A stretch of DNA of 64,000 bases from contig JAJGOT010000321.1 in NCBI GenBank assembly GCA_022457155.1, positions 468,501-532,500 on the forward strand. Direction: 5' to 3'. How positions within the stretch are numbered: position 1 is the stretch's first letter; each line of letters starts with the position of its first letter. The translations under genes were made by a program, and so were the position numbers. A model generated the notes under the pieces. The model worked only from the letters and a program-made list of their open reading frames with translations. It did not search any database and was not told the DNA's origin. Shown here in pieces: positions 1 through 64,000 of this stretch. Source of the DNA: Cladopsammia gracilis. Lineage: Eukaryota; Cnidaria; Anthozoa; Scleractinia; Dendrophylliidae.

Positions 1-1426
1 GAAGAAGGCTCATTCGAGAGTGAAATCTTTGAAAGGTGTACGAGAAACCTGGACCGTTATTCCACGAAGCAAACAAAGTGCTGCAGTCGTCTGTCAACGT
101 CAGTCAGGTATAGGCTTCATAATTGCGAACACAACGAGGTGAACCGCTATTGAACTATATTCAGTATAACTGTATTGATAATTTTCATCGTTAAGCTTAC
201 ATTCTGCAGTGCCAACATTGATAAAAAGCTTAAAACCCGCCAGTGAACATCGCTTAAGACCTGATGTTAGCTCTATGCCCTTGGCGGGTTACTCGATCGC
301 GATCTTTGCAAGTGTCGCACTAGCACATGATTTGGTAGCGAAAAGTTGTATCGAGAATACAAATGTACAGTGGTCTGTCCGTATTTAGAGAAGTGTCCTT
401 ATTATGGAGGTGTCCGTAAGGATCGGAGAGGTTCGACTGTACATAGATGTTCGCATATCTATAAATCTGTTTCTTAATAAATAAAGCTCGATTGTTTTAC
501 AGTGAAATTACTCATTAGTTAATTTTTCTCGATCCTTACTGACCTTACTGAATTACAAACTTACCTGATTTGCTCGCTCGATTAGTTTAGTAGCACCAGA
601 CCAAAATTCATACAATTCTTGCCTCTATAATATGGACACCTCTATAACTGATGCGTACACTTGGGTCTGCCTCTTTGGTGCCCTTATTGAAAAGAGGTTC
701 GACTGCATGTAGTTTAATTTTCAGTTAATACGTTAAGCGTGACAACCGAGTAATTTATTACAGCCATGCTCCGTCACGCGTGACCAGTAATCTAGAGAAT
801 GAAATGAACATTTGAATATTTCTTTGTAACGTCCGAGATTTGAATGAAATCTTGAAGATCTCTGTGGAAAACACTTTGAAAGTCACGAATTAACGGAAAA
901 TAACTTCGCTGCACGCATAAAAAACCTGATATTGTTCGGATATGTAACATTTCAAACAAAATGATATTTTGTTGCCCTTTGTTTCCGAAAATGGGGTAAA
1001 ATTCTCACGGGAATTCCGAATCTCGGAATGAATTTTCAAAACCGACACGTAATCTTGAAAACTGAGGGATACTAATGACCGAGTTACGAGTTGAGTTGAG
1101 TTTGAATTGAGTTTGAGTTGAGTTTGAGTTACCGTTGCTTTCAGTTTTTTAAACTTAATAAAAGTGGCTAATGGAGGATCCAGATCTTTTCTACAGAAAA
1201 TAGACCGTCTGTTCTCTTTTCACGGGTGAAAAAGCGTTAATTTTACATTCCCAAGCGGGAAACGTTGCATTGTCCTCATTTCACAGCCACAACAATTGTT
1301 TGCTCCCCATAACTGGTTTTTCACTCATGCTCTTGTTGGACGTGCGAATAACGATCAATTTGAAGTTCCCAGCTGGCTAACTGATAATATGTTTTCTGTA
1401 ATAAAAGTAATCGAAGGCTCCTAAGA
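1..1426. other. gene-free repeat-rich flank
   Basis: No reading frame with recognisable protein content was found on either strand. The only clear structure is a short degenerate minisatellite of GAGTTTGAGTT-like units at about 1081-1133. Confidence 0.5.
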
Positions 1427-1490
1427 GCCCACCCGTGAATAAGAAATGCTAACGCGTAACGCAATATTGTGGTATAAAGCTTATGTTATG
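1427..1490. repeat. dispersed repeat, copy 1 (copy 2 near 47,681-47,735)
   Basis: This block, containing CCCGTGAATAAGAAATGCTA and then CGTAACGCAATATTG, recurs in the same orientation near 47,681-47,735 with only a few differences. Similarity fades on both sides, so both look like fragments of one unnamed interspersed repeat family. Confidence 0.6.
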
Positions 1491-1628
1491 TTTTCACACT
1501 GACACGGTTGAATTTTTTTTTTAAAATTAAACGTAAGGTTTTTTGACAAATGCAAAAAAAGAAAAAAAAATACAGCAGATCACTTTCATAATGTTCAGTC
1601 TGAAGAAAAACGAAAAAAAAAAAAAGAA

Positions 1629-1712
1629 ATGGACGGCAGGAGCGAGCTTTCAACCTTGGGCCTTTCGGCTGTCATTCCTCACTTTACACCATTAGGACAC
1701 CGTGTTCAGAAC
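1629..1712 (-). repeat. degenerate tRNA-like sequence (SINE head or tRNA pseudogene)
   Basis: Read on the - strand this has a tRNA-like layout. An A-box-like stretch (TGTCCTAATGGTGTAAAG) is followed about 35 bases later by a decayed B-box-like stretch (GGTTGAAAGCTCG where GGTTCGAATCC would be expected). No clean cloverleaf is possible, so it is a tRNA-derived SINE head or a pseudogene rather than a working tRNA. Confidence 0.35.
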
Positions 1713-2099
1713 GGGATAAATTTACGCAGTGCTATTCAGCTCTATTCGTACGGCACCCGTAGTCCAAAACTTTCGACAATTTTTTGATGTTATTCTTCGC
1801 TTTTGTTGGTCCACAATATTAAATGTTCGTTTAGTTTTACGAAGCGTTTCTGGTAAGCGATGTTGATTTGGCTTTAATAGACTAATTTGCCGAGTCTGTA
1901 TACAACGCGAGCGACTCATTTCGTGACACGTAGCTGAATAAACATCGCTCACAAGAAGCGCTTCGTGAATCTAAACAAACGTACAATATTATGGATTGGC
2001 AAAAGTGAAGAATAATATCGAAAATTTTCGAAAGTTTAGACTCCCGTACGAATAGCAAATCCGGCGAAGTTGGCCGGGGATGTTCCGCCCCAAGGTCCG

Positions 2100-2335
2100 A
2101 ACCCTTACCCTTTCATATACCTTTTATTGAAAATGGTACCCCTTTCATATAGCCTTTAAGTGCATATGTTTGATATATTTTGAAAGGCCCTTTTTGTAAT
2201 ACTTAAATGGCAGTTTTCCCTACACTTTTTATACTTCAACTCGTGTTTTCCCTACCCTTTCCTATACTCCCTGAAATCCCTTCCATTTCACATACTTTAG
2301 CTCGTAAAATCCCTACCCTTTCATATACCTCCAGC
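2100..2335. repeat. degenerate CCCTACCCTTTCATATACC repeat
   Basis: Four or more diverged copies of a roughly 20-base motif (CCCTTTCATATACC and relatives) are spaced irregularly here. It looks like an old minisatellite; there is no coding signal. Confidence 0.45.
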
Positions 2336-2354
2336 CTCAAAAAAGGTACTAAAA

Positions 2355-2495
2355 GAAGCAAGGGCTGACAACTGCGTAGAAAAAGTAACGCAACAATGGC
2401 ATGATTGAGACCAAACCGAAAGTTTAAATGCAACTGTGGTCTCAATCATGCCATTGTTGCGTTACTTTTTCTATGCAGTTGTCAGCCCTTGCTTC
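2355..2495. repeat. 59-bp-arm inverted repeat (long hairpin)
   Basis: Arms at 2355-2413 and 2437-2495 are complementary with only one or so mismatch, separated by a 23-base loop. A transcript from either strand would fold into a nearly perfect 59-bp stem. It may be a very recent foldback MITE or a small-RNA precursor; nothing here decides between these. Confidence 0.7.
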
Positions 2496-2499
2496 GTAT

Positions 2500-3990
2500 A
2501 GTATTTTGTTTATTTTTGGCTGATCAGATCTCTTACAGATCCTTCGTATACTAGCAGCATTTTCGTTCGCGGTCTGAGTTTTCGGGACAACCGCTTAGGA
2601 CCACCCAGTTTCGGAGTCACGAACAAGCGCTCATTCAGCTCTGATTTCCCTATCGGAGAAATCTTGTTTAACTCGACCACCCCGTTAATACGACCACATT
2701 TTTATGGGCCATCAGAAAAAGTTGTACATGCAGATTGGCAGAACAAGCACTGCCCTGCTGTCACGTCTCTGTATATCAAATCGTCAATGAACAACAACAA
2801 CAACAATAGAAGGCCATAGAACTCTTTAGCTTGTACGTTTTGTTTTCTTTGATTGCCAAAATATATTTTTTTTGTAGAAATATGGCTTAAATTTGTTCCC
2901 GACACAAAAATTGTGCGAACCGGCCAACGGCCGTAAACTGGATTGTGCGCGAGGTGTGGCTGAGGTGCCTCTTTCGATTAAAAGACCATTTCGACTAATT
3001 TTAGTGAAATCAGCAACTATTTACCTTTACCCCTTAGGATCATCTTCTGGATCTTCTGGAGATCCTGTGACAATTCTGTAAAACATATTAAGAAATAATA
3101 AATTTCGATATCTATTTCCCTGGGTTTCTTAACTTTCCTGAAAACCTTAGGAATAACAAGCTCTGATTGAAGATGGCCGAGCTGCCCCTGATCACTGGTA
3201 ACTTTGAACGCATTCCCACGTTCTCCTCTCTTCTTGGATTCCAAAAACGTTTCTCCAACGTTCAAATCAAAAGGACATTCGTGGTAGCCTTTAACGGCAC
3301 AGAATATGGATAGTTCAACGAGATCTTGGTTCGACATTAAAGACGTTTTACCGCGGACGTTTTTATCCAACTCAAGTGCGTGTGCAATCCGATTACCACA
3401 GCGTGCAAAATTCCGTCGGGTATATGATACGCCGTAAAAGCTCAGGTTTTACTGTTGCATAACCAGTTATTATAATCAGTTATAATAATCAATATAATAT
3501 TAATCAATATAATAATCAATATAATATTATACCAGTTATAATAATCAATAAAATTAAGACGTGTCGGTGAGTGAGTTTCGATTCTATTGATTGGTTAAAC
3601 CAATCAATATCAATCGATTAATTATTATAGATTATTATTGATTATATTGATTGCAATCAATGATTGATTTTTATTGATTGATACCGCCGGAAATAAACGA
3701 GTCTTCATTTGACGTCGCCTTATTAATATTTTGTAAATTCAAACCTCAGTCTATAATTCACTAACGCAACATTAAAACAAAAGAAATACTTAACTATTCA
3801 ACTTTTCAACGTACAAAGAGTTGATTAAGCGAAAAACAATTTTGGTGTGAGGTGCACTTTTAACGAAGGCCGTTTGATAAGTCATAAAGCACGTAAACAA
3901 ACACCATTTACAGTATTGCCTAATTTCCGGTCATCTGTTTTCAACAACCGATAACTCGAACTCCCACTAACTCGAGCCTTTTCCGATTTC
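2500..3990. other. gene-free AT-rich region
   Basis: No supported gene. Around 3455-3680 there are low-complexity runs built from TAATAATCAATATAAT and ATTGATTGATT. The ORF on the - strand at 3017-3370 has no recognisable features and is not called. Confidence 0.5.
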
Positions 3991-3992
3991 CC

Positions 3993-4579
3993 TTGGAGGT
4001 TCGAGTCAAAACACTGGGTTTTCTAAAACGTAACCTACGGCACTGTCCTTCCAAAACTAAGGAGACGGCATATAGAACTTTAATCCGGCCTACAATCGAA
4101 TACTGCTCTACTGTGTGGGATCCGTTTACAGCTAAAAACATAAAGTCTGTAGAAATGGTACAAAGGAGGGCAGCGCGTTGGGTCCTTAACCGTTACGATC
4201 GCCTTGACAGTGTTAATGACATGCTATACTGCCTGAACTGGAAAACCTTGCAATCTCGAAGATCAATAGCTCGCCTGTCGATGCTATATAAAATGCGGAA
4301 TAACTTAACCTATGCCGACAAAAGCATGCTTCAGCCAGTTACTTATAAGTCTACTCGTTCCTCTGAGCATGCATACAAGCTCCCAACTGCCAGTTGTGAT
4401 TATTTCAAATTTTCATTTTACCCCAGAACACTACTTGCTTGGAACCAGATCCCTAGGGATATTGCATTAAGCAAATCTCTGTTACTTTTCAAGGAAGCAA
4501 TTTCCAATTTTTATTAATTTATATTTAAGTACTTAGTTAGACAGTCTAAATGCTCATCATTGAGTGAAGACTTACGTGG

Positions 4580-4618
<39 letters not shown>

Positions 4619-4622
4619 AAAA
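3993..4622 (+). mobile_element. 5'-truncated LINE (CR1/Jockey-type), RT C-terminal end plus (TAAA)n tail
   Basis: The 174-residue frame at 3993-4517 encodes the region just after the reverse transcriptase core of non-LTR retrotransposons of the CR1/Jockey type. Diagnostic pieces are TLGFLKRNL, the RPTIEYCSTVWDP block, the EMVQRRAARWVL block and a closing AWNQIP motif. Homology appears to begin near 4006; the frame upstream does not look like LINE. The coding end is followed by about 60 bases of 3' UTR and then a (AAAT)n array to about 4620, the usual 3' tail of such elements. The copy is therefore 5'-truncated and cannot move by itself. I could not find a convincing target-site duplication. 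Confidence 0.8.
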
Positions 4623-5380
4623 TTATCGGGATTCAACTGTATGTCAAAAATAGCTTTTTTTGGCTGCTCGGGCAACGTTTGCCATGGGGTGGGACGTCAG
4701 ATAGACATAATTTGTTTGTTAAAATACATTTTGACTCTAGTCGATTGGAATCAAGTTCAATGAATTTCACCTTTCTCTCTCTAAAGCAGAATACCATTAA
4801 AACAAATGTCTATGAAAAAGCTAAACCCGAATCTGTAAAGATGTTGAGCTCAAATTTTCTTCTAAAACCCCTCTTCTATCAATTTGTAATTCATACTACT
4901 AGGTTTATTCGAAATGGCGCCTTAGGACCAACCAATTCATGAAACACAGAAAAACCCTAGAATCTTCACGGTTGCAATGACCGATTAGAAAGTGTTCTCT
5001 CTCCTTCTAACGCAATAAATGACTTTATACTTTGTTAGTGTCAATACTGATTTAGTACAGAAATCTGAGAAATGCCACCGCAAAAAACTGTCTATTTGTC
5101 TGATCAAGCAGTGTTTCAATTCTGAAAACGAAATAGGAAGGATACTGTTCAGAATAGTACTTATTAAAAAACCCATCCTGATTTCAGTCGTCATATCAAA
5201 CTTATTTCCCTCTGCGTTGAACATTTGCTCAGATACTTCCTCCACATATGTTTCAATTTTATTCACAAAGTCCGTGAATGTATGACTTTCAATTGAATTC
5301 AACACCTTTTCATTCATGCATTTATAGGATAAACATCTGACATCCTGCAGTTCAAGTTAATCAGCTGTGATTTTGGATAC
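4623..5380. other. upstream region of the HEPN/Roco gene
   Basis: No gene is supported. Overlapping open frames on both strands at 4985-5317 have no domain signal. If the first coding exon starts at 5381, promoter and 5' UTR should lie here, but I see no clear TATA box. Confidence 0.4.
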
Positions 5381-6140
5381 ATGGCTTCCCTCTCAGACGC
5401 AGAGCAGACGCTTCGTTCAACAAATGCAAAAGCCAATTTCCAGAGATTAACACGGCTGTTGATATGCGGGGGTGCTAAGCTTTTAAGAGAAAAGTTCGAC
5501 TGCATTCACAAGCCAGCCGATCTTCCAAAAAAGCTCAGTGATCTTGCCACAATAAAACAACTAAAAGGAGCACATCTAACGAAAGACGAATGGAAATGCC
5601 TGTATCCTTGCGCAGGAACATACGGCAAGTCAAGTGATTTTGACATAACCTTAACATTCAGATTGTTCCGACATATCTGCTCCCTCACTCCTCCTCCCAG
5701 CGCCGGCCCTCCCGGCTCCGGATGGGACAAGCTACCAATCGCCTCGGACCACAGCCTAGAGGCAGATTTGGCGCGGATAAAATATTACAGGAATAAAGTC
5801 CATGCCCACACCACGACCATGGAAATACCCGACGATGAGTTTGGTAACCTTTGGAAAGAAATCAGTGAGGCACTCCTGAGAATTGCTGCAGGTATCAATC
5901 ATGTAAAGAGAGACGAGTGGAAGAAGTCCATTGATAAATTTATGTCTGACGATCCTTTAACCCCAGAGGCGGAACGATTTGCTGATGAGCTTCAGTTGTG
6001 GTACGAAAACGACAGAGATGTTAAAAAAGAGGTACAGAATGTAGGCGAAAAGGTGGATGGAAGTTGCGAAAAGATCGAGGAACTTTGTGAAGAATTTCGG
6101 CGCTTACGGGAAGACGTAAGACAGTCTTCCCATATTGTAG
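5381..6140 (+). CDS. exon 1: DZIP3-like HEPN domain
   Basis: The 253 codons encode a HEPN domain of the DZIP3/hRUL138 type, a helical fold common in cnidarian immune-type proteins. Recognisable pieces in order are the N-terminal NFQRLTRLL helix, a DFDITL segment near residue 87, the WDKLP turn near 115 and the HEPN active-site motif R137-N-K-V-H-A-H143, the R-x4-6-H pattern of HEPN ribonucleases. That residues are present does not prove RNase activity. Residues 200-250 (DELQLWYENDRDVKKEV onward) look like a coiled-coil linker. The ATG at 5381 opens the homologous region. The exon ends at the donor AG/GTGAGT (6141), leaving phase 1; continuing into the intron gives a short non-homologous tail and a stop. 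Confidence 0.82.
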
Positions 6141-6908
6141 GTGAGTGGGAAGATCATTCAATCAGTGCGAGCAATGTATCTTGTGCTCGTAGGCCAACTG
6201 TGTTACATTTATATATTTTGTGTGAAAAGCGTTAACAGACACTTGGCCAGCTCTAATGGTAGCTAAAGCTTTGCATTTTTTTAATAAGAGCTGGCCAACG
6301 GGGCTAGTTAAAGGGGGTGAACCTTAACTACAGTTTTAGAGTCTTTGCTAGAGGCATTATTTTATGGTTAGTATTTCTCACTTGTCATAAATTGCTAACA
6401 TGATGGGAACTATGAATCTGTATCCACATGTTATCACCGCTTTGATTCAGGCGCGGGGACAAAAGATTCGTTTAATTGGAGTTGTACTTTTTCACGTTAT
6501 ATCAGTGTAGTGACGTCGAAATACGGACGAGAGGTTGCTTAGAAAAGGATAAAAACAATGAGAATTAAACTCATCAATATTAACGGTGGTCACGGTCGCT
6601 TCTGAAAGGTTTCGACTTTCGACTGTAATGGCTTAACTAGGATAAAAAAACGTTATTTTGGAAAAATAGTCGCTTGGGAGAGGTTTTAACAATACTGATT
6701 TGACTGAAACAAATTTAGCATTTTGGAAATCTGGACGCTTACGAGACGTGCTCGCACACAGAGGTTCGACTGTATCTAAATGTTACTCGTTGCAATGACT
6801 TAAAAAAAATATTCTAAACAACAGTAAAAATCAAAAAGAACGTTTCACAAATTTGCAATTACCAGTATATACTGATCACGTATAACAGATTTTGTTGTTA
6901 TACAATAG

Positions 6909-7418
6909 GCATGCCGGTACGTATTGAACATTCCGTCGAAACCATGGCACAAGGTGGAATAGTATTATATTTGGAGCAACTAAAGGGAAAACGGGTAATT
7001 ATTATACAAGTCGATGATGATGTACAAGAGCAAGCAGCAGGGGTGGAAAGCGGATTGTCCCATGATCAAAGAACTGAAGAAAATCGGCAGGAACTTCCAA
7101 AAGAGAAAGACTTTTGGGATGTTGTTGCAAAATATACGGACTTTTTTTCGTATTTAGAGTACTTGGAAGACAAATGTAATGTCATTTTGCAATACGTTGA
7201 AACGGGGAGTCTTTTGGTAACTGTCGAGTGCAGCTCATTGCAGATCCTTGAAGAACTTTGGGAAAATTACAACAGCGGTCACCTCAATGAAGTTGCCCAA
7301 AAAATATTCGTGACAGATGATGTCTTGGAGAAACTTGGCCTTACTGGGGTGAAGCTTAAAACCAATATTTCGGAGGAGGAGTATAAAAAAGGAAAACAAA
7401 TCCTCGTGGATAAATTAG
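6909..7418 (+). CDS. exon 2: TRADD-like N-terminal domain
   Basis: The acceptor ATAG/GC at 6908 joins exon 1 in phase and this exon stays open for 170 codons to the donor AG/GTAAGT at 7419. The second half (residues about 90-165, including SLLVTVECSSLQILEELW, an NEVAQKIFVTDDVL segment and an ISEEEYKKGKQ helix) matches the TRADD-N-like adaptor domain that cnidarian proteins place between HEPN or death-fold domains and effector domains. In vertebrate TRADD this fold mediates TRAF2 binding; the role here is inferred as an adaptor. The first ATG at 6911 is in frame but is internal if the exon 1 splice is used. Confidence 0.75.
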
Positions 7419-7487
7419 GTAAGTGTAAAATCTAGTCACGGTATAACAGTCTCAATATCGGACACAATTGTTGAAACACTTCTTTAG

Positions 7488-7562
7488 GTCCAACATTGAG
7501 GAGGAGGAAGAGCCATGCACCGCATTCGATGGCGAATTCTTACCTTGAGCCAAGTGTTTCAA
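7488..7562 (+). CDS. exon 3: short linker exon
   Basis: A 75-base stretch bounded by TTTAG at 7487 and A/GTAATT at 7563 that keeps the frame between exons 2 and 4 (phase 1 at both ends). It encodes about 25 residues, basic and serine-rich with no domain. It is supported only by splice signals and phase, so it could be skipped in some transcripts without breaking the frame. Confidence 0.5.
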
Positions 7563-7632
7563 GTAATTGTGTCTTGCATTTTGTAAATTGCTTTGCTCCA
7601 TCTACTGATATTCATTTCCTTCTTGTTTGAAG

Positions 7633-7833
7633 CGTGTCCTGTGTGTTGGGAGCAGTTTAGTGAAATCAGGGAACCAAAAAAACTGCAATGTCGGCACACT
7701 TTCTGCAAAGTCTGTCTGGAAGCTTGGTTACGAGAGCAGCGTGAAGAAAAGTTGAGTTGTCCGATGTGCCGTCAGATCACCGAATGTCCTAACAACAATA
7801 TCGACAACATTCCATCCAGCTTTCCGGAGGAAG
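7633..7833 (+). CDS. exon 4: RING finger
   Basis: A C3HC4 RING domain: CPVC near the start, then LQCRHTFCKVCL and finally CPMCRQ, with spacing normal for E3 ubiquitin ligases. The acceptor is TTGAAG/CG at 7632 and the donor G/GTACTC at 7834; the exon is phase 1 at both ends. Together with the upstream HEPN domain this gives the architecture usually named E3 ubiquitin-protein ligase DZIP3-like. The last codons (an asparagine-rich segment then PSSFPEE) join in frame to exon 5. Confidence 0.8.
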
Positions 7834-8445
7834 GTACTCATCAAAATTTGTAATGGCTGTGCCGTCTATTACTAGAATCCCTTACTCGTTTCCAGATGAA
7901 AATATGTGGTCTTTCTTGCCGGTTTTCAGTCCTTACCCAAACCGTTTCCACCTTTTCAGGCCTTTGTGGCAAATCTTTCACCCATTGTTATTACCTTGTA
8001 GTTAAGAATAAAAATAAGCGATATCAGAGAACGACGTTTCAACGACTCCATGCCATCATTTTCAAATTCTGAGAGTAAATTAATTGTGCGATTTCATTTT
8101 ATTCTTGGTTTTCGTATGACGTCATAAAAATTCAAAAATCTAAAGTATACTTCCTACAAAGCTGTTTCTAACATGGTATGTGGATACCAGTGTTATAATA
8201 TTTTACAAAAAGTTTCAGGTTTTAACGATGTTTTGCTTCCGATTTATAAAGGTTTTAAATGTGTCACGCAATTCGTTACGCTATTTCAGATAAGCCGTGA
8301 AAATAAACAAAATTGAATCAGCCGAAAGTTATTGCGGTTTGCATTATAAGTGCTTATAAGCCGAGTTAATGGAGCTTATAGCAAATACAATATTTTTTAA
8401 TTTGATTTTTAGTGTAATTAAGACTGAATTTTTGGCCGCCATGTT

Positions 8446-8471
8446 TGTGCCCCTGAGTGGGGCACAAAGAT
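8446..8471. repeat. perfect short hairpin TTTGTGCCCC/GGGGCACAAA
   Basis: An 11-bp perfect inverted repeat with a 4-base loop, embedded in a larger imperfect one (GGCCGCCATGTT / GATGGCCG). It is probably the core of a small degraded MITE. Confidence 0.5.
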
Positions 8472-9017
8472 GGCCGCTCCATACATTTCTTACCAAAAAT
8501 GTATAATACTCGTTCACCTATAACTCTTGAACGAAACGCTTTTGCGCTTCAAAATTTGGCCAAGATGTGTAGTTTTAAACTCTCTGCAATTCCATAAACA
8601 TTTTGGAATCGAAATCTATTGTTTAATGCTTCTGAATTTTGATATGACGTAAGTGAAAACCAAGAATAGTAACATATAGTATGACGAGCATTGAAAGTTT
8701 TATCTTCCATCGTCAAAATAAAGTAATGAAAATGACAACTGTGTGACGTCATATCACTTGACATACTTCAAGGTCATCAAGAGATAGCAATTTCCTGTGT
8801 GCCGAACAAGAACTCTGCGAGTCGTGAAGTCGGGCTTCTCTTGAAGGAATCAACAAAAAAGTGTCAAAATGGACAACATTATTTATTTTCTCAAAAGGTA
8901 TTTACGATTGTGTGGAAAGCTATATCTCATATGAAAGGGTAGTAAATTTTTTTTTGGAAAAAATATACCATAATGTTTGATTTAATTAGCATAAACTAGC
9001 ATAACTATTCCACAATA

Positions 9018-9113
9018 GTCCATTTTACAGTTGTGTGCTTGGTGACCTTGCCTTTGAGTGGAAGCGAGGCTGGAGGTGACTAAGGACACTAAGAAGACAA
9101 CTGTAAAATGGAC
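9018..9113. mobile_element. 96-bp MITE with CCATTTTACAGTTGT ends
   Basis: Seventeen-base inverted repeats (GTCCATTTTACAGTTGT and its complement) at 9018-9034 and 9097-9113 enclose 62 bases with no coding capacity. Size and structure are those of a non-autonomous DNA element. Confidence 0.55.
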
Positions 9114-9555
9114 AAAAAAGCATATTGGTTCAAAATGATATGAAGTACAAGAAAACTTGAAAGCAAAAAAAAAAAATAATAATAAAAATAAATAATAAAT
9201 TAATAATACTCTAAATTCGACGAAAAACAAACCCGCTTGAGTTTTATAATATTTCTAAAATCATGCAACTACACACGAATGTGAAGGAGGAAAGATTGCG
9301 CGACAAGTCCAAAGGAAGTCTTCGTAGGAGGCTACACACGATGCAAAACTTATTTCCGTCAGGCAAGTGAAATTTGAACTTCGGCCTGCCTGTAAACGAC
9401 TGAATATTACGCAGCAACAATACACAACAGCTAAATAACAATAAAATGAGCCACATTAATAAACGCATTAATAAATAAATAAACGCAAACGTGATCTCGC
9501 GTAACGCAGCAATGCATGCGAGATATTTCAGTAACTTGATCAGTGAGCAATGGGG

Positions 9556-9700
9556 CTTTATCACGCCCCGCCATTTTGTATAAAAACAAAAGATTTCTGC
9601 CCGCCCAACCTCGTTTTCAACTTTTTCACTGCGAGGCTGGGCGGGCAAAAACAAAGCATTTTATTCTCCGGGGAGTCAACATGGCCGCCGCGTGATAAAG
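9556..9700. mobile_element. 145-bp MITE with nested inverted repeats
   Basis: Outer arms CTTTATCACGCCCCGCCAT / ATGGCCGCCGCGTGATAAAG and inner arms CTGCCCGCCCAACCTCG / CGAGGCTGGGCGGGCA make a nested palindrome. Non-coding; the open frames across it are incidental. Confidence 0.5.
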
Positions 9701-9861
9701 GCCTATTCAATGGACATCTTAACATCCAAAATCAGGTCGCCTGGTTTCCAAATCGATGTTCACAGCAAAAAACTCTACAAATGTTTTCGTCAACATCATG
9801 TGACAAAGCGGAGAAAGTCCAAGGGAACTGCTCTTTTCGGAAGAGGTAATCACACAAGTCA

Positions 9862-9965
9862 TTTTCAAGTCATTTTCAAATCATTTTCAAGGTGGTAGTG
9901 GATCGTTTGGGTCGTTTTGGGTCATTTTCTAGGTGGTTGTGGGTCGTTTTGGGTCGTTGTGGGTG
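9862..9965. repeat. degenerate GGGTCGTTTT minisatellite
   Basis: Irregular copies of TCATTTTCAAG and then GGGTCGTTTTGGGTCGTT run head to tail here. It is low-complexity with no function visible. Confidence 0.5.
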
Positions 9966-9970
9966 GTTCC

Positions 9971-10106
9971 GCGTTTTAGTAGCTACGACATTGAAAACAT
10001 TTTCTCTAACCGAGACTCAATACGTAAGGCCAAAGAAGCTTTTTTAATTTCAAAAGGCAGAACACTTGCACCTCATGGCCTCAACATTCGCGAAGAAACA
10101 TACTAA
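9971..10106 (+). pseudogene. C-terminal scrap of a retroelement protein, probably Penelope-like GIY-YIG endonuclease
   Basis: A frame that stays open to the TAA at 10,104 ends in FLISKGRTLAPHGLNIREE, similar in pattern to the C-terminal end of GIY-YIG endonucleases of retroelements (a TLAPHGLN-like block before the stop). Nothing of the upstream catalytic part remains. The assignment rests on a short recalled pattern and is tentative. Confidence 0.35.
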
Positions 10107-10496
10107 TTATTTATGCGCCGATCAATTCGAAACATCAACATTCCCCCCCCTCCCCTGGGCATGCCCCGGGCATTTGAACATTTTCATTCTACCTCGCCAA
10201 GCTCGTACGAAGGAAAATCATTTTCCTTCTACAGAACGCTGAAGCATAAACACACGCTACAACAATGTAAAGGCAGGCAGTGTGCGAACACTTGCCTACA
10301 ACGTGACATTCAAAGAAAGGGGAACGAAATACCTCGAAAAGCTGCCTATCGTCATTAGAAGTACTAGCACGCATCCGAGAAGCGCCAAAGGACGAGCTTC
10401 TATCTCTGTCCGCCCTCATCGGAACATTTTCCTTCTTCTTTTTGAGCGCTCGCTGCTGTGCTTTTCTGATCTTCTTTTCGTCTTCGGAATTGCTCG

Positions 10497-10898
10497 CTAG
10501 CTCCTCGGCCTGATACTTTTTAACTGCAAGCCAACCCGCCTCGCTTTTGTCGGCAAGTTTGATGATTTTCTGTCGACGCTTGTGACTCTTGTCCAGTCTG
10601 CTAGCTTCTCCTGCGCTCGGCCGACGTCTTGGGCTGCCAAGAAGTTTTTAGCTTCGTCCAGAGTTCCTGCAAGTTCTGAATTAAACAGAAATTGGTCCTT
10701 GTTTCCAGCAAACTTGAGTTTCTCCGCTTCAGCGACTCTGGTTAGCTTTTGCGTCTCCGACGAAGAACGGGAAACGAGCCCGGACGAAATAGATTCCACC
10801 TTCTGGTCAAGATAACTCTTGAATCGCTCGAATACTGCGTCCACCGGAGCACTATCGGCACTTTTAGAAGACGATTCCCGTTCCGGCGAAGACGGCAT
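10497..10898 (-). pseudogene. DIRS/Ngaro-like gag (ORF1) N-terminal fragment
   Basis: A 133-residue frame with the features of ORF1 proteins of tyrosine-recombinase retrotransposons in corals. It starts with a serine-rich acidic N-terminus (MPSSPERESSSKSADS), then VFERFKSYLDQK, and a later LKFAGNKDQFLFNSEL segment. The same family is seen at 53.2-53.9 kb on the - strand. The C-terminal basic half is present only in broken frames to the left. The sequence just upstream on this strand (near 11,080) shares the GGAAAATACATTT motif with the terminal repeat of the 48-54 kb element, so both probably belong to related DIRS-like families. Confidence 0.5.
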
Positions 10899-10989
10899 AA
10901 CGAAACCAGCAAACTAAAAAAGCCAAACTACCGTCGAGTAGTGATGCACGTGATGACAACCTTGACGCTAAAACCTCCTTATATCCCTT

Positions 10990-11011
10990 AGTGGGGTCTC
11001 AAGAGACCCCA
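10990..11011. repeat. perfect palindrome GTGGGGTCTC-AA-GAGACCCCAC
   Basis: A 10-bp perfect stem with a 2-base centre, immediately followed by a second small inverted repeat (GCTAACAC...GTGTTAGC). It sits upstream of the gag-like frame on the - strand and may belong to that element's 5' region. Confidence 0.5.
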
Positions 11012-11997
11012 CGCGCTAACGGCGCTAACACAATGTGTTAGCTGGCATGCATAGCATACTCACGCTGAACTTCCGAAGGAAAATACATTTTGTGTGCCCG
11101 GGGAGTCGGGAATTTGATGTGAAAGGCCATCCCGGGGATGGGGAATTTGACTTTGCCTGGATGGGGTGGGGAATTTGAACCGGAAGTGTTCAATGTACCT
11201 TTTTTTGCCTGTAAAACGCACGTTTTTGTTAGTGAATGGCTAGTGAAAAAGGGGCTGACAAAGCTTTGCAGTGTTTTTTAAGGTTTTTATGATTAGTTAA
11301 ATATTTATAAATCGTAGATTTTTAAAATATAGCTTTAATTGCCACTCAACGCCTACTAGATTTTGCAGTCAAGATGGCGGACTGTATTACCAGTCTAATA
11401 AATGTCCGTAGATCTTAATCGTGTGTGTGATCAACATCTGTTGATCACACGAGGAATTACTCAATTAAAAAAATTATCGAAAAGTCAATCCCCAAACAAT
11501 AACAAAATTCATTTCAGCATGGTGTCCACAGGAGTGCCGTGAAATATCATTCCATTGAGTATATTCTCGAGGAAAACACCAGCTCGAATAAATCAGAACA
11601 ACTAAATGCAAAGTGTATTAATTATTTTTTTATTCCCACTAAAAACATTTTATCTTTAGGAGGGGCATTTGACAGTCAAATCTAGTGCTAGGGTGGGGTA
11701 TTTGAATGCAATTTTGGCCCAAGGGGGCGGGAATTTGAATAAGTCGATCTTCAAAAGTTCAAATGCCCGAGTCATTGCCCGGGGGGGGGGGGGGAGGATG
11801 TTGATATTTCGAATTGATCGGCGCATTATTTTGGTATTAGTTTCCTTTCATTGTTTTCTGTATATTTTTCGTTATCAGCTAGTTTTATTTCTGTCTATCA
11901 TTGTTATTTTTCTAGGCGGAGCCCTTCGTATTTCCGTTGTTACGTATACATGTCAACTATATAAGAAATGCCATTTTTATTGTAAATTTAACCTCAT

Positions 11998-12040
11998 TGT
12001 ACCTGAAGAAAGCTGGTTTGCCCAGCCGAAATATAGTACA
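11998..12040 (+). ncRNA. candidate type I hammerhead ribozyme (diverged)
   Basis: All hammerhead core parts can be laid out: stem I TGTAC (11,998-12,002) pairing with GTACA (12,036-12,040); core CTGAAGA fitting CUGANGA; stem II GCTGG/CCAGC; then GAAA; then a minimal two-pair stem III and UA as the cleavage dinucleotide. Weak points are a mismatched or extra base at the start of stem II and a stem III without a loop, which would need a dimer to cleave. Penelope-like elements are known to carry hammerhead motifs of this kind. A fitted pattern, not a proven ribozyme. Confidence 0.4.
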
Positions 12041-12780
12041 CCTTTAAAAATTTTTTACCAACGTTGTATCGGTCGTTGCTTCTATACTGTATTAAAATAA
12101 TCCTCCACTTTCAAAGTCAGTAACATCGATTCTTCGCTAGAACTGATCAATTTCAGATTCTGTATCGCTTGCAATTCATCCATTGCCGCTGTCTTCCATT
12201 TTTCAAGCGCTGAAACATCGTTTGGGTCAACACAGGAGGATCTTAATTTCTTCGCCACTTCGGCTCGCTTCGCATAAATTTGATTGTTTTTTGTAAACAA
12301 CCTCATGTAGTCTAATGGTAAGCTGTCCGGCATAAACTCTCTCAGTGATTGGCTTAGACCACTGTCATGCTAGCCTCCAAATTTGGAGGGGATTAAAAAT
12401 AACGCAAATTTTTGCGAGATTTTTCGGATTTCCCATCGTGAGTGTCGGATATTTAAGAGCTAGTCCTAGGTACGAGAATTAATTAACTTGTTATGATTGT
12501 TTTACATGTACAGTCGCTTTTTCAGTCACACAAGGTGATCCGTCACGCACGTTACTAAGTCGTTTGAAACCTTTAATCAGTCTTTCGCAATCACTCGTGC
12601 GTGCAAGGTCAACTTTAGCTTTATTACTTCCATTTATCTGTTGCTCGAAAAGAAAGAAAACGAAATCGTTATCGAATCAACTCTCGCCAAATCCGGCTAT
12701 AATGTAAGTTCCTTTTACTTGATATGTTTCGTTTCGTCATTTTACTTTTTTTTATGTTGTAAATAAATCCATTCTCCTTG
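12041..12780. other. intronic stretch without a supported gene
   Basis: A - strand frame at 12,082-12,333 (83 residues) has no recognised motif and may be retroelement debris. A perfect 16-base palindrome CCTCCAAATTTGGAGG lies at about 12,374-12,389. Nothing else is evident. Confidence 0.4.
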
Positions 12781-12791
12781 GCCATCGTAGC

Positions 12792-13385
12792 TTAATAAGA
12801 AATAGCACACAAAATGGTTATCCTGCTGGTGTTGTCAATTACAACATTAATGATGTTTTGAACAGACAGCAGAACAGACTGAGGAATCCGATCATCACAG
12901 TTCCCAAAAAAGAAACAATCTTAGTTTTACCTTATTTAGGGGTACAAAGTAAAATTGTTACCAAACAGCTTAAGACCTGCATTAATAAATTTTATGGCTG
13001 CATTGATCTTAGGGTGATTTTCCAAAACGCTCATCGCATTAAGTCCTTTTTTCCCTACAAAGATAGGTTCAACCGTTCCCAAATGTCAAAAGTTGTGTAT
13101 AAGGCTAGTTGTTGGGATTGTCAGGATTTCTACATTGGAAAAACAAAACGAAGATTGCATGACAGAAAAACTGAACATTTTAAATGGATCACAAGTATTT
13201 GTCATGCATCTGCTATCGCAGACCACGTCACATCAACTGGTCACAACTTCAAATGGGACCACTTTGAGATATTGGTAAAAGGTCGGTCTGATACTCACTG
13301 TAAGATTAAGGAGACTCTACTTATTCAGGAACTCAGACCTACCATTAACGATAATGTCAGCAGCGAAAAGCTAATTCTTTATTAG
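12792..13385 (+). pseudogene. Penelope-like GIY-YIG endonuclease, C-terminal part
   Basis: The frame is open from about 12,792; the first ATG is at 12,858. It encodes a linker with the conserved LVLPYLG motif and then the endonuclease: VVYKASCWDCQDFYIGKT gives the Cys-x2-Cys plus YIG signature, followed by the catalytic-type R-x-L-x-x-R-x-x-EH segment and a closing KETLLIQELRPTIN. These are hallmarks of the endonuclease fused behind reverse transcriptase in Penelope-like elements, which nicks target DNA to prime reverse transcription. The RT part is absent, so this is an inactive fragment, though the remaining frame has no stops. Confidence 0.75.
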
Positions 13386-13491
13386 TTTGCATCTTTTATA
13401 TGCAAATTTTTCTCATCTTATGTTATTGTTGTTGTTAATTAGTTACTTATTATTCATTTAAATTTAGTTGTTACTTGTATTCTAAACGGTC

Positions 13492-13531
13492 ACTTCTGAT
13501 GATGTATGTTGTAACATACGAAACGTCAAGT
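13492..13531 (+). ncRNA. candidate type I hammerhead ribozyme in the 3' region of the Penelope-like element
   Basis: Core CTGATGA at 13,496-13,502 and GAAA at 13,520-13,523 flank a hairpin GTATG/CATAC (stem II, loop TTGTAA). ACTT just before the core pairs with AAGT just after CGTC (stem I). The putative cleavage site is after GTC at 13,527. Stem III is only A-C/G-T with no loop, as described for minimal retroelement hammerheads that act as dimers. One extra T sits between the core and stem II. Position downstream of a GIY-YIG frame is what is known for hammerheads of Penelope-like elements. Confidence 0.55.
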
Positions 13532-13596
13532 TAATATTTTGTTTTCCAACATATTGTCATGTTTGTCACTGCAGTTTGTGTGCTATTTCTTATTAA

Positions 13597-16301
13597 GGAG
13601 GCTCGTACCCATTTCTCAAGTCCACACCCTTTCAATTTTAATGGGCCATATCTTTTGTTGCGTTCGACGATAGGAGAACGCAGTCCTTATCTTGGGGTTC
13701 CTGTGGTCACCTATCACGTGATTTCGCCGGCGTGAAGAATCGAGATTTTTTGGGTGGGCGATGTGCAAAATCTGCGCCATTTTGAATAATAAGAACTATG
13801 CGCACGCATCTATTTCTTTTTATCAAGAGCGCGGGCTACAAGTGGAGTGAAATTACTTGAGACGACACTTGAGACCACGTTTTTCTGTTTTTGTTCGTGC
13901 CGTCCTTCGTGCTTTCTTCTGCCTTTGCTGTTTTTCGCAATGTTTTTTTTTTTAAAGTAAGAATGATTTAATCCCAAAGTCCCTAGATCCTTAGTCACAA
14001 TGTTCACCGATCCCGAAAACGCGTTCACTCTAGTCATACACATGGCCTATAAAGTGACCTTATCTTAACTTTGCATATTTAAAAGCCTAACGGAATCTGA
14101 TATACTTAATTTCCCGACTTGTCAAACTAAATGTCCTAAATCACTTGATAAGATCAATGAATGAAAATAAATGAACCGATTTCCGACAAACATCATTTCT
14201 TCTTTCAGCTGTTGTAACAAACATATCGAACGCACTCTGTTAATCTGTGATTCTGCTAGTTGTAGTGTATAAAAAGACAAGCCACTTTGCATGCAAACAC
14301 ACAATACATTGAACTTTATGGGAGTATAGGATTTGTTTACATCGGTGCTTCCATGGCAACGGAATGGTGATCCTCTGAAATTCACAAGTTACGGAGTTTC
14401 TCTAGATCAAGAGAATTTTTTTGTAAAACCCGCTAGTGGACTAATTGATTAGACCATGGGCTTCAACTGGACAAAGTTTGAAAGAAATGTATGAGAGCGT
14501 TTTCGAAATTTTTAGGGATGAAGTTTTAGGGATTATAAATACAGTGAAAAACATACTATCGACATAATTGGCTAATATCTAAAGAAAATGATGCGCGATG
14601 GGGATGCAGTTTCATCTCATAATAGTTTCATTCCATTTGAAATGGTGTGTGAAAAAGTGAGGGGGTTGCTTTGGCCGATTGCAAGAAAGAAGGATTTGAT
14701 TAGCGTGCGTTCAGCTGCTCTTGTTGCCATTTTTGTATGTAATTTGGTCTACGCCTACAAATGTGATGATAATTTGGAAACCGCGAGATAAATTTTTTTA
14801 AAAATTTGACAATCTCGAGATTGGTCAACACTTTATATGGCCTGCAAGTTTCAAGGACATTGAAGACATGCAAGGCAATAAAATAGGGCCTCCAATGTAC
14901 CAATTTTTTCCCGCAGAGTTTGTGTTTACAAGTGAGCGTCCTCATTATTCACGGGTATTGTTTTCAAGTTTCATATGCACGTGCAAAACTTTACAAAAAA
15001 ATGTATTTGCATCAAACTGGACGCTCGATTGCTTTCCGAACAATTTTCCGAAACATGCTAATAACTGGCTTGCGTTACGAATAGCAATGACAACAGTACT
15101 GATGAAGACAACGTCGGAAACGTCACGTTTCATCAAGTGCCGGATGCAGAAATAACACATTTATGATTGTCTCACTCTGGTTATTTGTTGAAATCGGCGT
15201 TGCATCTGTTCCTTATTTAGATATAAAATAGCGCAAAGCAGAATTCTCAGCTAAAATATAAAGTTGTCACGCTGTTCTTGCGTGTGACATATTAAAGAAG
15301 CACTGTTTCTGCATTACGTTTATAAATTTTCAAATTGGGATATGTTCTTCTTGTCCTGCAATTTTAAAGAGACCCTCGGTATGGCTGCATTACAGCGTAA
15401 TAGCGCAACATCGAGTGCGTAATGTTATTACAGTTCTCAAGCCAGCTATTAGCATATTTCGGAAAATTCTTCGGAAAGCAATCGAGCGTTCTGTTCCGAT
15501 GCAAATAATTTTTTTGCTAAAGTTTTGCAAGTGCATATGAAACTCGAAAACAATACTCGTGAATAATGAGGACGCTCACATGAAACACAAAATCTGCGGG
15601 AAAAAATTGGTTCATTAGAGGCCCTATTTTATTGCCTTGCATGTCTTCAATGTCCTTGAAACTTGCAGGCCATATAAATTGATGACCAATCTCGAGATTG
15701 TCAAATTTTTAAAAAAAATTATCTCGCGGTTTGCCTACATTTGTAGGCGTAGACCAAATTACATACAAAAATGGCAACAAGAGCAGCTGAACGCACGCTA
15801 ATCAAATCCTTCCTTCTCGCAATCGGCCAAAGCAACCCCCTCATTTTTTCACACACCATTTCAAATGGAATCAAACTACTGTGAGATGAAACTGCATCCC
15901 CATCGCGCATCATTTTCTTTAGATATTAGCCAATTATGTCGATAGTATGTTTTTCACTGTATTTATAATCCCCAAAACTTCATCCCTAAAAATTTCGAAA
16001 ACGCTCTCATACATTTCTTTCAAACTTTGTCCAGTTGAAGCCCATGGTCTAATCAATTAGTCCACTAGCGGGTTTTACAAAAATTTCTCTTGATCTAGAG
16101 AAACTCCGCAACTTGTGAATTTCAGAGGATCACCATTCCGTTGCCATGGAAGCACCGATGTAAACAAATCCTATACTCCCATAAAGTTCAATGTATTGTG
16201 TGTTTGCATGCAAGGTGGCTTGTCTTTTTATGTACTACAACAAAAGATATGCCCCATTAAAATTGAAAGGGTGTGGACTTGAGAAATGGGTACGAGCCTC
16301 C
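13597..16301. mobile_element. 2.7-kb foldback element flanked by TTAA
   Basis: TTAA at 13,593-13,596 and 16,302-16,305 flank 64-bp terminal inverted repeats starting GGAGGCTCGTACCC. Inside is a second inverted repeat of about 0.8 kb: 14,260-15,073 against 15,436-16,237, separated by about 360 bases. The similar 64-67-residue frames at 14,588 (+) and 15,913 (-) exist only because they lie on the two arms; no transposase is present. The left arm contains about 600 extra bases (13,661-14,259) absent from the right arm. TTAA duplication suggests mobilisation by a piggyBac-like or other TTAA-specific transposase. Confidence 0.75.
13955..14190. repeat. interspersed repeat, copy 1 (copy 2 at 32,413-32,632)
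   Basis: From AGTAAGAATGATTTAATC to AACCGATTTCCGACA this matches 32,413-32,632 at high identity with scattered small indels. Here it lies in the 600-base insert of the foldback's left arm, so that insert is probably a separate mobile sequence. Confidence 0.7.
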
Positions 16302-16339
16302 TTAAATAAATCCAATTCATCCATGAGGTTGAAGTTGCT

Positions 16340-16908
16340 ATGTCAACTGATATGACGTCACTAACACTTAGCCGCAGGCTACAAACAACTTGAAAAGCGC
16401 ACTTTTCTTAATTCTTACAACCGAAATTATAAGTCGTGCATGCTCGGCTTGTTACCCGACTAATTATCTCACCACATCAGATACGAAAGTCCTTGTCAAT
16501 TTTACCTTTCTGTTCGCTTTATCCTCGGAGTCACAGACACATCAGATGTAAGTCGATCGGTTCATTCTCATTATTGTATTTTTCTCATGTTCATAAGTAT
16601 ATTCTTTACCTCATTGCACCAAATTTGTAACTTTTATTTTATGTAATTAGTTTTTACCGATTGAATGACGTACAACAAAAAAATTATGCAAAATGATTCC
16701 ACTGCGTGGTTCTCTTTTCGTTGAGAAACATGTACAAGATTAAATCACAAAAGAAAGTCAATTGCACATGTTGCATTGAAATATTCTGAAATATGACATG
16801 CACACAGGGTTGCCTCTCAGACCAAATGTAAATGTAAATGCGCATTTCATAAGAAAGCAAATTACATATTTACCAAAAAAAAAACTGTTAACTAATTTGA
16901 CGTCACTA
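16340..16908. other. intronic spacer with an empty-site paralog
   Basis: No gene. Bases 16,350-16,400 (GACGTCACTAACACTTAGCC and beyond) are a paralog of the sequence flanking the MITE at 16,909-17,030 and lack the MITE. Confidence 0.5.
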
Positions 16909-17030
16909 AGGCCCGGTTCAAACGTCGAACTTCACATGTGCCGAATCTAATGCAAATGAGCAAGAACAATAGATTTTTCTCATTTGCATTAGGTTCGGCA
17001 CATGTGAAGTTCGACGTTTGAACCGGGCCT
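16909..17030. mobile_element. 122-bp palindromic MITE, probable PIF/Harbinger type
   Basis: The element is almost wholly an inverted repeat: GGCCCGGTTCAAACGTCGAA... and its exact complement with a short centre. The paralogous sequence at about 16,354 reads CACTAACACTTAGCC where this copy reads CACTAA[element]TAACATTTAGCC. The 3-bp duplication is therefore TAA, consistent with the TWA target of PIF/Harbinger elements. A diverged half copy is present near 27,529-27,575. Confidence 0.7.
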
Positions 17031-17241
17031 AACATTTAGCCGCAGGCTACAAACCACTTGAAGCGGTCCATTTGCGACCGTGAAACACAGCTCATTTTTA
17101 TAAGTCGGGCAGTTGCATTAGGTTCGGCACATGTGAAGTTCGACGTTTGAACCGGGCCTAACATTTAGCCGCAGGCTACAAACCACTTGAAGCGGTCCAT
17201 TTGCGACCATGAAACACAGCTCATTTTTATAAGTCGGGCAG
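16984..17241. repeat. tandem duplication of a 129-bp segment
   Basis: Bases 16,984-17,112 and 17,113-17,241 are nearly identical head-to-tail copies. The unit runs from the right half of the MITE through TAGCCGCAGGCTAC to TAAGTCGGGCAG. The near-identity points to a recent duplication. Confidence 0.8.
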
Positions 17242-17647
17242 GCCCGACTAATTTTTATAAAATTATTCAATCTGTCACACGCAGCGAGTGTTTCACTCAC
17301 ACTAACTTAACACTGAAACGTGATTTAGGTAGCATTTTACACTATTGTCATTGTCTTCGATTTCGACTACGACAGGGTTCACATGGACGACGTAATTTTA
17401 GCGTTTTATTGTTTTTCTTATACAATGAACTACCGCATCTAACCCCACTGAAACACTACAAAATTACGATTTAGAGAAACGTTCGTAATTTTCTTTCAAC
17501 CAAACTGATAGTATATGTGTAGCTGCCTGACTTTGACATGACTTGCGCATTTGAGAACATAAGAATTAGCCAAATTAATTTTGGATGAAATTGTTTTAAT
17601 CGGGACGGAAAAAAAATCCGTTGTCCGTAGTAAGCGGGCAAAGTTAA

Positions 17648-18293
17648 GGGCTCACGGACGGATTTCTCGCACGTTGCTTAGGAAGTGAAAAATCATTTCC
17701 GGTGAATGACGCAAATATTTCGGCAGCCAATCAGAAAAACCCCGCGAGAACCCACTAAAGCACAGATCTCTGGTCAGACGAATAGCGCATGCGTTGATAA
17801 AATGACTTCCGGTTCAACCTCGTTCCCAGTACCCTCGTTTCAGATTACTTCCGGTTTGCAGAAAAATCCTAAATTCTTGGCGGTCTCTGACTTGATTCAT
17901 TATTTTTCACTGTTACATTTATCTAACCTGGATATGGAATATAACTAAGTATGCGTCTATTGAAATCATTTTCAATACAATTTTTATGGACAAATCAATA
18001 TTTTAAATCTCTCTAAAAAAGCTATTTTCAAATTAAAACGAATTCCATACTTACGATGGTGGGAAAATGAATAAATACAACAACACTGTCAACGATTTTC
18101 CGATAAAATGCGACACATCAAAAATGTTAGACTTTTTCGTTATTGGTCACGTGATCATGGGCATGGCTCGATGACGTCATTTTTGGGTTTAGGACTGAGT
18201 TGAAAATTTGACCGTATGTAAACGATTAAAATTAAAAATAAATAGCCATTACTGTCCCTAGCAACGGGTCCGAAAATATACGTCAGTGAGCCC
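17648..18293. mobile_element. 646-bp TTAA-flanked non-autonomous element
   Basis: TTAA at 17,644-17,647 and 18,294-18,297 flank the inverted ends GGGCTCAC / GTGAGCCC, with partial complementarity further in. No transposase frame. It belongs to the TTAA-target class, but its ends differ from the other TTAA elements here. Confidence 0.6.
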
Positions 18294-18299
18294 TTAAGA

Positions 18300-19513
18300 G
18301 AAAATGTATGGACTTTCGGCCGGGACCAAGACAATTGACAAATCTGCACACCCTATGATTAATTCATTTGAACAGAGGCCATTCTCGGAAAAAACAAACA
18401 CACAGGGAGTCCAGGCTCACAACAGGTATTCTCAACGACAAAAATATAAAGATTGTATGGGATTTTATCGTGAGTTTGATAAAATATCGAAATTATAAAC
18501 AGCCATTAAAGTGTTCATACCTCATAAAATAATGTTTGTCTATTGTTTCTTGGCGGCTTTATGGGTTCTAAATGGCATTTTGGTATTTCTGGTTTGACTT
18601 CACCTAAAAGAAGTAAAGGGAGAACTCGCAATTCCAAGTCACTCCATCGAAAAGCGACAAAAATTGCCTTCAATCGATTCCAATCGCTCCAAAACTTCGC
18701 TCAGTAAAGAGCGAGTCCGTTCCTTTCTATGCATCTCACATTAAGCTCCAAAACCGCAGTCATCGCCTCATAAATACGATAAATACAACCAGAAAATTCA
18801 ATGCTCTCTGGTCCTTGAATGCTTGGACATCCTAAAAAAGCGTGTTACGGGCACCCGTTGGCTGTTGCAAAACTGGATTCGCACGAGCACCCAGGGGACG
18901 CCTTGTCAACATTCAAGCCGCTCGCCCGGTTGTTCGAAAAGTTGGCGGGACTACTTTTTTCTTGTTTCAACTTCAAGTTCCTTCTATAAAGCCGAGAGTA
19001 GCCGCGGTTACACGACTTTACGGCTTTTTTGCAGAGAACGGCAAAGAAATGTACCAAAATGTGTAACGCACGTGCATAGTCGTTGTTTTGCTAATTAAAC
19101 CTATTGTTTTTAACGTTCTCGTTGCCGTCGCCGTAAAGCGTAGGTAGCCTATCTTTACTGAATTAAAAAAAACTAAAATTTTGCAAAATGGGACCAAAAA
19201 AGGTTCACAGTATCCTTAAAACCCGGTTTCACTACTCGTAGAGATCTTAATTCATTCATTCATCCGCGCCGGCCATATCACATTTCTCATGAACACTGAG
19301 AATGCTGAAGTGCGCACAGAAAGTGTCAAATTTAACCAATTAGATGGTATACCAGAATCTGATGTACCCGAAAGATTTTTTTTGGTAAGAATTTTTACAG
19401 GCGTTCCTTCTCCCTCTTTTCTCTCATCTTAGCTTAAGCAACTTATTAGAAAGAATGAAGCTTGCAGATCTGGGAATAGGTAACTCACTTGTGTCAATGT
19501 TTATCACTTGCAG
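18300..19513. other. intron end without recognised features
   Basis: Overlapping open frames at 18,823-19,098 show no domain. The last 20 bases before 19,514 contain the acceptor CACTTGCAG used for exon 5. Confidence 0.4.
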
Positions 19514-21768
19514 TCCCTCCAGAAATAGCTGCAAGGGGAGCCTTGGCATTTAAAGCCTATAACAATGCCCTAAGGGAGGGACGAACCTGTGTCAAAAGAG
19601 TGCCAGTAATGTTGATTGGACAGGATCGGTCAGGAAAGACCAGCCTAATGAAATCACTAAGGGGGCAACGATTCAACCCAGATGAAGATAGTGCTGTCGG
19701 GATAAAAAGAGATCCTTCACATTTCAAGGTAACCACTGAGATTTGGAAGGCCGGAGAGAAGGGTGAAGCAACAAATTCCGATGCAGTTACTTCATATGAG
19801 CAACTTGCAGCACAACTGAATGTCAGTAATTTGAGAGAGGGAAAGAGAACACCCACGGAAGGAGCTCTAAAGTCTGGAAGTCCTTCGTTGTCTGCTATAC
19901 ACGAACTAGCTGAAATTACGTTTGGTTCAAAGGAAAAAGATCTGGAGACAGGTGTGGAACAAGACCATTCTGGAGGTATTCTTATCACAAACACAAATGT
20001 CCATAACTCCAAGACCTCAGGTGCAACACTAGAAGAGCGTGCGTCCAATCAAAGCGATGAGCCAAAGGTACCATACGAGATAGCAGCTCTGGTTGAAAAG
20101 TTGCTTCCTGAAGTTAACAAACGAGAAGACGAACAAGATGTTCATTTCGTTTTGTGGGATTTTGGAGGGCTGTCAGTCACTCACCCACTCTTTCTTACTC
20201 CAACGGCATTGTACCTTTTGGTTTACGACCTCAGCCGAAATCCCCATGGCAAAGCCGAGCCAATTGTGAAGCAGGGAATGTTCAGTAAAATCATAGACAC
20301 CTTCGGTCTGAGAGCAAACCTGGACTATCTAGATTTTTGGATGACTTCTGTTGAGTGCCTGTCAAGTCAAGATGAAGTCCGTCAAGAACATTCAGATTCT
20401 AAATCTGAAGTCTTACCAAAGTCACTTCCTCCCGTGTTCCTTGTATGCACACACGCTGATAAACCACACGGTGGGGCGAATCCTTTTGCACTTGCCCATG
20501 AAATCTTCAATAGTCTGCAAAGAAAGCCATACAGTGATCAGTTCGTAAAGCATGTCTTTGTCGTGGATAACACAAAGGCTGGTAGCCATTCTGAGTGTGC
20601 AGAAGTTATTCGCCTGCGGCGGGACATCCTTGCTGTTGCTAAAGAGCTACCTCAGATGAAAGACACAATTCCAATCAAATGGTTGAAATACGAAAGGGCG
20701 CTTCGAACTACTACAGAAGAGGAGGGCTTCAAATGGATTTCTCTGGAAACAGCTAAACAGATTGCATCTGAGGTATGCGAAATTAATGATGATCAAGAGT
20801 TTTTGACATTGCTTAACTTTTTACATGATCAAAGATATCTGATTCATTTTGACGACAATGCTGTGTTGAACGATTTGGTGGTCTTGGACCTTCAGTGGTT
20901 AGTCGATCTGTTCACGATGGCGATAACCATCAGGCCTTATGACCACGAAGAAAGAGAATTTAAAGAACAGTGGCGTAAGCTTGAGACCACAGGAATCCTG
21001 GAGGAAACACTACTTGAGCATGTTTGGGGTCCTTTGCAGCGGGAAACTTATGAGAGCCTCATTGCAATCATGGCGAAGTTTAGCTTGCTATGTCCTTGGC
21101 CTTCATCAGATGCTTCATGTAACAAGCAATACCTCGTGCCATCCATGTTAATGTCCCATCCACCGCAGGAAATAGAGAATTTAGTTGCCTCTGCACAAAT
21201 TCCTTCTCTTTTTCTTAAGTTTGAATCAGTTCAAATTCCTCCAAACTTCTTTCCCCGATTGGTTCTGCAGTTTTTTCAGTGGTGCACTGAAGAATTTCCA
21301 ACCCAATTTACCCCCCAATTGTTCCACAATTTTGCGCGATTTTACATTTCGTCAGACACAGGTTGCTCCGTAGTCCTTCTGTGCCATTTGGTTGCTGTTG
21401 AGGTGGTCTTTCTTAGTAAATGTGATGATGTAAGTGTTTCAGAAAATTTTTATGTCACCTATGCCGTTGTTGTGCGCAATCAGCTAGCCCTGATGGTCGA
21501 ATCCATGCGGAACGAGTTCAGCTGGTTGAAAAACAAGAGGTGTACACTGAGTTTTCTTTGCCCAGTCTGTTCTAATGGAGGTGCACTTGATTATTGTCAA
21601 AATCATCGTACAGCAGGTTGCAAACAAGAAGAATGCCTTCACTTCCTTTCCGAGTTGGAGTTGTTGAAGTGTAAAGAATATATTACTTGCACCCGATCTG
21701 CTTTTGCTCAGGATATTAGAGTTGAGATCAACCTGTTTACTCCTTGGTTTGCGTCTAGTTGTGAAAAG
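19514..21768 (+). CDS. exon 5: Roc-COR (Roco) GTPase domain
   Basis: The acceptor TTGCAG at 19,513 supplies the two bases that complete the phase-1 codon of exon 4. The exon is open for 751 further codons to the phase-0 donor AAG/GTGAGA at 21,769. The Roc GTPase begins near residue 32 with the P-loop GQDRSGKT. A diverged switch II (WDFGGLSVTHPLF) lies about 175 residues later, after a low-homology insert, followed by VCTHADKP as the G4 element. The COR domain follows (WLKYERAL through EVCEINDDQEFLTLLNFLHDQ and DLQWLVDLF), ending in a cysteine-rich CPVCS...CLHF segment. Roco proteins are signalling GTPases that dimerise through COR. Fusion to HEPN, TRADD-N and RING suggests a pathogen- or stress-sensing role (inference). 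Downstream exons were not identified. Confidence 0.85.
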
Positions 21769-22277
21769 GTGAGAGTACATTTTATTGCATTCAACATAAT
21801 TATTTAAAAAGCAATCTTACTTGAAGACACTTAGGCATGTTTTTTTTTTAAAGATATCCCGACATTTGAGGTGTGGTAGGTTTATCAGAAATCCCATTCT
21901 TTACGCAAGGTGACTCGTTTGCACCTCAGCCTTCTGTTTTTGCACCTTTCGTGCGAATTATTTATGCGTATCCCCACTGCATGTCGCATTGCCATGCCAG
22001 GTCAGGTAAAAAATCTAACCACATAAAAGGCTGGTAGCCGTTGCCTTACGTTTGTTTAACCCTAACTCGCTTAAATGGTTGATGACCCTTATTTTTTGTT
22101 TGATAGATATGTTTTTACTCACGCCAACGAATTCCCTCCATATTGTAACTGTATAGGGTTTGCAAATGCCCTCCTTAAAAATAAGTTTATTACATGGAAG
22201 GATAGTAAAGTTGAATTTAATTACTTAATAGTCTATGTTGTAGACGATTTCCTTGGTTGGAACCTTTTTGATAGTGG
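21769..22277. other. probable intron after exon 5
   Basis: No further exon was recognised. An open frame at 22,075-22,281 has no domain signal. Confidence 0.4.
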
Positions 22278-22281
22278 TTAA

Positions 22282-22684
22282 GGTGGTTAACTGGTTTTCG
22301 GCGGCACACAATCCCAAATTTGAACGATTGATACTTCACTGTCTGAGTTCGGTCAGGCAAGCTGTTTCACACATATACTAGAGATAGAAATGAAAGTAAG
22401 GTTAATCTTTAAATTTTTGCTGAAAAATATTCAACCCAATTTTATTCGAAGACGTTCTCAGGAAATGTTTTCAAACTTCTAAAAGTTTAGGACTTGCTGT
22501 CGAGAAAATTATGTCATCAATTCGTTCCTATGGTAATACCGATGCCAATCAAATATACTTTTTCGGAATGTTCAGTTACTCTCTAGTAAATGTGTGAAGC
22601 AGCTTGCCTGACCGAGCTCGGACAATGTAGTATCGGCCGTCCAAAGTTGGGATGCTGTGCCGCCAAAAATAAAGTTGAGTCACC
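22282..22684. mobile_element. 403-bp TTAA-flanked MITE
   Basis: TTAA at 22,278-22,281 and 22,685-22,688 flank long imperfect inverted repeats. Matching pieces include GGCGGCACA / TGTGCCGCC and GGTCAGGCAAGCTG / CAGCTTGCCTGACC. Non-coding. Confidence 0.65.
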
Positions 22685-22688
22685 TTAA

Positions 22689-25200
22689 AAAAACGTCCGC
22701 GGTTGTGTTGTATAATGCAACCAATGTTAAAATTTTAAGGGGTAATAGTTGTATTCTAGGTTTTATTCTATTCAATTTCTTTGTTTACTCATCAATAGAA
22801 TCAAATTGGCAGCGGAGACTGTGGCGGGCTTTTACCTTCTGAGCAAGGTAGGCTCCCTCCATTTGTAAGGTCTTTTATGAGTTGTTATTTCATGTTTGTT
22901 GTTGTTGTGTTTGTTCTAGGTGCGAATTGGTGGTTCAGTTTATTGTTGGTAATCTGGATAAAAAAAAAACAATCAAAATCGAAAATCAGTCAATCGACTT
23001 ATGTGGCCTTTCACTGCTATTTTTGGGAGTTATATTCTTTGGTAACCACCAGACGTGCCTTAAAATGTCAGTTCAACGAAAAGTGACTATTACGACGTTA
23101 AATATTAACACTTCACAATAACGTTTTGTTCTCGGGCGAGCCCTCGCTTCAACGGCAGCATCTTGCAGCTCAACAGGATGTGACGTCAGGGACATCAATT
23201 TTCATTACCATCCAAGGTTGTTATAGCGTCGGACAAAATGCGAGAGTGCGGTCTTTCCGTTGTCGTTTTACGCGTTGCAAATTAAAGGAGATAATTATAG
23301 CGGAGCTTTCGTAGCTCCATACTCATAGAACCTATGCCCTTCATTTCTCATGGTCATGGCTAGTCGGTCTGTGTGCCCGCCGTTGGGCAGGGCTAGCTCG
23401 CGAGCGCGTATGACGTCGTAAAACATGCGCGTATGACGCGTATGACAATATCCAGGATTTAAGCAATTTTGAAACCAAAGCGAGGCTTTGTTTTTCGCGC
23501 GGCTACACAGCTGAATGTCACGTCAGCTCGGTAAACACTTCGATGTTTTAGTGTGTTTAGCGGAGAAACCATTTCAAATTGCAGTCGTTATTTCCCTGTA
23601 TTTTTTCGCGGTTAGCTATTCAAGACAGGGATACTAATTAAGGGATTATCAGGAGCCGCTATAGTTGAAAAAGAAGAGCTTCAGGGATAAAACCTTCTTC
23701 GAGGAACTTCATACGTTTTCATCAGTGCGGGAGCAATGGCCTTGGTTACTTTTAGGGGTGTCGCGCTATATAGCGGGGAGTTGTTTCTCACTTCGGATTT
23801 CAGAACTGAAGAAGCGGAGATGAAAGAAAGAAGATTGTGTTGTCCATTTTTGTGTTTGTTCATTCATTACATTGGTTGAAAAGCGATTTCATGGAAACAA
23901 AACAAGACTTGGATTTTATAGTTCTAAATTCACTCGCGTGGCCTTATGCAAATATGTTTGTGTATTTTTTACAATTGTGATTTCCAAATCAGTTTCAAGG
24001 GCAATTTTTGATAAGCAACAGGTGTATTTTAATTGGAAATTAGTCGTACTAGTTATTCTTGACGGATAAAATAGCCCGGTCGTCAATCATTTCTTCTGCT
24101 TTCGACCTTTCACCTCAGTTAAGTTTATCATCGGCTTTCTGGTATGGAGTTCCATCCCCGCCAAAATTCGATGTTTATATTTGACATTCTACTTCGCGCA
24201 TTTTAGGCTACATTACACAATTCGACATTCAACTTTGCATATTCCGTATTCAACCTCAACGATTGTACATTGCACTTTTCATTTTCGACATTCAACATTA
24301 CGCATTCGGCATGCGATATTGGTGATTTCTTCCACGCGCATTTAACATTCAAGTTTTCGTATTCAACATTGTAGATTACTCATTTCATACTCAATTTTTC
24401 GGGTCTTACCGTTTGGATTCAGATTACTGCATTTTCAACACGCAACTTCTCGTATTCAACATCCAACTTTCTGTATTCGGCTTCATTCGACATCCTACTG
24501 CAATCCAGGAAAGATTGACATCGTGGGCGCACACAACCCTCGCCCCCTCCCCGAGAGTAGAGTGTCAAAAATCCCTCCAGGTGAGTGGAGTAGGGAGAAA
24601 TTACTCTACCCAGGGACAGTCAAATTTTCGCGGTTTTCAAAATGGCGGAACAAACTTGAAATCGGCTCTGATCCACCCGGAATCAAGCTTTGACGCCTAA
24701 AAGTAAGTGATATTTAGTACTTTTTTATAGAAATAAATAGAGCGAAATTAGTAGCGGTTCAGTAGGTGTAGAATGTGCTTAATTCATGTGAAATTTCCAT
24801 AAACAAGCTTTAGCCTTTACAAATGTGCTTTGCTGACCTCGTTTAAAGTTCCATATTATTATTTTAATTTTAAGGTTATAGCGAATTAAATTAGCCTAGA
24901 ACCTTTTGGCTTATCTTAATTTGAGCTCGGGCCTCTGATAAGCTTTTAATATATATTAGTTTACATACCGGTACACATTAAATGGACTACGTTTAAATAT
25001 TAAAGTCTTAAATATGTTAAAGGGTCGTTAAATAAAGAGAGTGATTCGTGGTTCGTTGCATGTACACGCTTATCAGATAATCACATTATATAAGCTTTTC
25101 TATGAGCTTTTCGATGCTTTTCTTTGAGCTTTTCTATGCTTTAGAAAACCAGGATATGTTAAATCCAGATAATGGATGTCAGTTGTGGTGCCTACATATA
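22689..25200. other. gene-free repeat region
   Basis: No supported gene. 23,285-23,340 (TAATTATAGCGGAGCTTTCG...) looks like an end of an interspersed repeat with a partial inverted match near 23,655. 24,180-24,500 is a degenerate array of TTCGACATTCAAC-like words. Confidence 0.45.
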
Positions 25201-25204
25201 GAGG

Positions 25205-25511
25205 ATATTACATGGCCGCGCGAAGATACGAAATTTCTCTTCGAGTGTTGAAAAATATTTCACGAGACCAGGGCCGTAGCTAGCATGAGGCGAACCGAGG
25301 CACTTCCCTCGGTAAAAATATAATTAGTACAAGCATTGGATCTCTCTTGTAAGAGGCTATGCATAAAAAAAATGAAGGAAGTGCTTTTTTTCTGGTATTG
25401 CCTCGGTGAGAATTTTCGTCTGACAACGGCCCTGCGAGTGAGCGCAGCGAACGAGTGAAATATTTTTCACACGAGAAGACAAATTTTGTATCTTCAAGCG
25501 GCCATGTAATG
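25205..25511. mobile_element. 307-bp MITE with ATTACATGGCCGC ends
   Basis: About 60-base imperfect inverted arms (25,205-25,266 and 25,451-25,511) begin ATATTACATGGCCGC. The centre contains unrelated sequence. It lies just upstream of a truncated integrase-like exon at 25,732. Confidence 0.55.
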
Positions 25512-25731
25512 TTCTGTTTATTATATAAACACCAATGAAATCAAACCATTTCACTTTCACACATATTTTTTGAAGTCCTAAAGTAGAACAACGTGTCAAC
25601 GGTGATCTTTTCACGTGTGAAGATAACATTCAAAGGGGACAGACCGCAAATAACATGTTATTCTCACGTGTGAAGATATGATGTTTACGCGCGAAAGCTC
25701 ACCTGGTATTTCATTGGTGTTTATATAATAA

Positions 25732-25893
25732 TATGTGTTCTTGCCCATCATTAACAAACACTTGAGTAACTGGAAGGAGGCATGGGTCCATCATCCTTTA
25801 CGTACAGAAAGGAACAAAACAGCCATGCAATTATGGATTGGTAGACTGCAAGTGGCGTGGGGCTCACAAGGTCCAGAAGATGAAGTGTTTCAG
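25732..25893 (+). pseudogene. integrase-like (rve) gene remnant, penultimate exon
   Basis: Fifty-four open codons from the reading YVFLP at 25,732 through AWVHHPLRTERNKTAMQLW to a splice donor CAG/GTATAA at 25,894. The pattern (a FLP-IN motif followed by a W..HPLRTE.N.T..QLW block) is that of the retroviral-type integrase-core proteins found in many copies in cnidarian and fish genomes. The catalytic core exons should lie upstream but are not seen; the homology stops at a stop codon just before 25,732, next to MITE sequence. It is a 3' remnant, splice signals still intact. Confidence 0.6.
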
Positions 25894-26322
25894 GTATAAA
25901 AAACACATTAATTTGGTTTTTACTGAATCCACAAAATTCATGGTTTCCAAGTGTTAACACTTATCTCTACACAAATAATATACATTTTATATTTATATGA
26001 CAGTCACTGTTCTGTTTGTGGTTATTTTTACTGTTTTTTGTTACCCCACCCCCACACAATGCCACCCAAAATATTTCAGACAGAAAATGTTTCCCGTGTT
26101 TCCACAATACTACTAATTGAAATTAAACAGATAGATTGCTGCCATTTCAATGCATTTTTTATATCTGTTTGAAAGTTTGATAGAAGTAAAAACAGTTTTG
26201 GGTCTTTAATAAGGTATTTGTTGTTGATCTTTCAATGTTATAGTATTGTATGGATCTTTATTTGTATGTATGCGTTTTGTATGGTTGTACAGTACTTAGA
26301 ATAACTGATAATTTTGTTTTAG

Positions 26323-26463
26323 GGTGATTATGACAATTATGGGATTGACTGGCAAGGGCTCATTCCGGTACCACATCCTGATGATGTCAACGTTCCTGAG
26401 ACAAACTGCCCATTTACTGAAGAGCAAATGCATATCTTACCAAAAACACACAACTTAACATAA
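26323..26463 (+). pseudogene. integrase-like (rve) gene remnant, last exon
   Basis: The acceptor TTTTAG at 26,322 continues the frame of 25,732-25,893 in phase 0. It encodes 46 codons ending in TAA, including DNYGIDWQGLIPVP and VPETNCPFTEEQ, which match the conserved C-terminal tail of this integrase-core family (YG.DW.GP...VPET...T.E). Preserved intron phase and frame over both exons mean decay is recent, or that the fragment is part of a longer gene whose upstream exons I failed to see. Confidence 0.6.
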
Positions 26464-28282
26464 AAAAAAAAATTATTTAGAGGGTGTAGAGGTATTCAAC
26501 TATATCACCAGCTTATTATGATATGAAACACCTTAAAGAGTCACTTAGAAAAAGTAATGAGCCAAAAATGCAAAACAAGACACTTCATGTTTAAAAAAAT
26601 AAAGCCATGTAATTTAACCCATTCCCTACTGTGCCGCCCCAAACTGCCCTGAGGGGTCAAGTTTCTCTGTACCACTTGTGACGTCGTCACAAAATGACTT
26701 TGACAGGCAATCGGCACAGAAAGGATAGATCTTTGCAAGCATGCATTCGCATTGCAAATCGAACAAATTCTGCCAAAGTCACGCAGCGAAAACCCCTTCG
26801 ATTTTGGGTGCAAAAGCACTGTCAAATGTGGCTCATGCACCTAACGTTGGGTCCACACTGATTTCTCGGCTTTCTTAAAAGGCTTGCTCGAAACGTTTTC
26901 AGCTGACCGAAAGTGAACAATTAGCCCAAGATATCGACCAAGAATCAAAGGGCTCTTCAAGCCATCTCGTTAATGCGTTGGAACGTGAGGTTAAAAAAAA
27001 AAGAATCTTAAATAAATATGGTAAAGATGGCGTTGTAGAATCAGACATTATGTAGAAAATGCGAGGCGCAGTAGTCAACTGGATATGGTTCTTGGCAGGA
27101 TAGAGAAGATTGAGAGAAAGTTTGAAAATTCGTGTTGGTGCAAGTCAATAAAAGTTATGAGTAACAAAGAATCACGAGTGTGAATGTAAATAATTTTGAT
27201 GTTAGTGAAGTGAAAGTGAAAGACTTTTCCCGCCTTGCTAGCTAATTGACGATGAAAATGTGTTGTTGGTTCAATTTACACAGTGCATTTTCAGTTATTC
27301 ATTGTCTATTTTCTGTTGGGATATTTGACAATAGAAAAGACTTTCTAAATCAAATACAATAGATTGCCCCAATTTCAAAACAATTAAAAGCCCACAAACC
27401 TATAAAGTGATCGATAATACGTCACGTGCAATGACTTTATATCTGATCAAATGACATATTAATATTAATTATCAAAATATCAATTGACACAACAAATGGT
27501 GACTGAATCTTTAATATTCTTTCAAGTAAGGCCCAGTTCAAACATTGAACTTCACATGCGCCGAATCTAATGGAAGGAGACCGTAACAACATGTCATTTC
27601 TCTAGAGCTGCCTGTCCCCATGCCAGGACAATTTGAGCTATGTTTAGCAGACATCGCGCCATCAGCCATTTCTTTTTCAACTCTCCAGCAGTATTCGAAA
27701 ATAGAACGAAAGTCAAAATTTATGGTATTTTGCTGTTCCTACTCTTGCATAATGAAACGGAAAGTTTTGTAGTTAGCTAAAGTATCAAGTCTGCTGTTTT
27801 ATATATTTTGACGTGATAAATGGCGGGAAAATGGTGATCACGTGGTCATTTTTCGGTCACGTCTGCTATGGACGCACTTATATAGAAAATATTGGGTCTG
27901 GAGCGGGTAAACAGGACATTACTCCTGGCGGTCACTGTTTTAGTTTCCCTTAGATCGAAACGAGGTTCATGACAGGCCTGCACCGACTCCGCTATGTGGT
28001 TTTGCGGTTGCGATGCATTTATATTAGCTTTCAAAGTTTGGCTGTTATTAGTATGTCGTTAAGTGATTTACGTCCTGTATGATATGTTAGGCGGCGTTTT
28101 ATAAATAGTTTTCAGGAATGGTTGGTTTTGAACGAAACTCCATTTTTCATCAGTATTTGTTTAAGGTTTTTCAGTCGTGGGTGAAATGTTGTGACAAAAG
28201 ACATTATTATCTCGTGAGTTTTTTTCGTTTTGTTTTCATGCCAATTGCGTTCCGGCAAAAATGAAATTCAGAATACCAGTGC
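26464..28282. other. gene-free region
   Basis: No supported gene. 27,140-27,220 resembles 47,540-47,610 (CAATAAAAGT...TAAATAATTTTGATGTTAGTG), another dispersed repeat. 27,529-27,575 is a diverged half of the MITE described at 16,909. Confidence 0.45.
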
Positions 28283-28360
28283 ATTTAGGAGGGTGCTAAT
28301 GGGGTTAACAGTTAACTGACAATTGCCCAAAAATATAGTAGGTAACTGATAAATGAAAAG

Positions 28361-28627
28361 TTACTGTATTTTCTCTATTAAACGTCCCCGGCGTTTATTT
28401 CATACTTGGCCTAGTGGACCCGGCGTTTCTTTGTATCAGCAGTTTTTTTCTAGCCCGCCATTTTTTAAGAAAGGGTTATTATTCGTTTTTCTTGGCAGCC
28501 TTGTACCTTGCCCTTAAATCTTAAGTATATTATACCACAAACAAACGTTTGAGGAGCTTACTTACAACTTCCTCTATTATACCCGGCGTTTATTCGGGGC
28601 CCGGCGTTTAATCGAGAAAATACGGTA
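28361..28627. mobile_element. nested 0.27-kb MITE, ends TGTATTTTCTC
   Basis: Inverted ends TACTGTATTTTCTC / GAGAAAATACGGTA and mirrored CCCGGCGTTTATT motifs further in. It interrupts the GTTAACTGACAATTG region of the surrounding element. Confidence 0.6.
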
Positions 28628-29535
28628 ACAGTTAAGTGACATTCTATTAATAATACTAAATTAACGATTGTTGTTGTTAATAAAAGCAACATAGTTTTTT
28701 CCTAACAGCAAAGCTATTTTGTGACTTTTACCTGCCTCGCTGCGTGACCAGGTGACATATTAACCGATATTATATGCGAAAGGTACCAGGGTCGTAGAGC
28801 GTTGACCTTGATCTCCGTGATGGCGTCGAGTGGCCTGGTCAAAGTTATTCTGAGTTTTTATCGAGATGATGACAAAGGATCGGCATTCGAATGACACATA
28901 AGTCGCATACCGTTTGACATGACAAAGCACAATTCAATGGACATATAATCAAACAATAAGCGGAAAGTTTGGACTCGGTGCGTTTGATTTAAAGTTGTTC
29001 CGATTAGAGAAGATCGACGGGAAAGCTGTTACAAAGGCTCAGTTGGTAGTACTTTTTCTAATGGGAAGTGCGACAAGTGAGATACAAGGTGTGTATTTTG
29101 TTTCGTCATTTTGTTTAGAATTTTGTCATAGCACGCGAACGCGGGTTGACCCCGGGGTTGACCACACAAGCCCTTTTCAGTGTTAGATTAAATGAGTAAG
29201 ATTTCTGATTACAGTCCACCGCGGTCAAACGTCCGAGGCGTTTTTCGTTTTATTTAGTGAGATTTTATTTAATGTTAAATGGAAATATGGGCAAGGATGT
29301 ATAAAAAAAATTAGTTGACGTTACTATATTTTAATTTTTATCAAAATGATGAGCTATTTTCCGTTAAAAACTGGCCAAAACTCTTTGCGTCTAATCAAAA
29401 TTATGTTGTCAAATGGCGCCGACAATTCTGCAGTTCATAGTTTTTAAACGCTCAGAACTTTTTTTAGTAAACTTTCAAGACGTTTGGTAAATTGACAGTG
29501 TATTGGCAATATATTAAACTTTAAACAGTGACAAT

Positions 29536-29924
29536 AGGGCCATTTATACGGGAGAAAATAAGACGCGTCTCATCTAAGACGCGACTCAAATAAGTGTACC
29601 ATTTATACGTTTGCGTCCAACATAAGACGCGAAGATCACGTATAAATGGTTCGCGTCTTATTTTTGATACGGCGCACTTGTTGTTCACGTCTTATTTAGG
29701 ACGCGAAAGCATTTATACGAGGAAGTTCACGTCTTATTTAAGACGCGGACAAAATAAGAACAGCTGAAAACCCTGTTCTAAGATAAGACGCGTCTTATTT
29801 AAGTCGAGTCTAAAATAAGACACGAATGCTTATTTTGTACTGTTTATATTACGATCGGTTCGCGTCTTATTTAAGTCGCGTCTTAGATAAGACGCGTCCC
29901 ACTTTCTGTCGTATAAATGGCCCT
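29536..29924. mobile_element. 389-bp MITE with repeated ATAAGACGCG motif
   Basis: Ends AGGGCCATTTATACG / CGTATAAATGGCCCT, flanked by AAT on both sides. The interior is a patchwork of direct and inverted copies of TCTTATTTAAGACGCG-like words, so either strand can fold into many short stems. Confidence 0.7.
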
Positions 29925-30019
29925 AATGACAACCTTTACTTTTAAGTACTTTGCTTAACTTTTGCAAATTCCTCTCGTTAGACCGCGGTTAAAGTTTAGA
30001 CTGGTTTTGCCAGATATGC

Positions 30020-32100
30020 AAATCTTTTTTTTTTTTTTTTTTTTTTGCAATACACTTCTTACTTACACTTATTTACAATACTTACAATGCTTACAATACT
30101 TAAAGCTTTTTTACAATACTTACAATGCTACAACACTTACTACTTTTATTAAAAGGAATAAAAACAAAAAAATGACTTATAAGACTATTACTTGTGTATA
30201 TATTTTTATTTAGAATAATTTAATTTAATTTTCCCCATATTTTCAAAAACAGCTGTAACTTTTTTTGGACAAAATGACTTTTCTTCAAAATATCCAGTTT
30301 GTCTTGGAGACGTAGAAGAAAGCCTTCAAAACACAAGTTGCCAATACATGCACTCGTTGTGGTATTTTGCAATAAGAAGGGTGACATTAAGTGCCTGTTT
30401 ATTTTCGATGTCTTCATGACATCCGTATAAGACAGCGGATTCCGTTAGAGTAATGGTCTGTTCAAGTTTTATGCGCCACCAGCATGTGAATCTATCCCAG
30501 AAAGCTTTGGATACCGTGCAGTGGTATAGTAGGTGGGTTATTGTTTGTTTTTCAGTTTCACATAATGTACAAATATCATTTTCAACAATGCCAGCTCGAA
30601 ATAGGCTGGATCTGGTAGGCAAAATGTGATGAACTATTTTGTACTGGAAAGCAACGAGTTTAGAATCTTTAGTAATTTGGAAAGGCAATGAGTACACTTT
30701 GTGTATGTTTTCTTTAGTGAAACCATATTTAAGAATTCTATTCTCCGCAGTCGGTGGATTTATATTATTGTAACAGTTTAAAATTGTATCGTAGGCTACT
30801 CTTGTTGATGGAGGGTCTTGGGGAGGGGTAGTTTGGGGCAAGTTGTTTTGTTTTAGTTTTTGTTTCCAAGCAGCTGGTATAGCGGCGATGATGCCGTGAT
30901 AGAGTGTGAACGGGATTTTAGTGTTTGCTTTGCGCTGGATTTCATCAAGAGAAAGGAAAGTGTTGTCGTCTTTTAGAAGATCTTTAATACGTGTAATGTG
31001 AGCTTGGAATAAAGGTTTGTAAAAAATCGGTTGGTTTCCAATCCGGATATAACTGTTATTCCAAATAATTTTGTCTTGTATATGGTGGTCTTCAGCGAGT
31101 TTAACAACGTTATATTCCTGCCAATACTTGAGTAAAGTACGGTAAAAAGGTGGAAGGTTATCTAGGCGAAGGTTTTTGATGTCATACTGACACTTTATCA
31201 GGAAAGGTAAACCCCCATACTGGGCGGTGGCAAAATCTGGAATAACTTTCCAGGCGGAGTCGTTTTGATCGGTTATTCTCTTAATCCAAGCTATTTTAAG
31301 TGCTTTGTCCATCAATTCGAAATCCATCATTCTAAGACCTCCTTGGTTTATATTTGCTATTATTGTCTTTCTTTTTATTTTGGGCGGTTTTCCTTCCCAT
31401 ATAAAATTAAAAGAAATCTTGTTAATCTCTTTCACATAAATATCGGGAATCTCAAGCACGGAGGTGTTGTAAATTAACTTCGACAATCCAAGAGTTTTAA
31501 CAATTTTGATTCTACCATGGAGAGTAAGCTTCCTTCTTTTCCAACTTTTAAGGGTGTTTTCTAGCTTGATAATTTTCTCAGCAAAATTTAGATTATTTGC
31601 AGCGTCAGAGTTATAAGAAAAGTAAATGCCGAGGGCTTGAATCGGCTCGTGTGGCCATTTAAAATTACCTAAGGTGTCAGTCCTGTTTCTCCAAGCTCCT
31701 AGCCACATTGCTTCTGTTTTGCTTGTATTTATTTCAAGACCAGAGGCAAGCTTAAATTCGTGAAGAAGTTTTAATAGATTGGTTACGGAATGTTGGTCGC
31801 TTACAAACACTGTTGTGTCGTCTGCAAATTGCGTGAGTTTTATTTCTTTACCTCCATATTAATTCCTTTAATATCCTTATTGTTTTTCAAGGCTTTTGAT
31901 AGAAGCTCAATACCGATCACAAAGAGGAGGCCTGATAGTGGGCATCCTTGCCTAACGCTTCGGTGTAATTGGAAAAAAACTGATGCGTGGCCATTATTCA
32001 GACTCCAAAGTAAGTGGACATACCGTATTTTATTGGACACAAGCATCAGTGAGTTTCGATTTTTTCCTTCCCATACTCTCTGTGTACGATCCTGTATCAA
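30020..32100 (-). mobile_element. 5'-truncated L1/Tx1-type LINE with poly(A) tail
   Basis: Reading on the - strand, the element ends in a run of about 23 A's (T's at 30,026-30,048 on +), as expected for L1-like retrotransposition. The 3' UTR contains a tandem TTACAATAC motif. Upstream is the ORF2 C-terminal half. The 5' end falls inside the RT domain near 32,100, so the copy is truncated and inactive. Confidence 0.75.
30326..32100 (-). pseudogene. LINE ORF2: RT C-terminal part and post-RT region
   Basis: The 5'-most piece (32,100-31,840) holds the RT motif GCPLSGLLFVI. After a one-base frame change near 31,850 the catalytic FADD box (QFADDTTVFVSD) and the 494-residue remainder follow: SGLEINTSKTEAMWLG, the LTLHGRIKIVKTLGLSKLIY block, FIWEGKPPKIKRKT and a C-terminal CTLCETEKQTITHLLYHC zinc-knuckle-like motif. 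These are typical of the L1/Tx1 clade. The endonuclease and the N-terminal RT are missing. Confidence 0.75.
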
Positions 32101-32412
32101 ACAGACATCTTACTGACGATCCTTATTACGGTTTTGGAAGCTATAATTATGGTTTTTGTATGAGAATCTAATGTCGAAAAATTTTTTAGTAAAGCGGCTG
32201 TTCTAAAAAAAATATAAACTAAAGCTACACGGCAAAGAGTTCTACTGACAAATTTTGGGGGCCTGTTGCTTGTTTTAGTTTTCCATACATTTCTCTGTCT
32301 CTGGTTTTATGTAAACAAAACAAGGCTTATGTCACGCAAAATTCGTTGAGAGGGAAGGGGTGCGTTGTCGCGAACGCCTCTGTTTGGCACAAGAAGTCCA
32401 TGACAATTCTCA

Positions 32413-32632
32413 AGTAAGAATGATTTAATCGCAAAGTCCCTAGATCTTTAGCCACAATGTTCACCAATCCCGAAAACGCATTCACTCTGGTCATTCACAT
32501 GGCCTGTAAAGTAACCTTATCTTAACTTTGCAAATTTAAAAGCCTTACTGATATACGTAATTTCCTACTTGTCAAGCTAAATGACTTGATAAGATCAATA
32601 AATGAAAATATTGAAATGAACCGATTTCCGAC
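32413..32632. repeat. interspersed repeat, copy 2 (copy 1 at 13,955-14,190)
   Basis: Same orientation and high identity to the copy inside the foldback's 600-base insert. Family unknown. Confidence 0.7.
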
Positions 32633-33119
32633 AGCGTCACCCAGTTAAAAAAGAAAAACGTAAAACGTTCTTATACAAACGCATGAGTATAGGCTACCAG
32701 TGTAGCCTCATGTTAACTGACAATTGGCCGAAAAAATAGTAGTTAACTGACAATTGGGTACCCCCATTAGCACCCTCATTTAGCAGTGCTAGATTAATTT
32801 GTCGTGTGTTTGGCCTTGTTTACAAAATGGTAAAGTAAGCTCACTGTAGCTGTCGAGAAAAAGCTGCGCCGGGTTTACAGCTCTTTACAGGCAAATTCAC
32901 CGCGAGAAACAACTTCAAGCATCACGCTTCAGTGAATGTTCTGACACCTATAGAATGAATTGAATTCCATTGTAATAATCTAATGGATGGTATCAATTAT
33001 ATATCCGGAAAAAATCCTCCCGTTTTCGCGTTATTTAACGCTATATATTTATGTTTAGTTTTTTTTTTGTAATTTCTAAGTTTTTCAGGTTTGGAATTGT
33101 GAAATGTAATACCCTAATC

Positions 33120-33125
33120 AGCCTG
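33120..33125. repeat. target-site duplication AGCCTG (left)
   Basis: Six bases identical to 46,726-46,731, immediately outside the AG end of the Polinton. Confidence 0.85.
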
Positions 33126-33837
33126 AGTAGTTATGAAAATACATTCTCTAGAGCACCTCCCAAGGTACTATTTCCACATATTTTTATAATAATTCCCGAT
33201 ATCCAATTTTTTAAAAATTCCCAAAGTATATTTTCCTATGATTTTCTTGCGAATCCCTGTCATATTTTTTTGATTTTAAAGGGAAATCAAGACCTAATTA
33301 ATTACTGTAATTTTTTGTATTATTGGAATATTTCTTATGGAAAAAAAAGTTTTTTTAAAGGGAAATAATTAAAATTTATACGGTAACTCTTGTTTATATC
33401 GTTGTTTTTCTATTTATTTAAGAGAATAAAAAAAAAATCTAATAAAATATTCTTAAATAAACGGCTTTACTTAATACTTAAAATTTATTTCCGTATAAAA
33501 TATAATTAATATCCTTATTGTGTTTAGTCTATAAATCAAACGGGAATAAAGGTTTTTTAAATTGAAGAAATAAAAGAAATCGAAGAAATCGAAGAAATTG
33601 AAAAAAAATCAATAACTTAAAAAAATTACAGAAAATATAATAAATTCTTGAATTGCTTTAAATTTCAAAAAGGTATGAGCTCGCTCGCCCTTCGGGCTCG
33701 CTCGCGGGATTCGCAAGAAAATGATAGGAAAATATACTTTGGGAATTTTTAAAAAATTGCATATCGGGAATTATTATAAAAATATGTGGAAATAGTACCT
33801 TGAGAAGTTCTCTAGAGAATGTATTTTCATAACTACT
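33126..33837. repeat. Polinton left terminal inverted repeat, itself bounded by 132-bp inverted repeats
   Basis: The 712-base repeat is the inverse of 46,045-46,725. Its first 132 bases (33,126-33,257) recur inverted at its inner end (33,706-33,837), so it reads as a small AG...CT-bounded unit in its own right. It carries about 31 bases (near 33,475-33,510) that the right copy lacks, and a GCCC-TTC-GGGC hairpin near 33,687. Confidence 0.88.
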
Positions 33838-33944
33838 AAATGGGGCTTTTGGATATTAGGTTTTTTGGGTGATTTAAGTTGTAGGTAGAAAATAAAAAAA
33901 ACAATTTTTAAAATAATAAAGGTTTAAAGAAATGAAATATTAAT

Positions 33945-34508
33945 ATGTATAAGATTATGAACGCAAAGCCAAACACAAACCAAATCATAAAGAAAAACCA
34001 AAAGAAAAACCAGAATCCTAAAAAAATGGATTCAAGAGATATTCTACAAGAAAGATTTCATGCTATTGACTTCTTGTTTGTAGAAGTTTTGGAAAAATTA
34101 AAAAAAGCTCTAAATTTAGAAAATAAAAAAGAAAGGAAAACAGCAAAAAAAGAATTGAAAGAAATTATTATAAATATAAATTATAAATTGGATCATATTC
34201 CAGTTTTAAATTTATATTATAATATGCCTGAAAATATGGAAGATTTAGTAACTTTTGTAATATTTCATTGTTCAGGTGAATTATTCAAATATTTTATAAA
34301 TATTGGAGAAGGAAGTATGACAGTTTTTGAAAATTCAAATGGATATCCAACTTGTAATGAGAAAAAAATTGTTAAGAAATTATTGAATAAATTTTATAAA
34401 AAGATTGTGATAAAAAGTGAAGATCAAGATGAAAATAGAGATAATGATGAAGATTATGGAAATTATTATCTTGATACAGAAGAAGTATTTGATTATATTT
34501 ATGGATAA
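33945..34508 (+). CDS. Polinton protein of unknown function, 187 aa
   Basis: First gene of the element. Rich in Lys, Asn and Ile like its neighbours. The first 25 residues (Lys/Asn/Gln) may be dispensable, since MDSRDILQERF at residue 28 offers a second start. The middle is predicted helical, with charged KKERKTAKKELKE followed by an alternating hydrophobic segment; the C-terminus is acidic (DQDENRDNDEDYG). No family recognised. The stop is followed by a GC-rich hairpin and T-tract at 34,514. Being upstream of PolB it may be a replication or early protein, but that is only position-based. Confidence 0.6.
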   Translation: MYKIMNAKPNTNQIIKKNQKKNQNPKKMDSRDILQERFHAIDFLFVEVLEKLKKALNLENKKERKTAKKELKEIIININYKLDHIPVLNLYYNMPENMEDLVTFVIFHCSGELFKYFINIGEGSMTVFENSNGYPTCNEKKIVKKLLNKFYKKIVIKSEDQDENRDNDEDYGNYYLDTEEVFDYIYG

Positions 34509-34513
34509 ATTTT

Positions 34514-34537
34514 AGCCCCAAAATGGGGCTTTTTTTT
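34514..34537 (+). terminator. hairpin AGCCCC/GGGGCT plus T-tract
   Basis: A 6-bp GC stem with a 5-base loop followed by eight T's, just after the first gene's stop in otherwise very AT-rich DNA. It looks like a factor-independent terminator or a mimivirus-type 3'-end hairpin. The in-frame ATG inside it (34,523) is therefore an unlikely start for PolB. Confidence 0.6.
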
Positions 34538-34578
34538 ATGCTGAAATTTATAACTTTTGCGGAAAAAAAAATAAAGTT

Positions 34579-34606
34579 AAAAAAATATTTATATATAATA
34601 AAAAGG
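34579..34606 (+). promoter_or_regulatory. shared upstream motif before polB
   Basis: A-run then TATTTATATATAATAAAA directly before the ATG at 34,607. Near-identical motifs precede the ATGs at 38,640, 39,412 and 40,067. Confidence 0.55.
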
Positions 34607-37363
34607 ATGTCTTCATCTGATTTAAATAACTTATCATATGGTGAACTTATAAAAATAGCAAAAAAAGAAACTAAAGAAAATAGAAAAATTAAAGAAGAAC
34701 GAAAGAAACAAAAATTGATTGAATATATTAAAAATAAAAAGGAAGAAAATGATAAATTAAAAAAGAAACCAATAAAACTTAAACCTAAATCTAAACCTAA
34801 ACCAAAGAAAATTAAAACATTTGATGATTATTTTCTTGAATGTATAAAAAATAAAAAGATTCCAAAAGATACTCCAAAATATTTAAAGAAAGCACTTAAA
34901 AGAGCAATGAAAGAATACCACGTTGGAATTAAATTTGAAAAATCTGCTCTTGATAATTTTGCTGAAAAATATGTAATTGAAGGAAAACCAAAAATCTTTC
35001 CTAAAGATTATTTTAAAGAAAAAGCTTCACAATTAAAAGAATTTCTTAAAAATCATAGAAATATTAAAGTTAGATTTATATTAGTTTGTTTAATGGAAAG
35101 AATGGAGCATGAAGATAAAATTAAAGATAAAGCTTATTTTCATTCTGAAACACATATTAATCTTGAAGGTATAGATGCTAAAGAGATTTTAACTAAAATA
35201 ATTCTAGAAATTCTTAGTAAAATTTTAATTTATCAAAGAAATGGTTCAGGTTGGTATTTTAAAGAGATTTTATCATTAGAAATTCATACTATAAAATATA
35301 AACCTTTGAAAGGATCTTCATATATTAAACTTCCTGGTTTTATTTCAAGTAAAAAAGCTATAATAAATTTAGAAAATAAAAAAGATAATAAATGTTTCAT
35401 GTGGTGTATTTTAAGATATTTACATCCACATGAAAAAGATCCTCAAAGAATTTCAAATTTAAAAAAATACAAAAACGATCTTAATTTTAAAGGTATAGAT
35501 TTTCCATTTAAATTAACAGATATAAAAAGGTTTGAGAATCAAAACCCGAATCTCCCAGGAATTAATGTTTTTTCAATTAATGAATATAATAAATTTTATC
35601 CTTTAAGAATTAATGACAAAGATTGTAATAATACAATAGATTTATTTCTTTATGAAGACACCGGAAAAACACATTATACACTTATCAAAAATTTTTCAAG
35701 ATTAATCAATACACAAATAAGTAAAGATACAAGAAAAAAATATTTTTGTAAAAAATGTTTATCTCATTTTACAAAAGAGGATCTCCTAAAGAAACACATT
35801 ATATTTTGTTCTAATAATGAGACAGCTGCAGTAAAAATGCCTCCTAAAAACTCATTTTTATCTTTTAAAAATTATAATAAAAAATTACCTTTACCATTTG
35901 TTATTTATGCTGATTTTGAATGTTTTACAAAACCAATGAATAATTGTGAACCGGATCCAAATTATTCTTATTCAATGGAATATCAAAAACATGAACCTTG
36001 TGGATTTTGTATTTATATTAAATCTTTTGATTTTGATGATAGAGTTGATAGAATTTTTGAAACTAATCCAATTATTTATACAAAGAAAAAAGAAGATGAA
36101 AATATTTCATTAGTTTTTGTAAAAGAATTAAAAAAAATTGCAAAACAAATTAATTTTAGTTTTTATAATTTCCCAAAAACGATGATATTTACAGACTCTG
36201 ATAAAATAGAGTTTAATAAATCAACAAATTGTCATATTTGTGAAAAACCTTTTATTGAAGGAGACTTTAAGAATAAAAAAGTTAGAGATCATTGCCATTT
36301 TACTGGTAAGTTTAGAGGAGCTGCTCATAATAATTGTAATATTTTTTGTAAAAAACCTAGAGTACTTCCTGTAATATTTCATAATCTTCAAGGTTATGAT
36401 TCACATCTTTTTATTAAAGAATTAGCAAAAATGAAAGGAGATTTAACTTTTATTCCTAAAACAGAAGAGAAATATATATCATTTTCTAAGAAAATTAAAG
36501 TAGCTGAATTTATGAGAGAAGATGAAAAAATTACAATTAATTTTGAAATACGTTTTATTGATTCATTTAAATTTTTATTAACTTCTTTATCAAATCTTGT
36601 AAATAATTTACAACCTGATGATTTTTATTCTATAAAAAGTTATTATGATAAAAATATAGAATTATTAACAAGAAAAGGAGTATATCCTTATGATTATGTA
36701 AATTCTTTAGAAAAATTCAAAGAAACACAATTACCACCAAAAGAAGAATTTTATTCAAAATTAAATGATGAAGACATAACTGATGAAGACTACACCCATG
36801 CACAAAAGGTTTGGTCACAATTTAATTGTAAAACTATTAAAGATTATCATGATTTATATCTTAAAACAGATGTATTACTTTTAGCTGATGTGTTTGAAAA
36901 CTTTCGTAAAACTTGTTTGAAGTATTATAATTTAGATCCAGCTCATTATTATACATCTCCTGGATTAGCTTGGGATGCATGTCTTAAAGAAACAGAACAA
37001 AGACTTGAATTATTACATGATTATGATATGTTAATGATGTTTGATCAAGGAATTAGAGGTGGTATAACTCATATATCAAAAAGATATTCAGAAGCAAACA
37101 ATAAATATATGAAAAATTATAATCCAAATGAAGAATCAAAATTTATTACATATCTTGATGCTAATAATCTTTATGGTTGGTCAATGATACAAAAACTTCC
37201 AACTCATGGTTTTAAATGGATGAAAAATCTTACAAAAGAAAATGTAATTGAAATATTAGAAAAGAAAATTACAAATAATGGTTATATATTTGAAGTGGAT
37301 CTTAAATATCCAAAAAACTATGGAAAGAACATAATGATTATCCACTTGCTACAGAAAGATTAA
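34607..37363 (+). CDS. protein-primed DNA polymerase B, N-terminal part (exonuclease to motif A)
   Basis: Family-B polymerase of the Polinton type, which replicates linear DNA from a terminal protein. Start chosen at MSSSDLNN, directly after the shared upstream motif; the longer frame from 34,523 begins inside a hairpin. From that start: Lys-rich N-terminus; the conserved block KCFMWCILRYLHP near 265; a zinc-finger-like CKKC...H-x4-C near 380; Exo I YADFE near 434; the DHCHFTGKFRGAAHNNC insert near 560; Exo II FHNLQGYDSHL near 591; the YLKTDVLLLADVF motif near 750; and motif A YLDANNLYGWS near 848. The frame then runs off at A-AAA-AAC (37,312-37,318) and stops at 37,363; homology continues in the -1 frame. 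Confidence 0.9.
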   Translation: MSSSDLNNLSYGELIKIAKKETKENRKIKEERKKQKLIEYIKNKKEENDKLKKKPIKLKPKSKPKPKKIKTFDDYFLECIKNKKIPKDTPKYLKKALKRAMKEYHVGIKFEKSALDNFAEKYVIEGKPKIFPKDYFKEKASQLKEFLKNHRNIKVRFILVCLMERMEHEDKIKDKAYFHSETHINLEGIDAKEILTKIILEILSKILIYQRNGSGWYFKEILSLEIHTIKYKPLKGSSYIKLPGFISSKKAIINLENKKDNKCFMWCILRYLHPHEKDPQRISNLKKYKNDLNFKGIDFPFKLTDIKRFENQNPNLPGINVFSINEYNKFYPLRINDKDCNNTIDLFLYEDTGKTHYTLIKNFSRLINTQISKDTRKKYFCKKCLSHFTKEDLLKKHIIFCSNNETAAVKMPPKNSFLSFKNYNKKLPLPFVIYADFECFTKPMNNCEPDPNYSYSMEYQKHEPCGFCIYIKSFDFDDRVDRIFETNPIIYTKKKEDENISLVFVKELKKIAKQINFSFYNFPKTMIFTDSDKIEFNKSTNCHICEKPFIEGDFKNKKVRDHCHFTGKFRGAAHNNCNIFCKKPRVLPVIFHNLQGYDSHLFIKELAKMKGDLTFIPKTEEKYISFSKKIKVAEFMREDEKITINFEIRFIDSFKFLLTSLSNLVNNLQPDDFYSIKSYYDKNIELLTRKGVYPYDYVNSLEKFKETQLPPKEEFYSKLNDEDITDEDYTHAQKVWSQFNCKTIKDYHDLYLKTDVLLLADVFENFRKTCLKYYNLDPAHYYTSPGLAWDACLKETEQRLELLHDYDMLMMFDQGIRGGITHISKRYSEANNKYMKNYNPNEESKFITYLDANNLYGWSMIQKLPTHGFKWMKNLTKENVIEILEKKITNNGYIFEVDLKYPKNYGKNIMIIHLLQKD

Positions 37364-38349
37364 AGTTTGGTTCGGTAGAGAAACTTGTTGGATCTTTTTA
37401 CTGTAAAAAGAATTATATAATACATTATAGAAATCTTAGACAATGTTTAGAATTAGGACTTGAACTTGAAAAAGTACACAGAGGAATATCATTTTATCAA
37501 TCTGAATGGATGAAACCTTATATTGAAAAAAATACAGAATTAAGAAAACAATCTAAAAACTCTTTTGAAAAAGATTTTTTTAAATTAATGAATAATTCTG
37601 TATTTGGTAAAACAATTGAAAATATAAGAAAAAGACAAAATATACAATTAGTAAATAATAAGAAAAAGGCTATTAATTTGTCATCAAAACCTAATTTTGA
37701 TCGATTAACAATATTTGATCAAAAATTAATTGCAGTTCATTTGAAAAAGACAGAAATATATTTCAATAAACCGATTTATGTGGGTCAAGCTGTTCTTGAT
37801 TTGTCAAAATTTCATATGTATGATTTTCATTATAATTATATTAGAGAGAAGTATTCCAATAAAGCTGAATTATTATTCACAGATACAGATTCATTAATGT
37901 ATGAAATTCATACAGATGATTTTTATTATGATATAAGAAAAGACATCAAAAAAAAGTTTGATACAAGTGGTGATCCAGAAAATCATGAATCTGGAATAAA
38001 AACTGGAATTAATAAGAAAGTAATAGGAATGTTTAAAGATGAAGCTTGTGGAAAACAAATTACACATTTTGTTGGTCTAAGACCTAAGCTTTATTCTTTT
38101 AAAGTTGAAGACATTGAAGTAAAGAAATGTAAAGGAATTAAGAAGAATGCTATTAAAAGGGAAATAACATTTGAAGATTTCAAGAAATGTTTATTCTCAG
38201 AAAAAGAAGAAATGAGAACAATGAATATAATCAGAAGTAAAGAACATAAAATTTACTCGATGAAAATGAATAAAGTAGCATTATCTGCAAATGATGATAA
38301 AAGGTTAATTTGTAAAAATAAAATTAATACTTTAGCTTTGAGAAATTAA
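37318..38349 (+). CDS. DNA polymerase B, C-terminal part (motifs B and C), -1 frame
   Basis: This frame is open from the slippery heptamer at 37,312 to the stop at 38,347. Motif B KLMNNSVFGKT begins near 37,583 and motif C FTDTDSLMYE near 37,879, so palm and thumb are complete. The ATG at 37,510 lies inside the conserved region and is not a natural start. The residues are made only if ribosomes shift -1 at A-AAA-AAC, or if the genome really has one more A there. All catalytic aspartates are present. Confidence 0.85.
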   Translation, partial: LWKEHNDYPLATERLKFGSVEKLVGSFYCKKNYIIHYRNLRQCLELGLELEKVHRGISFYQSEWMKPYIEKNTELRKQSKNSFEKDFFKLMNNSVFGKTIENIRKRQNIQLVNNKKKAINLSSKPNFDRLTIFDQKLIAVHLKKTEIYFNKPIYVGQAVLDLSKFHMYDFHYNYIREKYSNKAELLFTDTDSLMYEIHTDDFYYDIRKDIKKKFDTSGDPENHESGIKTGINKKVIGMFKDEACGKQITHFVGLRPKLYSFKVEDIEVKKCKGIKKNAIKREITFEDFKKCLFSEKEEMRTMNIIRSKEHKIYSMKMNKVALSANDDKRLICKNKINTLALRN

Positions 38350-38369
38350 AAAAAATAATATAAAATAAA

Positions 38370-38525
38370 ATGATTAATTTCACAAAAAAAGATATTTTAT
38401 TAATATATTTAAGAAGACTTTTTTTAATAGAAGATTTTGATGAAGAAATTAGATATAAAAGGTATAAGAGAGAAAGATTTTATAAAAGAGAAAATTTAAA
38501 AAATTTAAAAAAAATAAAAGATTAA
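38370..38525 (+). CDS. small basic protein, 51 aa
   Basis: A short frame beginning MINFTKKDILL just after a TAATATAAAATAAAA motif resembling the upstream signals of the neighbouring genes. The product is highly basic (YKRYKRERFYKRE). No family recognised; the call rests on the upstream motif and the gap it fills between polB and the next gene. Confidence 0.4.
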   Translation: MINFTKKDILLIYLRRLFLIEDFDEEIRYKRYKRERFYKRENLKNLKKIKD

Positions 38526-38611
38526 AAAATGTATACAGAAGAAGAAATTATAATATCATAATTTTAATTGAGTTTTGAAAATTAAGTTGTAGCGGAAAAA
38601 AAAAATAATTT

Positions 38612-38639
38612 AAAAAAAATATATTTATATAAAATAAAA
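38612..38639 (+). promoter_or_regulatory. shared upstream motif before the duplicated gene, copy 1
   Basis: A-run then TATATTTATATAAAATAAAA ending at the ATG. Confidence 0.55.
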
Positions 38640-39328
38640 ATGAATTCTTCGCAAAGCAAATCTGTTAATACGCAATACAAAGCAATTCCTATCACTCTTT
38701 TTGGTGTAACATATTTTGATAAAATATTATATGGTAAAATGTTTATGATTGATCTTCATTTTCACAATATATATATTAATTATCGAAGATTTTATGAGTT
38801 AAGAAAGAGAGAAATTGAAGATAAAATTATATCAGATAATAGTTTAAAAATAAAAGATATATTAAGATATTTTGAAAAAAGTAAAAAAAGTAATGAAATA
38901 GACAAACAAAAAAGAAAATATTTCAATAGAATAAGAAAAGAAATAAAATATATGAGAAAATATTTAATGAAAGAAGAATATAAAGAAAAAGTTTTATATC
39001 GTATTGAAGATGAAAATATAAAATTCGGAATTTTAAATTATGAAAAGTTAATAGATTTTACACATTCTAATTATTTAAGTTTTAGCATAATTAAAAGTAT
39101 TATGTTAAGACAAAAAAATATAGAAAATCATTATATCGTGAAGATATTTTTAAATGTCAGGGAAAACTTTCATTGAGAAAAGATGATAAAGAAATAAGAA
39201 AAGAAATAAGAAAAATTGTTAAAGATTTTGAAAGTTATTTTAAAGAAAAAGATATTATTCTTTGGCAAACCAATTCTGATTCTGATTCTGATATTGATAG
39301 AGTTAGTCAAGTTAATTATATTTATTAA
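38640..39328 (+). CDS. duplicated Polinton gene, copy 1 (broken frame)
   Basis: The first 178 codons (to 39,176) begin with a block KAIPITLFG-x2-YFDKILYGKM shared almost unchanged with copy 2 at 39,412. A long Lys/Arg-rich helical region follows. At A-AAA-AAT (39,113-39,119) the similarity to copy 2 and the coding character move to the -1 frame, which runs to a stop at 39,326-39,328. I recognise no named family. The highly conserved 40-residue N-terminus next to a diverged body suggests an N-terminal interaction or targeting segment. Confidence 0.6.
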
Positions 39329-39387
39329 CAATAAAAAAATATATCGTTTTTAGGGATTTTTTTTATGTCGAAATTTATAATTTTATT

Positions 39388-39411
39388 TAAAAAAATTTAT
39401 TTATAATAAAA
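39388..39411 (+). promoter_or_regulatory. shared upstream motif before the duplicated gene, copy 2
   Basis: AAAAAAATTTATTTATAATA followed by A's ending at the ATG. About 20-40 bases upstream, a GTTTTTAGGGATTTTTTTT stretch looks like a degraded version of the hairpin/T-tract seen elsewhere in the element. Confidence 0.5.
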
Positions 39412-40040
39412 ATGATTACTACGCAAAACAAAGCAATTCCAATCACTCTTTTTGGTATTAAATATTATGATAAAATATTATATGGTAAAATGTTTATGAT
39501 TGATCTTCATTTTTATAATTTATGTAAATATTATCAAAAATTTTATGAAATAAGAAGTAAAGAAATTATAGATTTTTTTGAAATAAATAATAAAATAAAA
39601 ATGGAAGAAATAGTTTCAAAATATAAAGAAAGTATTAAATTTAATAAAGAAAAAAATAAATATTTGAATAGAATGAGAAAAGAAATAAATTATATGAATA
39701 AATATTTAATGAAAAAAGAATATATAGGAAAAGTTTTAATTAAAGTTATTCATGATGAAGATGAAGATGATTGGAGAAAAAAGAATATAAAAGGAAATTT
39801 AGAATTCTTAATTTTAGAAGATTGTTATCTTATATAGATAGAACTTTTTTATATGATTTTGAAACTTTAGAATATAGAAGATGTAATGCTAATAAAATAA
39901 ATACTTTAGATTTAAGAGATAGGGAAGGATTATGTATAATTAAAGTATTTTTTACATTAAGAAGTGAACAAAAAGAATTATACCAAGAATTAGTAAAAAT
40001 AATTGATGAATTTGAAGATTATTTTAAAATAAAAATTTAA
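39412..40040 (+). CDS. duplicated Polinton gene, copy 2 (broken frame)
   Basis: Tandem paralog of the gene at 38,640; the first roughly 90 coding bases are about 90% identical, the rest much less. The 0-frame stops at 39,837, but from A-AAA-AAG (39,777-39,783) the -1 frame continues with sequence resembling copy 1 (KFRILNFRRLL against KFGILNYEKLI) to a stop at 40,040. The C-terminal part includes KINTLDLR, close to KINTLALR at the end of PolB, which may mark a past local duplication. Function unknown. Confidence 0.6.
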
Positions 40041-40066
40041 AAAAAAAAATATTTATATATAATAAA
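40039..40066 (+). promoter_or_regulatory. shared upstream motif before the ssDNA-binding-like gene
   Basis: A-run then TATTTATATATAATAAA directly before the ATG; 17 of 18 bases as in the polB motif. Confidence 0.55.
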
Positions 40067-40810
40067 ATGCAACTTACATCTCCCGAAAACATTTCTAAAG
40101 AAAATCTAATTTTTAACGAAGCCAAACAATATAAAGTCAAGAATTCTAAGATGAAATATCATCGTATTAAAATCGAAACATCTTATCCTAATGGTAAGCA
40201 AGGTCCTCTTATAATTGAAACACCTTTACTTTTTAGTTTTGGTGTATCTGAAAGAAAGAATCAAGAATCACAAGAATTAGTTGGATATACAATTCCTGTT
40301 TGTTTATGGGAAAAAGATAAAGATCCAACAGAAGAGGAAAATGACTTTTTTAATGCAATAAAAAATATTCAACAACTTTGTTATGACCATCTTGAAGATA
40401 CATTTGGTGTTGAAGAATCTCAAAATTTATCTCAAATGTTATATTATAAAAAGAAAGAATATACTGATAAAAAAGGAAGAACTAAAAAAGTAAATGATGA
40501 TAGTGTTTCACCAGTTTTATATGCAAAACTTATATATTCAGAAAAATCTAATAAAATTCTATCTTTGTTTAAAACAAAAGGAAATAAAAATGTTGATCCA
40601 TTTGAATATCTTAATCAATATTGTAAAGTAAAATTAGCTTTAATAATTGAGAGTATTTATATTTCCAAATTAGTAAAATCTATTCAAGTTAAAGTTCATG
40701 AAGTTTATGTTAGACCATTAAAACCAAGAGAATCATTAATGATTAAAGAAGAAAGTGATGACGAAGTCGATGAAGAAAATGAAGAAGGTGATTCACAGGA
40801 TTTGTTTTAA
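40067..40810 (+). CDS. putative ssDNA-binding-like protein, 247 aa
   Basis: Contains LIIETPLLFSFGVSE near residue 53, then YTIPVCLWEKDKDPTEEEN and FNAIKNIQQLCYDHL. This succession (FSFGVSE..., P.CLW..D..T.EE..F) resembles a family of uncharacterised proteins in large DNA viruses (DUF5871-like) that has been considered a ssDNA-binding candidate; I recall this from pattern only. The acidic C-terminus (SDDEVDEENEEGD) is typical of viral ssDNA-binding proteins. A role in strand displacement replication beside PolB is plausible. Intact frame, with a hairpin/T-tract 20 bases after the stop. Confidence 0.6.
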   Translation: MQLTSPENISKENLIFNEAKQYKVKNSKMKYHRIKIETSYPNGKQGPLIIETPLLFSFGVSERKNQESQELVGYTIPVCLWEKDKDPTEEENDFFNAIKNIQQLCYDHLEDTFGVEESQNLSQMLYYKKKEYTDKKGRTKKVNDDSVSPVLYAKLIYSEKSNKILSLFKTKGNKNVDPFEYLNQYCKVKLALIIESIYISKLVKSIQVKVHEVYVRPLKPRESLMIKEESDDEVDEENEEGDSQDLF

Positions 40811-40828
40811 ACTGAAATAAAGTATTTT

Positions 40829-40849
40829 GCCCTTTTTAGGGCTTTTTTT
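40829..40849 (+). terminator. hairpin GCCC/GGGC plus T-tract between convergent genes
   Basis: A GCCC-TTTTTA-GGGC stem-loop followed by seven T's. It sits between the + strand gene ending at 40,810 and the - strand integrase ending at 40,887. Confidence 0.55.
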
Positions 40850-40886
40850 CATGTCGCTTGAAACAATTTTTAATACTACAATAGTA

Positions 40887-41843
40887 TTAAAAATCTTTCA
40901 AATCACTCAAAGGAATCCACGAATTAAACTTGTCAGGATATCCACTCCATTTAACTAAAGCTAACTTTTTCTTGGTGTCTCGTTTCAATACTTTCTCAAT
41001 TCTATATATTTCTTGTTTTGCTTTTTGTAATTCTTTTTCATAAAAAGATCCTTTTACTTCTTCACCCATTAAATCAACAATTTTATAGGTGATAGGTTTT
41101 GTATTTAATATTTCATTAACCACAAATATTTCCTCTGTCCAGTTAGGAGTATATCCTTTATCAAATACAGGTCTCTTATATTTTGATATACGAACGAAAT
41201 CTCCAACCTTAAATTTTATTTTTCCAGGTTTCAAATAAATTAAATCTGAATATAAATTAGCATAAACTTTTTCTTCGTTTTCTTTTTTACTAGCTTGAAT
41301 TGGAGTCATTTTAATACTAGAATGTCTTGTTTTATTATAATCATTAACTAATTTATCAAGGATGTTCCAATAAACAGTATTGTTATTTACACTGAACATC
41401 TTAAACATTCTGGTTTTCATTGTTTTATTCCATCTCTCAACAATGCTTGATTTCTCTTCATTCTCTGTATGATATAATTTGATTTTATTCTTTTCAAGGA
41501 GGTCCTTAAAATGTTTACTGATAAATTCAGAACCTTTATCTGTCCAAAGCATTTTTGGTTTACGTTTACTTTTTTTAAATATATCATCAAATGCTTTACT
41601 AACACTTTCAGTCTTTTTGTTTTTCAATGGTTCAATCCATCCATATTTACTAAAAATATCTATTACCATCAGTAAATAATTTATTCCTTTATTCCATTTA
41701 CTAAACTTTTGCATTTCAACCAAATCTGCAGCCCAGATTTCATCAATCCCATTTGATATTACAGTTCTCTTTGAAAAATTTCTAGTGATTGGTTTATGTA
41801 ATTCATCGGCTAATTGTTGAGTCCAATCACTATTATTACTCAA
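40887..41843 (-). CDS. retroviral-type integrase with C-terminal chromodomain
   Basis: Polinton integrase, which inserts the element and produces the 6-bp duplication. The core has the three acidic residues: D40 (IWAADLVEMQ), D102 (WTDKGSEF) and E136 (SSIVERWNKT), all present. A beta-rich segment follows (KFKVGDFVRISKYK near 220). The last 40 residues are a chromodomain (EKVLKRDTKKK then VKWSGYPDKFNSW), thought to steer integration to chromatin marks. There is no ATG at the 5' end: 41,843 is TTG and the frame is open upstream to the slippery heptamer at 41,855. It is most likely made as the -1 continuation of the PLA2 frame or was once fused to it. Confidence 0.9.
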   Translation of the reverse strand: MSNNSDWTQQLADELHKPITRNFSKRTVISNGIDEIWAADLVEMQKFSKWNKGINYLLMVIDIFSKYGWIEPLKNKKTESVSKAFDDIFKKSKRKPKMLWTDKGSEFISKHFKDLLEKNKIKLYHTENEEKSSIVERWNKTMKTRMFKMFSVNNNTVYWNILDKLVNDYNKTRHSSIKMTPIQASKKENEEKVYANLYSDLIYLKPGKIKFKVGDFVRISKYKRPVFDKGYTPNWTEEIFVVNEILNTKPITYKIVDLMGEEVKGSFYEKELQKAKQEIYRIEKVLKRDTKKKLALVKWSGYPDKFNSWIPLSDLKDF

Positions 41844-42313
41844 CGCCGCTTTACGTTTTTTGTCTTCTTTGGTAAACCCAAACCAAGTTTCTGTTTAGTA
41901 TTTATAATAAATCTCGCTGTTTGACCCCATTTCGGTATTTCACCGTATGGAATCAGATCTAAAGATTTAACCATTTGTCTATCACATTCATTCTTATTTT
42001 TTCCCATATCATAACATATATCATGATAAGCAGCAATTTCATCTACTTTATTATATGGTTTAACCATCCATTCTAATACTTCACCTGTTTCAGGATCATA
42101 TCTTAATTGTTCATTCAAAGGGTTATACGGACCCATGTACTTATATTCTCCAGGAGTCCAACCACCTTTTGGTTTTGGTAATTTTCCAATGAGTTTATGA
42201 ATATCTACACTACCTCCTTGGTCTAGATCTTTTCTATTTGTTTTATATTTTAATTTTGGTCTTATTTTTGTTGATATTTCATCCAATGCTTTACTACCAA
42301 CATCTTGAATCAT
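41840..42313 (-). CDS. parvovirus-like phospholipase A2 domain protein
   Basis: 157 residues. YKYMGPYNPL near residue 57 matches the calcium loop and HDICYD near 94 the His-Asp catalytic motif of the PLA2 domain found in parvovirus VP1 unique regions. There it breaches endosomal membranes during entry. The frame ends with a basic KKTKNVKRR and overlaps the integrase start by four bases. At 41,855-41,861 the codons ACA AAA AAC form an in-phase A-AAA-AAC. Upstream of the ATG the frame stays open for about 20 codons with coding-like sequence but no ATG, so the true start is uncertain. Confidence 0.8.
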   Translation of the reverse strand: MIQDVGSKALDEISTKIRPKLKYKTNRKDLDQGGSVDIHKLIGKLPKPKGGWTPGEYKYMGPYNPLNEQLRYDPETGEVLEWMVKPYNKVDEIAAYHDICYDMGKNKNECDRQMVKSLDLIPYGEIPKWGQTARFIINTKQKLGLGLPKKTKNVKRR

Positions 42314-42441
42314 TGGAGTTAATTTATTTAATCCATAATTAATTGCTTTTTTCTGTAAGTTTTTATTATAAGATTATATAATTATTTGTAAAAAATAACA
42401 TTTAATTTTATTCAAATTATCTAGCATTATAATAAAAAAGT

Positions 42442-43068
42442 ATGAAAATCCCAAATTATGATTCGAATCAAAAAACAAAGTCTAAAAAACTATGTAATTT
42501 CTTAGATGAAGATTTCAGAATGCTTATTGCTGGTCAAACCCGTTGTGGAAAAACAAATACTCTAATGCATATGATAAGATCCCCATTAGTTTACTATGAT
42601 AAAATTTATTATTATGGTCCTAATCATAATCAAGAAAAATTACAAGATCTTAAAAAAATAATGTCTCGAATTAGTGAAAAAGTTGGATACTCTGTTTTAG
42701 AATTTCCAGAAGATATAATGGAAACAACAGAATATCCAGAAGATAATAGAAAAATTGTTGTATTTGACGATCTTGTTAATGCTACAGATGGAATTCAGAA
42801 AAAAATAGCAAATCATTATACTGATGGAAGACATCATGGTATCAGCCCTATTTATCTAAGTCAGAGTTATTATGATGTACCCTCAAAATTAAGATTAAAT
42901 TGTTCTCATATGATATTATATCCACCTGTGAGTAAAAATCATTTGAATCTTATTGCAAAAGAAAATTTGATTGATCCAAATCTTTTTAATAAACTTAGAC
43001 CTTATGAATTCTTGTTTTTAGATAAAGAACAAAAATCAGTTACTAAGAATTTTGATGAAAAAATATAA
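42442..43068 (+). CDS. A32/FtsK-HerA-type genome packaging ATPase
   Basis: 208 residues. Walker A AGQTRCGKTNTL begins near residue 32 and Walker B IVVFDDLVN near 109, followed by an HHGISPIYLSQSYYDVP segment containing the sensor-like region of A32-type ATPases. These enzymes pump DNA into preformed capsids in Polintons, virophages and large DNA viruses. The presence of an intact copy implies the lineage packages or recently packaged its DNA. It starts behind a TTATAATAAAA motif and overlaps the next long frame slightly, although that gene's likely start is 13 bases after this stop. Confidence 0.88.
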   Translation: MKIPNYDSNQKTKSKKLCNFLDEDFRMLIAGQTRCGKTNTLMHMIRSPLVYYDKIYYYGPNHNQEKLQDLKKIMSRISEKVGYSVLEFPEDIMETTEYPEDNRKIVVFDDLVNATDGIQKKIANHYTDGRHHGISPIYLSQSYYDVPSKLRLNCSHMILYPPVSKNHLNLIAKENLIDPNLFNKLRPYEFLFLDKEQKSVTKNFDEKI

Positions 43069-43081
43069 TTATAAAATAAAA

Positions 43082-44986
43082 ATGGGAATATTCAATAATA
43101 TCAATCAATACACTAATATTGATATCAACGAATATATTAGACAGATTAGTCAAGAAATACATGCAAGCACAGGAATTAAATTAGATGGTGATAATAATTA
43201 CGATATTGAACAAAAACGATTAGTAAATCTTAGTGAAGGTATTAATTCTTCTGATGCTATAACTAAACATCAATTTGAAACTGGATTAGAATCAAAACCT
43301 AATCCTACTGAAGTTATTCTTGTTAATGGAGCAAATCATATGACTGGTCATCTTGATTTAGGTGGAAATAGAATGGTTCGTCCTGGAGGAATTGAAATGA
43401 ATCGAAAATTAATTACAAATATGGATACAGATGAAAATAATGATTTATCAGCTGTAAATATGATTACTTTGAAGAAATATCATCCTAATGTTCCTCCTCA
43501 TACTCATGAAGTTACTAAAAATATAGATTTGAAAGAACTTTTTAATGTTATACAAAGTAAGCAACAAAGTTTTGGTTATTTAACACAAAATTATAACAAT
43601 GTAATTTCTTATAATGATGCAAAGAATATTTTCTTATCACGTAAAGAAGTCTCTCCAATGGAAAATGATATTGATATCAATGATAATCGAATATTTAATC
43701 TATCAAAATTACCTACATTTGATCATGAAGTACCGAATAAAGAATATGTTGATCAACAAGATAATAACTTAAACAATATGATAAGTGAATTAAACACAAG
43801 AAAATTAAGCAATCCTTCTGGAAAAGACCTTATAATGCAAAGTCAAAAAATTAGGGGATTGTTAACAGATGAAAATGATCCAAATTCAGCAAGCAATGTT
43901 CAATATGTTAAAACAAAAACCAGTGAAAATACTACAAAAATAACTAAATTAGAACAAGATTATAAAGATTATGTTAATAAATCTCATATCTCTTCTACTT
44001 TTTACCAAAAAGATCAATTTAGATATTTAATGGAAAATGTTAATGAAAGTAGCAGTGAATATGGAATTACAGTATTTGGAATAAATGATTTTTCGGGGAG
44101 TCCTCATTTATTCAATAAAAAAGCATATGATTTTAAAATAAATAAAAATTCAAGTGATAATAAATACTCAGGAAGACTTAGTTTTAATTTATATAAAATT
44201 CCTGAAGGAGAATATACTATTTGTATTGAATTTTTTCCACTTTCTATGACAAATGTGAGTGTTGATGTTGTAAGTACAAGTTTAAATATTAATCAACAAT
44301 CTACAAAAAAGTTTTCTAATTATACAAGATCAATTATTCATTTACATAAATGGAAGATTTCCCCACCTGAGTATATTTATGTTGACATGAAATGCGATGG
44401 AATTTCATCTTCTCCTAATCAAGGACAAGGATATTTAATTATTTATGGTGTTAAAAATTACGTAGCAGACGTTGAATCAAGTGTTTATGATTCACCATTC
44501 AATTTTGAAAATAAGAAAATGGAGATGCAGACTGATATTGTTATGAATAATCATGATATTAGTATTAAAAATCCAACAAAAGATGATCAACCTGTTAGTT
44601 TAGCTTTTTTGAAATCGTTGAAAGAATATTTTGTCATTACAGGTTATCATTCTAGTACTGATGGATTTTATGTAAAATTCAATTCTGGAATAAATTCAAT
44701 CGCTTTTCCATTTGATTGCACTTTAGAAACATTAAACTCTTTCGTTCTTAGCAGAGTAATTACAAACTCTGTTCGTTTTAATATAAAAATAAAAATAATT
44801 GGTCAACCAGATAGAATTTTAATTTCTGATGATAATGTTGAACAAACTTTTACAAATATTAATCTACTATATAGAAAAAATGCAAGATTTAGCGTTGAAA
44901 TAGTAAAAAAAAATCCTACTGGTCTAGCTGATTATCCAAATATACCTATTTCATTTACTTTTACATTCAGTAAAAGTTTATTATAA
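43082..44986 (+). CDS. long fibre- or spike-like protein, 634 aa
   Basis: Start chosen at MGIFNNINQ, behind TATAATTATAAAATAAAA; the frame also extends ten codons upstream. Low-complexity Asn/Asp-rich protein with repeated motifs of the kind LDLGGNRMVRP, DINDNRIFNLSKLPTFDHEV and NKEYVDQQ, which resemble the registers of phage and virus fibre stalks (xNRIxNLxxP...xVxKxYVD). A coiled-coil-like segment lies near 280-310, and the C-terminal 300 residues are beta-rich (YSGRLSFNLYKIPEGEYTICIE). A trimeric fibre or spike at the particle surface is the best guess. I do not see a double jelly-roll capsid fold, but structure prediction would be needed to exclude it. Confidence 0.65.
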   Translation: MGIFNNINQYTNIDINEYIRQISQEIHASTGIKLDGDNNYDIEQKRLVNLSEGINSSDAITKHQFETGLESKPNPTEVILVNGANHMTGHLDLGGNRMVRPGGIEMNRKLITNMDTDENNDLSAVNMITLKKYHPNVPPHTHEVTKNIDLKELFNVIQSKQQSFGYLTQNYNNVISYNDAKNIFLSRKEVSPMENDIDINDNRIFNLSKLPTFDHEVPNKEYVDQQDNNLNNMISELNTRKLSNPSGKDLIMQSQKIRGLLTDENDPNSASNVQYVKTKTSENTTKITKLEQDYKDYVNKSHISSTFYQKDQFRYLMENVNESSSEYGITVFGINDFSGSPHLFNKKAYDFKINKNSSDNKYSGRLSFNLYKIPEGEYTICIEFFPLSMTNVSVDVVSTSLNINQQSTKKFSNYTRSIIHLHKWKISPPEYIYVDMKCDGISSSPNQGQGYLIIYGVKNYVADVESSVYDSPFNFENKKMEMQTDIVMNNHDISIKNPTKDDQPVSLAFLKSLKEYFVITGYHSSTDGFYVKFNSGINSIAFPFDCTLETLNSFVLSRVITNSVRFNIKIKIIGQPDRILISDDNVEQTFTNINLLYRKNARFSVEIVKKNPTGLADYPNIPISFTFTFSKSLL

Positions 44987-45000
44987 ACATTATAAATAAA

Positions 45001-45522
45001 ATGTCAATCACAAGAATAAAATCATTAAGAAATAAAAAAGAACCAAAAGATATATTCGAATTCAATCATATTTCTTCAACTTTAGATCTTGAGAAAATCA
45101 AACAATTAAAGGATTTATACTCTTTTTATCATAAAAAAACATGGATATACAAAAACAGTCAAAGTAAATACAAAAAAATAAATTATATTATGAATATTTC
45201 GTCTGTGTTACTAGCTTCAGTTGGTGTAATAACAGGTGGAATAACCTTAAACCCTATTATTTTAAGTGTTTTAACTGGAGCTGGAATAATATTAAAAACA
45301 TATCATGAAATGAAAAATTACAAAGGTAAATTAGACATGGTTAAATTTGGATTTACAACTTATGAAAAAGTATTGACTAATTTACGAACAGCAATGAGAG
45401 GTGGTGAATTCGATTATCAGAAATTTATATCTGATATGAAACTTTTAGATCAAGAAATGATAGAATTAACACCTACTTCATCGAAGATTGAAAAGAAATA
45501 CAATAAAAAGTTTAAGACGTAA
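45001..45522 (+). CDS. two-helix membrane protein, 173 aa
   Basis: A central pair of hydrophobic helices (NISSVLLASVGVITGG and NPIILSVLTGAGIIL) separated by a short loop forms a hairpin likely to insert into membranes. It is flanked by amphipathic helices (KLKDLYSFYHKK-like and YEKVLTNLRTAMRGGEFDYQKF). I recall similar proteins beside fibre-like genes in cnidarian Polinton-type elements, without a named family. With the PLA2 domain and ATPase nearby, a role in particle membrane or entry is possible. The gene starts 15 bases after the fibre-like stop, behind TTATAAATAAA. Confidence 0.65.
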   Translation: MSITRIKSLRNKKEPKDIFEFNHISSTLDLEKIKQLKDLYSFYHKKTWIYKNSQSKYKKINYIMNISSVLLASVGVITGGITLNPIILSVLTGAGIILKTYHEMKNYKGKLDMVKFGFTTYEKVLTNLRTAMRGGEFDYQKFISDMKLLDQEMIELTPTSSKIEKKYNKKFKT

Positions 45523-46044
45523 GAAATTAATTAAAACCAGACTTGTTTGTAATTTCACGCTGTTATTTTAATTAGATATTTTACACTTCCTCTGGATTCC
45601 GCTGAGTGATGCGGCAAAGCTTTACTAATTTAAATTACTCCAAACTCCCCCGTCATCTTGACAAATCTGTGTTATAATTTTTAAGTTATTACAAAAAAAA
45701 ATCTTTGTGGCAACTCACACTTTAAAAGTCTTGGAAAAATAGTTACAAGTTCAGTTTCCCACGCGTGGGAATATTTATTGTTTCAACACCTTTTATGACA
45801 GCTATAACTTAAAATCACTTATTTAATGTTTCACATAGAAAACTGTCTAACGCGTTAGACAAGGGGTTTCCCCGAATTACACGTAATTCAGTATTTTGAA
45901 TATTCTATTTTTTTTCAAATAAATTCCCACGCGTGGGAAACTATGATATAATGGGAAAACCCCCCCTTTTTTTTAAAAAAAATATTCTGTGAATCATTAA
46001 ATATTTAACCATTAGTCAAAACAAACTGCAGATATTTGTATTCG
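45523..46044. promoter_or_regulatory. non-coding region with three ACGCGT-centred palindromes
   Basis: Within AT-rich non-coding DNA next to the right terminal repeat lie perfect 16-bp palindromes TTCCCACGCGTGGGAA (45,756-45,771 and 45,924-45,939) and GTCTAACGCGTTAGAC (45,845-45,860). Centres are about 84-89 bases apart. They look like binding sites for a dimeric protein and might mark a replication or regulatory region. Confidence 0.5.
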
Positions 46045-46725
46045 GTAGTTATGAAAATACATTCTCTAGAGAACTTCTCAAGGTACTATTTCCACATATT
46101 TTTATAATAATTCCCGATATCCAATTTTTTAAAAATTCCCAAAGTATATTATCCTATCATTTTCTTGCGAATCCCGCGAGCGAGCCCGAAGGGCGAGCGA
46201 GCTCATACCTTTTTGAAATTTAAAGCAATTCAAGAATTTATTATATTTTCTGTAATTTTTTTAAGTTATTGATTTTTTTTCAATTTCTTCGATTTCTTCG
46301 ATTTCTTTTATTTCTTCAATTTAAAAAACCTTTATTCCCGTTTGATTTATAGACTAAACACAATAAGGATATTAATATTAAGTAAAGCCGTTTATTTAAG
46401 AATATTTTATTAGATTTTTTTTGATTCTCTTAAATAAATAGAAAAACAACGATATAAACAAGAGTTACCGTATAAATTTTAATTATTTCCCTTTAAAAAA
46501 ACTTTTTTTTCCATAAGAAATATTCCAATAATACAAAAAATTACAGTAATTAATTAGGTCTTGATTTCCCTTTAAAATCAAAAAAATATGACAGGGATTC
46601 GCAAGAAAATCATAGGAAAATATACTTTGGGAATTTTTAAAAAATTGGATATCGGGAATTATTATAAAAATATGTGGAAATAGTACCTTGGGAGGTGCTC
46701 TAGAGAATGTATTTTCCTAACTACT
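46045..46725. repeat. Polinton right terminal inverted repeat
   Basis: About 681 bases, inverted relative to the left copy. It has the same nested layout: 46,045-46,175 and 46,594-46,725 are inverted copies of the 132-base end. Confidence 0.88.
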
Positions 46726-46731
46726 AGCCTG
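46726..46731. repeat. target-site duplication AGCCTG (right)
   Basis: Matches 33,120-33,125 immediately outside the CT end of the Polinton. Confidence 0.85.
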
Positions 46732-48007
46732 AAGGTTATTTTCGGAGAGGTTTGATCTCGTCATTTCACGAACAGAAATCTAGAACCGGAAAGAGTTACG
46801 CGATTAACATCGGAACGAATAGATTGCCGTCCAAAATGGTGGCGCTGTTCAGATGTGTGTTACTTTTCCTTTATACCCTCTTAAAGTTTGATGTTCCCAA
46901 TGTTTACGTAGTTTTCTACGAAAGAGACGATAACTTTGTAATAGGAACGAAATTAAAAAAAGCCCGTCAAGGTTGTTGAAAGGAGGTGTCGCAGAAGATT
47001 CCTTTTTAGAATTTTCAGTCAGTTCAGTTGTAACCTGTTGGTAAACGAACTTGAAATGTTCACCCGTATACAGACTTCTATTTTATGAGAGGGGTGAATC
47101 CAGTGATCTGTTTTTGGTCGTATCGTAAGTGTCTCAGTAAAGGCTGTAATTTGAGCTTGTATTCGCTACGCTTTATAGCTGCGTGGAGCTCGCTAAAACC
47201 TTCGTTGGCATTTTTGGTAGTTTCTTGGTGTTGCGGATGGTGTGATCACCAAATGACGTAAAACAAAAGATTCAAAAGACACTGAACAATACCCACACCA
47301 AAACACAAAAGCTAACCAACAATGGCTTCCGCAACACCAAGAAACACCCGCATTTTTGACAGTCTAGCGACTGCTACGTTTATGCCAGCCCACTGTTTGA
47401 TTGAGGCAAATATATGTATATTTCTATGAATACATGTAGGTGAATGTAGTGTAGTATTAGTTTTTATACGGAAGTAATGCGACTTGTTGCTTGTGTTTAT
47501 TATAGCCGGCGTAAGGGCAAGAGCCCTTTTAGGAGCCAGCAAATCAATAAAAGTCGTGAGTATCAAAAGAGTCTCGAGTGTGACTATAAATAATTTTCAT
47601 GTTAGTGTAGCGTATTTGTTTAAAATAGTCTTTATTTGACTGAGGGGAAACTTCAACTTGATTGTATTACGCCACAGCCAACCCGTGAATAAGAAATGCT
47701 AACACGTAACGCAATATTGCGGTAAGCTTATGTTTTCAATTAGCTCCCAAATAGAACAAAAGCCAAATCCATACTCTTGCATAATCAAACCGAAAGATTG
47801 ATACTTCATTAGCTTAGTCGGCAAAATCTCACCTCTCTTGCATACTATTGCATAATCATGACACCTCAACGTTTTTACCCATTCAAAACTGAAATTACTA
47901 ATTACTGTTTTCCTCAAAAATCTCGACAAACTATCAACACATACAAAAAAAACATCTTTAGGAACAAAATTTTACTGCTTAACGAATCCAATACGTATAT
48001 TTAACTT
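46732..48007. other. gene-free region between Polinton and DIRS-like element
   Basis: No supported gene. It holds the second copies of two dispersed repeats (about 47,540-47,610 and 47,681-47,735). Confidence 0.45.
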
Positions 48008-48121
48008 ACGTTCTAATTCGCTGCGCTCAAACGAACGTAAATCATTTTACCCTTCAATTCCTGTAATACTAATCACCAGACACAAAGTATGGTAGGATAC
48101 GCAAGCGAATCCAGCACAGTT
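48008..48121 (-). repeat. split direct repeat B, copy 1
   Basis: About 113 bases (TTACGTTCTAATTCGCTGCG onward, read on +), virtually identical to 53,160-53,272. It lies beyond the recombinase remnant and so forms the 3' end of the element. Confidence 0.75.
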
Positions 48122-48939
48122 TTATTACATCATACATGAAGTTACAGAAGGGAATGCATCTAAATAGGCTAATTACTATATCTTACAATTCTTCGTATAC
48201 CTTAACTAATCTAACGGAAAAAGTAAATATATGTGCCCCGCAATATTACAATCCCGAATACTTAGTTACTTGTAACCTTCTCTTAAGGCTTCCTTCGACA
48301 TCCATGTCCCTAGCGGAATCGGACTTACATCTCAGCCATGTATTATGAGTAGCCTTTCTGGGATCGAATTACTACGTTTCAACTCCGCACATCATACGCT
48401 CCAATAGATTGATTTTTCTGCATTTCGGCCGGACGCCAACGGCATTTACGAACATATTTAATATAATGTGAGTATAACAATACAATTTAACGGTACGTGT
48501 ACTCAAAATCCATAAAATGAAAATAATACAATGCTAATGACGAACCAGAGCTGAGCAACCACTTACATACAAAGAAATTGCGGTTAAACGGAGGCCAGAA
48601 AAAACCTGTCACCCAAAAAACCCCTTTTGGGGAAAAATATGCGGCAGGAAATCTGGGTAAGATCCATGGCTCAAACTCTGTAGCCCATCCTACGAGGCCC
48701 TATATAAGTATTACACAATAAGTACAAAATGCGCCGAAGTTCTTACACAGTAAGAAATAAATAAATAAATACTGAAGCTGAATGTTGCAGGCCTAGAATG
48801 ACTAACCGCGTACGATACTTCGCTTATAACGAAGTTATGCTACCCACAATGCACTACAACAATAATGCCCGGCCCCTGCTGTTCCCGTGCCGTAGAAATA
48901 TCAAATTCTGTCTAACTCGTTGACTACGTTGCTCAAACG
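48122..48939. other. 3' part of the DIRS-like element without a readable frame
   Basis: Between repeat B and the recombinase remnant I see no intact coding. The recombinase catalytic C-terminus would be expected here but is unrecognisable. Confidence 0.4.
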
Positions 48940-49513
48940 CCAGAAATTACATTATACACACCGCGGATGTAAAACCGCCAGATCCTTGGCTATGAAGGCC
49001 ATAATTGTTGTGGGTTATAACCTAGCTGACTTAAGGCATCTCTGAGAACTTCCCTGCATCTAGTGTAAGAGAACTAACCACTACTAGGGTATAACTAGAG
49101 TTACTACGGTGAAACACGAGAGGTCTTAATAACGGGAGAGTACTACTATCGCCAATACGGCTACATTCAAATACCTTCTTAAACACTCACAGGGCAGCAT
49201 TTAGAACCAGATGCACTAACAAAGACGTAGTTCCCTTCCCTATATATTTCCGTCTTATTTTACACCAGCTCGTAAATGTTTTAATAACACGCATATAAGA
49301 TGTGGCTGTACTATCTGCTCTGGACTTCAACATCGCCTCCAACACCTGATTAACACTCAGTGAAGCAAAATTGCGAAAACACTTCCATCCTTTGCTTGAA
49401 GAAAACGTCTGAAAAAGCAAGAGCACAACATACGAACGAAAACGAACAAACGAACTAGAAACAACACACGAACACCCCGCCCCGAAATCATGAGCGCACA
49501 AAACTGCCAACAA
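48940..49513 (-). pseudogene. tyrosine recombinase remnant
   Basis: The ORF at 49,513-49,187 includes LEAMLKSRADSTATSYMRV then FTSWCKIR, the core-binding helical domain of DIRS/Ngaro recombinases. Further along, after stops and shifts, YTRCREVLRDALSQLGYNP (about 49,060-49,000) matches the stretch that precedes the catalytic HSLR box, which itself is ruined. The enzyme would join circular intermediates to the genome; this copy cannot. Confidence 0.6.
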
Positions 49514-49570
49514 GTTAAGTGCCGCCTCTCCGAAAAGGTCACTGCTACATAAATCGATAAGGCATTGTTT

Positions 49571-50280
49571 CAGGCCAGTGCCACATAAAGCAATGAATCT
49601 CTATTCGGCCAGTGCCACACAAATCAATGGATCATAGTCTAGGCCCCTGCCGCATATATTGAGAAATCATTATCTTGGCCCGTGCCCGTGCAATATATAA
49701 ATTTCACTAATAAATTACGCTGTAAACTCCAATCCATATTCGGCCAGTGTCACACAAATCAATAGATCGTAGTCTGGGCCCCTGCTGCATATATTGAGAA
49801 ATCATTATCTAGGCCTGTGCCCGTGCAATATATAAATTTCACTAATAAATTACGCAGTAAACTCCAATCCATATTCGGCCAATGCCGCACAGATCAATAG
49901 ATCGTAGTCTGGGCCCGTGCCGCATATATTGAGAAATCATTATCTAGGTCCGTGCCCAGTGCCATATATAAAATTCCGCTCATAATAAATTACGCGGTAA
50001 ACTCCAATCCATATTCGGCCAGTGCCGCACAAATCAATAGATCGTAGTCTGCGCCCGTGCCGCATATATTGAGCAATCATTATCTAGGCCCGTGCCCAGT
50101 GCCATATATAAAATTCCGCTCATAATAAATTACGCTGTAAACTCCAATCCATATTCGGCCAGTGCCGCACAAATCAATAGATCGTAGTCTGCGCCCGTGC
50201 CGCATATATTGAGCAATCATTATCTAGGCCCGTGCCCGTACAACATATAAATTCTACTAATAAATTACGCAGTAAATTCC
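49571..50280. repeat. tandem array, 135-140-bp unit, five copies plus a partial
   Basis: Units start at ATTCGGCCAG near 49,603, 49,738, 49,873, 50,013 and 50,153 (spacing 135, 135, 140, 140). The last two are the most alike, and the 5-base length difference comes from a CAGTGCCATATATAA variant. The array separates the RNase H and recombinase remnants of the DIRS-like element. Confidence 0.85.
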
Positions 50281-51960
50281 ATTCTAATTTAGGGCGACAA
50301 TATCTCCTGTGAATTGATCTGACCTTAAAAGCAAATAAGAGTTTCTCCCGCGCGTTAAAACTTCCTTCCCGATATGAATACCGTGGGCCACGAGATAACT
50401 ATTATATTTATATGCATAATTAATGGGAAGTAATGAGCCGAAGACCAACGAGTACAACAAGTGTACCAACAGCATACTGACATTCCATATAATAATGTAA
50501 TACCCGCGGAATAATACCAACAGGGGGAAACACCCGACAATTCTCACCGCGGAGATGCTGAGCGAAAAGATCGACATCCGCACTGTATGGGTTTCATCAC
50601 CGTGAAAAGAACTTAGGGAGTTTGTGATTGTAATAATTGGTAAGAGAATTGACACTATAGGGCCCCCACCGATGCTCAAGAGGTAGAAAAAACTCATGTA
50701 ATTGCCAATCATCGATATCAATTAGCCGACTAATATAACCCAACTTGCTGATTAACAGTAGGAGGGAACCCTGGGACCTCCAAATAGATATACGATCGAA
50801 TGCAAATGTTAAAAATACTCCGGGTCATCTTGCGAAACTCCAATGTCGTGCTGCCCCCTTCAACGATTTTATCAGCCGCTTGGCTGTCAGTAAACTGCTT
50901 AACATGCGATCCTTGGAGCACTCAAGGCAAAAGATTGCAATGAAAATTCAATAACGAACAACTCCCTCCACGCGGCACTTGAAAACGCTCGTTCTGCGTC
51001 CACGTTTTATGACACACAAATTCATTGTTTGGGTCAACAAATGCACCACCCTCAGTTGCACTGGCATCTGAATATACAAAATAAATAGAATCTTTACTTT
51101 CAAAGCAATATCTGCTATTGATATTAACCAGCTTCTCCTTCCAAAAATATAATTCCTCTTTGCAGTAAGCATCAAGGCAGAAATATGGAATCCCACTTAT
51201 CTCGACAAAAATAGACATGATGCAATGACTGGTCATTATCCTACCAAAGTTGCCCACTGCTGATGCCGTAGAAATAATTTGATCGATGAAGGAAGCTAAC
51301 TCTCTAAACTTTAAATCAGTGAGAATTACACGTTCTATTATTGAGAATTACTAATTATTAATTAATCAGTGAGAATTACACGGTCGTTATTGACTATGGT
51401 ATCAATAATCTTTGTAATTCTTCTACCTACAATTTAAAGTACCCAATACGGAATTCAAGGTTATGCCTAACCAGTCCAATATTGAATGGGGACCCATACC
51501 GGTTTCTCGTCATAAATTTCAAAACCCGCATTACATAAATCCTGCTTTACAGCCAGGGCCTTAACGCGGCAACCTTCAGTATACTGGACTGTCGCCAACC
51601 GTCGTCCAAGAAAATGGCTATGTAGATCCCCTGTATACTCCAGTGTTTCTCTAAAGGTTTAAAACCTTTGTAAATATATGAGGAGCTGTTGAACGCCCAA
51701 ACGGAAGAACAGTAAAATATAATATATATTATAGGACTCAGGATCTCGCCAGGAAAATCCCCGGTAGGGTTGGTGTTCCTGTGAGATATCGATATGACGA
51801 TAGCCGTTTTTTAAATCGAAAGAGAACATGCACGAACCTTGGTAAATTAAGCGATAGCGACTTCCCAATCTTGATATTTGACCCTGTGTTTACTAAACGA
51901 CCTATTAACGTGGCATTAATCCAGAATTAGCCTCTTTCGCCCCATGGCTGTATAGATACT
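50281..51960 (-). pseudogene. DIRS-type reverse transcriptase / RNase H remnant
   Basis: Pieces in several frames: RT motif MFSFDLKNGYRHIDISQEHQ with GFSW (51,868-51,659), RNase H motif SDASATEGGAFVDPNNEF with HKTW (51,257-50,922), and the post-RNase H region with GIIPRVLHYY-like and GTLVVL-like text around 50,530-50,450. The order and motifs are those of DIRS/Ngaro pol. Many stops and frameshifts separate them. The 145-residue hydrophobic frame at 50,284-50,721 is an incidental reading of this region. Confidence 0.65.
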
Positions 51961-52347
51961 GACAAGGGATAAACAACTAAAGGTTGCTGGTCTACCTGCG
52001 AATTTGACCAGAATTAGCTAGCTCAATGACGGCTTGATTCACAAATTCAGCATGCAGTAGCGCGGAACTATGTTTTTAGTTTTTCAGACAATGGGAATCT
52101 AGTAAACGGTAATTTATAGCCCTTGCCAATGGTTGTCAAAATAAAAATCGGAGCGCCAATAGCTTCTCCAAAACCCTAGATTTTTCTTTAGACTACCCTT
52201 AACACCTCAAACCTGTCCGCTTCCGAATTCATATTTCTTCATCACATCCTCTACCTGTGCCAAGTCCTCTTCGCCGTTTTGATTGAAAATGAGATGATTC
52301 GCTTTCAACCGGCTTGTTATGTTAGCGTCCAGGGTATGTAATGCAGC
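51961..52347. other. upstream part of the decayed pol region
   Basis: Presumably former N-terminal RT coding sequence of the DIRS-like element, but no frame is recognisable. Confidence 0.35.
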
Positions 52348-52351
52348 TTAA

Positions 52352-52820
52352 GGCTGGTTCTCATATAATCGTCCCGGTCGTCCCGGTCGTCCGAGTCGTT
52401 TCAAAAGTTTTTTGCAAACGACTCAGACGATCGGGACGACTCAAGCGATTTGGGTTCTCATATGGTCGTCCCGGTCGTCTCGAACGTCAATAGCGCAGTC
52501 GTAAACTGTGTCCGACAACATGTTTTGGGCAATAATACTGCATTCTGGGGTAGATTTGGGTTGCTTCTATCGCCGCAGTCGTCCCGGTCGCCTGAGAGTA
52601 GTTCTCATATGATCGTCCCCGATTATTCACGATGGTCTCAGTTGTCCGGATAGAACACAGTTCTATCCAAGCGACCGCGATCGTCCCAGTCGTCCGGGTC
52701 GTTTGCGATCGTCCCGGTTTGTCTCAGAAGTGTTCTCATATAATCGTCCCGGTCGTCCGTGCACTTTTTGAAACGACTCGGACGACCGGGACGACCGGGA
52801 CGATTATATGAGAACCAGCC
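52352..52820. mobile_element. 469-bp TTAA-flanked MITE rich in GTCCCGGTCGTC
   Basis: TTAA at 52,348-52,351 and 52,821-52,824 flank inverted ends GGCTGGTTCTCATATAATCG. Copies of GTCCCGGTCGTC in both orientations fill the interior, so it can fold extensively. It is inserted inside the DIRS-like element and is therefore younger. Confidence 0.75.
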
Positions 52821-52977
52821 TTAAGGGACCGGTAACCTCCTTGCCAAGACACGAGTTTGCAGTCCTTAGCCCAAAGCCCAAGTCTTCCGCATTTGTAGCA
52901 ACGGAAGTTGCCGCCAGTAGCGTCTCTTCGGCCTACAAAGTAAAGCGAAACATAAACCCGGGGTGGGGGGGGGGGTG

Positions 52978-53161
52978 GGGTAAAGAGATGTGGAAACTGT
53001 GCGGAACCGCAGGCGTGAATGAAATTCATGAATAGGCCAAGGTCTATAAGTACTGGAAAGCTGACCAATAGGACGTGTGTAATGCACAATAGAGGGTGCG
53101 GCAGGTGATAAAGCTAAACAAGTAGCATAAATTACTTGGAATACCAGCGGAAAATACATTT
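52978..53161 (-). repeat. split direct repeat A, internal copy
   Basis: About 184 bases nearly identical to 53,880-54,063. It abuts repeat B at 53,161. Confidence 0.75.
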
Positions 53162-53272
53162 ACGTTCTAATTCGCTGCGCTCAAACGAACGTAAATCATT
53201 TTACCCTTCAATTCCTGTAATACTAATCACCAGACACAAAGTATGGTAGGATACGCAAGCGAATCCAGCACA
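53160..53272 (-). repeat. split direct repeat B, internal copy
   Basis: Matches 48,008-48,121. Joined to repeat A, it gives the B-A junction characteristic of elements with split direct repeats. Confidence 0.75.
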
Positions 53273-53876
53273 TATGAATTCACAAAGTAAAATGAAAGGC
53301 GCTTTTTCTTACCACGAGAAAGCTGATTATCAGAGCGCGTAGAAAATCTCGCTTTCTTTCCGCGGCCGCTCGCACGTTGATCTCTCTGTCGCCTTTTACG
53401 ACTCGCCGCTTCTCTGGCCTTCTTTAGACGCTTTTCATCTTCCGAGCCGGATGGCAGTTCGTTTGACTCGTACTCCGCTACCACTTGCCAACCGTCCTTA
53501 CTTTTAACTGCGACCTTTTTCAGCTTCTGCCGTTTGTAGATACGCTGCCTGGCTTCTTGGGAAAGAGTCTTTATACAAGCCAAATTAAGCTCCCCGCGTT
53601 CGCTCTCGATTTGAATACTTTCAAGGATGAAGTCTAATTCAGTGTTCAGCTAGAACGCCCTTGTACTTCAACTGCACTATTTCTTTATCCATCCTACTCT
53701 TTTGAACGATCTGCTTCTCTTTATCTTCCAATTTCTGCTCGAGATAGCCTTTGAACGTGGAAAATACTTGATCAACATTTCGCGAGTTGCCTCCGCGTTC
53801 GTCGCTCGTTTGGCCTGTTTCTGCCGGAACGGAAGATCCTTCAGATTGCCTCTGATCGCTAGGCATTAGTCCGAAG
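53227..53876 (-). pseudogene. DIRS/Ngaro-like gag (ORF1), broken frame
   Basis: The N-terminal half, with MPSDQRQSEGSS and then VDQVFSTFKGYLEQKLEDKE, reads near 53,866-53,639. The C-terminal half is the 118-residue frame at 53,583-53,227: QRIYKRQKLKKVAVKSKDGW, EYESNELPSGSEDEKR and a strongly basic RKRRQRDQR segment. The two are separated by a stop and a frame change around 53,580-53,660. A nucleic-acid-binding ORF1 protein is the expected role. Related to the fragment at 10,497-10,898. Confidence 0.6.
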
Positions 53877-53879
53877 ATG

Positions 53880-54063
53880 GGGTAAAGAGATGTGTAAACT
53901 GTGTGGAACCGCAGGCGTGAATGAAATTCATGAATAGGCCAAGGTCTATAAGTACTGGAAAGCTGACCAATAGGACGTGTGTAATGCACAATAGAGGGTG
54001 CGGCAGGTGATAAAGCTAAACAAGTAGCATAAATTACTTGGAATACCAGCGGAAAATACATTA
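53880..54063 (-). repeat. split direct repeat A, outer copy
   Basis: Near-identical to 52,978-53,161 and located at the 5' end of the DIRS-like element (- strand reading). Confidence 0.75.
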
Positions 54064-54579
54064 AACACAAAAATTCACTCTGCATTCTCCGCGAGAATTA
54101 AACATGACATCACCTATTTATACTTTACAATCTGTCAAATCTCTCAAAAGTGTTGAATAAATTGGATATTATATTTCGTCATTTTCCTTAATTGATTATT
54201 CCTCAATTTATTATATTATCGCTCATATGAAAACACAAACTTTCCCGTGCCATTTAACTTCCTCAAAACGTCTCCATTCATTATAAAAATACACCGTGAA
54301 TTTCTAAAACTGCGTTTCCCAAGAACATACATTTGACCTTTTTTACCCTTCTAAACGAGGTCTAATGGATTTACGAAAAATGATTGACAAGAAAAACACA
54401 AATTTCTTAAACCTTTGAAGATCAATTAAGCCGTCTCGGACACATCCATTTAAAAACATGACATGACATGACATCCCAATACCCTAGGGAAATTAACAAT
54501 AGGTCCGGGGGAGCTCCCCAAAAATTTTAGTGGCCGTATGTGACTACCTTCTTGAAATCCTAACCGGTTTAACCAACTT
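54064..54579. other. gene-free flank
   Basis: AT-rich sequence with no supported gene or repeat structure. Confidence 0.4.
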
Positions 54580-54593
54580 TAGTATCACCCAAC

Positions 54594-54631
<38 letters not shown>

Positions 54632-54778
54632 GCTACTAGGGGTCTAATAGTAATAGTCATCGAGTAGCGAAATTCGCCGGTTTTATTTTTCGTTTTATTC
54701 CCAAATAAATATTTCTTCAACTTGCAATTGCTTTTATTTATTATTGCCTTTTTCTGTCCGACTAGTTGGGTGATACTA
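54580..54778. mobile_element. 199-bp MITE, ends TAGTATCACCCAACTAGT
   Basis: Perfect 18-bp inverted ends. The short interior includes an A/T-rich stretch and no coding sequence. Confidence 0.65.
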
Positions 54779-54780
<2 letters not shown>

Positions 54781-54812
<32 letters not shown>

Positions 54813-54883
54813 GTCAATTGCCCATTCGGCTTCACCTCATGGGCTATTGACCCGTAGCCCTTTCGGGCTAAGGGTCTAATTGT
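54781..54883. repeat. 103-bp palindromic hairpin, ends ACAATTAGACCC
   Basis: Outer arms ACAATTAGACCC/GGGTCTAATTGT and inner arms GGGTCAAT.GCCCAT/ATGGGCTATTGACCC form a nearly continuous stem. It directly abuts the MITE on its left. Confidence 0.65.
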
Positions 54884-54994
54884 TAAATATCCTCAATGCC
54901 ATAATAATGCTTGTATAAAGAACTACCCCCCCGGACAAAAGTCCACAAACTTTTGTTAACAACTTTTGTCCCTTTTTCTTGTACATGATACCTA

Positions 54995-55029
54995 TATCTC
55001 GTTTAATGCGCATGCGCATTAACGAGATA
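54995..55029. repeat. palindrome centred on TGCGCATGCGCA
   Basis: TATCTCGTT(T)AATGCGCA and its mirror complement make a 34-bp palindrome with one extra T. Partial pairing continues outside it. Confidence 0.6.
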
Positions 55030-56127
55030 AAAAGGAGAACAAAGGGAAAAGGACGTGAGACGAGAACCCATTCACAACCAAAATTGCCTTTTTTATCCTT
55101 TTTTTAAAGTCCAAAGTAACAGCCAAAACTTGCCCTGTTGATAATTTAAAACGTTTTTGCCACCCAAATATCTTAAGTGATCACTCTTGTTCACAAGTAT
55201 GCATTCTTAGCATAGGAAGCGATGAATTTGGCCCAACAAACACCAAAAAACGGCTTTTTGACCCCCCCAAAAAACGATTTTTAGCATTTTTTTAGGTGGG
55301 AAAGGGTAAAGTAATGCTCCACATAAGAACTATAGCAAACTTCATTGTTCTACGGCATTGGCTCTTTCCCACATGGAATATCTTTGATTTCACGGATAGG
55401 GGAGGAGCTGTTGGTTCATAATTATATTTCAGTATAAAAATAAAGAAAATTCATTTGCGTCAAATACATTTTAGGAAATGTTCGTTCTTAACCAATTAGA
55501 ATAGCAGAAGACAATAGCTAATAATTTTGCTTCTTTGATGAAGTTCCCCCAAATAGAATTTCTTTTAAAAATTGCATGTTGTGCGATTGGGTCTCAAATT
55601 ACTTGAAACCTTTAAAAACCTTGAAACCTTTGAGTCTAGGTCAATGAGACCAATGAAAACAGTTGACATTCCATCGTGCATCACGCATCCTTTGCCGTTA
55701 TCTATTGCTGTTACCCGGAGCATTACTTAACTACAAACATGTATAAAAAGTAACAATACCTAAAGAAGGAATAGTCCAAAATATCAGTCATTTTTTATTC
55801 ATCCTTAATTGCAAGGCGTTGTCTAGGAATTCATTAGATGGCTAGGAGTTTAGTGTTAATGCAATATACATACCAGTGCCATTTGTAGCACATTTAGGCA
55901 GGGTTCTCAGGAGATTTTTGATCAGGTGGTCAAGTTATCTAACAGGTGGATGCATAAGACTAGTTTCACAATCACTGCTTTAATGTTCTGTATCTGACCT
56001 TACAATAAATGACATGTAAAATTATTTACCATCTCTTCCAAACTTATAGTGACAAATACATTGTCAAAGGAGCATACTATTGGGAATTCAAAAACGCGAG
56101 TGACAGTTGACTTTGGCGCCAAACGTG
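55030..56127. other. gene-free region
   Basis: No supported gene. Only short A/T and C/G runs (for example around 55,245-55,300). Confidence 0.45.
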
Positions 56128-56410
56128 TAGTAGTAAGGGGGGACTACCGAGGACATAGTCAAAAGTCCCAATGGTTTGGGCGTGGCACTCCCTTGATTGG
56201 GGGAATAGTCAAAATCCCCAATATGACGTCATCAAAGCGAGGGAGAGTCCAAAGTCCGCCTAAGATGACGTCATTGATCCCCTGGTCGGAAGCCCCCTCG
56301 GCTTCAAGCCCCCATGGTTCTTGAAAAATCCCCCAGGGGTGAAACAAGGAGCCCACACAAGTATTCAAAGTTCAAACAAGTTTAATGAGTTTAAAAAGCA
56401 AGTTTTTCAA

Positions 56411-57691
56411 AAGTAAAAAATCTGAATTTTATATAGGGGATTTGACTAGAATTTTTTTTTGAATTTTTTTCGACTTTTTTTTGAATTTTTTTTTGAATTT
56501 TTGATTTATATAGGTGATTTTGAGTATCATATTTTTTCAAAATTTTTTTCGATTTTTTTTAAAATTTTTTTCAAATTTTTGGAGAAGTCGTCAAATTCCT
56601 CCTAGTGAATGAATTGGAGAAGGAGTCAAAAGTCCCCTGTCCTCCCCAGCACGGAAAGAAAAGAAGCCCACACAAGGATTCAAAGTTCACAACAAGTTTT
56701 AATGAAAATCATCAACAAGAAAAACTTACAAGGATTAACGTTTTATTCTTCTTTTCTTGAGTAACTTTCCGGTTCGGCCAAAACTTGTATTATTTTTGAT
56801 AAGAGTTTCAAGATGTTCTTACAAATCGGCGTAACGAGCAACGTGAAACGCAGCCAACTCCTTGCCATTCTCTGGAAAGCATTTTCATCGATGAAAGTAT
56901 TTTTAACAAAGCAAATTTTCGTCGCATGACGAATCGAGCAAAGACAAATAAACAAACTACCTGAAACTACGAACCTGCGAAGAAAAAAAAAATCCCTTTC
57001 CTCCGCCAAAAACATTCCACGAAGAGTGTTGTCTGAGTTTTTAGCGATGAACCATCTTTGTTTCACTCGAGCGCTGAATAATTCTTTTTGCAAAAAAATA
57101 ATACAAGCAATCACTTGGTAATTAGACCGCACAAAAACATTTTCCTCGAAGACGAGCCGTAAATCAGGTTCTCTTTCGATTCCATCACGTGTTAGAGCGA
57201 AAATCAGCTTGGCTCGCCTCTCAGGACAATCCGTGAATGAAAAAAGAAAATAGTTTGACTTCAATGCTCGCAGAAAACTCGTTTGAAAGAAGACAAAGTA
57301 TTTTTAACAAGGCAAATTGTCGTCGCACGACGAATCGAGCAAAGACAAACAAACAAACTACGAACCTGCGGAAAGATTTTGCAGTGAAAAAAAAATCCCA
57401 TTCCTTCGCCGAAAAGGTTGTCCTTTTTCCAAAGCCACCTCTCTTTAACCTTCCACGAAGAGAGTTGTCCGACTTTTAAGCGATGAACCATCTTTGTTTT
57501 CACGCCGTGAAAAAATTCTTTCTTGTTCTTCTCAGAACAGTGTTTTTCCTAGAAAAACCTCGCTTACGCCATCACTCGGTTCCAGATCACGCCGACAAAA
57601 AGAGTTTGAAATAAATTTTCTCGCCCCAAGTTTTTGCAATAATCATTAAAATAATCATTTCTTCCTTCTTCTTCCGAGCAACTCGTCTGGC
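56411..57691. repeat. left terminal inverted repeat (at least 1281 bp)
   Basis: Inverse of 62,736-64,000 at very high identity. It contains an oligo-A/T region with GAATTTTTTTT units (56,450-56,580) and two diverged tandem copies of a roughly 260-base segment containing GATGGTTCATCGCT and TTTGCTCGATTCGTC (as read on -). Confidence 0.85.
56743..57264 (-). CDS. terminal-repeat reading frame, 174 aa (doubtful gene)
   Basis: An open frame in the left arm whose copy in the right arm (63,147-63,667) is split in two, because its T-run has nine bases where this one has ten. It includes RWFIAKNSDNTLRGMFLAEE and FICLCSIRHATKICFVKNTF. The neighbouring 80-residue frame (57,503-57,261; right-arm copy 62,908-63,150) encodes a diverged repeat of the same segment. 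Such open frames in repeats may be chance, so the call is weak. Confidence 0.25.
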   Translation of the reverse strand: MKSNYFLFSFTDCPERRAKLIFALTRDGIEREPDLRLVFEENVFVRSNYQVIACIIFLQKELFSARVKQRWFIAKNSDNTLRGMFLAEERDFFFLRRFVVSGSLFICLCSIRHATKICFVKNTFIDENAFQRMARSWLRFTLLVTPICKNILKLLSKIIQVLAEPESYSRKEE

Positions 57692-57883
57692 TTTGCGTTG
57701 TGAATGACGGTGGGAGGATTTCTTTTATAGAGGATGAGGTTGCGTCAGCTATCGCGCGCTATCGTTCCCTATCGTGCCTTTATCGTTCCTTTCCAGTCCT
57801 CACGCGGATTTTTTTGGGGGACGCGCTGACGTAAGACAAAAATTTGGGGAAGCACTGACGTCATGCTGACGCCATCTTTTCAT

Positions 57884-57890
57884 TATAAAA
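57884..57890 (+). promoter_or_regulatory. TATA box of the GRF-finger gene
   Basis: TATAAAA at 57,884-57,890. Transcription would start about 57,910-57,920, which places the ATG at 57,943 rather than 57,895 as the first codon in the mRNA. Confidence 0.5.
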
Positions 57891-57942
57891 GCAGATGTCC
57901 ATGTTCAGGTTTTCCATCCTTCGAAGAGCTAAAAGAGAGAAA

Positions 57943-59058
57943 ATGCCAAAGGAGATTAAAATGACTGATTTTACTCCACCGAAAAGGAAACCAACGAGAC
58001 CCGCTAAAGTGTATGCAGGGAAAAAGAAAAAGAAGGAAGAAAAACCCAATTTGGTTGACGTGAATCTTGTCAGCGATGTGATCACTATTGAAGACTCAGG
58101 AACAGCTGGATCAATTCATCAGATGGTTCCTTTTATACCCGATGCTCGGACTGAAGTCAATGAACCCTTGATTGTTGAAGAATCAGTGCAGGAAATTCCC
58201 TCTGTTTATATCTCTCAAATGGTTGAAGCTCCCACGATGAACACCACCACTACCAATGTTGCTCAAACACCAGTCAGTACCATTCCATTCCAGCCCGGAT
58301 TCACCGATGTTGTTCAAACACCACCCAGTGCCATTCCATTGACGAACATCCCATTCCAGATTGGATTGACCAACTTGGGTATGCAGCCACCGAAAATCAT
58401 ACCTCAGTGCCCCATTCATTTTGTTGAGATCGTGGAAAAACTCAGTAAGACCAAAGAATTTGCTTACTTTGAGTGTCCCAACAACAGCTGTTGCCTGTTT
58501 ACTGCCAAAGGAGAGGAAGATGGTTACATGTACACCGCGATCACTCTGCTAAGTGATTCCATTAAAGAGGCTTGGAGGAGGCAACCTTTGCGCTGCAAGT
58601 GCCAAAAACTCTTGTCCTTAAAGCGCAGCAGATCGGAGAAGAATAGGGGTCGGCTGTATCTTTCATGCCGATGGAGGGAATGCAATTACTTCCAGTGGGG
58701 CGATCTTCCCTTGACCACGCAGAACCAAGACCATCATTTCAATCAGAACATTCTAACCTTGACGAAAGATGCTGAAACCCAGACAAAAGATGTTGAAACC
58801 CACTGTAGCATTCAAGGGACAAACCAAGAAGCTCTCAAACAGGAGTTAACTGGAAGGTCAAAGCAGATGTTTGAAGAGGTTCTCACGGATCCTGAATTCC
58901 TACAGATGCTGTCTCCACCGGTGCTTGATCAGTTAAAGAAAAACCTGCAGTTCCTTGCTCTGAGAAAGTGGTACGTCGAGGGTCCTTACTTCTACGATGA
59001 TGGAAACTATCCTGACAAAATAGCAGTGGTAGATGATGGGAAGAATACCATTCAATGA
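57943..59058 (+). CDS. GRF-type zinc-finger protein, C-terminus apparently truncated
   Basis: Basic Lys/Arg-rich N-terminus (PPKRKPTRPAKVYAGKKKKK), Pro/Thr-rich middle, then CPIHFVEIVEKLS...FECPNNSC and a GRF zinc finger: CKCQKL, later GRLYLSCRWRECNYFQW. GRF fingers bind single-stranded DNA in APE2, NEIL3 and Topo III. The frame stops at TGA 59,056. Coding-like sequence continues in the same frame for 25 codons (PPELAGLLWRQTAERKQENE) and then in the next frame to about 59,279 (SNLLSYSNFAMYPNTSFGDV), so this copy seems to have lost its C-terminus to a stop plus a frameshift. Start chosen from the TATA position. Confidence 0.65.
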   Translation: MPKEIKMTDFTPPKRKPTRPAKVYAGKKKKKEEKPNLVDVNLVSDVITIEDSGTAGSIHQMVPFIPDARTEVNEPLIVEESVQEIPSVYISQMVEAPTMNTTTTNVAQTPVSTIPFQPGFTDVVQTPPSAIPLTNIPFQIGLTNLGMQPPKIIPQCPIHFVEIVEKLSKTKEFAYFECPNNSCCLFTAKGEEDGYMYTAITLLSDSIKEAWRRQPLRCKCQKLLSLKRSRSEKNRGRLYLSCRWRECNYFQWGDLPLTTQNQDHHFNQNILTLTKDAETQTKDVETHCSIQGTNQEALKQELTGRSKQMFEEVLTDPEFLQMLSPPVLDQLKKNLQFLALRKWYVEGPYFYDDGNYPDKIAVVDDGKNTIQ

Positions 59059-59280
59059 CCTCCAGAGCTGGCTGGTTTGTTGTGGAGACAAACAGCTGAA
59101 AGAAAGCAAGAAAATGAGAAGAAGAAGCGGTGAAAAGATTGAGAGAGGTATTTCCTCAGGTCAACACCAGCCCCGAAGCGAAAAGAAGTAACCTTCTGTC
59201 TTACAGTAACTTTGCGATGTATCCAAATACCAGTTTTGGAGATGTGCCGCTTGCTGAACCCATACGTGGTTCACTGTTTT

Positions 59281-59707
59281 GACACATTGATAAACAGTCA
59301 TTTTTTGCTTTTTTTTGCTATAAAAGGATGTATGTTTTAACAGTCAATTAAAAGTTAGTTTGATTTTAAAAACACTGTGTGATCTCTTGGTATTAGGGTG
59401 GTTTAGGTTTTAGGAGATTGTGGTTTTAGGGGTTTTAGAGGTATTAGTGTGGATTTAGGGGTATGAGGTGGTATTTGGGTGGTTTTGGTATCAGCGGCAT
59501 CATAGGGTATTAGGGTGGTTTAGGTATTCGGGGGTAAGGCTGGGCCCGGGTCTCGTTGATCAGCTCATGTTTAGTGTTTAAAAAAGACATTTTAAAAACA
59601 ATTTTTTATGGCTCATTCCTTTGTGTTACAATGTTTAAATGTAAAAAAACAATGAGCAATAAAACACAGGGCTTCGTTGACGTTTACAACCTTAATCATC
59701 CCAATCT
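59281..59707. other. non-coding spacer with TTAGGGTGGTTT-like repeats
   Basis: Bases 59,393-59,540 consist of degenerate G/T-rich words such as TTAGGGTGGTTTAGG. They are reminiscent of but not equal to telomeric TTAGGG repeats. Confidence 0.5.
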
Positions 59708-60165
59708 GTCCATCGGGCCACCAGGCCACTTATTGGGCCATCGGGCCACTTATCGGGCCACTTATCAGGCCACTTATCGGGCCACCGGGCCATGTATCGG
59801 GCCACCGGGCCACGTATCGGGCCACCGGGCCACTTATCAGGCCACCGGCTACTTATCGGGCCACCGGGCCACGTATCGGGCCACCGGGCCACTTATCGGG
59901 CCTCGTATCGGGCCACCGGGCCACTTATCGGGCCACGTATCGGGCCACCGGGCCACGTATCGGGCCACGTATCGGGCCACCGGGTCACTTATCGGGCCAC
60001 CGGGCCACTTATCAGGCCACCGGGCCACTTATCGGACCACCGTACCACTTATCGGGCCACCGGGCCACTTATCGGGCCACCGGGCCACTTATCGGACCAC
60101 CGAACCACTTATCGGGCCAACGGGCCACGTATCGGGCCACTTAGGACCTAATCAGGCCACGAACA
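59708..60165. repeat. 20-bp minisatellite, unit TATCGGGCCACCGGGCCACT
   Basis: About 22 head-to-tail units, each made of two 10-base halves (TATCGGGCCA and CCGGGCCACT). Point variants include CAGG, GGAC and CGTATC. The open frames through it in all + frames exist only because the repeat lacks stops. Confidence 0.9.
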
Positions 60166-60299
60166 ATGGCAAAGCATAACAAGCTTGGGCACATTCCTAA
60201 TCAAACGGGCCCCCAGGTCTTATCGGATCAAATAAAACTGACTGACAAACCAGGAAACTACCAAATGCAGTTAGGGATTTGTCGAATACACAACTAAGC

Positions 60300-60857
60300 A
60301 TGGGTCGAACACGAAGAAACTGCCCTGTCTTCGGATGTAAAAGCACTAATCTTGCAAGACTGGCAAACTATCTCAATCAAGTTCACCATATGAATGCAAA
60401 AGAACGTGCTAAATGGTTAACATGGAATAAGATTGGAGAATGCGTACCTTTACAAGAATCTATAACGAACGGTAAAGAATTAAATATGGAGACGTCTTTG
60501 GATAAGTTTCCACCTGCGACAGGTGCTTGGCGTTCTTTTCCTGCCAATTCTGTTGCGGCTCGACGACTGAACTCGGAATTCGATGCCCCTAGAAAGAAGA
60601 ACACTAACGATCGTTATGGGAGACCCAACCAAGCAGTGAAATCCAGTATTGCAATGAGAAAAGGAACCAAGACAGTCAATGCAGCGGCAGAGGGAGCGAT
60701 TCTTGCGGCCTCTTTGGGTGGTGTGCTTGCAAGTCAACTCTCGAAAAAGAAAAAGAAGCAAGAACAACCAGGTGCCGGCAAAAGATCGCAGGGGATGGCG
60801 CATGCAAGAACAAACCGAGTGGTTGTCGGGGTTGACGGATCATCAGACGTTTTCTGA
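60300..60857 (+). CDS. zinc-finger-like protein with basic C-terminus, 185 aa
   Basis: Start at MGRTRRNCPVFGC; the frame extends seven codons upstream. The N-terminal CPVFGCKSTNLARLANYLNQVH is a C2H2-like finger in which the first histidine is replaced by Asn. A conserved-looking ERAKWLTW follows. The C-terminal third has an Ala/Gly-rich helix (AAAEGAILAASLGGVLA) next to a Lys run. Small basic zinc-finger proteins are common in viral and transposon gene sets; I cannot name the family. The end overlaps the next gene by 56 bases in another frame. Confidence 0.55.
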   Translation: MGRTRRNCPVFGCKSTNLARLANYLNQVHHMNAKERAKWLTWNKIGECVPLQESITNGKELNMETSLDKFPPATGAWRSFPANSVAARRLNSEFDAPRKKNTNDRYGRPNQAVKSSIAMRKGTKTVNAAAEGAILAASLGGVLASQLSKKKKKQEQPGAGKRSQGMAHARTNRVVVGVDGSSDVF

Positions 60858-61101
60858 TAACATAAAAAGAGCCAGCAATGAACAATTGCGAGCACTGACC
60901 GATCTAATACGTAATCTCTACGACAACGTCATCCAAGTACCCGCTTACGTCAAAATCCCTCTCCTGGGTAACAGGAAAACGATTCGACGCATCAGTGCAC
61001 TGACGACGCCTTTGCACGAAAGAAGGAGGCTCTTGAGAAGAATAGGAGGAAAAAAACTCATTCCCTTTTTACAAGCCGGACTAGAAGCCTTGCCGTCATG
61101 A
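60802..61101 (+). CDS. small basic protein, 99 aa, like core-associated proteins of cnidarian MELD-type elements
   Basis: Start at MQEQTEWLS; upstream codons overlap the previous gene and look non-coding. SDNIKRASNEQLRALTDLIRNLY, a KIPLLGNRKTIRRI-like stretch and a C-terminal LHERRRLLRRIGGKKLIPFL match a pattern I recall from small proteins in cnidarian Polinton-like or adintovirus-like elements: a helical region, an Arg-rich stretch and then GGxxxP plus a short hydrophobic end, perhaps a membrane-active or core protein. The match is by pattern only. Confidence 0.5.
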   Translation: MQEQTEWLSGLTDHQTFSDNIKRASNEQLRALTDLIRNLYDNVIQVPAYVKIPLLGNRKTIRRISALTTPLHERRRLLRRIGGKKLIPFLQAGLEALPS

Positions 61102-61301
61102 CAGACAAATACTTCCGTCCAATATGACGTAAAAAACTTTTATTGGATATTCTACAAAATTATCCATTGTTGATGAAAACTAATATTGAATAAAAAGTGA
61201 TTCCTTGCAACCCATTGTGTGTGTCATTTTTAAATGCCTTTATTCACGTTCATAACAATTTTTTGACAAACTTTCTTCGTCTCTCAAGTTTTGTTGTCCA
61301 C

Positions 61302-61802
61302 TTAGTAGATGCCTTCTTCTTCGTCGGTTTCTTCGTTAGGGACTCGCTCTGCTTTAAAGACTCTGTTTAACAAAAATTTCCGTTTGTCCACAGCTGCATC
61401 TAGGGCCTCGTTATAATCCATAAATTCTTGATCCACGAAGCGTTGTACAGTTTCCATGACTTCTAGGTGAATAGGGTCAGACATGAGATGATTAATCCAC
61501 TTTAGATAGCGCAAGTACACCCTTCGTAACCTTCTTCTGTAAACTGGTAATAGAGCATTGAAAGCTTTGTCCTCAGCAACCTCTTCAGATGCACCCTTTT
61601 CCAGGAACCGTTCCACTTGTTTGTCATACCTTGAACTTAAAGCATCTGTTACTTCTTCACGCAATTTTTCCCATGGATCATTGTTGTCAGACTCCAAATC
61701 ACTTTCTTCGTCTTCTGAATCAGTGTCCATGCTTTCTTCCTCATCTCCTTTTTCATATTCTTCCTCTGCATCAGAAACGAGTTCCGGAAAGGCAGTAGCC
61801 AT
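61302..61802 (-). CDS. acidic protein, 166 aa
   Basis: A strongly acidic N-terminal 50 residues (EEEYEKGDEEESMDTDSEDEESD) is followed by a helical domain with RRRLRRVYLRYLKWINHL and a conserved-looking YNEALDAAVDKRKFLLNR near the C-terminus. No family recognised, though I recall the same kind of acidic-plus-YLKW protein in other coral repeats. A TATA-like ACATATAAATAG lies about 135 bases upstream on the - strand. Confidence 0.5.
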   Translation of the reverse strand: MATAFPELVSDAEEEYEKGDEEESMDTDSEDEESDLESDNNDPWEKLREEVTDALSSRYDKQVERFLEKGASEEVAEDKAFNALLPVYRRRLRRVYLRYLKWINHLMSDPIHLEVMETVQRFVDQEFMDYNEALDAAVDKRKFLLNRVFKAERVPNEETDEEEGIY

Positions 61803-61930
61803 TGTTATCAGTGCCCTTCTCTTGTTCTTTCTCTAAACGGTTTTTGACAATACTGGCAAAGATGTACCATACGCCGAGTAATGCGAATTTGACGTTCGTC
61901 TTACTCAAAATGAGAACGCCCGGTTTGACA

Positions 61931-61946
61931 TCTATTTATATGTACG
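61931..61946 (-). promoter_or_regulatory. TATA-like box upstream of the acidic-protein gene
   Basis: Reads TACATATAAATAGATG on the - strand. Its distance to the ATG leaves room for a 100-base leader. Confidence 0.4.
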
Positions 61947-62207
61947 AGTAACTCAGTTTGAGCGAGTGTCTCATGCTCATAATAAGAGTAACTCAATCAG
62001 TGACTCATGTGATGTGACATTACTACTCTAAGCGGTGGGTTGTTGGAAAGGGAAGTAAAATGTAGACTTGAAACAAGTGTAAACTATGAGGTCTTTTTAA
62101 GTGGTTTATTAACAGATTTTTTTTCCTCAAATAATATTGAAAATAAAGTACATTTTTGTTTTGTATTAATAAAAAGAAAAAAAATCCAACTGATCCTCCA
62201 AGCCTCC

Positions 62208-62603
62208 TCATACGTTCCCACTCGATGAAAATGATACTGATATCACCAAGGGGTAAGAGTGAGGTACCCATTTCGAGGGCGACATCTGGTCAGCCTTGGG
62301 CTTCAGTTTTCTTCTTGTTGACGATGTAAAAAGACCCAATGGTATATGTTTCAACTTCTTGGCTTTCTTGATTTTGAGCGGTTTCACCTCGTCATCCATT
62401 CGCAAAAACCAAACGTTGCCGTCGAGAGGACCGAGAGGCTTCATCAATGGGAGTTTTCTTTTAAGTTTGTTTTCTTCCTTGGTTTTAAGTGGTTTGATTC
62501 CATTCGCACGTTTGTTTGTGCGTCTCTTATGGGTTGCTTTCTTCTCCACTTTGTCGACTTTCACTTCACTAACTTCACTTTCAGGGATGTTTTTTATTGT
62601 CAT
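62208..62603 (-). CDS. Lys-rich basic protein, 131 aa
   Basis: MTIKNIPESEVSEVKVDKVE leads into a KKATHKRRTNKRANGIKPLK-type basic region, and a second basic block RKLKPKADQMSPSKW lies near the end. Likely DNA-binding, perhaps histone- or core-like; no family recognised. A TATA box (GTATAAAAGG on -) lies about 55 bases upstream near 62,655-62,665, a good spacing for this ATG. Confidence 0.5.
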   Translation of the reverse strand: MTIKNIPESEVSEVKVDKVEKKATHKRRTNKRANGIKPLKTKEENKLKRKLPLMKPLGPLDGNVWFLRMDDEVKPLKIKKAKKLKHIPLGLFTSSTRRKLKPKADQMSPSKWVPHSYPLVISVSFSSSGNV

Positions 62604-62652
62604 GTTGACTTTTGTTTTTGAAAAACCAATGCGTAAAAATGTTATAGCGACA

Positions 62653-62666
62653 CTTCCTTTTATACT
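62653..62666 (-). promoter_or_regulatory. TATA box of the basic-protein gene
   Basis: GTATAAAAGGAAG on the - strand, about 55 bases before the ATG at 62,603. Confidence 0.5.
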
Positions 62667-62735
62667 CTCATCATTCCAAAACAGTTTCCTTCATCGCGCT
62701 AGAAGTCACATTTCATTCTTCTCTCATTCACTTAA

Positions 62736-64000
62736 GCCAGACGAGTTGCTCGGAAGAAGAAAGAAGAAATTGCAAAACGTTGGGGCGAGAAAATTTATTT
62801 CAAACTCTTTCTTATCGGCGTGATCTGGAACCGAGTGATGGCGTAAGCCGGGGTTTTTCTAGGAAAAACACTGTTCTGAGAAGAACAAGAAAGAATTTTT
62901 TCACGGCGTGAAAACAAAGATGGTTCATCGCTTAAAAGTCGGACAACTCTCTTCGTGGAAGGTTAAAGAGAGGTGGCTTTGGAAAAAGGACAACCTTTTC
63001 GGCGAAGGAATGGGATTTTTTTTTCACTGCAAAATCTTTCCGCAGGTTCGTAGTTTGTTTGTTTGTCTTTGCTCGATTCGTCGTGCGACGACAATTTGCC
63101 TTGTTAAAAATACTTTGTCTTCTTTCAAACGAGTTTTCTGCGAGCATTGAAGTCAAACTATTTTCTTTTTTCATTCACGGATTGTCCTGAGAGGCGAGCC
63201 AAGCTGATTTTCGCTCTAACACGTGATGGAATCGAAAGAGAACCTGATTTACGGCTCGTCTTCGAGGAAAATGTTTTTGTGCGGTCTAATTACCAAGTGA
63301 TTGCTTGTATTATTTTTTTGCAAAAAGAATTATTCAGCGCTCGAGTGAAACAAAGATGGTTCATCGCTAAAAACTCAGACAACACTCTTCGTGGAATGTT
63401 TTTGGCGGAGGAAAGGGATTTTTTTTTCTTCGCAGGTTCGTAGTTTCAGGTAGTTTGTTTATTTGTCTTTGCTCGATTCGTCATGCGACGAAAATTTGCT
63501 TTGTTAAAAATACTTTCATCGATGAAAATGCTTTCCAGAGAATGGCAAGGAGTTGGCTGCGTTTCACGTTGCTCGTTACGCCGATTTGTAAGAACATCTT
63601 GAAACTCTTATCAAAAATAATACAAGTTTTGGCCGAACCGGAAAGTTACTCAAGAAAAGAAGAATAAAACGTTAATCCTTGTAAGTTTTTCTTGTTGATG
63701 ATTTTCATTAAAACTTGTTGTGAACTTTGAATCCTTGTGTGGGCTTCTTTTCTTTCCGTGCTGGGGAGGACAGGGGACTTTTGACTCCTTCTCCAATTCA
63801 TTCACTAGGAGGAATTTGACGACTTCCCCAAAAATTTGAAAAAAATTTAAAAAAAAATCGAAAAAAATTTTGAAAAAATATGATACTCAAAATCACCTAT
63901 ATAAATCAAAAATTCAAAAAAAAATTCAAAAAAAAAGTCGAAAAAAATTCAAAAAAAAATTCTAGTCAAATCCCCTATATAAAATTCAGATTTTTTACTT
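62736..64000. repeat. right terminal inverted repeat (continues beyond the window)
   Basis: Mirror of the left arm; still matching at the last base of the window. Confidence 0.85.

Follow-up and report, generated by a model that had tools for sequence, protein, structure and literature searches.

The closest described systems are the cnidarian TRADD-N conflict proteins. According to the part of the study by Kaur et al. (2021, PMC8195603) drawn on here, these combine an N-terminal HEPN domain with TRADD-N, occur in expanded copies and are associated with transposons, and their variable flanking parts include fusions to TRIM ligases and to polyubiquitin. A locus in the coral Cladopsammia gracilis, found in a 64 000-nucleotide stretch (hereafter the window), is probably one host gene, about 73 kb long (contig positions 473,881–547,034) and with eight recognisable exons, that encodes HEPN, TRADD-N, RING, Roc-COR and Death domains in that order in at most 1445 residues and was joined from three expanded families of this genome. 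On the best reading, it would be a three-source, domain-shuffled gene of immune type, a variant on the known cnidarian pattern. The new element appears to be that a Roco carries TRADD-N and a TRIM-like RING.

Sequence anatomy, splicing phases, the selection acting on exons and the relationships to gene families were obtained directly. A preliminary description had reported five phase-matched exons of 1267 codons in the window, and the coordinates, phases and open frame were all reproduced (Table 1). Introns 1–4 are bounded by GT and AG, and the frame read across exons 1–5, which are in phase, comprises 3801 nt with no stops. The domain names given earlier also held, as all five Pfam matches on the joined frame (HEPN_DZIP3, 5e-36; TRADD-like_N, 1.1e-9; zf-RING_2, 6.6e-10; Roc, 3.5e-10; COR-A, 1.6e-16) were above their curated cut-offs. 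Exons 1–5 are predicted to contribute to one protein and to be transcribed as one mRNA with the exons downstream. The 1267-codon frame is not the whole protein, however, and ends at a splice donor (21769) with no stop codon. Read-through past this donor reaches a stop at 21805–21807.

Table 1. Features of the locus. Positions are those of the window unless marked as contig positions.
Feature	Position	Strand	Details
Exon 1	5381..6140	+	Start codon, DZIP3-type HEPN (residues about 52–177), long helix; phase-1 donor GTGAGT
Predicted HEPN catalytic motif	5789..5809	+	R137-N138-x4-H143 (Rx5H); R137 N138 K V H A H143
Exon 2	6909..7418	+	TRADD-like N; Pfam match 7175–7318 (PF20694, 7.6e-11); phase-1 donor GTAAGT
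Exon 3	7488..7562	+	75-nt linker exon, open, in phase; donor GTAATT
Exon 4	7633..7833	+	RING finger (zf-RING_2, 2e-11); donor GTACTC, poor consensus match
Additional stretch in intron 4	8807..17260		8.45 kb; missing in copy B, contiguous at contig 801707/801708
Exon 5	19514..21768	+	Roc-COR GTPase module; COR-A match 20671–21150; phase-1 acceptor, phase-0 donor GTGAGA
Intron 5 (start)	21769..64000	+	Continues past window end; 44.6 kb if exon 6 begins at contig 534836
Exons 6–8	contig 534836(?)–535100, 543485–543562, 546841–547031	+	Outside window; TGA after exon 8

A diverged second copy (copy B) is present on the same contig and retains exons 2–5 and their borders, with no stops in 1015 codons; exon 3 is one codon shorter there. 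Comparison of the window copy (A) with copy B gave dN/dS values of 0.32 for exons 2–4 (Fisher p 0.0008) and 0.63 for exon 5 (Fisher p 0.022), ratios that cannot tell which of the two copies is constrained. Because copy B keeps these exons, their borders and an open frame with dN/dS below 1, exons 2–5 appear to be conserved beyond chance. Exons 6–8, which the preliminary description had missed and which are also open, in phase and collinear with copy B, match the Death profile of Pfam when joined (6e-7, 30 bits against a cut-off of 22.6). Exon 6 is predicted to be joined to exon 5, and its 5′ border is uncertain, as the A/B alignment begins inside it; the length of the intron that this join would span, 44.6 kb, also speaks against it.

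The introns of the two copies differ considerably. The preliminary description had linked exons 4 and 5 over an intron of 11.7 kb; this size was confirmed, but it includes the 8.45-kb stretch with no counterpart in copy B, where intron 4 is 4.4 kb. A further approximately 43 kb between window position 23300 and exon 6 has no counterpart in copy B and contains a Polinton-like element. Searches for a HEPN exon and for an exon 7 belonging to copy B found neither, and the Roc G3 region reads DFGGLS in the window copy and DFGGQS in copy B. These features would suit a locus that is broken or silent, in which a shuffled duplicate has ceased to yield a working protein and mobile elements have enlarged introns 4 and 5. 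We consider this very unlikely, as the window copy is open in each of its eight exons and the A/B ratios are below 1, with the limit on the latter given above.

For HEPN domains, the motif rule stated in the part of PMC3710099 used here is Rx4–6H with a polar residue after R, and the HEPN of exon 1 conforms to it. R137, N138 and H143 are nearly invariant, each found in at least 90% of 26 aligned rows. Exon 1 matched the HEPN_DZIP3 profile (4.7e-37) and showed a resemblance in fold to HEPN RNases that, for a helical bundle, is weak in absolute terms; RNase activity is putative. Comparison with three paralog loci, two of which gave an identical result, yielded dN of 0.21 and dS of 1.05–1.32.

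Exon 2 matched the TRADD-like_N profile with 42.1 bits (cut-off 23.7). Of the 34 HEPN places with the highest scores in the genome, 22 (the present locus among them) have TRADD within 10 kb downstream. No HEPN/TRADD pair on opposite strands was found within 10 kb among all 150 × 85 places. The same order, HEPN then TRADD, is found in database proteins, and HEPN-TRADD is, judging from these sequences, a common cassette in corals and in the present genome. Many of the listed HEPN-TRADD proteins are 408–458 residues long, and read-through past exon 2 gives a frame of 428 residues with an identical end in copy B. This raises an alternative, namely that two neighbours lie on the same strand: the upstream gene, HEPN-TRADD(-RING), would end at exon 2 or exon 4 or close by, and the Roc-COR-Death gene downstream would begin with a first exon of its own. 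The exon 2 stop, however, sits after a GTAAGT donor, at a point where 26 of 30 TRADD loci, including the present locus and copy B, show G|GT at the end of the TRADD exon (counted by eye).

The RING profile match of exon 4 covers positions 3–44 of 44, and ubiquitin ligase activity is putative. This RING is 94% identical in copy B and 66–75% identical to 26 other places in the genome. The only one of these sampled (L054, C589) is a RING/B-box/Filamin frame, a TRIM-like gene with a RING 73% identical to that of exon 4. Of the RING, B-box and coiled coil that characterise a TRIM, no B-box match was found in the joined frame, whereas L054 has B-boxes; the present gene carries the RING alone, with no filamin repeat found. 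The end of exon 4 also bears on the two-gene alternative. Its donor is poor and read-through in the window copy reaches a stop at 7851–7853, but this stop is absent from copy B and the donor is kept there. When intron 4 was scanned for exons running from an ATG to a phase-1 donor and common to both copies, just two candidate pairs of 8 codons were found. The exon 4–5 join is the weakest link of the gene model.

Exon 5 encodes a Roco, with Roc (PF08477, 1.4e-10) directly before COR (PF16095, 8.8e-17), both over their cut-offs in one exon. A P-loop-like GQDRSGKTS is present in Roc; GTP binding, hydrolysis and dimer switching are putative. The Roc-COR family of this genome includes 116 COR-A places, and TRADD was found within 20 kb upstream of COR-A only at the present locus and copy B. 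Adjacency of TRADD and COR-A alone is no proof of one gene, because about 0.08 such pairs within 15 kb are expected genome-wide by chance, a figure obtained by hand arithmetic from the place counts assuming uniform placement. Borders of the exon 5 type at both ends, including the phase-1 acceptor, were found in five of eight Roc-COR paralog loci examined. Thirteen open Roc-COR paralogs are 71–83% identical, and the closest Roc-COR relative among the retrieved proteins is P0001 (79% identity). In the closest sampled paralog (83%), the upstream slot is held by an exon that encodes Death and has a phase-1 donor, and coral Roc-COR proteins carry several other kinds of N-terminal domain. Among retrieved proteins caught by a sequence pattern with at least 60 residues ahead of PPEI, five of six have V before PPEI; on this evidence the phase-1 rule for the Roc-COR start is not universal, as P0077, P0088 and P0091 have no V there. 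The phases at the present locus match those of the upstream exons of other Roc-COR copies, and with the evidence on both sides considered, two separate genes are unlikely.

The preferred single gene would have drawn on three contributors: a HEPN-TRADD cassette ending in a phase-1 donor, the RING of a ligase resembling TRIMs, and a Roc-COR-Death gene in which the Roc-COR exon accepts interchangeable phase-1 exons upstream. In its product, the Roc-COR GTPase switch would set the dimer or oligomer state, and TRADD-N and Death may recruit partners. Clustering would then pair the HEPN domains as an RNase dimer and the RING may ubiquitinate nearby proteins, with RNA cleavage and a death or alarm signal as the outcome. 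The RNase, E3 and GTPase activities and the immune role are predictions. A more specific proposal is tentative and rather unlikely: the protein would be a single-polypeptide immune executor in which the GTPase switch gates both RNA cleavage by the HEPN dimer and RING ubiquitination, TRADD-N and Death would form its recruitment ends, and it would have arisen recently as exons from three families, each expanded separately, were shuffled together. If it is true, corals may build Roco-based effectors as other lineages build NLRs. If the gene is transcribed, predicted nuclease, ligase and GTPase parts would be together in one protein. This is a case of immune-type domain shuffling that can be traced, with relatives of each of the three parts persisting in the same genome; the copies allow us to ask when HEPN-TRADD and RING joined a Roco and whether phase-1 borders make coral Roc-COR exons exchangeable.

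The preliminary description had suggested a search of coral proteomes for the same domain order. Among the 254 proteins retrieved, from lists capped at 120 out of 820 hits and 120 out of 646, none has the whole architecture and none matches the exon 4 RING. The immune-type architecture proposed there is a fair reading, but it is less unprecedented than was supposed: the HEPN-TRADD cassette is frequent, and Oculina patagonica P0077 (LOC144663539 isoform X2) already has HEPN at the N-terminus of Roc-COR-Death. No TRADD-N or RING was found in P0077, which has a divergent HEPN with 37% identity to exon 1. The N-terminal dyad recurs in HEPN-TRADD proteins of Oculina, Porites and Pocillopora, with 40–53% identity to the 515-residue N-terminal part, but their C-terminal parts differ (kinase in P0121, caspase in P0128 and TPR in P0129). 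The Roc-COR is detectably similar to that of bacterial Roco proteins and LRRK2 (chains 4wnr, 3dpu, 6hlu and 8r4b, and LRRK2), but the present gene has no LRR or kinase, and has HEPN-TRADD-RING ahead and Death after. With the cnidarian TRADD-N conflict proteins it has in common the HEPN/TRADD-N pairing, the expansion, the TRIM link and the association with transposons, and is distinguished by the predicted fusion of a Roc-COR (Roco) to TRADD-N, which is not among the fusions described in the part of PMC8195603 drawn on here.

The five exons that the preliminary description had assembled into a 1267-codon frame were joined at their splice borders in the genome sequence (877.8 Mb, 1469 contigs; window, G000:C963:468501–532500), giving 760 + 510 + 75 + 201 + 2255 = 3801 nt with no stop codon. 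All of the domains claimed for this frame (HEPN, TRADD-N, RING and Roc-COR) scored above the Pfam curated cut-off, and the named matches closest to its three parts were from stony corals, e.g. Oculina, Porites, Orbicella and Montipora. The frame stops at a donor, AAAG/GTGAGA, read-through of which adds 12 codons before a stop at 21805–21807. The coding exons are real and well ordered, and exons 2–5 recur in a diverged second copy (copy B). The exons most likely constitute one gene, most probably a chimera specific to this lineage and drawn from three families already known, HEPN-TRADD, RING and Roc-COR.

Copy B, found using the TRADD frame as the query (86% identity across 205 residues), lies 325 kb downstream on the same contig. 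The borders of exons 2, 3, 4 and 5 are identical in the two copies, and the joined copy B frame contains 1015 codons and no stops. The dN/dS ratio between the copies (Nei-Gojobori script) was 0.319 over exons 2–4 (p 0.0008) and 0.633 over exon 5 (p 0.022), with p values from Fisher tests that used rounded counts. These ratios indicate that at least one copy has retained the exons as coding sequence after the locus was duplicated, a result that does not extend to their being spliced together. In the Roc G3 region (20158–20175, exon 5) DFGGLS of the window copy corresponds to DFGGQS in copy B; Oculina relatives have three residues here, YYV, that are absent from both copies. Alignable sequence starts at 6537, in intron 1; no HEPN exon was found in the 55 kb upstream of copy B, and the contig carries a single HEPN place among the matches listed (best 150 of 181 candidates).

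Each part belongs to a family with many members in this genome. There were at least 150 HEPN places (best 150 of 181 candidates) and 85 TRADD places (109 of 109 candidates scored). Of the 34 top-scoring HEPN places (49–100% identity, window locus counted), 22 were followed by a same-strand TRADD place within 10 kb, and no opposite-strand pair ≤10 kb apart was seen among the matches listed. The HEPN-TRADD dyad was also found in many database proteins of ~380–500 residues (best 120 of 646 matches), while other HEPN-TRADD proteins continue into kinase, GTPase, ubiquitin, caspase or TPR parts. By eye, G/GT was present at the exon 2 donor position in 26 of 30 TRADD loci, including the window locus and copy B, with some poor donors; L014, L033, L034 and L035 lacked it. 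Separately, many HEPN matches fell in single open frames of ~1450–1600 residues, clustered on a few contigs (C365, C1145, C335 and C1248).

The RING exon, 94% identical to that of copy B, shares 66–75% identity with at least 26 further places before a drop to ≤55% (best 150 of 476 candidates); the sole relative sampled, locus L054, is a RING/B-box/Filamin frame that reads as TRIM-like. For COR-A (PF16095) there were at least 116 matches, at least 111 above the cut-off (best 150 of 178 candidates), with 11 of those listed on C224 and 9 on C380. This is a very large Roco expansion for one animal genome, possibly with allelic copies counted. The closest relatives of the Roc-COR exon after copy B were 13 open places (71–83% identity, two with partial coverage) and one at 76% with stops (best 60 of 462 candidates), some of which may represent alleles of a single gene. 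Among the COR-A matches listed, only the window copy and copy B were preceded by a same-strand TRADD place within 20 kb; C1177 and C579 carry looser pairs, at 26, 36 and 56 kb. Only the window copy (1 of 116 places) had one of the listed HEPN places ≤40 kb upstream.

The exon 4 donor, GTACTC, is poor. Nevertheless, the join of exon 4 to exon 5 is judged likely, because the borders of the Roc-COR exon recur, the N-terminal parts preceding it vary, and a Death exon upstream of a paralog has a phase-1 donor. The acceptor is in phase 1, splitting a V codon (G/TT or G/TC), and this acceptor together with the phase-0 end donor was also found in paralogous loci L001, L003, L004, L005 and L007, of which two, L003 and L005, are almost the same and may not be independent. 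The 5′ border pattern was not matched in L002, L006 or L008, nor was the phase-0 donor seen at the end of L008. In database proteins VPPEI is preceded by SH3-SH2, Ras-type, kinase or PDZ parts; a residue other than V precedes the Roc-COR start in P0077, P0088 and P0091. In L055 (83% identical), the single close paralog readable upstream, the Death exon ends in CAG/GTGAGA.

The coral Roc-COR database proteins inspected extend beyond the COR region. Four of the six scanned had a Death match at E ≤ 0.01, above the cut-off in P0010 and P0077, and P0009 and P0072 had none. Using their tails, tblastn detected no C-terminal exons within the window but located them just past its end, in the same order as in copy B, where exon 7 was not found across 90 kb. 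The frame joined through exon 8 encodes 1445 residues, with an above-cut-off Death match (6e-7) in its tail. The exon 6 start is uncertain: 534836 is merely an in-phase acceptor that was located, and the two copies become homologous only from contig position 534881, which is already within coding sequence.

In copy B only 4.4 kb separates the RING and Roc-COR exons. As copy B is contiguous across the site of 8807–17260, much of the long intron 4 in the window copy is additional sequence; no clean target-site duplication was seen around that stretch, and this intron in copy B includes shorter stretches not shared with the window copy. Intron 5 of the window copy is 44.6 kb if exon 6 starts at 534836, with ~43 kb lacking a collinear counterpart in copy B, and contains mobile elements, one of them Polinton-like judging from its domain matches.

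Features located in and around the window copy and at paralog L055
Feature	Position	Strand	Details
Exon 6, window copy	contig 534836?–535100		
Exon 7, window copy	contig 543485–543562		
Exon 8, window copy	contig 546841–547031		followed by TGA
Polinton-like element: integrase core and chromodomain; PLA2-like; A32-like ATPase; Endonuclease_7 match in a 956-residue frame	window ~33900–45500		intron 5; AT-rich, 18–27% GC
Reverse-transcriptase-like frame	window 30326–31858	(−)	intron 5; zf-RVT above cut-off, RVT_1 just under
Tandem arrays, 140-base and 20-base units	window 49602–50281 and 59712–60140		
Death exon upstream of Roc-COR paralog L055	L055:4060–4411 and 5318–5700		phase-1 donor fits Roc-COR acceptor; closest paralog sampled

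In the extracts of open-licence literature available, no report was found of a Roc-COR fusion that includes a RING together with HEPN or TRADD-N. The same kind of extracts describe cnidarian TRADD-N proteins as expanded, with N-terminal HEPN and variable parts including TRIM and polyubiquitin (PMC8195603), and list RING, Death, CARD and NACHT among the partners of DZIP3-HEPN (PMC3710099). They also record numerous DZIP3-HEPN/NACHT fusions and N-terminal HEPN domains in coral receptors (PMC8260672, PMC10236652), actiniarian genes combining Roc/COR with TIR, and with kinase, Death, TIR and SH3 (PMC5094078), and exon shuffling in brown-algal ROCO genes (PMC11378527). The combination appears to be new, and the process is of a known kind.
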